From positions 310,001 to 374,000 of the forward strand of contig NW_027248375.1 in NCBI RefSeq assembly GCF_041260155.1: a DNA stretch of 64,000 bases, read 5' to 3'. Below the pieces are notes generated by a model. That model did no database searches, was not told the DNA's origin, and worked only from the letters and a program-made list of their open reading frames with translations. The position numbers and the translations under genes were made by a program. Below, in pieces: positions 1-64,000 of this stretch; position 1 is the stretch's first letter; each line of letters starts with the position of its first letter. Source of the stretch: Ptychodera flava. Taxonomy: Eukaryota; Hemichordata; Enteropneusta; Ptychoderidae.

Positions 1-3000
1 ATCCAACCAGTCTCTTACAGATTCGTAGAACTAATATGGAGGCAAAATAGTGTACCGAAAGGTATCAAGCTCATTTCGACACTTTCAATCATAAATTTTC
101 TCACTGACATTTTATCCGCTGATATACTGATCATGCAAGGCTTCATTTCGACTCATTTTGAAAAATGGACATTTTTACGGACAGTTTTTAGGCCGGACCC
201 TGTACCCTTACTATCCTTGATCGATACTTCGAAAGCGTCCCCTAAGGTAAATGTTTTGAGATTAGATAAACTGATAAGATTTGTTAGATAAGTGTACGCC
301 ATAATCTGTCAACGATTTCACAGCCTTTTCTCGAATCTTACAGGTTTTGTTGGTGAAATCACAGCCTTTATATCACTGCCAATGTTGATAGACTATGATT
401 GAATGGAAAGCATGTTTTAATGAAGGTTACATATTTGCGATTCGAATTCAGTGGAGAAATATTATTAATTGAAAGGAGCAGACGGGTAACGATACCTTGA
501 CCATCATTGAATGTGTCCAAACTTCATTTCACAACGTCCGTGGACGAATTTGTGGTAATGATAGAAATTACTAATCTACTTAATATCATAATTTTAAAGT
601 ACGCTTTACACAATTACCAATTCGTACAGTAAATATACTTCCAAATGCCAAAATATGTCTGTACAGGCTGTGCAGTGTTCAACTGCGACTGCAAAACGCC
701 TTCTCCAAGATAATTTAACTTGACAAGGTGATACCGTTGTCATAAATCAGTCTTGGCGTAACTTTGTTCTACGTATGATGACGTGCCGGACTAAAGCGTT
801 CGTGAATTACAATCAGCTGCTACAGTGACCCAAAAGGACTGCCAGTACCAACACAATGATTTACTGCTTCTGAAGTACAGCGATGCTTTGCGTCACAAGC
901 AGACAGAAAGATCATGTATGGCTTCAATTCTATCTCTGACCCCAGCATGAGAGTTGGGGAAGTACCCTAACGAATGAATCTTCCATCCATAGCTTTCAAA
1001 GTGAATAATTCAAACGTCTGTTCTTTGCTCTTTATCGTGCTTGCATCAAGTGTAAACACAACCGTGTCAATATAGAGTTCTACGTAAGTTTCAGCCACAT
1101 GCATGTTTGCTTGATTTTGTCAGGACTTTCATAAAAGTATATTAATCTATCAATGGATAGACAAAACATGATAAGAATCTACTAATACATGTACCGACTA
1201 AAATGTTTTCTGTTGACTCTTGCTCTACGTCATGACTTTTAAAATTGCACACTGTTTATTGAAATGTTTAATATGTACAGTCAGACACGACCTTCGTTTC
1301 CCAGAAGATTGCAAGATAACAGGAAGTTGAATCAAGATGTGATCGAGGATGCTGGATATCTGGAAAAGTTGAGATAAACTATCTCTTCTAATGTTATGTG
1401 CAATAAGCAAATTTATGTAGCTGACCTCTGTTGTCCCTTTATTATAGTGACGGCCTACAGTGACAGCGCCTTTACGTTTCATGCTTGTTTTTCACAAAGT
1501 GAACATGATGTTATCCACTGGCTTCCGACCTGTTCTGTACTGGGTATATTGCATAGCGGGGTTACTTCATGGGCACATGTGTGTTGCACAGTTTGTTTAC
1601 CAGATCTGTCAGGGAACTTTCAATCGTTGAGGTCGAGTTGGGCCAGTTAGTTCAGGCCAATTCACTGCTAAAATAGGTGACATTTCCATGAGGTCTAGTG
1701 TCCTGTCTACAGGAAAATAAGACACGGCGACCTCTCCCACTACGAAACTTAGGGAAACAACCATGCAGACCTGAAAGTCCGCAGACATCTTGGGCTAAGT
1801 TAGTGAATATAGATGTTTATAGCCTCGGAGTTTAATGTTCAGTGTTCTCCACAGCTTGGGAAAAGGGGGGGATTTACATAACGAGACATAAAATGAATAT
1901 CGTTTTGTTTTAAAAATGTAGTATTCTTTTGCATTGTCATTCACACACGAATAGATTCCTAAACATGCTGCAGGGATGGCCAACCCCCAAAATCCGTAGT
2001 AGGCGCTATACTATGTACGGTATAACATACAAATGACAAAATGCACAATATATGCCCAATTTGATTGTATCAACAAAACGACATAAATATAACGTTTCAC
2101 CTTATATAGTGTTAGCGATAAAACTGGAGTAAATGGATATGCATTAATTCTTCCTAAATGAATAAGTAAATAACTTACTAAATAAATGAATAAATACTTA
2201 GTTAAAACAATTGCAAAAATCAAAAATACTGTAACTTTACCACTTGAAATAAGCTATGAGTCTGCTATGAATAAAAACATGTTCTACTAAATTGAAAGTT
2301 TTCAATTTTTTAGCATTCCTGTTTCCTTGCACACTCAGACGTAGTGTGCCACTATGTTTACATTTCATAACTCTGGCACTATGGTCCTTGGTTAATGACG
2401 GTCAAGTTAAATTTCAAATTAATTTTGTATGAACGACCTCTATTTCATCACAGTTTTGATCAGTAAGTGAGCAGTTGTGAATACCCTACCAGCGCGAGTG
2501 TATAAAGGTTGTGTATTACGCAACCTTTGTGCACTCACTGCGGTACACCAAGGATTAATTCTTTCAGCTCAAATTATTTCAAGATTTCACTTGGCCGTCA
2601 GTAGCAATTCCAACTGAATGTAGGGATGTCCCCCCTCAAGCCTTGAAAGACATCAGAGAGCCATTCATTTGAAATCATTTGGTCTAAACGTGCTTACGCT
2701 ACGAGGTACACCCTGTTTCCTTACTTTATCAAAATAGTATAGTGAAGTGTTTGAAATTCAATGTTTGACATTGGCATACGTTGTTTCTGTTTATATGAAG
2801 GTCACAAGTACCATCTTGAGTTTGAATATTCAATTTGTATTGCAAACCACAGAAAAGTCACAGAAAAGTCCCCTTGCCGCGCATTTTTGGAAAAAGAATC
2901 AAAATGTGAAGACGAACAAATTTAAAGAAAACTGTAATTGTTTGGATCACGGTCATGGGTCAATGGAAGTTTTCGGAAGAAAATTATTCAATGTTAAAGT

Positions 3001-6000
3001 AAACTAGCGGCCGCCCATGTTCAAGTTGCACAGTTCACTAAAAATCCTTAAAAAGCAAATTTTGGAGCAGAGAGGATAAAGAAATTGCTTTAGGTGCAGA
3101 TGAAATGTTTCATGGCGTATATTACCTGAAGCATCCTGTCTAAAATTATTGGGAATGGAATTACACTGATGTTAAGGGGCAGTATAGTCCTATATGCAAG
3201 ACAATGACGTTTGTATTCGCTAAAAAAGGTCGTTTTCTGATCTTAATTTGACTGCACAGACATTCCTATCGGTTAGGAATAGGGTAGTTGAAAAGTTAGG
3301 CAATGTCGAGATCTCCATGTTAATTATTCATGTTAGTAGTTTGGTCTTCGCATAGACATTAGGAAAAACAGTGCGTTTTCCCACCGGCATAAGATTCCAC
3401 TTGGTGGACTGTCAGCCAAAGATAACGCTTCGGATATTGCGTAAGATGTGACCGATTATTTTGAGCGAAGGGCAACTTCTAATGACATCATCACTTTTTC
3501 TGATTTTACGGAAGTTGCATTTTGTGTTCTTCTTTCATCATACTGTATAAATAGTCAAAAATGTACCAAGTCTGACTTTTGAAGGCGTATCATGCACTTT
3601 TACATATATAAATTTTCTTGCATTGTCAAAGCATGGTCATTTTATTTTGCCAGAATACCACAACTTATCTTTATTTCAAGTTCGAAAAGCGACAGCATTT
3701 CGCTTTGCTGATTTTATGTCACCATAATACATCGAATCGACCGTCTGTTTTGCTGTTTGTCGCAAATCTCTCCACATTTTCATTTTTTCTTTATTAATGT
3801 ATGAATTTGTCTATTTTTCAGTTTCTTTATTTCTTCATTTCGCTATTTTACGATTTCGTCGATTAAAATTAGCCCAGATATGCAGTCGACGGTAAGGAAA
3901 AAACAGTTCTACTTATTTTCTCTCTGTGTATGACGTAAACGTAAAGTGAAGTGAATAATCATGAATGCTATAAATTCTAGCTTAAGCTAGAGAACGTGAA
4001 TCCTGTCCTCGGTACATAAAATTGAGAAAGCTGGCACATTGCACCTGGGCTGGTGGCTCTTAATAAGAATTACCCAGGATTTCGATATCAGAAAAAGTAA
4101 ACATATACAAACGCATATACAAATTTATACACAAATTTTTCGTTTTTTCCTGTTTATCTCATAACAAATTCTTGGTGATTGAGCGATGGGATCGTATAAT
4201 ATTCTGTCGCAAACTACACTTGTCTAGCAATGACATTCATCTGGTAATTAACGACATTCATAGCCAAAACAAAATTCATCTTCCATCCGAACTGGTTCAT
4301 GTCCGTGTTATACGACCTCTTTCCTTTCCTGCCTTATAAACTGAGTGGAAAGAATGTCAAAGGTAATGCATTATAGGTATTTTTGTTATTTTTAATATAC
4401 TTCAATGTATTTTTTACCAGTGATATATTTTGATCGTCCATCCAAATTGCAATACCGTGACAGTGAAACCATATGGTCTGTACGATAACAGAAATCTGAC
4501 TTATTGCTAGATCGAAATAATTAATTTCTGGATCGTTTGTACTTCTTTGATATTTTTACATTCGGCTATCACAGCAGTGAAAAGTCCCTTTAGATGATAT
4601 TTCTGTGCACTATCCCGCCATAAATATAGAAAGCTATCACTTGATATAATTAATAGCTAGACGAACGATGGCGAGGAGAATAGGGGAATCATCATCATTT
4701 ATTCTCAAATCACTTCGGCAAATTTTTGGACGTCCAAGGCAGGTATGCGAATGCTATGAAAGCTAACCAACGGCATATTCGGAAATACCACTAACAAGCC
4801 AGAGTTTTTTCGTTTGTTTGGTAGAACATCGCCAGTGCAACATTTACATCGTATCAAGGAAGATAATTTCGAAAGCTTGTTCGATATATCTATTATTATA
4901 CGAATTCTGATATCTCTAATCGTACTTTCTGTATCATTGAAGCAAAATTAAGCTATTTACAAGTTTAAAATGATGCGTCGACAACGCACGAAGGCTATTT
5001 CAAATCTCGGTCAACATCAATATACACCAAGGTATTGATGTTACTTGTGCAGTGGCTGATGGCGTCCATGAGCTTGCTTGTCTAACTAAGCAAATAATAT
5101 GCACTTGAGATGAACTCTGTTTTGTGACTTTATTCATTAATGATCATCGTAGGGGTATATGTATGATTGTCTGCTATGTTTGTATACTACAAGTTTTCGT
5201 TTTACTCCGAAAATAATGAAAAAACCTTGCTTAAATTTATCATCTTTGTGTGAAATGTACCGAATACTGTTGCCAACAACTAAATATTACTCTGATTTTT
5301 CTACTTGAACGTAGCCCGTATTACGAAGTGAGACCAGCGATCACCTGTGTCATCAGGTCACTATACATACAACGAATGTTGCATGGCGATCCCCGGTGAC
5401 GACCGCAGACAGTAGACTGCAGTCACGGTGAGGGCGAACAGTGAAGTTGGAAAAGCAAGGGAGTGATACGGCGCGGCGTAGTCTCGGAATTAATAGTAAG
5501 ACATAAGCTAAGGTAGAAAAAATACTTTTTACAACAGGAAAACGCAATAGGGACAGTGATGGCGATTGCGATTTTGCGAAAGTGGCGGAAATGAAAGCCA
5601 CGCATTCAAGTATTTGCAAGCTATTGCGCACTGGTCATACCTGGTCGAACCTGCACCATCGGTGAAATCCAGGTGCACTGCATGTGAAGCATCTAAATGA
5701 CAAAGTTAGTTAGTTCAACTATTTGAATTCAAGCGACCAGAATTTGGAGCAGATCTAGAAGTGACACAGATAGTAATTTCCAGATTTCATTTTTATTGTT
5801 CCGGGAATTCAACCATGATATCTCAATAACCTCACCAAAAATGTATATCTACTAAACAAATAATATCGAAATGCAAAATTAGCGCCTCTCGCTTGTTTAT
5901 GACAGGTGCCACTAACGAAGCTATTCGTGAAAAAAGTGTTCGTGTGCAGTTTTTTAGCGGGCGGCAAATTTAAAAACTAACAAGTGGGCTGGAGAAAAAC

Positions 6001-6397
6001 GGTCAATATTTACAGTGGGCAGGGAAGAAATTTCAGTTTTAACAGTGGGCGGAGAAAATTCTGGCAGTGGGTACCGAGAAATAGGCAGAGGGAGGGGAAT
6101 GCCCAATAATAAAACTTCAGGGAGGATTAGCACCTATGACAGACATGTTTTAGCCTTGATACAGTGTTTAAATTGGTCGTACGGTCCTTGTGACGACCTG
6201 TCAGTATCTGCGCTATCCATAGAGTCTCCTGCTTTAAGAACAAATACTCGGCGTCCCTCAATTTAAGTCGTCATGGACAACAGACGGACTATACATGATT
6301 CTAACCATGGACAAAAAAGATTCACCTTCCACAGTCACTCAACAAAGTGAGTGGCCATGACCTTATTACAGCTTTATTGATGTCCAAGTGGCTGCAC
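1..6397. other. Gene-poor stretch, no supportable gene
   Basis: I see no coding exon with a recognisable protein and no conserved RNA here. The open frames are short, low in conserved motifs and not bounded by convincing splice sites. A small hairpin lies near 2504-2529 (arms AAAGGTTG/CAACCTTT), inside a looser inverted repeat: CCTTGGTTAAT near 2382 and ATTAATCCTTGG, in reverse complement, near 2548. Around 5950-6110 the phrase CAGTGGGC recurs imperfectly. Confidence 0.5.
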
Positions 6398-6405
6398 GTT
6401 TATGC

Positions 6406-6634
6406 CACAGGCGCTCCTTACCTGGGTCGTCTGCTAAGTAGATCGATTTTCGGATCGATCAATTGATCCCGTAGTCGATATGCCCGCCACTGCAACCTAA
6501 ATATTTACACGGGAGGCATGTCCAAAGGTTGAAATGATAACATAAGACTACGACTACGACTACGACTACGGGATCAATAGATCGATCCGAATATAGATCT
6601 ACTTAGCAGACGACCCAGCTAAGGAGCGCCTGTG
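6406..6634. mobile_element. hAT-type MITE with 8-bp target duplication
   Basis: A 229-bp element without coding capacity. Its ends are inverted copies of about 70 bp, beginning CACAGGCGCTCC at the left and ending GGAGCGCCTGTG at the right; the arms both carry a GTCGTCTGCTAAGTAGATC-like core and an ATCGATC-rich inner part. The exact 8-bp direct repeat GTTTATGC flanks it at 6398-6405 and 6635-6642. An 8-bp duplication and a CA...TG terminus fit the hAT superfamily; this assignment is inference. The centre holds a short (CGACTA)n run. Confidence 0.85.
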
Positions 6635-6845
6635 GTTTATGCACGCGAGCTCACGACAGCGGCAACCGTTGCTTCGCATTTTTATTGTTTATAATGGAGC
6701 TTATATCAGAGCAATAAGACTAAGTAGCAAACGGTAGAATCGTACCGTAGACAGTAGAACATGTAGAAGGGAAGATGTTGTACAACTTGTTGTCATATGA
6801 CAAGAAGAGACGAGACATTCACAGGAAAACTAAGAAAAGTTCATC

Positions 6846-6855
6846 GCGCATGCGC
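6846..6855. promoter_or_regulatory. NRF1-type promoter motif
   Basis: The palindrome GCGCATGCGC is the core of the NRF1 site common in animal CpG promoters. It lies just upstream of a candidate non-coding first exon that ends at 6983 with CAG|GTGAGT, and about 760 bp before the ATG of the C8orf48-like gene, so it probably marks that gene's promoter. Confidence 0.5.
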
Positions 6856-6983
6856 AGAAATTACGAGCGAAAATCAAATTCCTTCGAACATGTTGGAAGT
6901 TGGTTGTGGCAGTGTATGTTTTCACCGTCTTCAACGTCTTTGCACCGCTTTACATTTTAATATCGAGACGACTGAGGTTCCAG
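6856..6983 (+). other. Candidate 5' untranslated exon of the C8orf48-like gene
   Basis: The 3' edge is set by a strong donor, CAG|GTGAGT, at 6983/6984; the 5' edge is only a guess from the NRF1-type motif at 6846. The next acceptor on the plus strand (GATTACAG at 7605) begins the exon holding the start codon. The frame across this segment is open, but nothing in its translation is recognisable, so I read it as untranslated. Confidence 0.4.
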
Positions 6984-7613
6984 GTGAGTAGTAGTAGAGT
7001 TGTTTCACTCGGGGACTATTTCACTGGCCACCGTACCGTCGATCATCCCTGGCAAACTCGATCGTCCAGTCGCGAGTCGTCTCAATCTCATCATATGTCA
7101 GCAAAAATGGAGGTCTCGCCTCCATGAGGCACCTCCGAAGCTCCGTGATCGTTCCAAAACTATTTCGTCCTAAAACTACTTCTCATTAAGCCCCAGCGTT
7201 TTCCTGTTACATGTGTTATGCATCGCTAACCGTCTGCACAAACACCAGGGTAAAGACCCCCTCGACCGAGCCTCAAGGCATTGAATTTTTCATGGTAATT
7301 CAGTGTTGTACACTCGAAAATCTGACCGTGCACGCATGCATGGATTGTTTTTAGTTGGTTGAGGATCATATTCTACAGAGAGTACGCCAGACGTATGCAG
7401 TGTGAATCCCTCATAATATTTTATCATCTTGCACTGTCATGAGATACTAAGAATTTCCATCACGTGAAATATGCACATCTATAGACTATACACAAAAATA
7501 CCCGGTGTATTCACACTGTGCATTTCTGTAAAGTGTCATGTTTAAAAACTAACGAGAAACATACATTTCTCTTACATTTCTGTGCATGATGATTCTTGAT
7601 TACAGCATAAGCC

Positions 7614-10600
7614 ATGACAGAGAGTGACTTTGAAGAATTGACAGACATAAGAACACTCATTGATGTCCATTCAGTAACTACAGACGATGAGGTAATTTAG
7701 AAGTTTTCAGTCAAAATAACGCCCTTGCTTATTTTTTCATTGACTTGGTTCAACTCTGTGATTTGTGAATGTTTTAGTGGGTTGAACCATAGACAGTCGA
7801 GAAATGACTGTCTATGGTTGAACGCGATGATTTGTGTTCTGTTTTCATGTGAAATGTGTGAGTGGGGTGAATGCTATACAGGGGAGTTTCTCCCGGAATC
7901 ACAGACTTGGCTTTCTTGGGCCGACTCGCAGCGATTTCGAAGCTGTTATCTGATTGGTCGATTGTCACTATTCACAGCCACTTGGGGAGTCTATTTGTAT
8001 TGTTTTCATTATATTGGTAAGATTCAGCCACCCAATTGGATATAACCTTCCAAAACGCTGCGAGTCAGCCGGCGTTCTTGCACAATCTGCATTGCTATAA
8101 ATTATTGATGAGATGACGTTTGTATTTATGGATCAATTATTCATAAGATGACATCATTGTATCTGGCATATTGGGACGAGTTACCTTTCAATCTCCCAAA
8201 AGATGTGCATAAAACCATAGACAGTCAAGAAAGTTTCTTGACTATCTATGATAAAACTCACATGGCGTTGTTGATAAAATGTCAAGTGCAATCACTCCCA
8301 CCATGTAGGTAAAGAAGACCTCTATGCTGTCATCAAAGTCAATAGACCCCTGTTTATTGCCGAAAACTTCCGTTTATAGCTCCATGGTTGAACAAGCCTT
8401 ATACCGCAAGTCATATCAATGTTGCAGTCGCTGATGTACACAACTTTTGGTCCTCTTTTGTTCAACTTCTAGGCTTGCTCCTTCATTAGAGCAATATGTA
8501 GGGGGGATTTAATCAGTACGGTTTTGTCCGAAGTGATGAAAATCAGAAGAGTGTGGGGCGACTTCTTTAGTCAGTTGTTTACCGCTGCCAGTTGGTGTGC
8601 AGACGCACACATACATGTATTTTCCCTGAATATAAATCTCGACAACTTTCTCTGGTAATCTCGCATGATTTGTAAAGGTCAACCAATCAGTTTTAAAACT
8701 TGGTCCATGTGCGAATTCAAACTTTATGCCATATTTGTCAAGCGTGTAATGTACTCAATGTTGAAGAGGATGCGTTCTTCTTTTCGGCCAGAATATACAG
8801 GAGAGGGCTGTCAGTCATTTTGTATTTGCTTGACGTCACTGTGTACACAGTCCGTCTCACCGCCTGTACTTTGCAAGAAGTCCAAGTCGGTGAATCCGGC
8901 AGAAACTAACTCACTACTGCGCAGACTCCTAGGTAACGTGTTTAATTGCCAGGAAAACCTGGCCTGGGCTGCCTAATTCCAAATAGGTTCGTATGAAATA
9001 GGAGAGACACAAGAGAAACTATTAAAAATGATTTTGTTTTTTTAAACATTCACCGACTTGAACCAAGTCTAATTTCTCAATTGTTCAGCAATTTAACTGC
9101 AATGTTGGAGATATGTTTGTTGTTTGTTTATGGTTGTTAATACCATAAAGGTTCAGTAAAACCTGTCTAAACTGAACCCTCCAGGGACTGAGAAAATTGA
9201 TCAGTTTGGAGAGGTGTTTGGTTTACAGAGGTCCTTTTAACATAGAGTTCTATTAGAATGGTAATGGGGAAATGTATAAACACAAACAGGTGGTCGAGGC
9301 CAGTACATTGATGTGCGTCTTTGGGTGATGTTGATTGACATAGCTGGTCACATGCTGAGTTTATAGGACATTTTGGTAGACTATACTGGCAGGCTACACT
9401 GAACTGAAGTGTTTGCAAAGAGAATTATTTTAACGTAGCATTAATCTGATTGATGTAATTATTTACGTTTGTTTATAATTGAAAAACACTAATTTGTCAT
9501 TGCTGTTGTTTTGATTCAAATTCATATAGTTGTCACAAACCACTGTGCACAAACACATGTAAAGTAACACCATAACAATTATCCATGCATAAGTCTTAGT
9601 GCAACAGCTCTTTGATGTACATTCAAGGGCAAGTTTGAATTCAATGCATGACACTACCCTTAAACTGTTTAAAGTTGAAGTTCTATCAAACCTGATGGAA
9701 GTTGACTTCTTTAGCAGTATATCTCTGATATGTCTAAGTATACTTTGAGTTCAAAATCCAGAATTTCAAAAGATGACTGTAACTCAAAGAGGCTATGCCA
9801 TGTTTCTTTGCAGAGTACAGATGAAAGGACAGGTCTACCAAGGACATACAAATCAGATTCATTCTCAGACACAAGCAAAGGTATGCTTATCCAAATACGA
9901 TAATTCCATACTTCCATCATTGTACTACTGGTGTATGTTTTTTTCCATTGTATTGTTTCAAGACTGCAGTTGTCTGTGATTAGCAAGGCCCTTGTTAGCC
10001 TATCTGCACATTCCCTGATCATGATATATAGGATAAAGCCGAGTACGAGGGCTCTTCTGGTATATAAAGTCCAACCCAATGATAAAATGTCGAGGCCGCA
10101 GGCCGAGACATTTTATCATAGGGTTGGACTTTATATACCAGAAGAGCCCGAGTACGAGGGTTTTATCCGACTTAAAAACTATCGCCCCTAACTGATATAT
10201 TTTCGTTTTCAATGTGTTTACGTCAACTGTCCCCTTTGTAAGTGTAACATGTTTAGGATATGAATTAAAACTTTTATTTGTGAAATAGCCTTCCAGTGTA
10301 ATGGAACATCCTATAAATGCCCTAGGGCACATTATATAAATGCCCTAGGGCACAGCAGATTTTGTGTTGCAGCTGGTTTCCGCTGTGTTACCAAATTTGA
10401 ATATTAAAACGTACCAGATGTCTACAGAATATGACCTGTTCACTTTTGATTGGACAGTACTTTACTACGGCGCTGCCATTCGTTTCTGGAATTTGGTGAC
10501 CAAGGCTTTACGAGTAGATAAAACACCCTGAATTGAGCACTCTGATTGGTCAATCAACAGTAGATAGTTTTTAAGTATAGGATAAAGCCCGAGTACGAGG

Positions 10601-13600
10601 GCTCTTCTGGTATATAAAGTCCAACCCAACGATAAAATGTCGAGGCCGCAGGCCGAGACATTTTATCGTTTGGTTGGACTTTATATACCAGAAGAGCCCT
10701 CGTACTCGGGCTTTATCCGACTTAAAAACTATCGCCCCTAACTGATATATTTTCGTTTTCAATGTGTTTTCGTCAACCGTGCCCTTTGTCAATGTAACAT
10801 GTTTAGGATATGAATTAAAACTTTTATTGTGAAATAGCCTTCCAATGTAATGGAACATCCTATAAATGCCCTAGGGCACATTAGTTAGTTCCAGAGACCA
10901 GCTCTGGAACTGTTAGTTTTTGCTCACTTTCCTTCTTTCTTTCTTTCTTTCTATCTTTCTTTCTTTCTTTCTTTCTTCTTTCTTTCTTCTTTCTTTCTTT
11001 CTCTATTTCCGGTATTACTATCATAGAACATGCTATACACAAATTTTACCTTAATTACCCAGAATGCATTGCGACACGCTTATGACGTCATCGCTCAGCT
11101 CGGACGGGTTTACGGGCATTTCTTGTGTGTTTATTTATTTTTTATTCTCCATTGCTCGACTATCATATTGCGTTCAGCTATTAATAATTCTAGCTTTCTT
11201 TCGCTTTGTTTTTTGTTGCTTTTTGATTTTATTTTTCTCTAAATACTCGCCGTACGTGGCGCTATACTGTTTCGCCCGCATGCTCATGAGACAATGGCGG
11301 CGGATTTCGCTCGCATAGAGAGAGAAAAATATGCTTTCCGTAAGTTTACAAGCGCGGCTGGGCACATCGTGTACCTAGGCGAGGTGGATGTGCTCGAAAA
11401 CGATGATCAATGCAAAATTTGGATCAAAATCGGCTGTGATGGCGGAGAAACTGCCCGCCGTATTTCTGAGGAGCCACCAGCGGTTTTTCCTATATATTAT
11501 CAGTCTGCGAGGCCGTTTAACGCCGGTAACACACAGCCCTGTCACCGCATCGCAAGGGCATGCGTTGGCTGCACGTTAAAGCAGCTCAACTTTCCAAGAT
11601 CAAACGGTCAGTATCTTGTGAAAACAGCGACATTGCAATGAAAATCGTTTTAGTCTGTGCTTTTAATCAAATGACAATGCATGTGGCCTCGGTTTTCAAT
11701 TTCAACGTCCTAGGTGCGATCATGTATGAAAAATAGATCCCATGGTCCGATGTTTCCTCTCGTCTGATCATCGTCGTAAACCACGCGCCTCTTTACGGCA
11801 ACAACTCAGCGCTACCCGTCAAGCGATTGATTTTTGCGTAGGTCAGCGGAGCGAAAATTATTGCTCTGGCTCGCGAGAATGTCGTCTGATATACATTTCC
11901 GTGCGTTGTCGCCCCCGTATGTATCTGTTGCGTTTTTACCGACATGTAGTCATTTGTAATCTGTGGACTGCCTCGCTTTTAGTTGTACTATTATGGTGTT
12001 TACTGCTAGCAGCCCTATAACTATAGGTACGTGCTTGAATATTAAAATCCAAAGCACTCTTTCATTCTGCACCTATCTTTGTCACACATTCTCTTGTTTC
12101 TTCCGCTGCTCTGGTCTCTGGAACTTCGCTTTTGCTTGCAAATGCTTTCTAGTTTAAGTTTGTACCACCGCAGATTTTATGTTGCAGCTGGTTTCCGCTG
12201 TGTTACCAAATTTGAATATTAGGGAAAAAAGGTACCAGACGTCTACAGAATATGACATGTTCACTTTTGATTGGACAGTACTTTACTACGGCGCTGTCAT
12301 TCGTTTCTGGAATTTGGTGACCAAGGCTTTACGAGTAATTAAAAACTATCTACTGTCGATTGACCAATCAGAGTGCTCAATTCAGGGTGTTTTATCTACT
12401 CGTAAAGCCTTGGTCACCAAATTCCAGAAACGAATGACAGCGCCGTAGTAAAGTACTGTCCAATCAAAAGTGAACATGTCATATTCTGTAGACATCTGGT
12501 ATGTTTTAATATTCAAATTTGGTAACACAGCGGAAACCAGCTGCAACACAAAATCTGCTGTGGTACAAACATAAACTAATGTGCCCTAGGGCATTTATAG
12601 GATGTTCCATTACATTGGAAGGCTATTTCACAAAATCTGCTGTGGTACAAACATAAACTAATGTGCCCTAGGGCATTTATAGGAGCCCTCGTACTCGGGC
12701 TTTATCCTATACATAAAACACCCTGAATTGAGCACTCTGATTGTTCAATCAACAGTAGATAGTAAGTATGTAAACAACGTGACTCAATTAGTTGAATGAA
12801 TATCATCATTGTTATGATATTGTTAAATGCCTCCCAGGTATCTTTCAGATGTCATAAATTTTTATCAATGAAATGACTATCATTTTGTCTTCTTGTCATG
12901 ACAAGTGAAGTTATTGGTCACACAATGCATATATAGATATTCCCTGCGAACATATTTTACAGAAAATAGACAAGTGTTTTGTCATATGCTACTCTTTTCA
13001 CAGGGAGAAACTGTGACAGAATTCAATACACGTGTTCTTAATAATTGTCTGTAGTATCAACCTGACACTGACAGCATAGCATCTTCTTGAATTGCACACA
13101 AATAATTGTTGAATCTTACTCACTGTCACCCAAAGTAAACTGCCCCCAAAATATCAGGGGTTTCATAAATAAATGATGAAATTTTAGACTGCAGTTGTTA
13201 TTTTTATGTACAATAAATGTCTGTTTATACATAGTTGCTCTCAATCACTGTTAAAGATGGCCATTAAATAAGATGTCATTCTCGAACATTGGATTATTTC
13301 AAAAACTTTCTCTCCTTTTAGAGCTTTAAACGTTTTACTTGAGCAACTTTGTTACATGTACTTAATGTTGTTCATGTGAAAGCAAAAGGTCAACTCATAA
13401 AACTGAAGGTTATCCACTGGGATTCTTCAGCTTGTGTTTCAGTAAAATCAGAACTGCAGGTCAAGGTCAATGGTGACTTCCCTTCATTATGCTTTTCTGA
13501 AACATCTTATATACGATAACAAATGAAATTTGATTTTTCTTTGACCCTTGCTGGTTCAGGAACTGAACAATGTACCAAACAATATATATTTCATGTTTGA

Positions 13601-16600
13601 TGAAATCTGCCTGAGATTATCACAAACTGAAGATAAGGTACATGTATTGGATTACAGCATTTACTGGGGCACAAAATGTATATATAGGTGTTCCTTGTAC
13701 GACAGGAATCTAAAGGCACAGTGGCTCATGTAGTTAAGGGAATGACATTGCATTATTTTCTTTATAAGGCCATTTAAAGAAAATTCTTTGTTTGTCGTTC
13801 TTGGATTTTTGAAAACTACCAGCCATCCAGGGAAAAGGACAAACACAGACAAAAACCAAAGTGTATTAACATAAGCTCATTTTTGGTTAGTTTCTTTCAG
13901 AAAAAGAATTATTTTATTTGTAATAATGTTAACATTGTGTTTGTTTTCTTAATTTTCTCTGAAAATTTACAAGTATGTGGAGGGTAAACAAAAAAATTAT
14001 TTAAAGTACCTTAGAATCAGAGGAGAAACAAGTATATTTCATGTGGTCACTTCTGAATTTTCTTGTTACAATCCATCTAGATTCAACCATAGATTCTAGA
14101 GATTTCCTTGCAAGTCCCTTACGTCCAGACTCACGAAGTGCCAGGTTTGAAAAAATCTACTATGTGAGTGAAACTGATGTCTCGGAGCAGCAGAGAGAGT
14201 ATACAGAAGAGAGTTTTGAAGCAGTGTCTGTTAGTGAACGCAGTAGTCTGGCAAGTCAAACAGAAAGTCAGTTGGGGTATTCCGATGAAAGCTGGGAAGA
14301 AGAGGCTCCTAGTACTGTAAGTATGAATACATCATATTTAGCTATTTTTCCATTCTAATTAGCATATACAGGAGATAATTACAGTGAAAAGTAGTGTAAC
14401 AGTTATAGATCTGTGGAATTCTAGAGAGATCTACTTAACTTTCTGAAGTCAAGTTCAGTGATGCATTGCTATGATTGAGTTTGTGTGCAAAGTGTGATAG
14501 TGAGTATGTATATGTGAGTGCTTCATAAACTTTATAAGGGGTCGCAGTCAGAAAAAATTGTAATAACTTAGCTCAGTTATTGAACCACTCTTTTGAAGGT
14601 TTAGAAATTAGCCAAACAGTTTTGACTGTGATATCTTGACTGAGTGACTTGGTGCCATATGCTGTATGTGAGTTCCAATCCAATCGAGAATTTAACAAGT
14701 TGGTACATATTGTACATTATGCATGTATGGTAAAGACAAAATAAACAGTTCTAGTGAAGTGGTTGTACTGTACAAAAGTCACTACAGATATAGTTTTGCA
14801 TCCATAATCTATATCATAATTTTAACTATCTACAAGACGCCAACATTGATATCTGAAAAACCACAACTACGTTAAAAATAATCAGATTCTGAACTTTGTA
14901 ATGTGTACATGTACGCATGTATGTGTATGTGCATATGCATATCTACTTATATATGTGTGCAGCGTGTTCATTTTTAGCCGGATGCCGGCCAAATTGACCG
15001 GCTACTTTCATATTTTGGCCGGCTACTTTTCAGCACTGTTTCGCTCTCTGGCCCGGAAATTCTGGTTTTGATAACAATATTTTGATTTTTTTGGTGGTCT
15101 TGCTAGCCGGAGATAATATTTCAGAAGTGCCGATGTGGCTATATAATGTAGTCTAGCAATTTACGGCGGTGTACCGCGATCAGCAAACGTGTTGTACTAC
15201 ACTGGGAATCGCTCTCGAGGTCAACCTTGCTTGCCCGATCACAGGCCGAATTATTCCGACGTTCACATCGGGTATAGCCGAAAATTGGACTAACATACAA
15301 TTACGTTATGCCCGCGAATAGCCGACCATTTCCGAATGAAGCCGACTTTTGTTGCGCTCAAACATGGAAGAGAAAGTCGATGCTTGAGAGCTTTGGTTTT
15401 CTGCGTAAGAGTAGGGCCTTGTCTGATGGGTTTGGTAGGTTTTTTATCAAATCTAAAGTGACCAAAAGTTACTGAGTCTCATTTTTGCATACTTTGAAAC
15501 GCCATGTCAATCCATCCATGGTCAATCACGATGCCAATATTCAAGTCGATCGACATCGCGTTTTGTGGAAGGGCCGTGGTTGTGTGCATCGCGGAAGAGA
15601 AAGTCGACGCTTGCAAAATTTGATTTTCTGCGTAAGAGTAGGACTTTGTCTGTTGGTTTTGGGAGGTTAAGATCAAATCTAAATAAACAAAAAATTACTC
15701 GGTCTCACTTTTCGTACTTTGAAACGCTAAGTCGATCACAGTGTCAAATTTCAGGTCGACCGATATCGCGTTGTGTGTACTGTGTTACAATTGACTGCCG
15801 GTGCTTTGTACACATACGGTGTAGTACATGCTGGCATTCGGTGTCGTTAGTTTGAGGTTTTATCAAACATGAACACTGAAATTTAGCTCTCTTTTTCAAT
15901 TATATTCAACATCACCAAAAAATTCATAATCAGCTCGCGGATTCGTTTTATTGTGAAATTAGTACAGTGAATTAAAATCACTGAAAATTGTGTTCCTATA
16001 ATTCATTGAATCGAAAAAACTTTTTGATTTTACTGTATCTTCAATCAAGTTTATTTAAATCAGTAAAAACTTTGTACAGCCAGACTGGTCAGGATTCTAG
16101 CGGATCGTTTTCTAGGTTGTGAAAACCACTATTCTATGATGTATTTCAAAATGTTTGTTCAAGTCATGAGCTAAACATAATTCTACACAACAGTCTTGTG
16201 AAATTTTGCTATTATCCTTGTCAACTGAATGCAGTTGACAGGCCCGAGTGATATCAAATTAATTTTTCTGATGTTTTTTAAAAACTTTATCCCTTTAAAA
16301 CATGTTGTAATTGACAATGATAATGATTATTCTGTATGCTGAAATGGTCTTTAATACTGTACAAGAATGCATGAAATTACTCCAAAATGTCTTCAAAATT
16401 TTAAAATTTATTGCCCACAGGGACGGGGGACCCCGTGCCTGAAACCCTCCCCCTGTGTGTATGTTGGAATAGCCTTCTATACACTGTATAAGAATGCATG
16501 AAATTGCTCAGAAATGTCCTCAATTAAAAAAAATTCTTAAACACCCCCCCCCCACCCCCCACCCAGGGAACCTGGTTGCACACAGAAGCTAACCGCCTAC

Positions 16601-19600
16601 TTTTCTGAATTTTCCGCCTACTTCAAAAATTTTTGAGAACCCTGGTGTGTGCAAGATATAAAGTGACACATTCTCATACTGTAGTATCAGGGTATGTCTA
16701 CACCATGTAGACATCGGAAAATAGTGCATACAAATGGATTCATTTTGTCCATTTGCTCATGGCCCATTATAATATTTCTTCACTCATTCTTTTCATGAAG
16801 GACTCAGAAGATGAAAGAGCAGTGATTGCAAAAGCTTTTGAAGAAGAATTCATCCAAGTGAAACTACATCGTCTGAGGACGTCATCTCCTCGACAAATTC
16901 AACACAGTGCTGAACCAGTGTTCCTCAAGAAAACTAAGACAAAACAACCCTCTGCTGCAAAACAATTTTGCAAGAAAAAGTTACAAATTCTGAGGACACC
17001 AGAAATAAAACCAGGTTAGACTTTACAAATTGATTATAATATTTTAAATTTATTCTGTAGGGTCTCTTGTTAAATATTTCTGCTGAATAACTAGTCAGAT
17101 ATCAATTAATTTACTTTTTTATATTTAGTTGTGAAGTGTATTATTGGCTGACTTTCTTGCCATAAGTATTTTTTTATACGTCCTAGAAACATGATTCCTT
17201 CAAGTTGTTTTAACACCTAACACATACCCGTCACTGTAACATGTTTGGTGTTGTAGAAATATTTGACTCAGTGCCCTGCATGAGAAATATGATAACAATA
17301 ACCTTTATTGAACCCAAAAGTATTTCAGTTAGTTGCTGTGCCAAATCTGAACTTGTACAAGTCACAAAAAATAATTTAACAAAGCAAAATTTGTCATTTT
17401 GATGTAGTAGTATCATATAACTATCTCCATTGATTTACAAAAAGCTTGATTTGTCCACTGTACGTTTCTGTCAGACATTTTCTAAAGTAGAGTGCATGGT
17501 ACCTTGTGGTTCCATTGTTGTCTACTGTACTTATCGGTGACTTTGTACTGAATTTTATAGAGACAGAACTTAGCTTTTGATTATAGATAAAGTAACACAA
17601 ATGCACACAATGTCTTTTACATGCTTGGAGTTAATTGTATTCAAACATTTCAAATATACAGACAGGCTGTGTGTATCTTCTTGAAATATAGCGCACTCTA
17701 TCAAGCTGTAGTATATTACCAGACTTTCAGGACTCACAATCAAACAACTCAGTGACGTTTGATGAAGTGATGTCACCTTGAAATCAATCAAGGATATTAG
17801 ATGCCAAACTAAAGTACTAGTAACAAGGTCGCAATCTATAGTCATCTGACTTTTGAAATAAAATCTGCTGGCACCTCCAGTGTAGGGCTGTAAACCTTGG
17901 CCTACTGTATAAAATCACCATGTACATCCCTGATGTACTTTAATTTAGGTATCTCTAAAAAATTGGCAGCCAATCTGTGGAAACAAACAGTCAACGTAGT
18001 GACATGTCTTAGAGGAACAGTGATGCCTTAATTTTCCAGGATTTTCAATAGCTGATTAGTCCTTGACTTTCAGCAATAGAGCATATTGAGCAGTAAACCA
18101 TGTGTACAGTCACTCAGCATCTAATGTTACCACCAGAAGTAGACAGCCATACACAGTGTTTCAGCAATCCATTAATACTCTGAAAACTTCATCAAAACTT
18201 CCAACTATGAAAATGGTAGTGAGTCAGTGCAACTCATTTATGTAGATGTAATATTGTTATTTAATACCTGCATATAATGAGAATCATTCGTCAAAATTAA
18301 TATCGATGAAAAGGAAAACACAAAGATATCATAAGAGACCATGGTGTTCCCGCTGGGGTTTTCATATTATTAAATGACAGAGTTATCTAACAACAGTATG
18401 TGTGATTTTCAGCAAGAATGGCCCAAGATTATTCCGAACCCAAACCAAAGGAAGACAAGTATGATGGCAAGGAAATTGATAGAAGACTTATAGAGAGATT
18501 GAAACTGACCAATATCATGGAAAAAATGCATAAGGTAATCGGTCATTGTATGAGTTGTGAAAATTAGAGGACAAAAAGAATAGCAAGCTACATGTGTATT
18601 AATGCAATAATGTACTCCCTTCCGGCCTGTAATGGATGAAAGCAACCTTTGCACAACATAATGCATGGGGTGAAGCAGATTACATTACAGAGTGCAATGT
18701 TATTTTTAGTCCTCTGTACAGTAATGTATACCCAGAAGGGGTACATTATTGCCAGTACACATAATTCATAGTTTTGGCAATGCCACTGAATTTGTAGATG
18801 TAGAAAACATGGACAACAGTGCTTGAAAATTGGATTCATTATCAGAATCCATGACGTTACAAATTTCACTGGTATGGACAAAGCTGAGAATATAATGATG
18901 CTAGAAATAAATATTCTGAAGAAATATCATTTTTGATTCTGTATTTTGCGTTGCTTTATTCATTTGGCATGACTTTGTGAGTCAACTTTGCTTCATTTTA
19001 ATCGTGGATTTCACTCATCTACCCGTAGTAGATGTCAATGAGTTGTCCTGTGTTTGAGGAAATGTGCCAAACTGTTTTATCCTCGATACACTTTCATACA
19101 TTGCAATTTGTATATAAATCGAAAATCGAAAAACAATAAAATAATTTGAAAGGGGAAAATGTACCACAAAAGGATTAAGGTATCACAGCCAAACTATTGG
19201 GAAAATGAAATAAGAGGCTGGAACAGTGTAATCAGTGTAATTCAATAACAGGGATGCACATGACGACATGAGTTTACACAGAGTACACTGTGTACGCATT
19301 GTTTTTCAGGACAAATTACCCAGTAGATTATTTGTCTTTATATTTGTTTATGTAACACAGGCTGCAAACATTGAACTTCATGACCCTAAGAAATGTCACA
19401 TTTGCAGGTAAGAAAAATATTGGGTTTTTCTATGCTTTTACTTCTCACAGTTAATTTGAATTTAAGACACTTAACTGTAACTTTCAAAAAAATTGAATTT
19501 CATTCCAAAATCAATTCTTGCAATGAATAAGATAAAAATGTTGCACCCAGCAGGTAGAAATTGGTAAATATAAAAAGTGTACATACAGATTTTCCAATTT

Positions 19601-22386
19601 ATGAGCATTTTCATGTTTTGTAATGTTTTTTATTTACATTTTAAAATTTAACCTCTCAACAGTTTGTAAAGTTAACACAAACTTTCATTACAGGTGATAA
19701 TATATGCTAACGTAGTCAAGGGCAAAGTAAGAAAAGTATGCCTGTTAAACTTGCAGAGAAAACTCCAACACATGCATGAATAAATAAGTAAATAGGAGAC
19801 TATTTGTTGTCACTGTTTATTTGTTTGTTGTTTTATTCTTGTGTATCATACCATTATTCAATGTTTCTTTTTGTATGATTTTTACAAGGTATCAGGGTAC
19901 TGACTGCTGCATCAACAGTACCCCCTCAGTGTGCTGTTCATGAAATGTCACATATAAAAGTTGTGTCTGTGTTTCTCCATTGTTGCAGTATTGCCAGGGA
20001 ATATAACACAGAACAGAGCTTTATCAAGACAAAGACAGCACTAGCAGAAAGAAAGGCAATGGATCTGAAGGTTGAAAAATATCTCAGCAATCATGTGAGT
20101 AATATTACTCTTGGTATTATGCAATTAAGATGTTATAGTGTATTGTTATAGTTATTACAGTAAAATAAAAACACAATGTCAATAGCCCATTTGCTCAAAA
20201 ATGCCACCCACAGAAATACTTATTTTGATTTATTTGAGCAATAAGTTTAGCCACAGGCTGGTATACCCAAGATATACTAGGTACAGTGTGTGACATATAG
20301 TAGAAGCCACTAGGCAAGTGCTTTATGGAGTGCATTGCTACAAAATTGAGTGCATGCCTGCCTGCAAAGGGTGTTATTTCTATGATATGATATCAACATT
20401 TGTGTTTCTACTGTGGAAGAGATGTTTACGACATAGATTTAGCAGCCAATTTGGAGAAAAATTAAGTGACAATCTTTAAGGGAGTTCCGCACTTGAGACC
20501 AAGTATTGTATACAAGAAGGATACATACAATGTGTAATCAGCTACTTGAAAGCCTTATACGACAATGTGCAAGCTAAATGCTTTAATAAGCAAGTTCTAT
20601 AAGCAATTTTCTAAACATGTACACTTCTCTTTTCATTATCTTTATTGTATTTAGTCGCATAGTGACTACATAAATTTTTTCTGCTATGTAAGCGCTCTCT
20701 GGCTTCACATTAACCTTCCATGTTAGCTCAGGGGCCTATTTTTGGACTGCTGAATCAATTTTTTACTAAAGCTGGCATAAGCGCTCATCAGAACAACCAT
20801 TTGCATGACTGACACTCTAATATAATATACAAATGTAGATTGTTTATTTGGCTTTGGCTTTGTCTTGAAATCCAGACTAGATGAGTCACACAGATGACCA
20901 GGACCTAGAATAATTATCAAACTGCATATGTGAAGCAGCTTACAGTCAATGAAACACTGAAACAACAATGCTTTAACAGAAGATATGAAAAATAGAAATA
21001 ATAATATGTAAAAACCAGATCAACAGCATACTGAAAATAAAAAAATCTACAAGTGGTGCAGTGGCACTTCTCAACTAAGGTACATGTGTTTTGGAAGAAC
21101 AATAATTATTGTGAAGATTTAGTATGTTAACAGTTTGGGCGTTTAACATGTAAAACAGGCTGCCGTTTTACCTTCAATGTCCAAAATTTGTTGATAGGCA
21201 TGATAAATGAATGACAAAACTTTTGTCCATCTCTTGATGTAAGTTGGTCAGTTTTTGTTACATGTTAAGGTTTTATATCTGTTGTCCCTCAGAAATATAT
21301 CTTGTGGTCTGATACAAATTGAAGCCATACTTGCAGACATTGCATGTAAAAGTAACATAAAATTTATTCAACTATCATCAAAAGTTACAGCAATAAAGCA
21401 ACGCACATTTCATATATTAATTGAATGTGATTCTTTGAATAGTTGGCTCAGCTGTAATGGAGTGCGCCCTCTATGGTCAAAATACAAGTTACGTAGTAGA
21501 TCTTCACCACAGTGGCACACTGCTGTTGTCTACCCTGAAAATGTTTAGTAATCTCACACATGATTTTAAGGCATGTTTCAGTTGACCCTAGAACTGTCTC
21601 TAACACCATATTCCCAAAATTAAATATCATTGATATGGCCAAGCAGTGCCTGGACTGTTTAAGCAAGATAGTCAACATGATTGACCTTGCATCACAAGTA
21701 ATCTCCATACTACTTTACAGAGAGATCTGAAGCTTGAGGTTTTTGTACATGAGATAAGTACAAGTCCCCAGTCAGACTCTGAACAGACATAAAAGTGTAA
21801 TACACTAGAAGAAGCAAATGGCAATGTAGTATCTACAGGCAAATTTTAACAGAATTTTCAGTGTGGTAAATTTCAAAAACGTAGACCCCTGTCAATATTC
21901 CATACTCAACGGCATCTTCCTAACAGTGCCTACATTTTCCATACTTATGCCAAAACATCAAAATGGACCATTTGTAGATGTTAAAGTATGTCTGTATAAT
22001 CTAAATCCAGAAGTTCAAAACGATGTTAATCTGTAAATTTACATGTACTAGCACTAGTGACTTCATACAGATTGAATGTTTAAGTATCACGCAATTTCAT
22101 CATAGACCCTTTTTTTAAGGATCTGTATCTCTGATTTCATGTAGGATTTACAAAGCCTGTGTAATATACAAGTAATTTTCTCAGAAAACACTAAAATTTT
22201 AGGAAACAGTTAGTGCCACATCTGGTACCTATCGCCTTATTTTTGCAATCAGTAATTATCAAATCTATTGATGTGTATCTATTTCAGGATTCAATAACAC
22301 TGATTGGTGATCTAGCGAAGACTCTACCGAAACCAACGGAAGACCCACAACAGATTTGGCAAAAAATGATGCAGGGAATATCATAA
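7614..22386 (+). CDS. C8orf48-like protein, eight coding exons
   Basis: Coding exons: 7614-7691, 9814-9880, 14081-14316, 16801-17014, 18413-18534, 19361-19407, 19989-20094 and 22288-22386. Every intron is GT-AG and the phases join without a break, giving 322 codons then TAA. The exon of 7606 begins with GCATAAGCC before ATG, so the start is well placed. The N-terminal half is Ser/Asp/Glu-rich and probably disordered (DESWEEEAP near residue 122); the middle is basic; the C-terminal third is helical with a CHIC pair of cysteines (about residue 252), then KTKTALAERKA and the end motif EDPQQIWQKM. From memory this tail and the total length match vertebrate C8orf48 (319 residues, function unknown; tail DDPRxIWKRL). 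No signal peptide or membrane segment. Function not known; the family call is from recalled motifs only. Confidence 0.8.
7781..7823. repeat. Hairpin, CCATAGACAGTC family, copy 1
   Basis: Arms GTTGAACCATAGACAGTC and GACTGTCTATGGTTGAAC surround a 7-base loop, with one mismatched base pair. It lies in intron 1 of the C8orf48-like gene. A second hairpin with the same core begins at 8216. Confidence 0.8.
8216..8250. repeat. Hairpin, CCATAGACAGTC family, copy 2
   Basis: Arms CATAGACAGTCAAGAAA and TTTCTTGACTATCTATG with a one-base loop and one mismatch. It shares CATAGACAGTC with the hairpin at 7781-7823, about 430 bp away, suggesting two remnants of one palindromic element family or the two ends of one element. 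Confidence 0.75.
10031..10575 (+). mobile_element. 545-bp foldback element, copy 1
   Basis: The left 138 bp (10031-10168) is a near-perfect palindrome bounded by GGATAAAGCC and its complement. A spacer follows (TATCGCCCCTAACTGATATA...), then twice GCCCTAGGGCA, then a 200-bp arm (CAGATTTTGTGTTGCAGCTG to CAGTAGATAGTTTTTAAG). A second copy of exactly the same length lies inverted at 58949-59493. No protein is encoded: an open frame of 110 codons across it is simply repeat sequence. The family is unknown to me; palindromic structure and repeated occurrence support a non-autonomous DNA element. Confidence 0.8.
10580..10885 (+). mobile_element. Foldback element, partial copy 2
   Basis: Palindrome at 10580-10718 (left arm GGATAAAGCCCGAGTACGAG and its complement at the right) followed by the same spacer as copy 1 up to CCTATAAATGCCCTAGGGCA. 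The 200-bp arm found in copy 1 is absent here; instead a hairpin with the phrase TTCCAGAGACCAG and a CTTT microsatellite follow. It lies 5 bp from copy 1 in the same orientation. Confidence 0.8.
10927..11003. repeat. (CTTT)n microsatellite
   Basis: Imperfect CTTT/TTTC run with a few interruptions, between foldback copy 2 and the unique segment starting near 11005. Confidence 0.9.
11057..11293 (+). promoter_or_regulatory. Promoter-like segment inside foldback complex
   Basis: Contains ACCCAGAATGC (11057-11067, like the ZNF143/SBS core) and a perfect CRE, TGACGTCA (11083-11090), upstream of an ATG at 11294 in good context. The motifs are seen; promoter activity is inferred. Confidence 0.3.
11294..11641 (+). 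CDS. Unrecognised 115-codon ORF within foldback complex
   Basis: Starts ACAATGGCGGCGGAT, a good eukaryotic start context, and runs 115 codons to TGA at 11639-11641. The predicted protein (MAADFARIERE...) is mixed charged and hydrophobic, with no membrane segment, signal peptide or motif I recognise; five cysteines are spread over the middle and second half. Base composition is richer in G+C than its surroundings. The ORF lies between the copies of the foldback element, in the first third of a segment flanked by inverted TTCCAGAGACCAG (10891 and about 12109), so it could be cargo or the remains of an element-encoded gene, or a first exon (a GTAAGT lies in its codons 16-18). It could also be chance. 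Confidence 0.25.
   Translation: MAADFARIEREKYAFRKFTSAAGHIVYLGEVDVLENDDQCKIWIKIGCDGGETARRISEEPPAVFPIYYQSARPFNAGNTQPCHRIARACVGCTLKQLNFPRSNGQYLVKTATLQ
12151..12577. repeat. Foldback: 185-bp arms of the 545-bp element, head to head
   Basis: The left arm (12151-12337, AGTTTAAGTTTGTACCACCG...) and right arm (12397-12577) are reverse complements with few mismatches around a 59-base loop (CTGATTGGTC-type sequence). Each arm is the same sequence as the 200-bp arm of the foldback element at 10345-10515. So this piece is two copies of that arm in inverted order. Confidence 0.85.
12578..12762 (-). repeat. Foldback element fragments, inverted and duplicated
   Basis: The phrase CTAATGTGCCCTAGGGCATT occurs twice (about 12576 and 12657), with AAATCTGCTGTGGTACAAAC before each. 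A stub of the palindrome end (CCTCGTACTCGGGCTTTATC) then follows, and the end phrase ATTGAGCACTCTGATTG...AGTAGATAG. It closes the 10.0-12.8 kb complex. Confidence 0.7.
14962..16648. mobile_element. Candidate 1.7-kb hAT-like element in intron 3
   Basis: Begins CAGCGTGTTCATTTTTAGCC and ends CAAAAATTTTTGAGAACCCTG, so the ends are weak inverted repeats (CAGSGT..TCA...). The flanks GTGTG on both sides are compatible with a target duplication but sit in TG-rich sequence and are ambiguous. Inside are GCCGGC-rich subterminal phrases at the left, a ~235-bp direct duplication (15365-15830, see separate entry), a second duplication (AAGAATGCATGAAATT at 16362 and 16491) and a C/A-rich run. No transposase frame is recognised. 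Confidence 0.4.
15365..15830 (+). repeat. Direct duplication, period about 235 bp
   Basis: Two diverged units share GGAAGAGAAAGTCGA, TTTTCTGCGTAAGAGTAGG, TTTGAAACGC and GATATCGCGTT-like phrases in the same order (unit 1 from about 15365, unit 2 from about 15597). It sits within the candidate 1.7-kb element. Confidence 0.75.
18604..18870. repeat. Dispersed AATAATGTAC repeat, copy 1
   Basis: A 149-bp piece (18604-18752) has inverted ends GCAATAATGTACTCCC and GGGGTACATTATTGCC. Similarity to the second copy at 22554-22805 runs past this piece to about 18870 (GGCAATG, TGAATTTGTAGA, TTGGAT, CATTATCAG, TGACGT phrases). Confidence 0.7.
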
Positions 22387-22553
22387 TTCATACACTACTG
22401 TCAGAAAGTATGTTTTAATCTTTAATTTATTTTCAAAAGGCCAGAGATATGAATTACATTAAAGCCCCATTGGCCTTATCTTTTTTGCATTTTTCTTGCC
22501 AAAAAATTACCATCCAATCTTCATGGAGATGTTTTAATTCTCGAATAATTAAA

Positions 22554-22805
22554 GGAATAATGTACCCCCTCATAGACCATAGTGGATGAAAGCAAACTGC
22601 TTACACCATAGTGTGCTATGCTTCAGCTTGTATATTGTAGAGTGCAATGTTTGAGTCTATCATGGGCGAGGAGGGCGTACATTATTGCAATGCTATGTTT
22701 TGGCAATGTTAGTGAATTTGTAGAAAAATCTTCGACCACAATGCTGGATAATTGGATACATTATCAGTAATAATCTTTCAGATGACGTCACAAAATTGAC
22801 TGATA
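22554..22805. repeat. Dispersed AATAATGTAC repeat, copy 2
   Basis: Same order of phrases as copy 1 at 18604: GGAATAATGTACCCCCTC, GTGGATGAAAGCAAA, AGAGTGCAATGTT, GGGCGTACATTATTGC, TTGGCAATG, GTGAATTTGTAG, GACGTCACAAAATTGACTG. It lies in the 3' region of the C8orf48-like gene. Confidence 0.7.
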
Positions 22806-22971
22806 TTGTCTATGGAAGTGTCAACATATCAATCCCTGGCAATTTATAAAAGGGCTGCTGAAATGACACAAAGAACGTTTTTACAACACTAATTTGGGTT
22901 TTGCTCAGCAGCTTGATGGGGACTAAATTTTCTGTAATCTTACAAGATGATTATTTACATGATAAACATTG

Positions 22972-22977
22972 AATAAA
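22972..22977 (+). terminator. Poly(A) signal AATAAA, C8orf48-like gene
   Basis: The first canonical AATAAA after the stop at 22386 on the plus strand. Use as the 3' end is inferred. Confidence 0.4.
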
Positions 22978-23640
22978 GTTTTATCAGAAATTACTGACTG
23001 TATAGTTTTTGTTCTCAGGAAGAAAGTATTCCTTCAAGCTACAGGTGCTCAGGAGGGTGAGTACCTGTCGTAGTATGGTATACCGGTAAAGAAAGGAAGG
23101 TTTGACACACTTTTTACCACAACAAATGTGAAGCTAATGAATTTCAATGTATTCAATCAAATAAAAAACATACATGCATTGCTAAATACATGTACCTCCA
23201 ACATTTATTGTCAGTGTTAAGTACTTTGGTTTAGTGTCAGATTTGGAACCAAAACCCCTTTCCTCACCTCAAGAGGGCTCTTGCCTAGAGTAGCCATTCT
23301 GCAGAAGGTAACTTTTGTCAAAGTCAGTGCACACTCATTGACATTCTATTTAAATGACCTTCCAAATACTGAAATTCAAATAACAAGGATTCCACTGCAA
23401 GTTGAGTACGGGGATGTATTCAAGCACTGCCAAACTTTGTATGTGCATTTGTAGTCTGTTAGGCAACTTATTCAGACACCACATTGAAGCCTGTTCTGAT
23501 AATGTACCCTGGTCTCACGTGTAACATATACTTTAACCCTTTCATTATGTTTTTGCCAAAAGCCATTGGCAGTGAGTGTAGACCTGTGTTTACAGGGAAT
23601 TTGGGTGAGCAGCAATCTGATTAAAGTTCAGATATAGACA
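22978..23640. other. No gene seen
   Basis: Unremarkable AT-rich sequence between the C8orf48-like gene and the foldback at 23645; no supportable exon. Confidence 0.5.
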
Positions 23641-23644
23641 TGAC

Positions 23645-23960
23645 AACATACCCACAGCTTCTACTTCTTCTTTCCTATTCACATTAGCAGATGGTTGCCT
23701 CACTACATCTGTCCTAAGGCCATCGAGATTGCGTTCAAATCTCCGGAACCAGTTCAGCCAACCAATCAGAAAAAGATTTACAATTTCCACTTGTGATGAA
23801 TTGTAGCATCATACTTTCAAATGCAGCCTGATTGGCCGACTCCTGCAAACTGCTAGGTTTGAACACAATCTCCTACGGCAGTGGTTCAGATGTAGTGAGG
23901 TGGCTAGCAGCTAACAAGAATGGCAAGAGACAATGGAAGGCAGAAGCATCACAATCTTTA
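23645..23960. mobile_element. Old foldback element
   Basis: Two diverged inverted arms of about 120 bp: the left contains GCCTCACTACATCTG, GAGATTGCGTTCAAA and CCAATCAG; the right, in reverse complement, contains CACCTCACTACATCTG, GAGATTGTGTTCAAAC and CCAATCAG in the same order. No coding capacity. Arms differ at about a quarter of positions by eye, so it is older than the palindromes at 10 and 59 kb. Confidence 0.65.
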
Positions 23961-24008
23961 CATCTTTAACCATGTAGGGTTAGCAGATTAATCAAAGTTT
24001 ACATAATA

Positions 24009-24517
24009 GAGAGGTTTGGCTACACGTTTTACGTGAACGTGAACGCGTAGAATCCACGTTGGTGTTGGCGTACACGTTCACGTGCAAAAATTGGTTTGGC
24101 TACGCGTTACGTGACGCGTTCTTGTGGCACGTGCAAGAAATGATTCTGCTCGGCTCGAGTTCTCGTAGTCTGTTTCCGCATCACTGAGACAGCTCAATGG
24201 TTACCCAGTATGCTGCGAATCGAATAAGAAATTTCGCATAAAACTAACGAAAATTCATGAATATCTTTGACGATGTCACTATCATATATCCAACCAACAA
24301 CGTGCATGAATGATTCATAGTTTATATCATGTTTTGATACCTAAAAATGAGAATAAATTTACATGTTTACAAATTACGTGAAAACAGCTGTCTCCACGTA
24401 AATACGCGACGCCGGCTCCATGTACGTGGAGAACGTAAGCACAAGTCGATGACATCATCGCAGAAATTTGTGACGTTTCGCGTTCATGTTCACGTAAAAC
24501 GTGTAGCCAAACCTCTC
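24009..24517. mobile_element. 509-bp TIR element with TAATA flanks
   Basis: Terminal inverted repeats of about 39 bp with one or two mismatches, starting GAGAGGTTTGGCTACACG and running through TTTTACGTGAACxTGAACGCG. The 5-base direct repeat TAATA flanks it (24004-24008 and 24518-24522). The interior is dense in ACGTG/CACGT and holds a second internal copy of GGTTTGGCTAC (24092). No protein. Superfamily uncertain from a 5-bp AT-only duplication. Confidence 0.8.
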
Positions 24518-24522
24518 TAATA

Positions 24523-25528
24523 TCTGTATCTGAGCTTGTGAAAGCCAGAAATGCTACACTGGACTAGAATAGATCATTGTAGATCAGAGGTTGGCCAAGC
24601 ACACCTGCACAATGTTGGGCAATATCATGGAAATATGGTAGACATATGTGCTTGCCTTATGGTAACTTAAAATGTGGACTGAATACAAGTATACCCAACA
24701 ACATGTACTTTAGGTCAGCATGAAACCTACTACACTTCAGTCTTCTCGAAGAGGCATTCAAGCACTGATAAAGTCAGGAAATGTCCTTCACCACTGCCAC
24801 TGGCACGGCAGTACTGTTTTCAATAGAAGTCTTGTTTGTTATGTAGCAGACTACAAGACCAACAATAGGCTGCCAAATCTAAGATATTCCAGCATGGCTG
24901 AAGGTAAGCTCATTATGCAGGATGTTTCAGGTAACTTTTGAGGAATTTTGCAGAATTGTGTCTGTAGCCGTATTCCTGTTCTAAACTCTGTGACATTGTC
25001 AATGGGAGCTGAATAAGCTAAATACGATAAATCGAAAATGTTGAGCTATCAAGTATGTTCGTATATTGAGTGATATATCAAATGAAAAGTAGTTTCATGT
25101 AAATACAAAATAAATTGATATCAAAAGAGATATTAAAAGTTATTTTAATGAAATATTCTCATATTTATATTGAAAAAAAATAGTTTCCACCTTTGAACAA
25201 CGGTATTTTCAAAATTCTAATGTACCAATGCAACCACAAGTTTTATGATGTGCAAAAAGTGCATAGAACGTGGAGAACAAACAGCTGAAATTAGTTATGA
25301 AAATGAATAATTTGTTTGTTGAATGAACGTTTCAAAACATGAACACCTCTTCTTGTTTGATATATTATCTGATACCGACGTCTAGTTTGTATAGGTCAGA
25401 GGCTATTTCTCCAAACATGCCTTATGTTTGGAGTATAACATACCCATTCAAAGCATATGAAAACTTATGAATGTTACTCAAGTATACTGACGTTTTCTTG
25501 TAATGTTGTAACCAAGACAACAGCACTA

Positions 25529-25601
<73 letters not shown>

Positions 25602-26300
25602 TGTGTGTGTGTAACCTTGGTTACGATTGTAAATCATGTGATTAGGTTTACTGTGTGTTGTTGAGTGTGATGACGAAAGTATGGAATTTCATTGATAGCG
25701 TCTTCACCTGCAATGCATTCAAATGCTCATACTGATTTTCACTGCTTGAAGAAAGTACTTTGGTGTGGACGTACATTTAGGAATTATTATCCGTTTTACT
25801 ACCAAGAAAAATTCCCAGACAACGTGGTTGGTCTTTTTACATGACTGTGCTTACAGGTATGTGTATTTGAATACTTTGGTATGGAAAGCAATGAACTTTT
25901 CTCAGAGTGTTGACTTTAGTCTCATCCTGATTGAGATTGTGTAAACGAAGGAAACGCTTACATAATTGTCATTGGTCTTTTTACATGACTATGCTTACAG
26001 AGGAGATAGACTGTGTGTGTTCCTATTGTGTGGCCTGAGTGGAGAGCCAAAGAGAGAGCCTGGGAGAGTTTGTGTCAATCATCGACTCGATTACTGCTAC
26101 CAGGGTTGGAATCCCGGGGTTGGAATACCCTAATGCCCCAGGGACGATCGTCTAGAAGAACTCTGTGTTTAAAGTAGTTTCCTATTGAATAGACTCATCG
26201 TCATAGCAACAGGACGGGCGTTGAGCCACAACTCAAGGAGCAGCCATTGTCCATTGTACAACCATAGGAACATTACCTAAGTGAATGAACCCTAGACAGC
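24523..26300. other. No gene seen; microsatellite inside
   Basis: An open frame at 24720-24941 has no recognisable motif and no clear splice context. AT-rich; contains the AT microsatellite at 25532. Confidence 0.5.
25532..25612. repeat. (AT)n then (GT)n microsatellite
   Basis: Uninterrupted AT run to about 25599, followed by six GT units. Confidence 0.95.
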
Positions 26301-26311
26301 AGCCATTTTAT

Positions 26312-26402
26312 TAGCCTAGAATCCTATTCGTCCACTTGCCTCCGTAGCTCCGACCCGCGGTCGGAGGTACGGAGGCAAGTGGACGAATAGGATTCTAGGC
26401 TA
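26312..26402. mobile_element. 91-bp near-perfect palindrome with 9-bp target duplication
   Basis: Left arm from TAGCCTAGAATCCTATTCG, right arm its complement ending CGAATAGGATTCTAGGCTA, with a CGC loop in the middle and one mismatch in 44 base pairs. The exact 9-base repeat CCATTTTAT flanks it at 26303-26311 and 26403-26411. A 9-bp duplication is typical of Mutator-like elements; the rest is one uninterrupted hairpin with nothing inside. The near-identity of the arms says it is young or kept symmetrical by gene conversion. Confidence 0.9.
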
Positions 26403-26664
26403 CCATTTTATAATTACCTGGAACTTTAAGTGTGGTGGATGCGTGCCTGAAAATACGTTTCCAGTAACACTACTATCAGTTTAAATCATCGTAGACCAGT
26501 GTTTTATTTTTTATTATAATTATTATCATTAGTAGTAGAAGTATTAGTTGTAGTGAAATAAACCTCAATATAAACTGCAACGCAAATTGTACAATAATCA
26601 TTCTTTCCTTTGTTTGTTGATGGGATAATTTGAACTGTTTAGTTGACTGGCTAATGTAAAAGAC

Positions 26665-26666
<2 letters not shown>

Positions 26667-26722
<56 letters not shown>
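26667..26722. repeat. (AT)n microsatellite
   Basis: Uninterrupted AT dinucleotide run. Confidence 0.95.
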
Positions 26723-26726
<4 letters not shown>

Positions 26727-26904
26727 TTATTTGAACGCCAACATTTTTTCGAACAGATGTTTTGGGAAAATATCACCAATTACTACAAAGAAAGATCCCC
26801 GTGAAAGACACTATTGTAGTTGTTGAAAAGTAACTCTGTAGCTGGAACAATGTGTCTGAGTAAGCTGCAATCAAAGTAATGGCATTATTCATAATCCAAA
26901 TCAT

Positions 26905-27111
26905 TCATTGCAATACAATTTCATTCATTTTGAGTAAATCTAGTAATTCTACAAATTCATCATCTTCTTCACCAGCATTGTCATGAGTAAAACGGTTGCC
27001 ACAGTTATCGCTCGCTTGGCAGGAACAAATGTTTGTGCAGGGAAGATTAATTTGACAGCAGATACAACTGATGGCATGTAATAAGAGAAAGCAACTCCAC
27101 ACATCGTTCAT
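26905..27111 (-). pseudogene. Cysteine-rich (CXC-like) gene fragment
   Basis: The 68-codon frame carries CICC, LPCTNICSC and DNCGN, followed by an acidic tail (GEEDDEF). This spacing resembles the CXC tail (CTELCQC) of the FEN1-like gene at 35180-40771 on the same strand. No upstream part of such a gene is recognisable here, so I read it as a stranded tail of another copy. Chance cysteine clustering is possible. Confidence 0.3.
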
Positions 27112-28620
27112 ATTTTATTGTTTGAATTTTGTGTATGATATTGTGTATATTGTAAGAGTATGTTATGTTTGGCTTTTTTATGTAAAGTGTTGATTTGTCA
27201 TGGCGAAACGTACCTCTAATCTACGTGTCCAGCCCTGAACCCGCGCTGGAGTGGAAAGACTACTGTGACACTGCGATCCTTTGATGCTACATTTCGAGAA
27301 CAGAGTTGTCATCATCAGTCGCTTAAAATTCATTTTCGGTTGGCGAAACGTGTAGTGATTGACCACCTTGCTCCACTGAAGTTAAGTTTGTTTAAGTAGG
27401 GAAGTTAGAATGTCTACCGTTCGGTCTGGTTGTGTTTGTGTATATGATCATGTGAATCTGAGTCGAATATATATGCATGGTCACCCATTTATTCAGTATC
27501 TTTCAGCATGTCAAACAGTGTAAGTAGTATCACGTATCAAACAAAGTTCATGAAAAAATTGACGCCTTTGTCCCTTTGATTCAAAGTTCTTAAGCACCTC
27601 CGAGTTCTGCCAAACATGATATGCTGTCTTTTTTTTTACTTTGCAATGAACTGGAATGTATCTGTTGTGTGTGTGTGTTCTGAAGTCGAGAATGTTAAAT
27701 TGTTGCATCGATGACCTTCATAGATAATCAGGTCTAAAGATCTGATTTCTTGAGAAGATATTTCGAAAATTTCAGAGTAGGATGCACATTTTATGTTTGA
27801 TATGAATTTATTTCTGTTGAACTATTATAATAACAAGGACATCGACAGACCAGCAGCACGCTGTTTTTAAACGTGATTTACTTTATCCACAGGAAAAAGC
27901 AGCTGCTGATTCGGAAAAAGAACGTTCGTGGTTGTTTAAATTTTTCGAGTTCATGGAAATTATTCTATTATTTTTCTATTTTGGTTTCTTTAAATTTATT
28001 GCACAAGTATATAATTACATAATAACATTTGATTTGCAACCATTTTAAAGCTATACTGACACGATTTGTGCTGTGAAATATTGCATACTTTTCAATCGAG
28101 ATTGACATCGCCCCTGGACCTCAGCTCATTTCATGAGCAGTCCGCCAATAACAGTTCAGTTGGTCGAGACAAACTATGTCTGCTCTATGATTAGCTCCGA
28201 TACAGACTGAAAAACAAATGCTAGATATTCGGCAAGTAGGCCTAGTTTGATTGGCACGGGGTCAGTTTAGGTGTCAGACTATACTTAAGTTTGCATTATG
28301 TAGTAGAGAGGGAAGACTTTACTGTCTATGTTTGCATTGAGTCCACGTCATTTGTTCGCGGACGCGAATATACTTTTAGTTTTCGGCGGCGATTAATTTT
28401 GAATGCTGGACTTTATTTGGCAAACATGTATAGCATAAGACAAAGACGTACTATTTGGATTTTCGGCCGTTATTTGTTTTGTACTGGAACAGTTTTATTA
28501 AATGCGTGTCACAGGAAAATGAGGTAAAATAACGTAAACTACAATGAGCAGCTTCTCAGTTGTGCACAAGATGTATCACCAGCTTTTGTTCGAAGCTCAG
28601 TTTAGTGTTGAATGAGTAAG
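27112..28620. other. No gene seen
   Basis: Frames at 27178-27366 (minus), 27511-27708 (minus) and 28291-28527 (plus) show no recognisable domain or splice context. No clear repeat structure noted. Confidence 0.5.
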
Positions 28621-28625
28621 CTTAA

Positions 28626-29442
28626 AGGGCCATTATATGTAACTTTTGACCATTTTTTACCTCGGAAAATTCCATGTTGGAGGCTCATATTTGTTGCAAA
28701 ATGTTGTTTTACGAAGAAACAAACATGATCAGTGATGTTATAGCCACATAAAACTGCTAATTTTGTTCAAACGTACGTGTTGCCCTTCCGAGCTCGTTTG
28801 TTGACGTCTGGCATGCTCAGCGTGCTGGGGAGAACAAAGATAATGTTGACGCCGCGATCACGCGATATTTACAAGTTCACGTTTATTGCGGGATCAAACA
28901 GCATTGCGTCGTGAATTGCAAGACATCTGGCTACGGAACGTGCTCGGACAATTGACTACGACGTAAATGTATACTGTCACCTGTTCCAAGTTTGCAACAG
29001 TTACCATGGCAAGCGAAAATCTGACCAATCACAGATTTTAAGCGGATGGCCGCTTTTAAAAAACAGCGCCCTCACATGGGCATTTTGAATACCAAGGAAC
29101 GCCCCTTTGACCATATATGGGCATATTTAGATTACAGGTGACTGTATACCTGTAAGTACCGGGCATAAGTAATGAATATTTGTTTTGAAATTGCTGTAAA
29201 TGGCTCGCGCAGGTGCAGAAGAATGCCTATGTTGCAATCCGCGTGTCAACAGAGTTTGTATTTCTGTCCGGACAAAAATTGAAATTTTCGTTGTAAAATC
29301 ACATGTTATTTAGTTTTAGGGCATGTAATGTTTCCGAACAATATGCGATTCTATGTTATTTGACAGATTATTCAACATGAGCCAGTGATCATTTCAATCA
29401 AAACTAACGGAAAAATCTCCAGAAGATACAGCTAATGGAACT
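28626..29442. mobile_element. TTAA-flanked TIR element A (817 bp)
   Basis: Flanked by TTAA at 28622-28625 and 29443-29446. Ends are short imperfect inverted repeats: AGGGCCATTATATGTAAC at the left and, in reverse complement, AGTTCCATTAGCTGTATC at the right. No protein. The TTAA duplication suggests the piggyBac type, although the ends do not start with CCC; the assignment is inference. Confidence 0.6.
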
Positions 29443-29446
29443 TTAA

Positions 29447-30710
29447 GGGAGCATTCGTTTTTTACGGGGAAGGGGTCGGTGGAACTTGAGCGACAAGTGA
29501 AATGTAAAAGGTGACCCCCCTCCAAATCAAATTTCTAAAATTTGACCCCCCCGAAATTAATCAAATGTAACATGTGACCCCCCCCCCAAAAAAAAAATCA
29601 TCAGGTTTGATTCATTAACCCTTCGCACCCTATGGCCCTGGGTACAGTACAAAATTAGGCCCTTCAAACGTGTTTGCAAGAAAAAGAGTTACCCTCTCCA
29701 ACTTTCATGAAAAAAAAACCCCAAAAAACAGCGAGCCTCCCCCAAATGTCACAGTCCGTATCATTAATATCTTAAATATTTGGTTCTTATATAGCGCACA
29801 TATCCACAAGTAGATGTGATCAAGGCGCTTACAATTATTATAACCCCTGGTCACTGGACCTAATATTATACCACTCAACTCCCTGGGGAGCAGACAACAG
29901 CTCACATGTGCAGCCAATAAGCGCAGCAGAGCTAAACGCACACATAACAACCTCTGTCCTACCAGGTACCCATCACTCCTGGGTGGGGAGAAGCAATGAG
30001 GAATAAAGTGCCTTGCCCAAGGACACAACACCACAGCCATGCCGGGGCTCGAACTCACCATCCTTTGATCGTGAGTCCACTGCTCTAGCCACTGGCCCAT
30101 GATGCCTTAATTGACTTATAATTTCCCATTTGACCTTTGAACTTTCAAAGAATCTTTTTTGAACTTTACAAATAATCACTCGCTGAAATTCCAATATCAT
30201 ATTGGTTTTTCAGATCTGCTCTTTCAAATACAATATTCTCGTCATGTACATTTATATCAATTGTCAAACTTTTTAAAGCACAAATTTTAATAGCTAGTTT
30301 TGTATTGGAAACAAACTATTCATAGTTTCCTCATAGACAAAATAGTGAATCAACATTTCGGTGAAATTCCAAAATCAAATTTCTTGCTCACACATGTACC
30401 GGTAACTACCCTAGTCTGATCAAGTACATTTATACCAATAATCAAGAGTGTATAAATGTACAGATTTAGGTAGTTTTGTATTTAAAAGAAATTATTCATA
30501 GTTTCCTCATAAATTACTCATAGATTTTGTATGGAGGATCGAGCAAATTCCAAAGTCAATTTTTTTCCATAACTCCTTGCAAACCTTTGTAAAATTTGAC
30601 TCCCCCTTCCAATCATTGATTGTAAAATTTGACCCCCCCCTAAAAGACTTTCGTAAAAGTAATCCCCCTGATTTCCACCGACCTTCTCCCTGTAAAAACG
30701 CTATGCTCCC
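29447..30710. mobile_element. TTAA-flanked TIR element B, with SINE inside
   Basis: Inverted ends of about 37 bp: GGGAGCATTCGTTTTTTACG... and, in reverse complement from 30710, GGGAGCATAGCGTTTTTACA..., both continuing to GGTCGGTGGA. The left flank is TTAA (29443-29446), shared with element A; the right flank is TTAG (30711-30714), one base off. The interior repeats TGACCCCCC and TTTGACCCCC phrases near both ends. A tRNA-type SINE has inserted into it (29765-30110). Confidence 0.7.
29765..30110 (-). mobile_element. tRNA-derived SINE
   Basis: Read on the minus strand, the head has a box A-like TGGCTAGAGCAGTGG and a box B-like GAGTTCGAGCC spaced as in a tRNA. A central part with CTTGGGCAAGGCACTTTATT follows, and a 3' tail with AAGCGCCTTGA and GCGCTATATAAGAACC, as in many invertebrate SINEs. 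About 345 bp, apparently full length. It would be mobilised by a partner LINE; none is in the window. Confidence 0.8.
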
Positions 30711-30839
30711 TTAGCGTTCTGCGTAACAGTGCGCGCTTGCGACCAGTAAGTTCACACCTTTTGTAAGCGCATCGGAAACTGAAGTTTTAAGCTGGACTAT
30801 AACTCTGACAATTTCAACTGTTCTCTCATTCCCGGCCAT
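30711..30839 (-). CDS. Possible small ORF or first exon (MAGNERTVE...)
   Basis: On the minus strand an NRF1-like motif CGCATGCGCA (30938-30947) lies about 100 bp before an ATG (30839) in the context CATATGGCC. The frame runs 42 codons to a stop at the border of element B; a possible donor (AAAAG|GTGTGA) lies after about 27 codons. The peptide is not recognised. The only support is the promoter-like motif and start context, so this may be chance or a non-coding transcript. Confidence 0.2.
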   Translation of the reverse strand: MAGNERTVEIVRVIVQLKTSVSDALTKGVNLLVASAHCYAER

Positions 30840-31064
30840 ATGCTTGATATTTCGCTTTTGTGGACCATGCTTTCGAAATCGATGGCTACCTTTGGTGCCA
30901 AGGCATACTTCCTTCCGGCAGCTTGGAAGAAGAGTGACGCATGCGCACTCGTACAAGTGGAATTAACGTAATCTACCTACTTGAGGTAGTCTTGACTAAT
31001 CTGGAAACCGTAAAGACACAATGTTCATTTTTGTTAAAATCTAACACACTTCAGAGTATGTTAT

Positions 31065-33124
31065 CAGGGCTGTCAATGTTTTTCAGAATAGAAGGGTACA
31101 AGTGAAAGAACAGGAGGGTACAGCCTTGTGCGGAGCGAAGCGGAGCAAGGCGTGCGCGCAAGCGCACGCGGGGGGAGGCCAGGAGGGGGGTGTCCCCCCT
31201 CCTGAAGCTGAAGCTTTTCTAATTATTCATCTTCAATTGGTGGCCTGTGGTGGCACTTTTGAGGGCAATTTACTGTCAAGTTTATTATAACTGAAGTATA
31301 AAAAGTAACTTGAAATTGAATCTTGTGAAATAAATTATGGAAGACAAACAGAAGTATTACAGAGTTTATATGTTTATTGATACACCAGGTTATTATTATT
31401 ATTTGCCTACAAATTGTGTTGAATTACAACCTGCTTAATAAAGATCATAATCTGAACCATAATCAGAATCACTGGAGTACTCATCTAAGCCCAAGGCTTG
31501 TATCGGTACAGTACCAGCTGACAATACCTCAATATTGTGTGATTCTCAGGCTGATGAAACAGTAGCTTCAGCAGAAACCACATCTGCAAAAACTATTTCT
31601 TCAGATCACGGTCCCTCCACAAAAGTGTTCAGATGTAGCTTTAGAAACTACACCTGCAGAAACTATTTCTTAAGAAACAACATCTGCAGAAAGTAATTCA
31701 ATAATTGTAATACGTTCCCATTCAAAAACAGCTAATCGTATTAGAATCTAAAAAAATATTGTCCCCACTGTAAAACTGATGTCATAACGTCACGACAAAA
31801 AATTCCGATCTGCGTCTGGTTGATACTGCTGTAATTTTATTTTGTCTGTTTCAAGACCTCTCCTCAGAGTTACCGGCTATGAATTTCCAGTGTGAAAATT
31901 TACAAATGTAATGGGGTAAATACGAGACCATTACCAGAGACAATTTGAGTAGACGCTACGTCATACAAACAATTACAATACTCAAGTTTACATCCACGGA
32001 AATTGCGTGCCTTCGTTGTCCGTCGGCCTCTCAGTTGACAAGATTGAGAGTATGTTGATTTATTACGTAGTAAATCCTTGCGCGTGAAAGTTAACGATCA
32101 AATATTTTCTCCTGATGACTATCATAGTATCTATTCTGATATCCCTCACAATAGTCAGAGTTTTGTCGAAACCCACGCCTGCCAAGTGGGTAGGCTCACT
32201 ACATGCATGTTATATCCATATCCAAAACATGGTTTACCGCCGCGCCGCACGTACGTGCAAGATACCGCGAAAGTATATAGTCAAGCCTGGCTAAATTTTG
32301 TGATTGCCCTAAACATTAAAAAATGTTGGTCTTGGTAAATGATTTTGAAGGATCGGAATACCGATATTTGCTTTTGAGGAAAGATTTCGGATGTCGGAAA
32401 ATATTTATCAAACTTCAATACTCGGGCCTTCGAAACAATCACAGTACACAGCATGTACTACCGTATGAATACATTTCATAGAACGGCGGCTTGGTGCAAA
32501 CAAATTCAGTGGTAGTCAAAACTCACTAAAAATTATGTCAATCCCCACAAAGTTTGTTTTGCGTTGAGTAAACGATTCTTACTTATTGTTAAGAGTGTTC
32601 ACGATCTGCAAACGGGAAAACAAATCAAAAATTCCAGTCGCTAAATACACGTAATGCTATGGCACTTTGCTCAGACGCGGCGTGAAATCTACATTGCATG
32701 CTATACCATTGATGGATTGAAACCCCGATCACTGAAATTCCTCAGGAAAATAAAATGATTTACAAATATTGACATTACTTTTATATCCAGAGCTAGTGTG
32801 AGCCTCTCGGGGGTCTTTTTTGGACCCATCCAACGAGGCTGTCGACTTTCGTAGCCATATCGATCGTGTACGTCCGAAAACCAATCAGAACACGTAAAGC
32901 TTTTTGACAGTACCGATTAAAACCAATCAGAAATCGGCTACCAACGAGCCTTAGGGGCTGCGCCTCTGTAGCACAGCGCAGCCAACGGTAGAATTGGACA
33001 GGAAAGATTTCATAACGTGTGTAAAGATCATTATTGCAGGCCTTGAATAGGGAAAACAGGCGGCGGCAAGACCTGTGTCAGACGGCGATTTGCCGCCGGT
33101 GACCGGCTATAATTGACAGCCCTG
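31065..33124. mobile_element. hAT-like element, about 2.06 kb, no intact protein
   Basis: Ends are CAGGGCTGTCAAT and its complement ATTGACAGCCCTG, the classic CAGGG-type terminus of hAT elements. The 6-base repeat TGTTAT flanks it (31059-31064, 33125-33130); hAT normally makes 8 bp. The left subterminal part is G/C-rich with GGAGCGAAGCGGAGCAAGGC and a GGGGGG-rich run. I recognise no transposase in its frames; the ORF at 32078-32338 has no motif. Confidence 0.7.
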
Positions 33125-33463
33125 TGTTATGGTTTCAAACTTTTCGTCCGCTCAAAGGCCATATTACACGGATTCATAAATTTACCAAAAATCAAAAAAT
33201 GACAAAAATCACTCAAGGAGGGGTTGACTAATCTCTCGGAGGGATTCTGCGATCTGCAGCTTGCTACCGACAGTGACACATTCACATAACAATGTGTGCA
33301 CACAGTAGCTGGATAAACGCTACGCCTTGACGATTATTTATCCTGGACGTCATCACAGCTTTGACTAGAGCCGACTGCCTCGCCTTCATTCGGCATGGGA
33401 GCATTGTGTAGTTCGGATTCCGGTGTAACGGCAGGAAGTCGAGCTCATAAGTCTACCTTCAAA
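33125..33463 (+). promoter_or_regulatory. Probable promoter and 5' UTR of the NACHT-WD40 gene
   Basis: The segment upstream of the ATG at 33464 has a GGACGTCATCAC (CRE-like) phrase near 33347 and higher G+C than its surroundings. No TATA box is evident. The role is inferred from the position before the first coding exon. Confidence 0.3.
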
Positions 33464-36400
33464 ATGGCTGACAAAATCAGGTAATATTGCGAATATTAAC
33501 TGTATTGCGAAATTTAACTATACAATGAAATCCTCGCTATTGAGATTCACGCTATAGCATATGCATATACAGCAAAAACGTTTCAGTAATTGCAAGTTCG
33601 CAAAGCAACCATTTTATCCGGGTGGCCACAGGGTTTAACATCCATGCTTTCATTCATCAAACGACGATAGCTGCGAATATTCAGTCATTCTCCTAAATGG
33701 ATTTATATCATGGAACCTGCTTACATCATCAAAATAGAAACATTGTATTTGATCTACGTTGCCATATCATGCATACTGTATATAGGCCTACTGCATGACT
33801 AATGCATTCCAACATGTAAAACCAGATCGGTCACTGTCATCAGTTGACCGAGAAATCGAAGGATTTGACAGAATTGTCCATTGTTTTACCTATCTGATCA
33901 AACAAGAGATCAGTGAACCTGTCTTGCAACAAAAGCTATAAGATATGTGTAACGTCGGACGGGTTTGTGAACAAACAAGAATAGTTATGGCACTGAAAGC
34001 GACAGTTGATGTTTCCATTTGCCTTGCCATAACAAACATGGCGGGTGGTCACTATGGCTACCAAACTGAAACACAAGCGTTGAGAACAATACGTGATAGC
34101 AAAATCAATGCTAGTACAGTAATTGTTGCCGACTAGTTATGATATTAATGTTTCCCTGGAAAGTGAAAATCAACGTAATGTTCACTAGCTGATATTGCTG
34201 TTATTTGCTTGTGAGGAAAAACAGGGAAATAGTTCCAATTGCACAATTGTTGTTGCAATTTCAATTGCGTTTATAGTCTGTGGGCCAAACCCTGAAAAGG
34301 GCTCTAGAAATAGCATTTCGTTGCATAGGGTCTTTGAGATACTTGGTATGAGCTTCAAATATTTGTTTATAGTGTGTGTATAAAGGAAAAAGATACTTAA
34401 CCCAATAGAATACGGTCACAAGGGAGATTTTTGACCAAAAAATATGCTTTTTCACATATTTTCTCTAAAACAAGGTAGATCCATGCAAGTGTGTTATCCT
34501 TCACATGTATTGATTTTTTTCTGAATGTTGTTTACTGGATATTAACAAAAAATTCTTGGAAATTTGAAATATTGACAAGAAATCAAAATTTTACCAATAA
34601 CTTGAAATTTCAGTGTTTTTTCCCAATTTGTAGATATCAGCACAGGTGCATTGCCTTTATCTCGATCACCAATATTTTGTACTGCAATATCAAATCTACT
34701 CACTGGCAATGTAAATCTAGACGACACAATATAGAATATTGTACCAAAAACTATTTATTTATAGGTTTTTACCCCAAAATTAAGATATATGTGCCAATGT
34801 ATTGTGTTCAATGTAACTGAAAGAGATATTTGAATTGTGTATTTAAAATTGTTGGCAAGTGATTTTCTTTTCAGAATTTTACACATAAACATGTAGTTTC
34901 GACCAAAAATTGATTTTCTTTCACAATTAAGATGGTCATGCCAATGCATTCTATGTGATGTTCATTGCTGGAGTTCCGTACCGGGTCTACAGAACTAAAA
35001 ATCAGTTCTTTTCCTGTGCAAAAAACATGAAATGCTCATTACTTTTTCTTATGACAATTCATTTCCTTTTCACTTGTCAGATAATGACCTTAGAATTTAA
35101 CCATGTAACCAGTTTACATTAATTGAGACAGTAAAATTAATATCAAATGTGGTTTTATTTTTCAAAGGCATCTATCAGTTCATTCATTGTCACTGTCAAT
35201 GTCTGAAGCGCTGTCATCTCCTGGTTCACTTTCCTCATCGTTCTGTGAGTTTGAACATGAAACACATTGACATAACTCTGTGCATAGCAGGTCCACCTCT
35301 CTACAAGAACATCTTGACGAGCATCCAGACTTTTTGCATTTACAGCTTACAAAATTGATGACAGAATCTGGTGCAGGGGGAAGTGTCATCCACTGGATTG
35401 ATACATCTGAGTCTTGCACTATCCATCCATGTCCATGTGGGCTTGGTGCATCCATTTTGGCCTGCAAACATCGCCTGTAAATTGCTGTTTGGTAGTTTGC
35501 ACGCTGTGTATGCAATTTCAGACTATCTCTGTTAGGAGGGAGGGCACCATCATTTTGTGAACCAAGACGAAAGCAATTGTATCTTGCTTCATTTACATCA
35601 CTGCACCTAATTTGGCCATACACATCACACACAAATGATTCTATTGTGTGAACAGTTCATCAGAAAGTATCCATGCTGCCCCAAGTTGTTGGAATGTACT
35701 TGTATAGTTATCATTGGCCAGCAACATATTTGCCATCTTCTTCTTGCCCTTGCCTTTGAAAGCACTTACACTGTCACAACCTGAGAATACATGAAGACCA
35801 ACAAGAGCTTCTGCAGTTCTGTCTCCCAATATCTCTACTACCTTGTTGATGTGTATTATCTGACCATTTTTGCTGGTTTGATGTAATATCAGCTGGCCTT
35901 GTAATTGATGTGCACAGCTCACGGCTAACATGAAGACATCTGTATCAGGACTGCGAATGACAATGTTGTCTACCTCCCCAACACGTGATGCATGTTGAGC
36001 ATGGAGTAGTAGTCTTGTGTCAGCCTCTTCATGGTCACACTGCAATTCTGGTATTTCAGTTACATCCATGACACCATTTGCTGAACGCAATCTGTAGCAA
36101 AGCTCACCCTTGGTAACATACATGGTGATACCCTGCAGGCACTCTGATTCATATTCTTTCCATGATTCAAACAGAAAGAATAGGAGAGATCCTTTATTCT
36201 TACCAGAGGCAAGGAACTTTTGTAATTGCCTTGGCATGTTCAGGGATGGACGTGTGATACGAATCTCATTGAAGGTACATGTACCAGTGGTGGCTCAACG
36301 TTTTCTTTCTGCATTCTTTATGGATGGTTCTCTGTACTGATCAATGACAAAGTCTATTCTTGTGGCGCCATACTTTGATGCGATTGCTCTCAACTGGTAA

Positions 36401-39400
36401 AATATGCTGGCTGCGAATTCTCCAAAAGTAGCTTGCACTTTACTTTGCATCTGTATTAAGGCCATGGCATCGACTAGAACAGCACTCTTTCCTTCGAGAT
36501 TATGGTCCACAACTGCATCTGGAAAGGTGGATTGAAGATGATGAGCCAGGACAGCCTTGTTTGTCTTCGTCATTGTTTCATCAAAGTTGGCTAACATTGC
36601 TGGGACATGGCCAAGGGGATAAGTCATGACCTCACGAAGATCTAGGTGACGCACCAGTGCAATAACCAGCATCCTCCGAAGAAGATTACGGTTTTCTTTC
36701 AGTGATAGCGAACTCATGGTGACTTTGGACTTTGCTTTCTTGGCAAGATCAGCGAAGGTCTTACCCCTCAGGACAGACATTTTGTCAAACAAATCTTTTG
36801 ATCCATGTGTTAAACGCTCCTTATTAAATTGTTGGTAAGCCTCTTCACCTTTGAAATATGCAGTGGTGAGGTCTGTTGTGATTTCTTCACCAGCCAATGT
36901 ACCAGCTGTAAGATGAACAAGCAGGTCATCACTATCACCAATAAATGGTGACCCCATCGACAGCAATGTTGATATCACCTCTTGTACATCAGATTCATCT
37001 CTCTTCATCCTGGCTTGTGTCAGGTCTTTGTGATCTGACTGCTTGTCTGTCTTACCAGCTTGGGTGAAGCAACCTGATGCAATAGCTGAACGTGCTGGAT
37101 GACTGAGAATCCATCGGTTGAGAGCACCTTTGTTTCGTGTGAAACCAACCAGTCCCCTTTTGTCTTTGACTCACGATTGAAAGTTTGTTCAATAATTTGA
37201 TCACATGGAGTCATTGAAAATGGATGGTCATCCGATCGCTGCACGGCAAACTCACCTTCACAAAATTTCTCATATACGTTTGGGTGTGTTTGAGGCAAAG
37301 CTGACATTTCTTGTAGATACACCGGAAGATAGCGTGAATAGTTAACTCTACCATACGCAAAGTACCATGGTAACATCTTTCTTAGTGTGGATAGATGTAA
37401 ATGCCAGTTACCCTCACGTGTTGCGCGAATGAAGAGGAGTAGAAGCTGTACCATTTCCAAATAGGAATTCCAGAAAGCATAATTGATGTTACTTTCACAG
37501 CACTTCTGTACATGGTCTGCGTATTCTGTTGTAATAGCTTAATATCTTCTGTCTCCACTCATCGATGAGCGAATTGGGGAAGCTTTCACGAAGTTGGATA
37601 AGGCTAGTGATCACTCTTAAATGTTACTCTTCAGTCACACTTTCAAGTAACTCATTGAAGTGGACACGGTGCATGGCCTCTGCAACCAGTTTATGGCAGC
37701 GAACACTTCTGTTGTAATGGTGGCCACTCATAACACCATTGGCAGAGCCTTGGGCTAAAATACCGGATTCTATCATTATATCTTCTAACCCAGCATCTCT
37801 GAAGCGCTTTCCTATTGTAGACAGAAATGACAGAGCTGTGTGAAACTCTCCAAGACGTAGAATTAGACGTTGTGTATACTCTTCATTCTGCCAGCGTATC
37901 TCTTGTGCTTTTGAGTAAATTGCTTGATCCATGGTGACAACAATACTTTGCAGGCTGAGCTTATTGGCGATGTCAACACTTCTGCTGAGTATTGTGTTTA
38001 CGGTAGACTTGTCTGTTGGACTGGCATCAATCACCGGCAGGTAACCAATTTTGCTGACAGGTGGGGTGACACTGCCTGACAGTTTCTGATTAAATCCAGT
38101 TCATGAGGGTAAAAACGTTGCACTCCTCTCCCTCAACCTAAAAAGTAAGAAATAAAAGTAACACACTATGACTGGGATGTTAAAACATAAAAAATTATTT
38201 ATTCATAGAACTTGACATGTTATCTGAAATACACAACATACAATGTATACTAACCTGCACTGTCTTGCATAACCAGAATGCCAAGTCTTTCTTCAATGGA
38301 ATTTTTTGTTCTCTGCCCTGATTCTGGAAAATTTCATCCACATTAAAGCCTACAGGTAGATTGAAAAATTAAGCTTTACTCTAGGGCAGTGTAACATTAT
38401 AGTGGCATAACAATATTGTCAAACTGCAACAATTCTTTCCAATATATATATAGTGCTGTTTATATAATGTTTGGGAAATGAAAATACAAATATCAGTGTA
38501 TTTCAGTAATATTATGTTGTTTAACACAGGGGAGATTTAATATGTAAATAAAGGGGATATTAACAGGATATAGGAGTATGGATGGGCATGTGTAAAATGT
38601 CTTTGTATTAATTGATTAAAAACCTTTTTTAATTGTTTAATGAAAGAAAGGGGTTTTAAAAACACATTTGATGTATAATATTGTGCATGTAAAACTTTGA
38701 GATGTAAATGAGTTGTGCATTTATTTGTGCTACTTACAACGATAATGTTTGACCGTGCCTGCATCGAAGACAATTAGTGACTGTGATGAGCATATAGTTC
38801 ATAATGTACAACCTGACAGTGCAGGGCCATGGCGTGGTCTGCCATGGTATTCAATAATATTGGTGGGTGGAACTTGAAGTGTCCTTTGCTTTGACTTGGT
38901 GACTGCTACTGATATCGAAGGGTTGCTGTCATTGTCATCTGTGTCATCTCCAAGATTTCTCTGAATTACAATTCCATTTGTATTGTGAGTTGTTCCTTTC
39001 CCTAAAACAGAAATTGTGTCAGAAGATGTTGTTTACACTAATGATCTACTTGGGAAAATAAAGACAACACCAACAGTAAAAGATTTTCAATTTCATAAAT
39101 AAATGCAGAACTCATGTGATATGTGAGACCTGAGTAATCAGCTGTACTTACCACTGAGTGTCTCTTCACCAAAATCATTATTATCCCATACCAATAATGT
39201 AAAGACTTCTTGACAAAAACCTGGTGGCAAACCATCACCATGGAGTTGTTGGATAGCTAGTGCTGTGTCATGCTCTAATACTTTAGAGTGTGAAACACAG
39301 TGCCCTAAACCATTGAGCAATCCTATCAATGATGAAGATCCAGTCACATGACGAACTGCCATACCAAGTGACAAGTGTTTAGGGGTGAGTTTCCGTCCTT

Positions 39401-42400
39401 GAGAAGACAAGAACATCATGTCCTAACAAATTGATAACAATTTGTTCTCAACATCAGCTTGGACATCAACACGATCTTGTGAGTGAAAGTCCTGTGATAG
39501 GCCAGTACACCATGCCAGGAAATTAAAAAGTTTGGTGGGTACAATATCTCTACTTCTTTGGATTGTTAGATCTTCTGCCCGAGGAGGCCATGCTGCAACA
39601 CCTTGAGCTTTCTCTAGAGTGGCATGAATATTCATGGCAGAGTGAATCATCTCAAGCATTTCATGCTGCTGACTGTTAGAGTGTGCTGCAAATGACTGTG
39701 ACTCTGCTTCATCTTCTTCGCTTTCAGAATCTGTATGAGTAATGTTCAGGATCCGGCCTCCTGAATCTGATTCTTTGTGAGCCATTACCAGTTCACATTT
39801 TTGCATGTGAGGTCGAAGAAATTGATTTTATCACCAAATCGTTGTTTGAGTCTTTTTTTTAAATACATGTTTTGTATGACGATGCATCAATATCTTCAAT
39901 GTCATTGATCATTTTAATGAAGATATTTTTCAACACGTTGATTGGAACAACTTCATCATTATCTATTAGTCTCCTCTGCACTACTTCATCACAAAATTTT
40001 TTGAAGGATGGTGCGTACATGATACCACTTTCTTCCTCTGTTTTCTTCTGGTATGAATAAGTGACACATCTGACATAACTTTGATAGCATGATTTGTGAT
40101 ACTTCACTTCAATACTGACCAAGTCTTGACCTCTCAACTGCAGTAGAAGTTTCTCGTCTTTCCTAAATTCGGCAGCTTAAGTAATGTACGTCCGTCGGTT
40201 TCACAGGCGACAAGTCTTTCATTTGACCTCTTTCTTGAAAAAGGGTCAACCCTTCGTTTCTCACCCTTGCATAATATACACATCGGTGGCAGTACGTGAA
40301 TACTTCTCCGCTTGGCTGACGAAATGGAACTTGAACTAGGGTTGACCTTAAGTATCGCTTTACAGGAGACACTTGTTGTTCACTCTCATCATTCAGTTCC
40401 GTCGGTTCACTTGTGGCAAGCGTTTTACGTAGCTTACCTTTCTCTCTGCGTTTCTCTGCCTGTGCCAGCCGACGTTTACCAGTGAAACGCTGATAGCACC
40501 CAAGGTGAAAGCCGGACTGATCTCGTGCTTCAGGATCCAACTGGAGTGCAATTTCCCGCTCCAAGCCATCAGAGCTTTTCCAAATCTCAGTGCATTCGAT
40601 TAATTTTGTCCAAGAGTGGTCAGTAAAAGCCTTGATTGGCTCGTCTTGTATGTCAGCGACGTGACACACACATTCCATGCTTGTGGAGGTGGCCATTTTG
40701 AAAGGATATGTATCGGACGACGTGATTGGCTCATTGATGCCTCCACCAATGAAAACGCTTGTTACCCACAAGCTTTAACGTCGATGATGACCTTGACACC
40801 TATTAGCATACATTATATATTTTTAACTTTTCCGCCAAATTTCACGCAATCGGACAAACTGATTTGGGTTAAGTATCGTTTTTCTATTTCTTTATGGTGG
40901 GAATTCATCATTTCAGTTGATTTGATTTAAACTTGAGTGTCCAGTGATCTTTTTGAAACGATAGCCCGGGTCGTCCCACAGACTATTACCCACGTTCCCT
41001 GCTTCTGGACTGTGGCTTGACAAAGACATACGTGCAACCACAGACAACAAAGATCTGGTCATTCTAGAATCCGAGGTTTTTACAATGTAACCACGATCGA
41101 TATTCCAATGAAGAGCATGCTTAACTTTGTAGAAAATATGTCGGGAGACATGTGCTTAGACACCTGAACCGACCATCGCAGGGTTTCAGGTACTATGACG
41201 GAGTACATGCTTTACTGAGCACAATATTTTACACCGATAATTGTTTCTCTGTCAGTGGGGTTAGAGATGCCACGCTCTATTTGGTCACAGTCTGTGTGTT
41301 TTTCAGAAGTCAGGTTGAGGCCTATACAGCAGGTGTGAGTCTAAAGCCGTAAAGTTTCATTGTCTGATATAGTTACGTTTTGAAAGGGTAGTTTCATTGT
41401 CTGATAAAGTTGCGTTTTGAAAGGGTGTGTGTATGATTGTAGAGTGTAAGGCATGGTCTGTTGCGGTTATTTTTTGTCCTGCCGTTTTTCAGTATTTGAA
41501 TTAAACTACAACTTGTGTTTTACACTCTTCAATATTTTATTCCCTTTCAAAATTCTCAAATGAAATGGATGCCAGTAGAAAATCATTTATAGGCAATCGG
41601 TTTACTCAGTAGCGGAGCTGCCTGCTGAATTTGGCGAATTCCCTACCAGTCTCCAGACGATAAAACACTCCCTTGTTTCGTCAAATGGTGGACATATAGC
41701 AAACTGTTCAGCTAAGTTGCTAGGTAATTACCTAATTTGGCGTACCGAATATATCCATCTGTACAGTACAGATCGCTGAGAGAAACAGTCAGTTCGGAAA
41801 CACATGCATGAAACTCTATCCATCGTATGCTAGCTTCGGGCATGATCGTGGAGTGTCCTCGGATGACATCTGTTCCGATTCGTTATTTAGAGCTCACAAA
41901 ATACGCACTGCAGTGTTGAGCGTATTGAGTTATATCTTCAGTCTCACAAGATTATCGTTTATACCGTGACTTTACAAGAAGGGTGACAACCCTCATTCCA
42001 CCTGAACTTCAACCAAAAAAGTAACAGTGAAACTGAGCAGCTGTAATCAACCAATTATCAGGAATTTCTTGGCACAAACGAATCAAAACATGATAAAATG
42101 GGAGCGTCATGCCATCGCTGTTATGCCATTGACATATTAGACGATAGCCAAGAACCTATAAATAGACTGAATCAAGAAATTAGGTAAGATTCCATCTTCG
42201 CTTTAATCTGACTAGACTGTAGGGGAGCCAAATGTGACATATTCATACGTTGAACATTCAATTTTGTACTGGAGATACCACGGTGATTTTTAGGTCAGTA
42301 AAACACATAAACAGAAGAAAAATAGCCGTGCACTGTAGGCGTAACCTTCGAATGAATTGTGACGCAAGCGAACTGTAATCTCTTTCCGAATCAAAAGTAT

Positions 42401-45400
42401 AATTTAAATAATGGCAAGAGTTCCAGTGCAGTATGTTTTCAATTACGTCACACTGATTTCTCCGACAGGGGACGGGGGTGGTGTCGGGGTTGGGTGGCAA
42501 AAGTGTTGTCAGTCACGTACAAGCCTCGAAACGGTTTGCGTGGCATGACTTGACTGTCTTTGCCACAGTCATCAATGTACGTATTGTACGTCAAGTGGGT
42601 TAAAAGCATTCTTTCCAGAGGCGATGTGGTTCACGGTTCAATGCACGCGACCCCGAACAAGAGCTTGTCTTGTATTGATTACTCTCCCGGCCTTTTAAGG
42701 CTTGTTACTCTCCAGGCAATAATCCCGATCTATTCATGTTTTTTTACTGTTGTTTGTGACTCGTAATTGGAGATCATGTTCTTTATTCAGACAAGTTTGG
42801 TTGTTGCCCTGGCTTCGTCATACACTGTTTGTCGACCACTGTTCAGTTGCGAATCCCCATACGTGTACAGTGCGTGTAAAGTAAAGTAAAGTAAAGTAAA
42901 GTAAGCGTTTATCGTAATCGTATCCCAGTTGGGATCTGATCATAAAATGCAATAAAGGTTTTACAAAATCAACCAATGCTTTATCTGTCCTTGAAAATAT
43001 GCTTATATAAGGTCTTGTGTGCCTCTGAATGCGTTTTCACAAATGTTTAGTTCACTGAGAAAATCATGTCTAATGTCTGTGTAGCCTTTTGCAATGAAAA
43101 AAGAGATGTATCTCATCTTCTACTTGTTTGTTTGGGTGTTTACCCATAATCACTCTTGTGTGATCATCGCGTTAACGCGCACTTCAGTCCGATAATAAAA
43201 TTGGAGGTATGCTATACTTTATATCAAGTTGATTTGTATGTCAGATTTTATCTCCTTGTGTGGGAATTTGCGCTGCATGTCGCAGATTCTTGCAAAATTT
43301 AAATATATAATTATTATTGTAAACGGGATTACATCACAGTAGAACGCAGTGCATCTCACCGAGATATTTGCCATCATTGACAAATGACATCTTGAAACTA
43401 GATAAACTCTTCAAAATTGCAGTCTTATGGAATCATCAGCACCGTCTCTGAATGTTCGTTTGTTTATCATCAACTCCCGCTAGGCCATCCAAGTAGTATC
43501 TCTACAATGTTTTCACCAGTTCGTAGTGAAAGGTTTCTTCTATTTTTTCAAGAAAGATATGATTTCGGGTTTGAAATGCCTTCATCCTAAGGGAAATTTT
43601 TCTCTTCACTTCAGGAAAGGTAACGATCAGGCTAGTATAGCTAGCATGGTACCAGACGTCATGGACCCGAAGCTGATACACAAGACGGTGCGGATTTTCC
43701 TCAGCTCAACATTTACCGACACCACACTGGATCGCAATATGCTGATGCAGCATGTATTTGAGCCAATACGAAACATGTGTCGGGAACACGGAATTGCATT
43801 TGAGGTGGTCGATTTAAGATGGGGTATGTAGATTTAATTAAAAGTACTGTAACAATCACAACCCCTCTGTCTGCTACTCTTAACCATTTTAATGTCATAT
43901 CTTTGGGCCATATTGAAAACAAAAATGCATTTAGTTGCGCCCTCTATAAGAGTGTTAGGTTGGTTTCATTCTTACAAACTATAGAAAGGGGCACGCACGA
44001 AAATCACAAAGCAAACTTGTCTGTCACTGCAAACTTTGTTTAAGTTATCATCCGCCTCGAAAGCGAAAGACATAAACTTTCGCTCAAACTTTTCTTCGTT
44101 ATTTCAACCATTCTCTTCAAAATCAAGGATAACTGTACTGTACACTGTATAAATTTTGGTACTGGAGAAACAAATTAACCAACATTGGGCGGCCAATATG
44201 AGAAATTTAAAATGGCCGCCGTTTCTGTACAAGTATAAGACTTATATATGGAGGAAATAAAATATTCGATTTTCAAAAACTAAGATGATGAAAAGTTTTC
44301 TTGCACCGAGAGCTTTAAAATGAACCCTCAAATGTTGTACATTAGAAAATTTTAAGATTTGTAAATGTTTGACAGTCTGAATATCTGTCCCTTAATATAT
44401 AGCACCTACCACAAGCATATAATATGACATGGACATCCAGCTTTATCATTACCAGTAAATGCCCAGTTCATCCATTGCCCAATTTTATGATCTTTCATAT
44501 TAGGTATACGACAAGAATCTACATCCGATCATCGTACTTTGAATATCTGCTTGGAAGAAGTGAGACGTTGCCAGGACGCCTCCCTTGGGATGGCTTTCAT
44601 TGCAATCCTCGGAGATAAGTATGGATGGAGACCGTTGCCTCCAATGATCCCGCACCAGGAATTCGAGACTCTCCTCAGCAATCTTGACGACGCGGAGAGT
44701 GAGTTGGTAAGAAACTGGTACCGTCGAGATGAAAATGCCTTAGAACCCTGCTATGTGCTGCAGCCCATCACTCAACAGTTCGATATCAACGCAGTTACCA
44801 AGGAAGCGAGTGACAAAGCATGGAATGAATGGTCGACCGTGGAACAGACAGTGTCAAGAGCTCTCAACGAAGCCATTGAGAAGGTAGAACTCCATGAGAA
44901 AGAGAAGAAAAAATATGTGACGTCAATCACAGAACGGGAAGTTGAAATTGGCATCATCGATGACCCCATGGCAGCAGAGCGTACTCTGGTTATCGACAGA
45001 AGAATCCAAGATATCGATAAAGAATCTGCAACTGCGAGGTTATATATTAATTTTAAGGTAGTTATCAAGAAGTTATGTAAATACGTCATTCGAAGATAAA
45101 ATAATACGTCAAAGAACTTGATTAAGTATCAGATGATAATTAACTGATGAATTATGAAATATCATTGCATATTTAAATTTGTCCGCGATATAAAGCAATT
45201 GACTACCGCCACTGTAATCAAATTACCTTGTATAAAAATGAATGAGCTATTAAAGTTACTTTATTAATCAACGGATACATTCATTACCAGGGCCAAGAGG
45301 CAGACGAAGAAAGCATTCAACTCATGCAGAAACTAAAAGAAGAGGAAATAGCGAAGAAACTTGGAACTGATCGATTCTTTCTGTTCAATGACTTGAAATG

Positions 45401-47128
45401 GAACCAAGCAGGATTGACCATGGAATCTCATGGTGATTACATCAAAGGTAATGAAATGTTTTGAACATAAACATTAGTAAAATAGTCAGTCTCATGATTT
45501 TTTTCGTGGCCTTTCGCTTTCAGCGAACCTTGCATACGCAAACTGTATGCTTTATCCATAGGCTGAAGATAATTCATGCAACAAACCATGAGAATTCAGT
45601 TTTCAAAGGCATTTTTGGGATTTGTGGGTTTGTCTGATAAAACCTTCGATCCAGTATTTCCTATTCATCTTAGAGTAGCTAACCTAGCAAAGAGAAGGTG
45701 CACATACTGTCAGCTTTTAAATGATGCAACGTTCAATCATTTAATAGACTACCTGGCCCAAATGACCGGCTGCACAGTCCTAGTAGAAACTCGTTTTAAC
45801 AGGTTACAGCGAACCGAGCAACAACAGAATTACACGTGTAGGTAAAACATGACATTTTGCTTTCTTAAAGAAATGTGCGAAAATGTGAAGTCCGTTCTGG
45901 TAAACAACCTGAAGGGAATCTTCCAACGACTAGGTCCTCTTGACATGTTAGAAGAAGAAGTTGCTCGCCATGCTCTCTTTTGCCGAGAGCACACCATCAA
46001 TTTCACCGGCAGGGGTAACATCCTATTGGCGATTCACAAGTACATCGATGGTGAAGATCCCATGATGCCCTTGGTCATCCATGGGGAATCGGGCGTCGGC
46101 AAGACTTCCCTTGTTGCCAAGGTTGTGTGTGATGTCCAAAACCGTTACCTTGGCTCAGACCTTGCGGCAATTTATCGCTTCTGCGGTACAACGGCAGACT
46201 CATCTACCGGCCGTGGTTTACTTCTCTCGCTGTGTCGACAAATCGGTCGTATTTACGGTGTTGACGAGGACACCATACCTGAGACCTACTCTGGACTGGT
46301 AGAAGAGTTCCTTAAGATATTAAGCAATGCGAGCAGAGATTTGCCGCTTTTCATTCTTATCGATTCTCTGGACCAATTGTCAGATGAGAATGGAGCCCGA
46401 AAATTCCTGGAATTTATACCCAGACGTATTCCGCGCTACGTACGGTTTATCGTAACTACCTTGCCAAAAGCTGGCGGATGCCTTGAGAGACTGAAAACAT
46501 TTGGACTTCCAAGGTCTCATTTTATAGAGGTAAGTTCAATGGTAATTGTTTTAAGTTATCCACATTTCCTTTATTGATTTTGATAAACAGGGCAGTCAAA
46601 CGAAACGTTATGTCTTAAATGTGGAAGGATTTCTTCAGTTGTGTTACGTAGAGTAAGCTTACTCATAAGATATTAGAGTTAAGTGCATTACGAAATCGCA
46701 GTTCATAAAATGGCATAGACGTCCATCGATTCTCTTGCAACACTTTAGCTCTTTGTGCATGACAGTAATAGAGATGTGTCGGAAATTTTTTTATCGATGC
46801 TTTGAAACAACATTCCATTATCGTTTTAGATCAAGAGACTGGAATCTTCTGATGGCCCGGCTATTTTAGATGCCCGGTTGAAATCGGTTGGTCGCACTTT
46901 GACAAGTGAACAACGTGACATTGTGTTATCAGCTTTCAACGCCTGTCCGTTACCTTTGTATCTGGAACTAGCATTTCAAAGATGCCGAGAATGGCCATCC
47001 TACAAGTAAGTCTGGTTCAGATCACGTCACGTGACTGTTTCATTAACAGTATTTAATATAATGGTATTGTCTCCCATTTGCTTTATGTACCGTATCGTGG
47101 GGGGGGGGGCAGTGTTAGCTTGTGTGCC

Positions 47129-47163
<35 letters not shown>

Positions 47164-50100
47164 GTCTATCTATCTATCTATCCATCTAATTTGTGCACGT
47201 GCGTGTATGCGTGCATGTATGCAGGTAAGTAGGTATTGCTGTCCACTTACAAAATTTCAGAACTACTTCACTGGTTGTTTAAGATGCTTGTGTCCAGCTT
47301 GCATGTGTAAGATTTGACAGATAGCAATTGCTCCCGATTTTTCAACTTTTCATATATGCTCAAACGGCGATCAGATTTGCACACGAAATCACCATCACTA
47401 GTTTTATTAGCCCTCGCGGACGAAGTCCGGCGGGGACTTATAGATTGGGTCCCGTCCGTGTGTCCGTCCGTCCGTCCGTCCGTCCGTCCGTCCGTCCGTC
47501 ATCAACAGTTTCTCAGACACTGCTGAACCAATTTTGTTCAAACTTGGCACAAAGGCATAGCACTATGACCTACAGATGCACATCGATTTATTTTGCGATA
47601 CGATCCAATATGGCCGCCAGACGGCCATTTTATTACAAATTTTTCATGTACGGAGCCATAACTCAGACAAGTTTCAACCGATTTTATTCAAAGTTGGTAC
47701 AAGGACATTGACCAATGTCATAGATATGCACGTCAATTTGTTTTGTGATATGATCCAATATGGCCGCCAGGCGGCCATTTTGTTTTGATTTTTTCATGTA
47801 CAGAGCCATAACTCAGGCATGTTTCAACCGATTTTATTCAAAGTTGGTATGAGGACAATGACCAATGTCATACATATGCACATTGATTTGTTTTGTGATA
47901 CGATCCAATATGGCCGCCAGGCGGCCATTTTGTTGTTTTTTTTCATATACAGAGCCATAACTCAGGCATATCTCAACCGATTTTATTCAAAGTTAGTACA
48001 AGGACATTGACCTATGTCATATATATGCATGTCGATTTGTTTTGTGATACGATCCAATATGGCCTCCAGGCAGCCATTTTATTACGATTTTTTTCATGTA
48101 CAGCGCCATAACTCAGACATGTTTCAACCGATTTTATTCAAAGTTGGTACAAGGACATTGACCAATATCATAGATATGCACGTCAATTTGTTTTGTGATA
48201 TGATCCAATATGGCTGCTGTGCAGCCATTTTGTTATGATTTTTTCGTGTACAGAGCCATAATTCAGGCATATCTCAACTGATTTTATTCAAAGTTGGTAC
48301 AAGGACATTGACCTATGTCATACATATACACATTGATTTGTTTTGTGATACTATCCAATATGGCCGCCTTGTGGCCGTTTTTCTTATGATTTTCAATGTC
48401 CTGAACCATAACTCAGACATGTATCAAGCAAATTTATTAAAAGTTGGTACAAGGACATGGTAGTATACATATGTACTTCGATATAAATATGTACTTTGAT
48501 TTGTTTCTCGATATGGTCCGATATGGCCACATGGTACGTGGCAATTTTGTTATGTTTTTTCATGTCAAGAGCCATAACTCTGGCAAGTCTCAACTGCATT
48601 AAACTTTATGAAATATGGCACCGGTGATAATCTATTAGTGTTAGGATAGTATGAAAAAATGTTTGGCAACATCCTGTCAACTAATTCCCAGTTGACTCAT
48701 TTAATGACCTTTAGGATAGTGGCCTACATTGGTTTTATGTTTTTCATCACCATGGAACTCATTCTTGGCCATTGAGTGCCATCTGTATCAAAGTATTTTT
48801 ATCACAGGACCTGTAATCAAAGTACCCATTAGCAAGCGGGGACTGTGTCATCAACGATGACTTGTTATAATTCAGTTAAAACATCTTCTAAAACCATGCG
48901 GACAATCGCTTTCAATCTTTACAGATTATTCCTACCCACACAACAATCCTAATTCTACTTTCACAGTGACCTCTACTTTTTACTGTCTTTCTAGGGATTT
49001 GGAAGAATGCAAACTTGAGGCTGACATTCCTGGTTTGATAAATGCTTTCTATGAATCATTAGAGCACTACCACGGGAAGCTACTTGTGCAACGTGTATTG
49101 GGTTTGCTGGCTGTATCCAGTGAAGGCATCAATCCAGATGAATTTCTCGACATTCTTAGTTGTGATGATGAGCTGTTAGATGACGTGTTGGAATGGCATA
49201 CGCCACCACAGAGGAGGCTGCCCCCACTGTTGCTAGCTCGACTGCGCCATGATCTTGGGAATTTTTTGGTTCAAAGAGGAGCACAGGGCGTCATATTAGT
49301 CTCCCTTTATCATAGGCAGTTCTGGGAGGTTGCACAAGACCGTTATCTCAGTAGCGAAAGATGGAAGGCCACGTTTCTCACACTTGGGAAATACTTTTCT
49401 TTACAGTTTGGCAAAGATCGCGCAATTTCAGCACAGCCTCTAGCATATGGTTTGAAGGCCCTGAACATGCGTAAATAAGTCAGCTGGCCTCTTCGTTTTT
49501 CAATACCAGACTGAGAGAGTACAAACAACTTCGTGACATCCTATGTGATCTGAGTTCGTGCAAGCAAAGTGCATGGCAGGTATGGCGTACGACCTACTGT
49601 CTGAATGTAGCAAGGGCGTTGCCAAAGTGCATGCAGCAAAACATCAAGATGAAGTGGTCGATGACGGTGTTATTCAGACTTGGAAGATATGCTAGGGTTC
49701 CTTCGTCGGGAAACACACATCATCAGCAAGGAGCCATTGCTTACATATCAGCAGATGCAGAATGCACCAGTTGGTACAGCAACTGAGAGGGCAGCAAATA
49801 GATGGAGAGAGCAAGTTAGGGGTGCTACTCTGGAAGACCATATCCCAGTCCCTCCTGCATGGATTGAATTCATCAACAAACCATCAGAAACTGAAACCTA
49901 CAAACAAAAACTAAGTGGACATCAGAAAACAGTCCTCTCCGTTACATTCTCCAATGATGGCGATGTCATATATTCAGCTTCTGCTGATTGCACAGTCAGA
50001 GCCTGGGACAGACACACTGGGGATTTGAAAGGTCAACTTGAAGGTCATAATGGTGCAGTCACTTGTGTTCGATATTCACCTTCATCAAGCAATCAGTGTA

Positions 50101-51981
50101 TTGCCACAGCCTCAGGCGATAAGAGCATCCATATATGGAGTCCTAGAACATACCAACTTGAACGAGTAATCGAAAATGCGCATGAGCAGTGGATTAACTG
50201 CATTGCATTTTCTCCAAAGGGTGATAAATTGGTCTCTTCTTCCCTGGATAAGCAGATCAAGATATGGGAGGTTGAATCGGGAAAAGAGGTTGCTACCCTA
50301 AGCGGTCATGAGGGTCACACAGTTTTCTGTGATTGGTCACCAGTCGACGAAAATCAAATTGCCACATGTGGTGACAACTTAGAACTGTTCATATGGGACG
50401 TTAACGAGAAATCTGTCCAATGCAAACTCACTGGACACGAAATTAAGGATAACGTCAACTTCCCTGCCTCTGATCGTCTTGAGGGTCATAAAGTAATCGA
50501 TTATAAGTCGGCTATTTGGTGTGTCAGATTCTCCCACAATGGCAAGATGTTGGCATCAGCAGCGGTCGATTCAAATGCAGTTGTCTACCAAAGCAATACT
50601 GGTGACATTATTGCCACTTTCGGTCTTCCAAATGACGCCTCTGCAGTCGCCTTCTCACCCGATGATAAAATACTTGTCGCAAGTTCTTCAAGTCACATGT
50701 CTGTCCACCTGTACCATATCGAGAAGAAGGAAACCCTAGCATTACTTGGTGGTCACTCTGGCTGGGTAATGGATGTTGCTTTTTCACCAGATTCCAAATT
50801 GATTGCTTCAGTATCAGATGATAAGTCTGTTAGAGTGTGGGATGCTATGGCAGCTGAGAAACTAAGTACGATGCGGTTTCACTCCGAAAGATGTTGGAGT
50901 GTGTCATACTCACCCGATGGAAAATGGTTGGCATCTGCATCAGATGACTTCAAGGTATGGCCAGACAAAGATATTATACCAAATGCACTGAGCATTGCTT
51001 GCCAACCTATTGCTCTATATGTGTATGATGATGATGCGTACTGCTTTGAGTAGGAGGAAGCAGACCTAGTATGGTTGATGTAAGTTTGTTGAAATGATAA
51101 TATTGTGATCGAGAACAGAAAATTCAATAATTAATTTATTGAGTATAACATGAAGTATTTTCCCATTCATCTCAGGTATGCATTTGGAACACGGAAACAT
51201 TCAAACCAGCGATCATCTACGAGGGCCACGACAAGAAACGTACCTTTTTGTGTGGAGTCCGTGCATGCACCATTTCAGGCAATGGTGAATTGGTCGCGAG
51301 TGGAGGTGACGATCTTACAATCCGGGTCTGGACCAGAGACGAAGGAGAAACCAAGAGCGTAATTCGATGTGATCCGTTCTTACCATGGTGTCTACGGTTC
51401 TCAAAAGATGACAAGAGAATCATTGCAGTCGGAGAGTTCTCACAGTCCGTACAAGTATGGGACTGGGAAAACCAAAGTAAATTAATGGAGTTGGGTGGCT
51501 TTGATAGATTCTGTCAGTACACCGAGGTTTCTCCCGATGGAGAGAAAATACTCGGGTCTTCTATTGACGACACTGCTCGTATATACAATGCTGTTGATGG
51601 AACCCTACTCCATACTATTGAACAACCAGACTGGATCACTTGTGCCTCCTTCTCTCACGATGGCAAACTCTTGGTAACTTGCTCTAGAGACTTGTTGGTT
51701 CGAATCTGGGACACTGAAACCAACAAAGTCACTTGTGAGTTACCAGGCCATGAGTCAGAGGTACGGATAGTCTGTTTCTCCCCGATGACAGATATGTAGC
51801 ATCAGCTGCTCTAGACCAAAGTGTACGAATCTGGGATATTGAGAAGCAAGAGCAGGTACACGTGTTCCACACAGTGTCCGGAGTCTGGGCACTGGCATGG
51901 AACCCAAAACATGCTAACCTACTTGCTGCTGGTGACGCTGTGGGATATGTGTACTTCTTGCGGATCAATAAAACCCAGTAG
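33464..51981 (+). CDS. NACHT and WD40-repeat protein (NWD1/TEP1-like), frame broken near the end
   Basis: Exons: 33464-33480, 43615-43823, 44504-45057, 45291-45447, 45871-46529, 46830-47005, 48995-50954, 51176-51981; all introns GT-AG with matching phase, about 1,500 residues. Order: short start (MADKIR, split codon joined to exon 2), DUF4062-like domain (VRIFLSSTFTDTT, VVDLRWGI, ILGDKYGW), NACHT ATPase with Walker A GESGVGKTS and Walker B-like LFILIDSLDQL, a helical/winged-helix part, then 14 WD40 repeats, enough for two seven-blade propellers, starting LSGHQKTV (about 49913). Proteins of this kind (NWD1, NWD2, TEP1) are cytosolic NTPase scaffolds, some NLR-like. Odd: the frame changes three times between about 49479 and 49690, and once at a C run at 51780-51783 (one C short). 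Splice sites and other exons are clean, so this is a young pseudogene or has base errors. Confidence 0.85.
34273..40986 (-). mobile_element. Possible full extent of the FEN1-like gene unit
   Basis: The 12-base phrase ATAGTCTGTGGG at 34273-34284 is repeated as its exact complement, CCCACAGACTAT, at 40975-40986, bracketing the minus-strand FEN1-like gene on both sides. TA lies next to each. A 12-base match within about 1 kb of each side can arise by chance at the few-percent level and the match decays at once, so this is only a candidate boundary. Confidence 0.25.
35180..40771 (-). pseudogene. Multicopy FEN1/XPG-like nuclease gene with CXC tail, broken copy
   Basis: Four exon blocks with splice signals: 40771-39152, 39001-38813 (donor weak), 38349-38255, 38137-35180. 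Parts in order: Cys/His-rich N-terminus (CHRCVYYARV; KYHKSCYQSY); middle module (MDQAIYSKA, RLGEFHTALSFL, SGHHYNRSVR; NYSRYLPVYLQEM); FEN1-like nuclease (VLVDAMALIQ; FVIDQYREPSIKNAERKR; HEEADTRLLLH; SPDTDVFML; FSGCDSVSAFKGKGKKK); CXC tail (CKCKKSGC, CTELCQC) and acidic end. The nuclease motifs align with FEN1's seven metal-binding acids (IDASM, VFDGKPP, EAEA, EDMD, GSDY). Frame is interrupted about half a dozen times, so this copy is dead or nearly so. The family is widespread in marine invertebrates as uncharacterised proteins (from memory). Function unknown; possibly a transposon-like gene. It lies antisense in intron 1 of the NACHT-WD40 gene. Confidence 0.75.
41356..41428 (+). repeat. Tandem duplication, period about 40 bp
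   Basis: GTTTCATTGTCTGATAxAGTTxCGTTTTGAAAGGGT occurs twice back to back with two base differences (unit below 20-base limit when split at x). Confidence 0.85.
42879..42904. repeat. (AAAGT)n microsatellite
   Basis: About five GTAAA units in intron 1 of the NACHT-WD40 gene. Confidence 0.9.
47131..47187. repeat. (TATC)n microsatellite
   Basis: CTAT run with a few substitutions in intron 6 of the NACHT-WD40 gene, preceded by a ten-base G run. Confidence 0.95.
47407..48866 (+). mobile_element. Helentron/pearl-like non-autonomous element
   Basis: Head TAGCCCTCGCGGACGAAGTC with a CGGAC/GTCCG stem-loop, then a (CCGT)n run (47452-47500), then about seven diverged tandem units of roughly 147 bp (each with TTTCAACCGATTTTATTC, AAAGTTGGTACAAGGACATT, GATCCAATATGGCCGCC and GAGCCATAACTCAG), then a tail with GCAAGCGGGGACTG and a stem-loop GTCATC-AAC-GATGAC (48847-48861) followed by TTGTTA. 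Microsatellite plus ~150-bp tandem core plus 3' hairpin is the plan of mollusc pearl and fly DINE-1 elements, which are Helentron-related; that class is inference. Located wholly in intron 6 of the NACHT-WD40 gene. Confidence 0.65.
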
Positions 51982-52925
51982 GTGAATTCAGATTGGCCAA
52001 TAATCTGACAGCATTGAAATATCTTGTAATTTGGTAAATAGTACCATCTAAGATATAAGTACATGTGTATTGTCATTTATTAGACAAATGTTTAGGTATA
52101 TTCATCAAATACTATACCATGTAGACTAACGAATGTGTTTGTGCTTTAAAGATATTTGCAAATTGATAAAAGCGAACGCATAAGACAACGTTCCGATCTT
52201 AAGATATTTTCCTTGAAGATTTTATATGGATTTTCGTTTTACTTATCCTCGACAACAAAACCATCTCAGTTTTTTTAAATTTAAGATGCTTTACATCGAT
52301 ACGTTATACTTTATATGAATGTGACTTTATGTGCAAATGAAAGTAGCCGTTGACATTGTGTATATTTTGTGTTCATCTGACGTTTTCAGAGAACATTCGT
52401 AGAGAGTAATAATTTCCAAATCAAATTGCAGCTTTTAAATCGATTGTATAACTCGCACAGGTGCTCCCTGGCAATAATCTTAGTTTGAATGCTTAAAACT
52501 ATGAATTATAAATGGTATAATACAAATGATCCTCTCATTCTGTATGACTTCAAATTATGAATAATTTACAAGGAATGGTTGGAAAATACTGATGATGAGA
52601 CGAAGCTGTATATTTTGTAACTGGTAGATTAGCTTGTTCCTTTGTTCATCAATTTACTGTTTTATTCGTAAATGTTAGTGAATTAGCGGCAACATATCAA
52701 AGACAGAAACAACATGTAGCCTTGAAACCGATTGATTGTGTGGGTATGCTAATGTTTCATCAACAAGTAGCAGATTCACTGTAAACTTTGTGTGCGGAGA
52801 GATTTAACAAGGCTGGCTACGAGATGAATTGGCTGTGCAGAATGTTGATGCAGAACTGTAAGTTTAGGAGTCACGCTGATAAAATTTTGTTGAATGTGAA
52901 TAAAGATTATGACCATTTCTTCAAA
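51982..52925 (+). other. 3' UTR of the NACHT-WD40 gene and poly(A) signal
   Basis: From the stop TAG (51979-51981) to an AATAAA at about 52899 (GTGAATAAAGATTATG). No other gene on either strand; AT-rich. Confidence 0.4.
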
Positions 52926-54104
52926 TTGTCTTGTATATAATAAGCAAGAGCGAATCCGTTTATTTTGATCATCTAATGAATCAACTACACATTGAAACTA
53001 CTGTTACGAATAATCTGAAACTGGTCTGTTTAAGCACAATTGATGACGGATCTCTCGCTATAAATCATAAGACGTCTTTGACGTTAAAGTATAGCAATGA
53101 TTCGAGTCAGCAACTACAAGTTACATTGATTATAACTAAATAATGCTACTGCTGTGAGTATTACATTTTTATTTGCCAAGAGGCGACCTTTGTCAAACAT
53201 TGCAACATTACATGTAGAAGAGTATCATAATGTGAGATTATGTTTTGACCTAGCCGATATAGGTCAAGGAAGAAGTCCCCAAAGAGCAGAGGGAAGTGTT
53301 TCAGCTGTACAATCACCATTAACCAGACTATCCTATCGCATCTCACGCACACTGACTACTTGGTTTAACTTTTTGGAGAATTTAAAATATAACATGCCTA
53401 GTATATGGAACGTCGCGCGGTCCATAGGATTCAATGGTAACTCGTCTATGACGTCGAGGCCGCATAGTCATCATTTGACTGAAAGTGAACCGGAACTATT
53501 TTCAACCCGACAACTTTTGGATGTAAAAAAAATGTTGAAATTACATGTTTTGTATAGTAAATCCGGTTTTTGGAAAATTTTGCGTAAAAAAATAAACTGC
53601 ATAACAATTGTGTAAATATATCAATGCCCCGTTCGATGATGAAAATTGTTCCATTTGGAAGGGATTTTCGTCTAAAATGGAAATAAAGCATTTGATTATC
53701 ATTTGCCAATGAACATAAATATTTTAAGTGAAAACTGCATAAAAGAGGCATGTAAAAATCATAATAGCCCAAACAAGGGACTTTGTACCCTCGGGGCAGG
53801 AGAACATTTGCCCTCCTTACGTAGGGCAAAGGGTCACCTACCCTTGGGCACATAGTTCCATATTTGGGCTGTAATATATAATAATATTTTATATGTTCAA
53901 AGACTCTTGCAATCTATTTTTAGATGTAATACACTCGGCTACCTGGGTGCTGTAGGATCAGTTTTCAGATATCTCCATAGTGCCGCAAAAGATATACCGA
54001 AGATATCTGCATTTTTCTATCAAGGGATGTGGATGAGGGAGCTTTCATATTTCACAAGAGTTAAATGAAGGGTGGGAATTCCAAAGTTTCTTTAAAAAAC
54101 ACCA
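52926..54104. other. No gene supported
   Basis: Open frames at 53154-53615 (plus, 153 codons) and 53446-53853 (minus, 135 codons) overlap on opposite strands and have no recognisable motif or splice context. A loose inverted pair (AATAGCCCAAACAAGG near 53762, ATTTGGGCTGTAATAT near 53862) suggests an old element remnant. Confidence 0.4.
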
Positions 54105-54108
54105 TTAA

Positions 54109-55110
54109 AGGGGAAATTTACCCAGAGTTTCTTGAGTAATCAGGTCGTTATTTAGTGAAAAATAAACAAAATAGCGTCGGTTTCATTCACTTTCACTTGC
54201 GCGTATTAGCGCAGTGGCCACAAGCAGAATGCACGGAAACCGGAAGTGACGTATCAAACTTACTTGTCACAGCGGGTTCAAAGCGAGGTCACTTATGTCC
54301 AAGCTCTTCTACGCCAAGTAGAGTACGTGTATGCGGTACGCAAACCGCAGCGCTCGACTAAAAAGCACAATGGCGAAGATAATCGGTAATAACTTCAAAC
54401 CTAAACGAGCAATCGATGATCCAAGACTGACATCGTCAGAAAGTTACAGCGACTCGAGTTCGGAAAGTGACTATTCTAGCTCCGATGACGAAGTTCAAAT
54501 TACTCTCGGCGATCAATCATCATCATGCCTGTCATTGTCAACCCAATCGCTGTGAAATCATGCCGACACCAAAGTAATGCCAATGCTCTAAAGAGATCGA
54601 CATTAATTCTAAAGTGCGAGCATTTTAATGTGTTACAGAACACCTCGATGTAGCCATGATAAGTCTAGAACCAGCGGTCCTGTCTACAGCGTTCCGTTTC
54701 TAGTGCCTGAGCGTACGCACAGTCCCATATGTACAAGCAAAGCACTTGGGGCTGGATATGCCCCGGGCAGTTTTCTTTTAGGCTAGTAGTTCAGTAGTTG
54801 GACTTGCAACTTTCGGTAAAAGCAGTCCTTCTCAAAGTGGTATTCGCAGAAAACTTTATTTCTGCTCGACTTTAACATCGACACCGAGTGCTTGGCCCCT
54901 ATATTCTGTAGCCATTCTATACACTGTAAGTGTGCAGCTTACAGTTACACACGTCGACTGCTTCAATGACCAAGTTTACGACGTCACTTCCGGTATTTTA
55001 GTACACCGCTGTTTGTTAGCCAGTGAGTGAAAGTGAATAAAATCGACTCGAAAGCCTTTCAATGACCATATCAGTTAATATGCAAAATTAATTTTCAGGG
55101 TAAATTCCCC
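54109..55110. mobile_element. TTAA-flanked element C with ~170-bp inverted repeats
   Basis: Exact TTAA flanks at 54105-54108 and 55111-55114. Ends AGGGGAAATTTACCC and GGGTAAATTCCCC. The inverted similarity continues inward as phrases in mirrored order: CATTCACTTTCACTTG versus TGAGTGAAAGTGAAT, and CCGGAAGTGACGT versus ACGTCACTTCCGG, so each arm is about 170 bp. A short acidic ORF lies inside. The TTAA target and ends suggest piggyBac relatives; the class is inference. Confidence 0.75.
54370..54555 (+). CDS. Acidic serine-rich 61-residue ORF inside element C
   Basis: ATG at 54370 in the context CACAATGGCG. Basic start (AKIIGNNFKPKR) then a run rich in Ser, Asp and Glu (SYSDSSSESDYSSSDDE), ending LSTQSL and TGA. 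Its position just inside the left inverted repeat, and the acidic character common at the start of transposases, suggest the leftover N-terminus of an element-encoded protein after an internal deletion. No domain is recognised. Confidence 0.35.
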   Translation: MAKIIGNNFKPKRAIDDPRLTSSESYSDSSSESDYSSSDDEVQITLGDQSSSCLSLSTQSL

Positions 55111-55114
55111 TTAA

Positions 55115-57119
55115 TAGCAATGTGCTTCCATTTGGACGAGTGCGAAAATTAAGAAGAATTTGCAAAACTTTCACCGTTTTCTCATTTACTTGAAAGGTTT
55201 ACAATTTAATTATTTAGTGGTGTTGCAATGTTTGTAATGTTGCAAGTTTGACCGTCTGTTTTGCTCATCTGCACATAAACTTGTACAGTTTGGAAATCTT
55301 TAGAAAATACTTAGGCCTAAGCATAAGATTGAGTGCTATGTAAGTGAAGAATTCTATTTTGAACATGATAGGAAGTAATTTTGGATAATTGGATCGTTAT
55401 ATTTTTTAACATTTCTCAAAAGTGTTAGGTGCCCTATAGCTGAAAGTTGCGATGTTACACATTTACTCATAAAACAGCTATGTAACTTAAACAGAAAAGT
55501 AGATGAGGTTGCATTTGCAGATTAAATCGACATTACTTCACCCTCCAATTATCCCATTGCACATTAGTTAAAGCCGTGTTTTTGAATCTTTTCATGATCA
55601 GACCTAACAGTTCCTTCGTTAGCAATTTGTACCATCTTGACATTTATTTTGTTCATTTGCGTTTCAGTCGATCAACAAATTTTGACATGAGCAAACATAC
55701 ATTATATGACACTTCGAACATCTCTACCATTTACTAGAGTCAGTTTACATACATACATACATATACATACATACATACATACATACGTACGTACGTACGT
55801 ACGTACGTACGTACGTACGTACGTAGTACATACATACATACATACATACATACATACATACATACATACATACATACATACGGATGGACTGACGGACGGA
55901 CAGACAGACGGACAGACAGATGACGGACACTGGACGGTTACTACTTGAATTATTTGGCATATTTATCGGTGACAAATGGAAGCTCAATACGAAAAAACTT
56001 TTTCAAATTAAAAAGAGCGATTATTATTTATCTATATTGGAATTTTTGCAGATGTTTACCCCGTAATTTCTTCATTATACATCTGATGCTGTCCATGAGG
56101 AAACTCATAGTCCCTGGTATGGCACCCCTGTAAGAAATTTCTAAACTTTCCAAAGCAAAACAATTAAAAATGCAAATTTCATGATATTAGTATAGATAAA
56201 CACTTTAGATTTTAACACAATCTGTGTTGCTTTCGATCATCACAATTGTATACCGTACATCATCAGGATAAAACGGGAAAGCTATACCTAATTAGTACCA
56301 CGCAATAAGATCTAGTATAGAAGGCTGAAAGAATTATTTTTAATTACCACAGTCGGAGCTAATTTAAGATAATTGGATCTTCATGTTTTTCAAATTTCTA
56401 AAAACTGTAGATGCCCTACAGATAAATGTTGCAATGTTACAAAGTAATGATAATAAGCAAGTGTATGACTTAAAAGAAACGGTGATGAGCTTAGACTTTC
56501 AGATGAAACATACATTATTTTTCATCATCCAATTATACCAAATTAGTTCCAATCTTATTTATTCTAGACAAATCACACAAATAAAGAAAATTTCAAAAAT
56601 ATTCAAATTAGCAATTAAAAGACACGATACTTTTAAATGCCCTTGCATACTATTAGAGTACTGAGGAATCAATATTTGAGCCAAGGTTGAAATAATGTGG
56701 AAAAAGTCTTCAACGAATACATCTCCCGCTGATTAACATGCGTTATTTAAGATGAGTTCTCTTTCTTATAGAACTTCAGCGATAAATGACTCAGCATAAG
56801 TTCAATTTACAAAACTAAAAATAGAGGGGCAGATATTTAATTTGGATTTAGGAAATGAAATTTCCCATTTGAAACCATTTTGGAATCATTTGCATTCAAG
56901 TATTTCATTCCAGAAGTTACCATATCCCTATGTACACTCGCTATAAATTTCGAACCATTGTTAAGACAAAGTGGAACAGAAAACATCATCATTGAAGGAT
57001 TGTCGACAGTGTTACCCGAGTTATTTTAATGTTTGTATGGAAGATGATATGTTTGAAATTATCGAACCACGAACAAAGCCATCCACTCCATCCATTTAGC
57101 TTATACGTTCCGCAGAGGG
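55115..57119. other. No gene seen; microsatellite inside
   Basis: AT-rich sequence with one large microsatellite at 55747; open frames there are translations of the repeat. A frame at 56383-56664 has no recognisable motif. Confidence 0.5.
55747..55937. repeat. Compound (CATA)n-(CGTA)n-(CATA)n microsatellite, GACG/GACA tail
   Basis: CATA units to about 55785, then ten CGTA units, then CATA units to 55880, then GGACGGACAGACAGACGG-type sequence. The CGTA core is self-complementary. Confidence 0.95.
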
Positions 57120-58210
57120 TAGTTTATTTGATTATGTATAATGAACTTTTGTTATTAGTGACATAACTCTGAAATTCCTGCACCAAACTTAATAATACGT
57201 GCAAAAAATATTGATCTGCTATACATCTAATTATACTTTGAAGCATTGGGCAGTGTCAAGTTGATAAATAGCTCATTTGCATATTTTATGAAGTTTTATA
57301 ATTAGTCATATAACACCGAAATAACTGCAGTGTGAAGTTAACAAATAGCTCATTTGCATATTTTATGTAGTTTTGTAATTAGTCATATTACTCCGAAATA
57401 AGTGCATCAACTTTGATGAAATCTGTTGCAGATACTGATCCGACTAAATGTGGTGTAAAGCATTTAGTAGTGTGAAGTTAATTAAGGGTTTATTTGCATA
57501 TTTAACGAACTTTGTAATTAGCGATATTACTCCAAATTACAGCGTCAAATTTAATGAAACTTGCTACAGATGTTGTCCTCATAGACATCTTATTGTACTG
57601 AGAAGCATTGAGCAGGTGCAAGTTAATAAATAGCTCATTTGCATATTTTATGAAGTTTTGTAATTAGTCATGTAACTCCGAAATAACCGCACTATATTTG
57701 ATGAAAACTGCTGCAGATACTGATCTGACTGATATCTAACTGTGGTGTAAAGCATTAAGTAGTGTAAAGTTAATTAAGGGTCCATTTGCATATTTAATGA
57801 ACTTTGTAATTAGGTATATAACTCCGAAATTACGGCTTTCAATTCAGTGAAATCTGGTACAGATATTGATGTGATAAATATCTAATTGTACTGCGAAGCA
57901 TGGGGCAGTGAAAAGTTAACAAATAGCTCATTTGCATATTTTATGAAGTTTTGTAATTAGTAATATTGCTCCAAAGTTACAACATTAAATTTAGTGAAAG
58001 AGGCTATAAATGTTGATCTGATGGATATCTCATTGTCCATGAAGCATTGAGCAGTGTCAGATACTGATGTATACAGTGTCAAGTTAATTAACAGCTCATT
58101 TCCATATTAAATAAAATTTTGTAATTAGTTATTAAACTCTTAGGGTACTGTACGAAGTTGATGAAACCTGCTACATCTAGTGATATAACAGATATCTGAT
58201 TGCTCTGTGA
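57120..58210 (+). repeat. ~146-bp-period repeat array, copy C
   Basis: About seven diverged units, each with TAGCTCATTTGCATATTTTA, AAGTTTTGTAATTAGTCATA, AACTCCGAAAT, ATGAAA-CTGCTACAGAT and GAAGCATTGAGCAGTG. Unit starts near 57271, 57348, 57487, 57633, 57779, 57926 and 58093 give spacings of mostly 139-147 bp. The same family lies inverted at 60330-61371. Confidence 0.8.
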
Positions 58211-58948
58211 AGCGAACGACTATTGATGAACCTGTTGTAAAACACGTGAGCATATTCAATTCAAATATTATGTCTGTATGTCACCAAGGCGTTTGTCTTT
58301 GTTTTGTGTCAAGTTAACAAAGAATTATTTTCAGCCTATGCTTATTAAGATTAAGTAAATAGACCCGCACATTTAAATGAAATTCTTTGAATAAATTCCC
58401 CTTGTGTATTTTGTCGGCAGGGATCTCATTCCGTGTGCCATGGTGTAGCTCAAGACAGTAAGTGCGATTATATTTCTTAAAAAACTTCGAGAGAAGGCAT
58501 GGGGCTATTGATGAAAGGTTGTATTAGCAAAACAGAACCATGTTTTCATATGCAAAGGTACAGCGGATTCATCTGCCGGTCAGTTTTCACCACTTCTATG
58601 TAAAAATGGTATCCTACAATACATGTTGTTGGTTGTACATTCTGAAAATACAGAGGGCGTCTTCACTGGGTGCTTGACTTGAATTAGTGTCATTTACAAG
58701 TAGACGTAAGTCGTTGATTCATATATATCTCCGTGATCCAACTCTTTATAACCGGGCAGGTAAACGCGTTTGCCCAGGCAAAGGGATGCCAGATATCTAC
58801 TCGTAAATTTTCTGACAAATATCATACGTCTACATACGTCACATTTTCTCTCAGAAATGCAGTCTAATAATGGTGCGGGCGTCATGAAATAACGCCTTTT
58901 TGAAGTTCGTTTGGGTGTCATTGGGTATCAGAAACTAATTGAATATTT

Positions 58949-59493
58949 CTTAAAAATTATCTACTGTTGATTGACCAATCACAGTGCTCAATTCAGGGTG
59001 TTTTTTTACTCATAAAGCCTTGGTCACCAAATTCCAGAAACGAATGCCAGTGCCGTAGTAAAGTACAGTCCAATCAAAAGTGAACATGTCATATTCTGTA
59101 GACATCTGGTACGTTTTAATATTCAAATTTGGTAACACAGCGGAAACCAGCTGCAACACAAAATCTGCTGTGCCCTAGGGCATTTATATAATGTGCCCTA
59201 GGGCATTTATAGGATGTTCCGTTACATTGGAAGGCTATTTCACAAATAAAAGTTTTAATTCATATCCTAAACATGTTACATTGACAAAGGGGACGGTTGA
59301 CGTAAACACATTGAAAACGAAAATATATCAGTTAGGGGCGATAGTTTTTAAGTCGAATAAAACCCTCGTACTCGGGCTCTTCTGGTATATAAAGTCCAAC
59401 CCTACGATAAAATGTCTCGGCCTGCGGCCTCGACATTTTATCATTGGTTTGGACTTTATATACCAGAAGAGCCCTTGTACTCAGGCTTTATCC
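58949..59493 (-). mobile_element. 545-bp foldback element, copy 3 (inverted)
   Basis: The reverse complement of copy 1 at 10031-10575, at the same 545-bp length and with only scattered differences: arm (CAAATTTGGTAACACAGCGG), double GCCCTAGGGCA, spacer, then the 138-bp palindrome ending GGCTTTATCC. Gapless equal length over 545 bp, 48 kb apart, supports a mobile element rather than local duplication. Confidence 0.85.
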
Positions 59494-59557
59494 TATACTT
59501 ATTATATCATACCAGTATATTGATGGTGCAAATACAGCTATCTGATTGGTCGAGACG

Positions 59558-59585
59558 CGAAAAGAACCGTGGTATATTGGCGATA
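59558..59585. repeat. Short hairpin CCGTGGTATA/TATACCACGG
   Basis: Stem CCGTGGTATATTGG-CGATATACCACGG with a few unpaired bases at the loop, just before the longer palindrome at 59672; both contain GGTATA phrases. Confidence 0.7.
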
Positions 59586-59671
59586 TACCACGGCTGGCAT
59601 GCGCGCTAGCTCTCAGCTTGAGGAAAATTCCTTTTATGACATTCAACGCCAGAATTTCAATATACTGTTAT

Positions 59672-59830
59672 GATATAATAGCAATAAATCACACCCAGCA
59701 ATGGTATACCACTCGATTTTGACCAGTTCACTTCATATATGCACTCGCTATCGCTCGTGCATATATGTCGTGAACTGGTCAAAATCTTGTGGTATACCGT
59801 CGCTGGGTGTGCTTTATTGCTTATTTTATC
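59672..59830. mobile_element. ~159-bp palindromic element
   Basis: Arms GATATAATAGCAATAAATCACACCC... and, in reverse complement, GATAAAATAAGCAATAAAGC..., continuing through GGTATACCACTCGATTTTGA and TGACCAGTTCAC to a CGCTATCGC-type loop. A few mismatches. A hairpin-type MITE like those at 10580 and 26312 but unrelated in sequence. Confidence 0.75.
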
Positions 59831-60329
59831 GGCAATAGCACTATGCACTTAAAGGCACAACAGCTACAAATTTTATGTATTATTTTGAAACCAAGTCAGT
59901 TCGTGTAAATATGCTAACTGAAGGACATGTGTAGAAGTATTACTGCTTGCTGATTCAAGTTGGACCATGATGTCGACACGTTTTAACAGTTAAATTAACT
60001 AGATATGAACTGAATGTGCTCACGTATTTTACAACAGGTTCATTAATAGTAGTACGCTTCGTATAATTGTTGGCTATCAAGTAAGACCTCAGGATAATCA
60101 CTAAGTAAAACACAAGGACAATTACAGACATTGTATATTCTGACAGTAGTTCAATTGAGCACACGATGCGGAGTGTAAGACAGATTTCTGATTAGACAAG
60201 ACGTGTATACGGTCTACTGCCAGAGTAACTATCTGTGACGAGAATTTATTGTATTAAGGTTTTCAATATTTCTGTCAATAAACCCCATTCATACCAATAT
60301 AATCGACACCCGTGTGAGGCGTGAAATAA

Positions 60330-61371
60330 AAAAATCAGATATCTGTTATATCATTATGTGTAGCAGGTTTCATCAACTTTATTATAAAACTTTATTCAAT
60401 ATGTAAGTGCGATAATTATTAATGTGACACGCCCATGCTTCTCAGTACAATAAAATATTTATCAATCAATATCTGTAGCAAGTTTCATCAAATGTTATGC
60501 TGTAATTTTGGAGTAATATTGCTAATTAAAAAAGTAATTAATATGCAAATGAACCTTAATTAACGTGACATAGGTAATGCTTTAAAGAACAATTAGATAT
60601 CTGCCAGATCAGTATCTGCAAAATATTTCATCACATTTGGTGCAATTATTTCGGAGTTATATGACTATTACAAAAACTTCATAAAATATGCAGATGAGCT
60701 ATTGGTTAACTTGACACTGTCAAACGTTTGTCAGTACAATGAGATATTTATCAGATCAATATTTGTACCAGATTTCACTGACTTGGGCAATGTAATGTCA
60801 GAGATATAAACCTAATTACAAAGTTCATTAAATATGCAAATAAACCCTTAATTAACTTTACATTAAATATGCAAATAAACCCTTAATTAACTTTACACTA
60901 CTAATTGCTTTACACCACACTTAGATATCAGTCGGATCAGTATTTGCAGCAGATTTCATCAATTTTGTGCAGTTATTTGGAGTTATATAAAATATGCAAA
61001 TGAGCTATTTATAACTTTGCACTGCCCAATGCTTCTAAGTATAATTAGATATATATCAGATCAATATTTGTTGCACGTATCATCAAGTTTGGTGCAGGAA
61101 TTTCAGAGTTATGTCACTAATAACAAAATTTCATTAAATATGCAAATGAGCAGATAATTGACATGACACTCACAGTATCATCATAATGTTCTGAGATTGT
61201 CATCTGTGAAAAGTTTCATGAAATGTTGCACGTTATTGCTTGATATATGTCTACACAGTCATTATCGTCTGCATAGGGAAACCATTGTACGGAAAAAATG
61301 ATATTGCATTACTTCATTAATATGCAAGCCACACTAACCAAAATCGCTATGACATTAGCCCACGTGAGCTA
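60330..61371 (-). mobile_element. ~146-bp-period repeat element, copy B with head
   Basis: Read on the minus strand it begins TAGCTCACGTGGGCTAATGT at 61371, continues CATAGCGATTTTGGTTAGTG, GGCTTGCATATTAATGAAGT and then the ~146-bp units (same order as 57120-58210) to about 60330. A 33-bp stretch (AAATAAACCCTTAATTAACT) is locally duplicated near 60838-60900. The head matches the plus-strand copy starting at 63693, which carries microsatellite in place of a gap here. Confidence 0.75.
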
Positions 61372-61439
61372 GTAAACGGGCATGGTGACCTTAGGTTTGT
61401 ATGCTTACTAATTCTACATGTAGGGGCCTCGGTTGGTAC

Positions 61440-61780
61440 GGTAAAGGGCCGAAAATAAATCACATTGAGGGAGGGCCGGTATTTATCAAAATGAGGCTGT
61501 GCGTAAAATAGTGACCTTAAGAAATATTTTTAGAAAAATGACCCTTACCAATTTCCAGTAAAGAAAATTGCACTTCAAGTATTTGACAGAATTATTTAGT
61601 GTGATTTTTTGTAAAAGTTAAAAAGTGTTCTTTGAAAGTATAAAGGTAAAATAAGAGATGTATGTGAAGTAAGATATTATTGATACAGGTTGTGACAAGT
61701 AGGGGGAGTGTCAATGTTTTTGCGAATGAAAAATGGGAAGCGTCACTCTTTTTTCAAACACTTTGGAAGGGTCACTTTTT
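61440..61780. other. No gene seen
   Basis: AT-rich sequence with TGACCCTT-type phrases; nothing supportable. Confidence 0.4.
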
Positions 61781-61787
61781 ACGTGCA

Positions 61788-62485
61788 TTAGTTTTGAAGG
61801 TAATTTGCGACATAAAACTTTGGAGTATGGGGTAAATTTTGGTCTTACTTCATGAAAACCATAAAAGGTATTGCATATTGCAACATATCATTTTAAAGAC
61901 GAGTGAATGAACTTTCTAATGATACCCCGTCTCGTAAATAAGCTCAGCAGAAGACTTACAATAAGACAGGTTTAACAACAACGAATGCGAGTCAGTAAGA
62001 CTGTGATTTTGCGGTACCCTTCAAATATGACTGTTACAGCTACAGGATCCAAATATTTTTTCTTTTAAAAGTTTATTTCATATTGCTAACATGTACCTGT
62101 AGCAAATTACATAAAGTTAATACACAGCATTACCTTTTGTATTATGTCTAGGTAAATAATTGGTGGAATTTACATTAGTTTTGGCAGTAATTTGTGACAT
62201 AAAACTTTAGGGTATGGGGTAAATTATGGCCCTAATTCATAAAAATTACAGAAGATATTGCATATTGCCATATGCCATTTTCAAGAAGAATAATCACCTT
62301 TCTAATGATACCCATAACTTAGGTCATGTTAAACAGTAAGCTCAGTCGATCACGTACAAGAAGATAGGTTTGACAAAAATCCATGTGGGTCACAAAATCG
62401 TGATTTTTGTGGTACCCTTCAAAACATGACCGTAACAGCTATTGAGTCCCTATATCTTGTCTGTTAAAATCCACTTCTTATTTTA
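61788..62485 (+). repeat. Direct duplication, period about 385 bp
   Basis: Two diverged units share TTAGTTTTG, GACATAAAACTTT, GTATGGGGTAAATT, ATATTGCATATTGC, CTTTCTAATGATACCC, AAGCTCAG, GTGATTTT, GGTACCCTTCAAA and ACAGCTA in the same order (unit 1 from 61788, unit 2 from 62173). Confidence 0.85.
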
Positions 62486-62499
62486 GGGATCCCAAAGGC

Positions 62500-63290
62500 T
62501 TCTGAAAATTACAGGTTTGTTATCCTTTAGGGTTGGGGTGCACCTAGACGCCCCCTCTAGCCTCGACCTAATAGATTGTTAGTAATGCTTGCTGTATAAG
62601 TGAGACAAGGAGGCATAGACAATTTTCCAAATACGTCTTATCAAAATTATTTTATAGAAAAATATTTAAAAATTAAATTATAAAAATAGACAGTCATCAA
62701 TAATGGAGAAAGTGGCAATATGACTATGTGTGCGCGTTTAAAGTCTTCTTTTAAGGCTGCGCGTTTGTTCATTGCATAACAATAAACTGCCCATTCACGA
62801 TAAACAATGTAGCAAAACTTGCAATTTTAGTGACTGGAGAGAATAATGCATCAAAATTGTTAGATGGTATTTTGGGTAAAAAATTTCAAAATTGTCAAAA
62901 ATTCAATTAAAGTCGTCCTGTTCTATGTACACAAATTAATTTTGCTAAAGTTTTTGTTGCTCATAAAGAGCAGAATCTGAGCTTTCCAAAAATGTATGGT
63001 TTGTGCTATTTCATGCTAGTTTACTTTTGTGCTATTTCATGCTAGTTTACTTAATGTAGGGGAGGATATAGTACCCCCTACCCCTACCCATTTTTTGCCA
63101 TTTTTTTCAGTACATGCAAATCAAAATCCAGCCCAGATAGGTAGTGCATCCCAAAATATCCAATGTTAACATCTTTTTTCTTGTTCAGCAGGTCCTAAAG
63201 AAAAAAAATACCCATGTAGTAGGGATGGGGAGGGGGGGAGGCACGGCATATGGGGAGAGAATACCGCCAAAAATTATCTTGATATCTTTA
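62500..63290. other. No gene seen
   Basis: AT-rich; a 28-bp duplication (TTTGTGCTATTTCATGCTAG) lies at about 62999-63052. No coding evidence. Confidence 0.5.
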
Positions 63291-63692
63291 TTTAAACTAT
63301 CTCATCATTATTATTCCATTTATTTTGGTGATTTGGTTATAATTATGTAAATATTTTGCCATTATTATGCAATTATTTGATCATTATTTGGATATTATTT
63401 TGACATAATAACGAACCTATTTGGTAATTCGGTTGTTGTGACATTATTTGGCATTCATGTCTTGATTCGGAACTTATACCATCATTATTTTGCCATTATT
63501 TGGTGATTGGGTCATTTTTATCTCATTATTTGGTCTGTATTATGCGATTATTTGGTGATTATTATGACATGACCTCGAGATTATTATGAATTATTATGTT
63601 AATTCGGTTCTTTTGCCATTATTCGGCATTGATGTCTTGTTTCGGAACTTATTCCATCATTATTTTGCCATTATTTGGTGATTAGGTCATTT
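63290..63692 (+). repeat. ATTATTTGG-rich minisatellite with ~184-bp duplication
   Basis: ATTATTTTGCCATTATTTGG and similar phrases recur throughout. Larger units share GGCATTxATGTCTTG, TTCGGAACTTAT and CCATCATTATTTTGCC (about 63449 and 63633). Confidence 0.8.
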
Positions 63693-63747
63693 TTAGCTCA
63701 CGTGTGTAAACACGCTGGCTATTGTCATAGCGATGTCTGTCTGTCTG

Positions 63748-63804
<57 letters not shown>

Positions 63805-64000
63805 TTAGTGTGTGTGTGTGTGTGTGTGTGTCTGTCTGTCTGTCTGTCTGTTTACACGATTACTCAAAAACGCCTGAACGGATTCAAGTCAGATTTGGTA
63901 CACAGGTACCATGTGGTACTTGCAAGAACTGATTAGATTTTGGTTAGTGTGGCTTGCATATAAATGAAGTTATGCAATATCAAATTTTTCCATACAATGG
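63693..64000 (+). mobile_element. ~146-bp-period repeat element, copy A, head only (cut by window end)
   Basis: Begins TAGCTCACGTG, then CATAGCGATG, (TGTC)n, (GT)n to about 63830, (TCTG)n to 63852, then TTTACACGATTACTCAAAAA, GCCTGAACGGATTCAAGTC and finally TTTTGGTTAGTGTGGCTTGC to the window end. The last 65 bp are the inverted counterpart of 61280-61345. The microsatellite and CCTGAACGGATT part is missing from copy B. The window ends before the tandem units. Confidence 0.75.

Follow-up and report, generated by a model that had tools for sequence, protein, structure and literature searches.

If a gene joins a FEN1/XPG-type nuclease to Cys/His-rich modules and a CXC tail, is it a gene of the host, or is it part of a unit that moves? 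A sequence-only reading of the window (i.e., the whole 64-kb stretch of DNA that was analysed) had placed such a gene at 35180..40771 and suggested that it was a mobile gene using its nuclease. That span proved too narrow: the feature occupies 34274-40985, and with a probability that we put at about 0.7 it represents the decayed remains of a formerly autonomous DNA transposon of the cut-and-paste type, which encoded a transposase and a FEN/XPG-like nuclease and most likely belonged to the AcademX lineage of the Academ superfamily. Its parts are given below, compared where possible with L013, a distant relative whose unbroken frame of 1466 aa is open at its start.

34271..34273, no strand: TTA, left copy of the putative 3-bp target-site duplication (from the sequence)
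34274..40985, minus strand: whole element (inverted ends, with TTA outside both; inverted repeats)
34274..34284, plus strand: left terminal inverted repeat TAGTCTGTGGG, at the gene's downstream end (similar terminus in L013 at 176)
34384..34405, plus strand: left subterminal inverted repeat of 22 nt, whose complementarity to the right-hand one is 91% (inverted-repeat pair)
35180..35656, minus strand: C-terminal region with the CXC tail, in a frame differing from that of the nuclease (41% identical to L013)
35641..37170, minus strand: linker plus FEN/5'-nuclease-like domain in a single frame, which a stop at 36297-36295 interrupts (ORFs, acids, profiles)
37155..37538, minus strand: end of the transposase-like core, flanked on each side by a frame break and encoding the candidate E (at 37190) (52% identical to L013)
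37525..38112, minus strand: transposase-like core, encoding the candidate second D (at 37929) and interrupted by stops at 38103-38101 and 37626-37624 (46% identical to L013)
39002..39151, minus strand: 150-bp GT-AG intron that preserves the phase, where L013 reads through (sequence, L013 comparison)
39152..39827, minus strand: start of the transposase-like region, encoding the candidate first D (at 39185), with a stop at 39425-39423 (ORF, L013 comparison)
39859..40176, minus strand: second Cys/His-rich module, with YHKSCYQSY (36% identical to L013)
40163..40696, minus strand: N-terminal Cys/His-rich module, candidate ATG at 40696 (ORF; L013 is cut off before it)
40864..40885, minus strand: right subterminal inverted repeat (inverted-repeat pair)
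40975..40985, minus strand: right terminal inverted repeat TAGTCTGTGGG (inverted-repeat comparison, sequence)
40986..40988, no strand: TTA, right copy of the putative target-site duplication (from the sequence)

With its ends read from the sequence, the element is 6,712 bp long, carries its gene on the minus strand, and bears the terminal word at both ends in inverted orientation (11 of 11 bases). TTA stands directly outside both termini, and as evidence for a 3-bp duplication it is weak, being taken from one copy with a border chosen among a few. None of 100 shuffles attained the flank-to-flank match of the subterminal repeats; taken by itself, the terminal word is not conclusive, as 14 of 100 shuffles contained at least two matches at no more than one mismatch. 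Beyond its gene, L013 has a terminus resembling that of the window element: no shuffle of 300 was as good against the 3' part of L013, and 5 of 300 shuffled ends scored equally high when the whole of L013 was compared on both strands. The sequence-only reading called the gene multicopy; one copy of the element lies within the 64-kb window.

Along the gene, Cys/His-rich modules come first, and a transposase-like region precedes the nuclease and the CXC tail. The modules were recognised by eye in ORFs 40774-40163 and 40176-39859, N-terminal as the sequence-only reading had them, and match no Pfam family above cut-off. The tesmin-like tail that it described is also there, as a CXC cluster at the end of ORF 35656-35180, for which the Pfam family TCR gives E=2e-4 and 22.0 bits, below the 23.5-bit cut-off; the TCR match of L013, at 10 bits, is likewise under the cut-off. 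Both the reading of ORFs and the comparison with L013 indicate that the window copy is dead, interrupted by frame breaks and by the minus-strand in-frame stops listed above. That earlier account mentioned neither this broken state nor the inverted ends, the TTA duplication and the transposase-like region.

The transposase-like core is 55% identical to L013 over 142 columns. In L013 the region matches DUF6589 weakly, with 16.8 of 27 bits (under the cut-off) and E=0.003, or E=4.7e-4 for one genome; pieces from the window itself gave no DUF6589 match in the Pfam search. Residues encoded at 39185 (D), 37929 (D) and 37190 (E) form a candidate DDE/D triad, beside which stands this weak match, and the literature searched yielded no link between DUF6589 and Academ. 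Because the transposase-like part had been missed, the nuclease was taken for the mobilising enzyme. What survives of the earlier proposal is that the FEN-like domain and CXC tail belong to an apparent mobile element; as for the mobilising role, the anatomy suggests that the nuclease is instead an accessory module.

The nuclease itself is encoded by ORFs 37170-36295 and 36294-35641 (minus strand), a single frame interrupted by one in-frame stop. The FEN1-type motifs proposed for 37008-35641 are present (VDAM, VIDQ, HEEAD, PDTD and GCDSVSAFKGKGKK), and seven metal-site acids occur in order both here and in L013. Their description as evenly spaced was loose wording, since the intervals (43,105,2,25,2,55) differ from those of M. 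jannaschii FEN1 (53,72,2,19,2,49), although both x-1-x pairs are exact. The unbroken frame of L013 keeps 8 of the 8 acids compared, namely these seven and the additional E in HEEAD, against a background in which 15 of the 31 D/E residues of the window core are identical (P=8e-4). As the two proteins have 175 of 444 aligned residues in common, this retention suggests selection on the metal site.

Profile comparisons point to kinship with FEN and 5'-3' exonucleases. A profile of the two proteins matched a joint profile of archaeal FEN1 and bacterial 5'-3' exonuclease over 101 columns in motif register, with E 2.2e-4 for this single comparison, a level that none of 60 column shuffles attained. 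The scores were 31.3 and 36.5, and the best shuffles reached 24.4 (n=100) and 21.8 (n=60). In the second half of the nuclease every motif falls in register; the first half alone is not significant (E=0.17). Other parts of the same protein, serving as controls, scored at most 20.9, the value of the part preceding the nuclease (E=0.026), which we treat as noise. The exonuclease profile was built from 24 of 30 loci, six having failed the motif filter. Archaeal FEN1 alone gave a borderline score of 22.2, with one of 60 column shuffles higher (22.3), and the classical PIN profile gave no match (11.3; alignments of 18 of the 30 loci and of all 30 were both negative). Pfam families of FEN/XPG type such as XPG_I did not match the nuclease region at E up to 10, so that we call it a distant homologue and not a Pfam XPG member; PDB sequence searches with the region likewise returned no FEN/XPG match. 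For this superfamily a search with one sequence has little sensitivity, given that archaeal FEN1 as a query found nothing at E<=0.01 in the phages collection. The two-sequence AlphaFold model, with a mean pLDDT of 33.9, was too poor for use.

L013 was the one relative among 15 loci returned by a pattern search of genome contigs, and is filed under a Planctomycetota MAG. Because only its own genome matched among 392 planctomycete genomes, L013 would appear to be a mis-binned animal contig. Matches in other genome sets numbered 0 of 395, 0 of 398 and 0 of 4, empty answers that show nothing when they have no positive control. Among viral contigs, a related-locus search gave 9, 1, 50 and 20 candidate stretches, none of them confirmed, and four patterns gave 8, 1, 4 and 5 loci, in which tblastn detected no relative. 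The phages collection yielded three records, all at E=0.6, which we regard as chance matches.

It is very improbable that the motifs belong to a different fold and resemble those of FEN by coincidence. The empty Pfam and PDB searches, the unusable model and the borderline result with archaeal FEN1 would favor such a view, but the profile scores exceed their shuffle maxima, the second-half motifs keep their register, and both the same-protein controls and the classical PIN profile score low. Rather unlikely, too, is a domain that has become a non-catalytic, DNA-binding relic and places the transposase where DNA is bent or carries a flap: its nuclease activity is a prediction and its first half has diverged so far that the match is not significant, yet all eight acids have been kept between the two proteins.

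The locus might instead be a gene of the host, or one that the host has domesticated from a transposon, and would then not move as a unit of its own. At least one intron, and a count of one copy in the 64-kb window, are compatible with this idea, which the inverted ends, the TTA on both sides, the similar terminus of L013 and the broken frame make highly unlikely. An unlikely reading, though less so than that one, is a DNA transposon from some other superfamily, named or not, which has a FEN-like nuclease of its own and works as AcademX does without being a member. The likeness to AcademX is one of described features, and the match to DUF6589, with its missing literature link to Academ, is weak; against this, a nuclease with a 3-bp duplication is the very pair of features printed for AcademX (PMC10045372), and the size of the element fits as well (PMC10294476).

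Under the transposon reading that we prefer, the single minus-strand gene, with at least one intron, would have produced one long protein, with Cys/His-rich modules first, then a transposase core of DDE/D type, then a 5'-nuclease domain resembling that of FEN/XPG, and last the CXC tail. The cysteine-rich parts and the tail may have bound the element ends, the DDE core would have cut the 3' strand and joined it, and nicking or trimming of the other strand, or of a flap, could have fallen to the FEN-like domain in excision or gap processing, with insertion leaving a 3-bp duplication. In Tn7, strand work is divided between TnsB and TnsA. By analogy, we tentatively raise the doubtful but possible scheme of two nucleases fused in one chain, of which the DDE core would act on the 3' strand at the transposon ends and the FEN-like one on the 5' strand; a swap of accessory enzyme, between the nuclease of AcademX and the helicase of AcademH, would then set both the excision chemistry and the duplication length. 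We know of no transposon with a demonstrated FEN-assisted cut-and-paste mechanism. What was an uncharacterised gene becomes a bounded transposon with ends, a target duplication and a domain order; the fusion of a FEN/5'-nuclease domain to a transposase-like protein now has statistical sequence support; and the question why a cut-and-paste transposon would need a flap-type nuclease can be tested with the unbroken frame of L013 (without its start).

Comparison with known systems places the parts. The nuclease shares with FEN1/XPG/EXO1 and the bacterial Pol I 5'-3' exonuclease the seven metal-site acids, D-x-D, and GxD followed by GxG, and has E-A-D as in the bacterial enzymes. It differs from FEN1/XPG/EXO1 in the gap between the second and third acids (105 residues against 72), in a divergence too great for Pfam or PDB sequence matches, and in its fusion to a transposase-like region and CXC tail. 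That tail resembles Tesmin/TSO1 CXC proteins in its CXC-type cysteine cluster, but the cluster is single, and TCR stays below the curated Pfam cut-off in both the window and L013. Host CXC proteins usually have two cysteine clusters. The AcademX nuclease described by Kojima in 2020 is reportedly of the XPG type.

For Academ transposons and their AcademX lineage the sources are Kapitonov and Jurka 2010 (cited in PMC4455052) and Kojima 2020 (cited in PMC10045372); in the literature searched, some of it available as passages only, no description of an XPG nuclease of Academ was found. AcademH, a sister lineage with a different accessory enzyme, has a helicase and duplications of 9 or 10 bp (PMC10045372), whereas the window element has a putative 3 bp and its proteins matched no helicase family in Pfam searches. 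AcademX itself, contrary to the earlier view that nuclease-bearing elements of this kind were undescribed, is reported to code for a nuclease and to leave duplications of 3 or 4 bp (PMC10045372), with DDD/E (PMC9587614) and a mean length of 5,565 bp in bivalves (PMC10294476). The window element is likewise several kilobases long, encodes its nuclease together with a transposase-like part, and has terminal inverted repeats, plus a subterminal repeat, and a putative 3-bp duplication; it differs in that this copy is dead. The inverted ends, duplication, size and nuclease in the same protein fit Academ, lineage AcademX, and by these features the element is probably an inactive member of the Academ-type transposons already on record.

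The minus strand of the element carries open frames in series from 40774 to 35180, and both the FEN-type motifs and the CXC cluster that the sequence-only reading had named are present in them. VDAM, VIDQ, HEEAD, PDTD and GCDSVSAFKGKGKK all fall within 37170-36295 and 36294-35641, a single reading frame split by a stop, and the CXC cysteines form the end of the last frame, 35656-35180 (Pfam TCR, E = 2e-4, 22.0 bits, cut-off 23.5). Because of in-frame stops and frame breaks, this copy is broken and can no longer encode the whole protein. In the following list, L013 is a contig that carries a distant relative.

Features of the element and its gene
34274-34284 and 40975-40985: terminal inverted repeat TAGTCTGTGGG, flanking the gene, collinear with the inner pair
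34384-34405 with 40864-40885: inner inverted-repeat pair, flanking the gene, collinear with the terminal pair
39425-39423, minus: in-frame stop (sequence, comparison with L013)
38103-38101, minus: in-frame stop (L013 match weak at this point)
37626-37624, minus: in-frame stop (sequence, comparison with L013)
36297-36295, minus: in-frame stop (sequence, comparison with L013)
Between ORFs 37538-37020 and 37170-36295, minus: frame break (example)
Between ORFs 36294-35641 and 35656-35180, minus: frame break (example)
39151-39002, minus: GT-AG intron, 150 bp (L013 uninterrupted at the same point)
39185, 37929 and 37190: candidate D-D-E acids, shared with L013

Allowing one mismatch, the terminal word occurs at just these two sites in the 64 kb, both exact; by itself it is not decisive, because 14 of 100 shuffles gave at least two matches. 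TTA stands directly outside each end, and none of 100 shuffles matched the flank-to-flank repeat score. Taken together, the inverted orientation around the gene, TTA and the flank repeat mark out a 6,712-bp element.

The relative was found by searching prokaryote genome contigs for the pattern GCD....F.GKGK, which returned 15 loci. One of these, L013 (JAJRVU010000273.1; 6,512 bp; filed as a Planctomycetota MAG), codes for a relative in a single frame that spans 1466 aa and has an open 5' end. Its alignment to the window pieces spans 40158 to 35189, with 55% identity across 142 columns of the transposase-like core and 175 of 444 aligned residues identical in the linker and nuclease. The contig holds one end only: 3' of the gene lies TAGGCAGTGGGCCGAAACCC, aligning over 53 bases to the left end of the window copy, with a score equalled by 0/300 shuffled ends in the 3' part of L013 and by 5/300 when all of L013 is taken on both strands; a plain word search with two mismatches stayed at chance level. 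Just its own genome matched among 392 planctomycetes, and L013 is probably a mis-binned animal contig; further genome sets (0/395, 0/398 and 0/4 matched) contained no positive at all, so their empty answer is uninformative alone. The public MAG record (L013 1-6512) seems to contain a eukaryotic transposon contig, probably through a binning error.

A relationship of the nuclease domain to FEN and 5'-nucleases is suggested by its acids: all eight that the sequence-only reading had picked recur unchanged in L013, against a background of 15 identical positions among the core's 31 acidic residues (P = 8e-4), and their spacing is similar to that of M. jannaschii FEN1, the E-x-(E/D) and D-x-D pairs being exact. 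A profile of the two proteins scored 31.3 (E = 0.0012, 97 columns) against 24 bacterial Pol I-type 5'-3' exonuclease domains and 36.5 (E = 2.2e-4, 101 columns) against a joint FEN and exonuclease profile, each E-value applying to a single comparison; the alignment pairs HEEADT with E-A-D, PDTD with D-x-D and GCD..GKGK with GxD..GxG. The highest scores of column-shuffled queries were 24.4 (n = 100) and 21.8 (n = 60), respectively; two-sequence parts from elsewhere in the protein went up to 20.9, and single-sequence L013 slices to 18.6 outside and 22.1 inside the nuclease; a classical PIN profile (30 sequences) scored 11.3, and FEN1 against the exonucleases, the positive control, 108.5. Against the relationship, archaeal FEN1 alone gave a borderline 22.2 (top shuffle 22.3, n = 60), the first half of the nuclease, though in register (VDAM with IDGM), was not significant (E = 0.17), and Pfam and PDB sequence searches returned no FEN/XPG family or structure. 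An AlphaFold model from the two sequences was too low in confidence to judge the fold (mean pLDDT 33.9, pTM 0.27).

Upstream of the nuclease, L013 weakly matches Pfam DUF6589 (E = 0.003, 16.8 bits, cut-off 27; E = 4.7e-4 for one genome), a family with no match in the window's own pieces at E up to 1. Acids common to both proteins, in VWDNND, VTMDQAIY and DQIIEQTFN, may constitute a D-D-E triad. Such a DDE core would cut and join, the Cys-rich modules and CXC tail would bind the element ends, the FEN-like domain might process the other strand or a flap, and a 3-bp target-site duplication would be produced.

Elsewhere in the window, a second CXC-like tail, CICCQINLPCTNICSCQASDNCGNRF (26959-27066, minus; E = 0.085 against L013), is possibly a remnant of another element's tail; the frames around it lack the rest of the element gene. 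Long plus-strand frames in series at 43484-51799, beginning about 2.5 kb from the element, show by eye WD40-like repeats and a P-loop-like stretch, and so read are probably a host gene of NACHT/WD-repeat type. Copies of a single repeat, sharing up to 96.5% identity, lie in both orientations at 10027-10883, 12150-12763 and 58949-59523 and probably represent a non-autonomous or fragmentary family. Direct and inverted repeat arrays (about 68-93% identity) occupy 47512-48596 and 57122-61170.

The nuclease of AcademX, an Academ lineage, was reportedly assigned to the XPG type by Kojima in 2020. An excerpt of PMC10045372 describes AcademX transposons as encoding a nuclease and producing 3- or 4-bp duplications. 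One of PMC9587614 counts Academ as a superfamily whose transposase is of the DDD/E kind, and one of PMC10294476 gives 100 curated Academ elements, mean 5,565 bp, in a bivalve-centred library. Because the element is filed under AcademX by features rather than by match to a reference sequence, this placement is probable, not proven; the likeness lies in its ends, its 3-bp duplication, its size and its nuclease.
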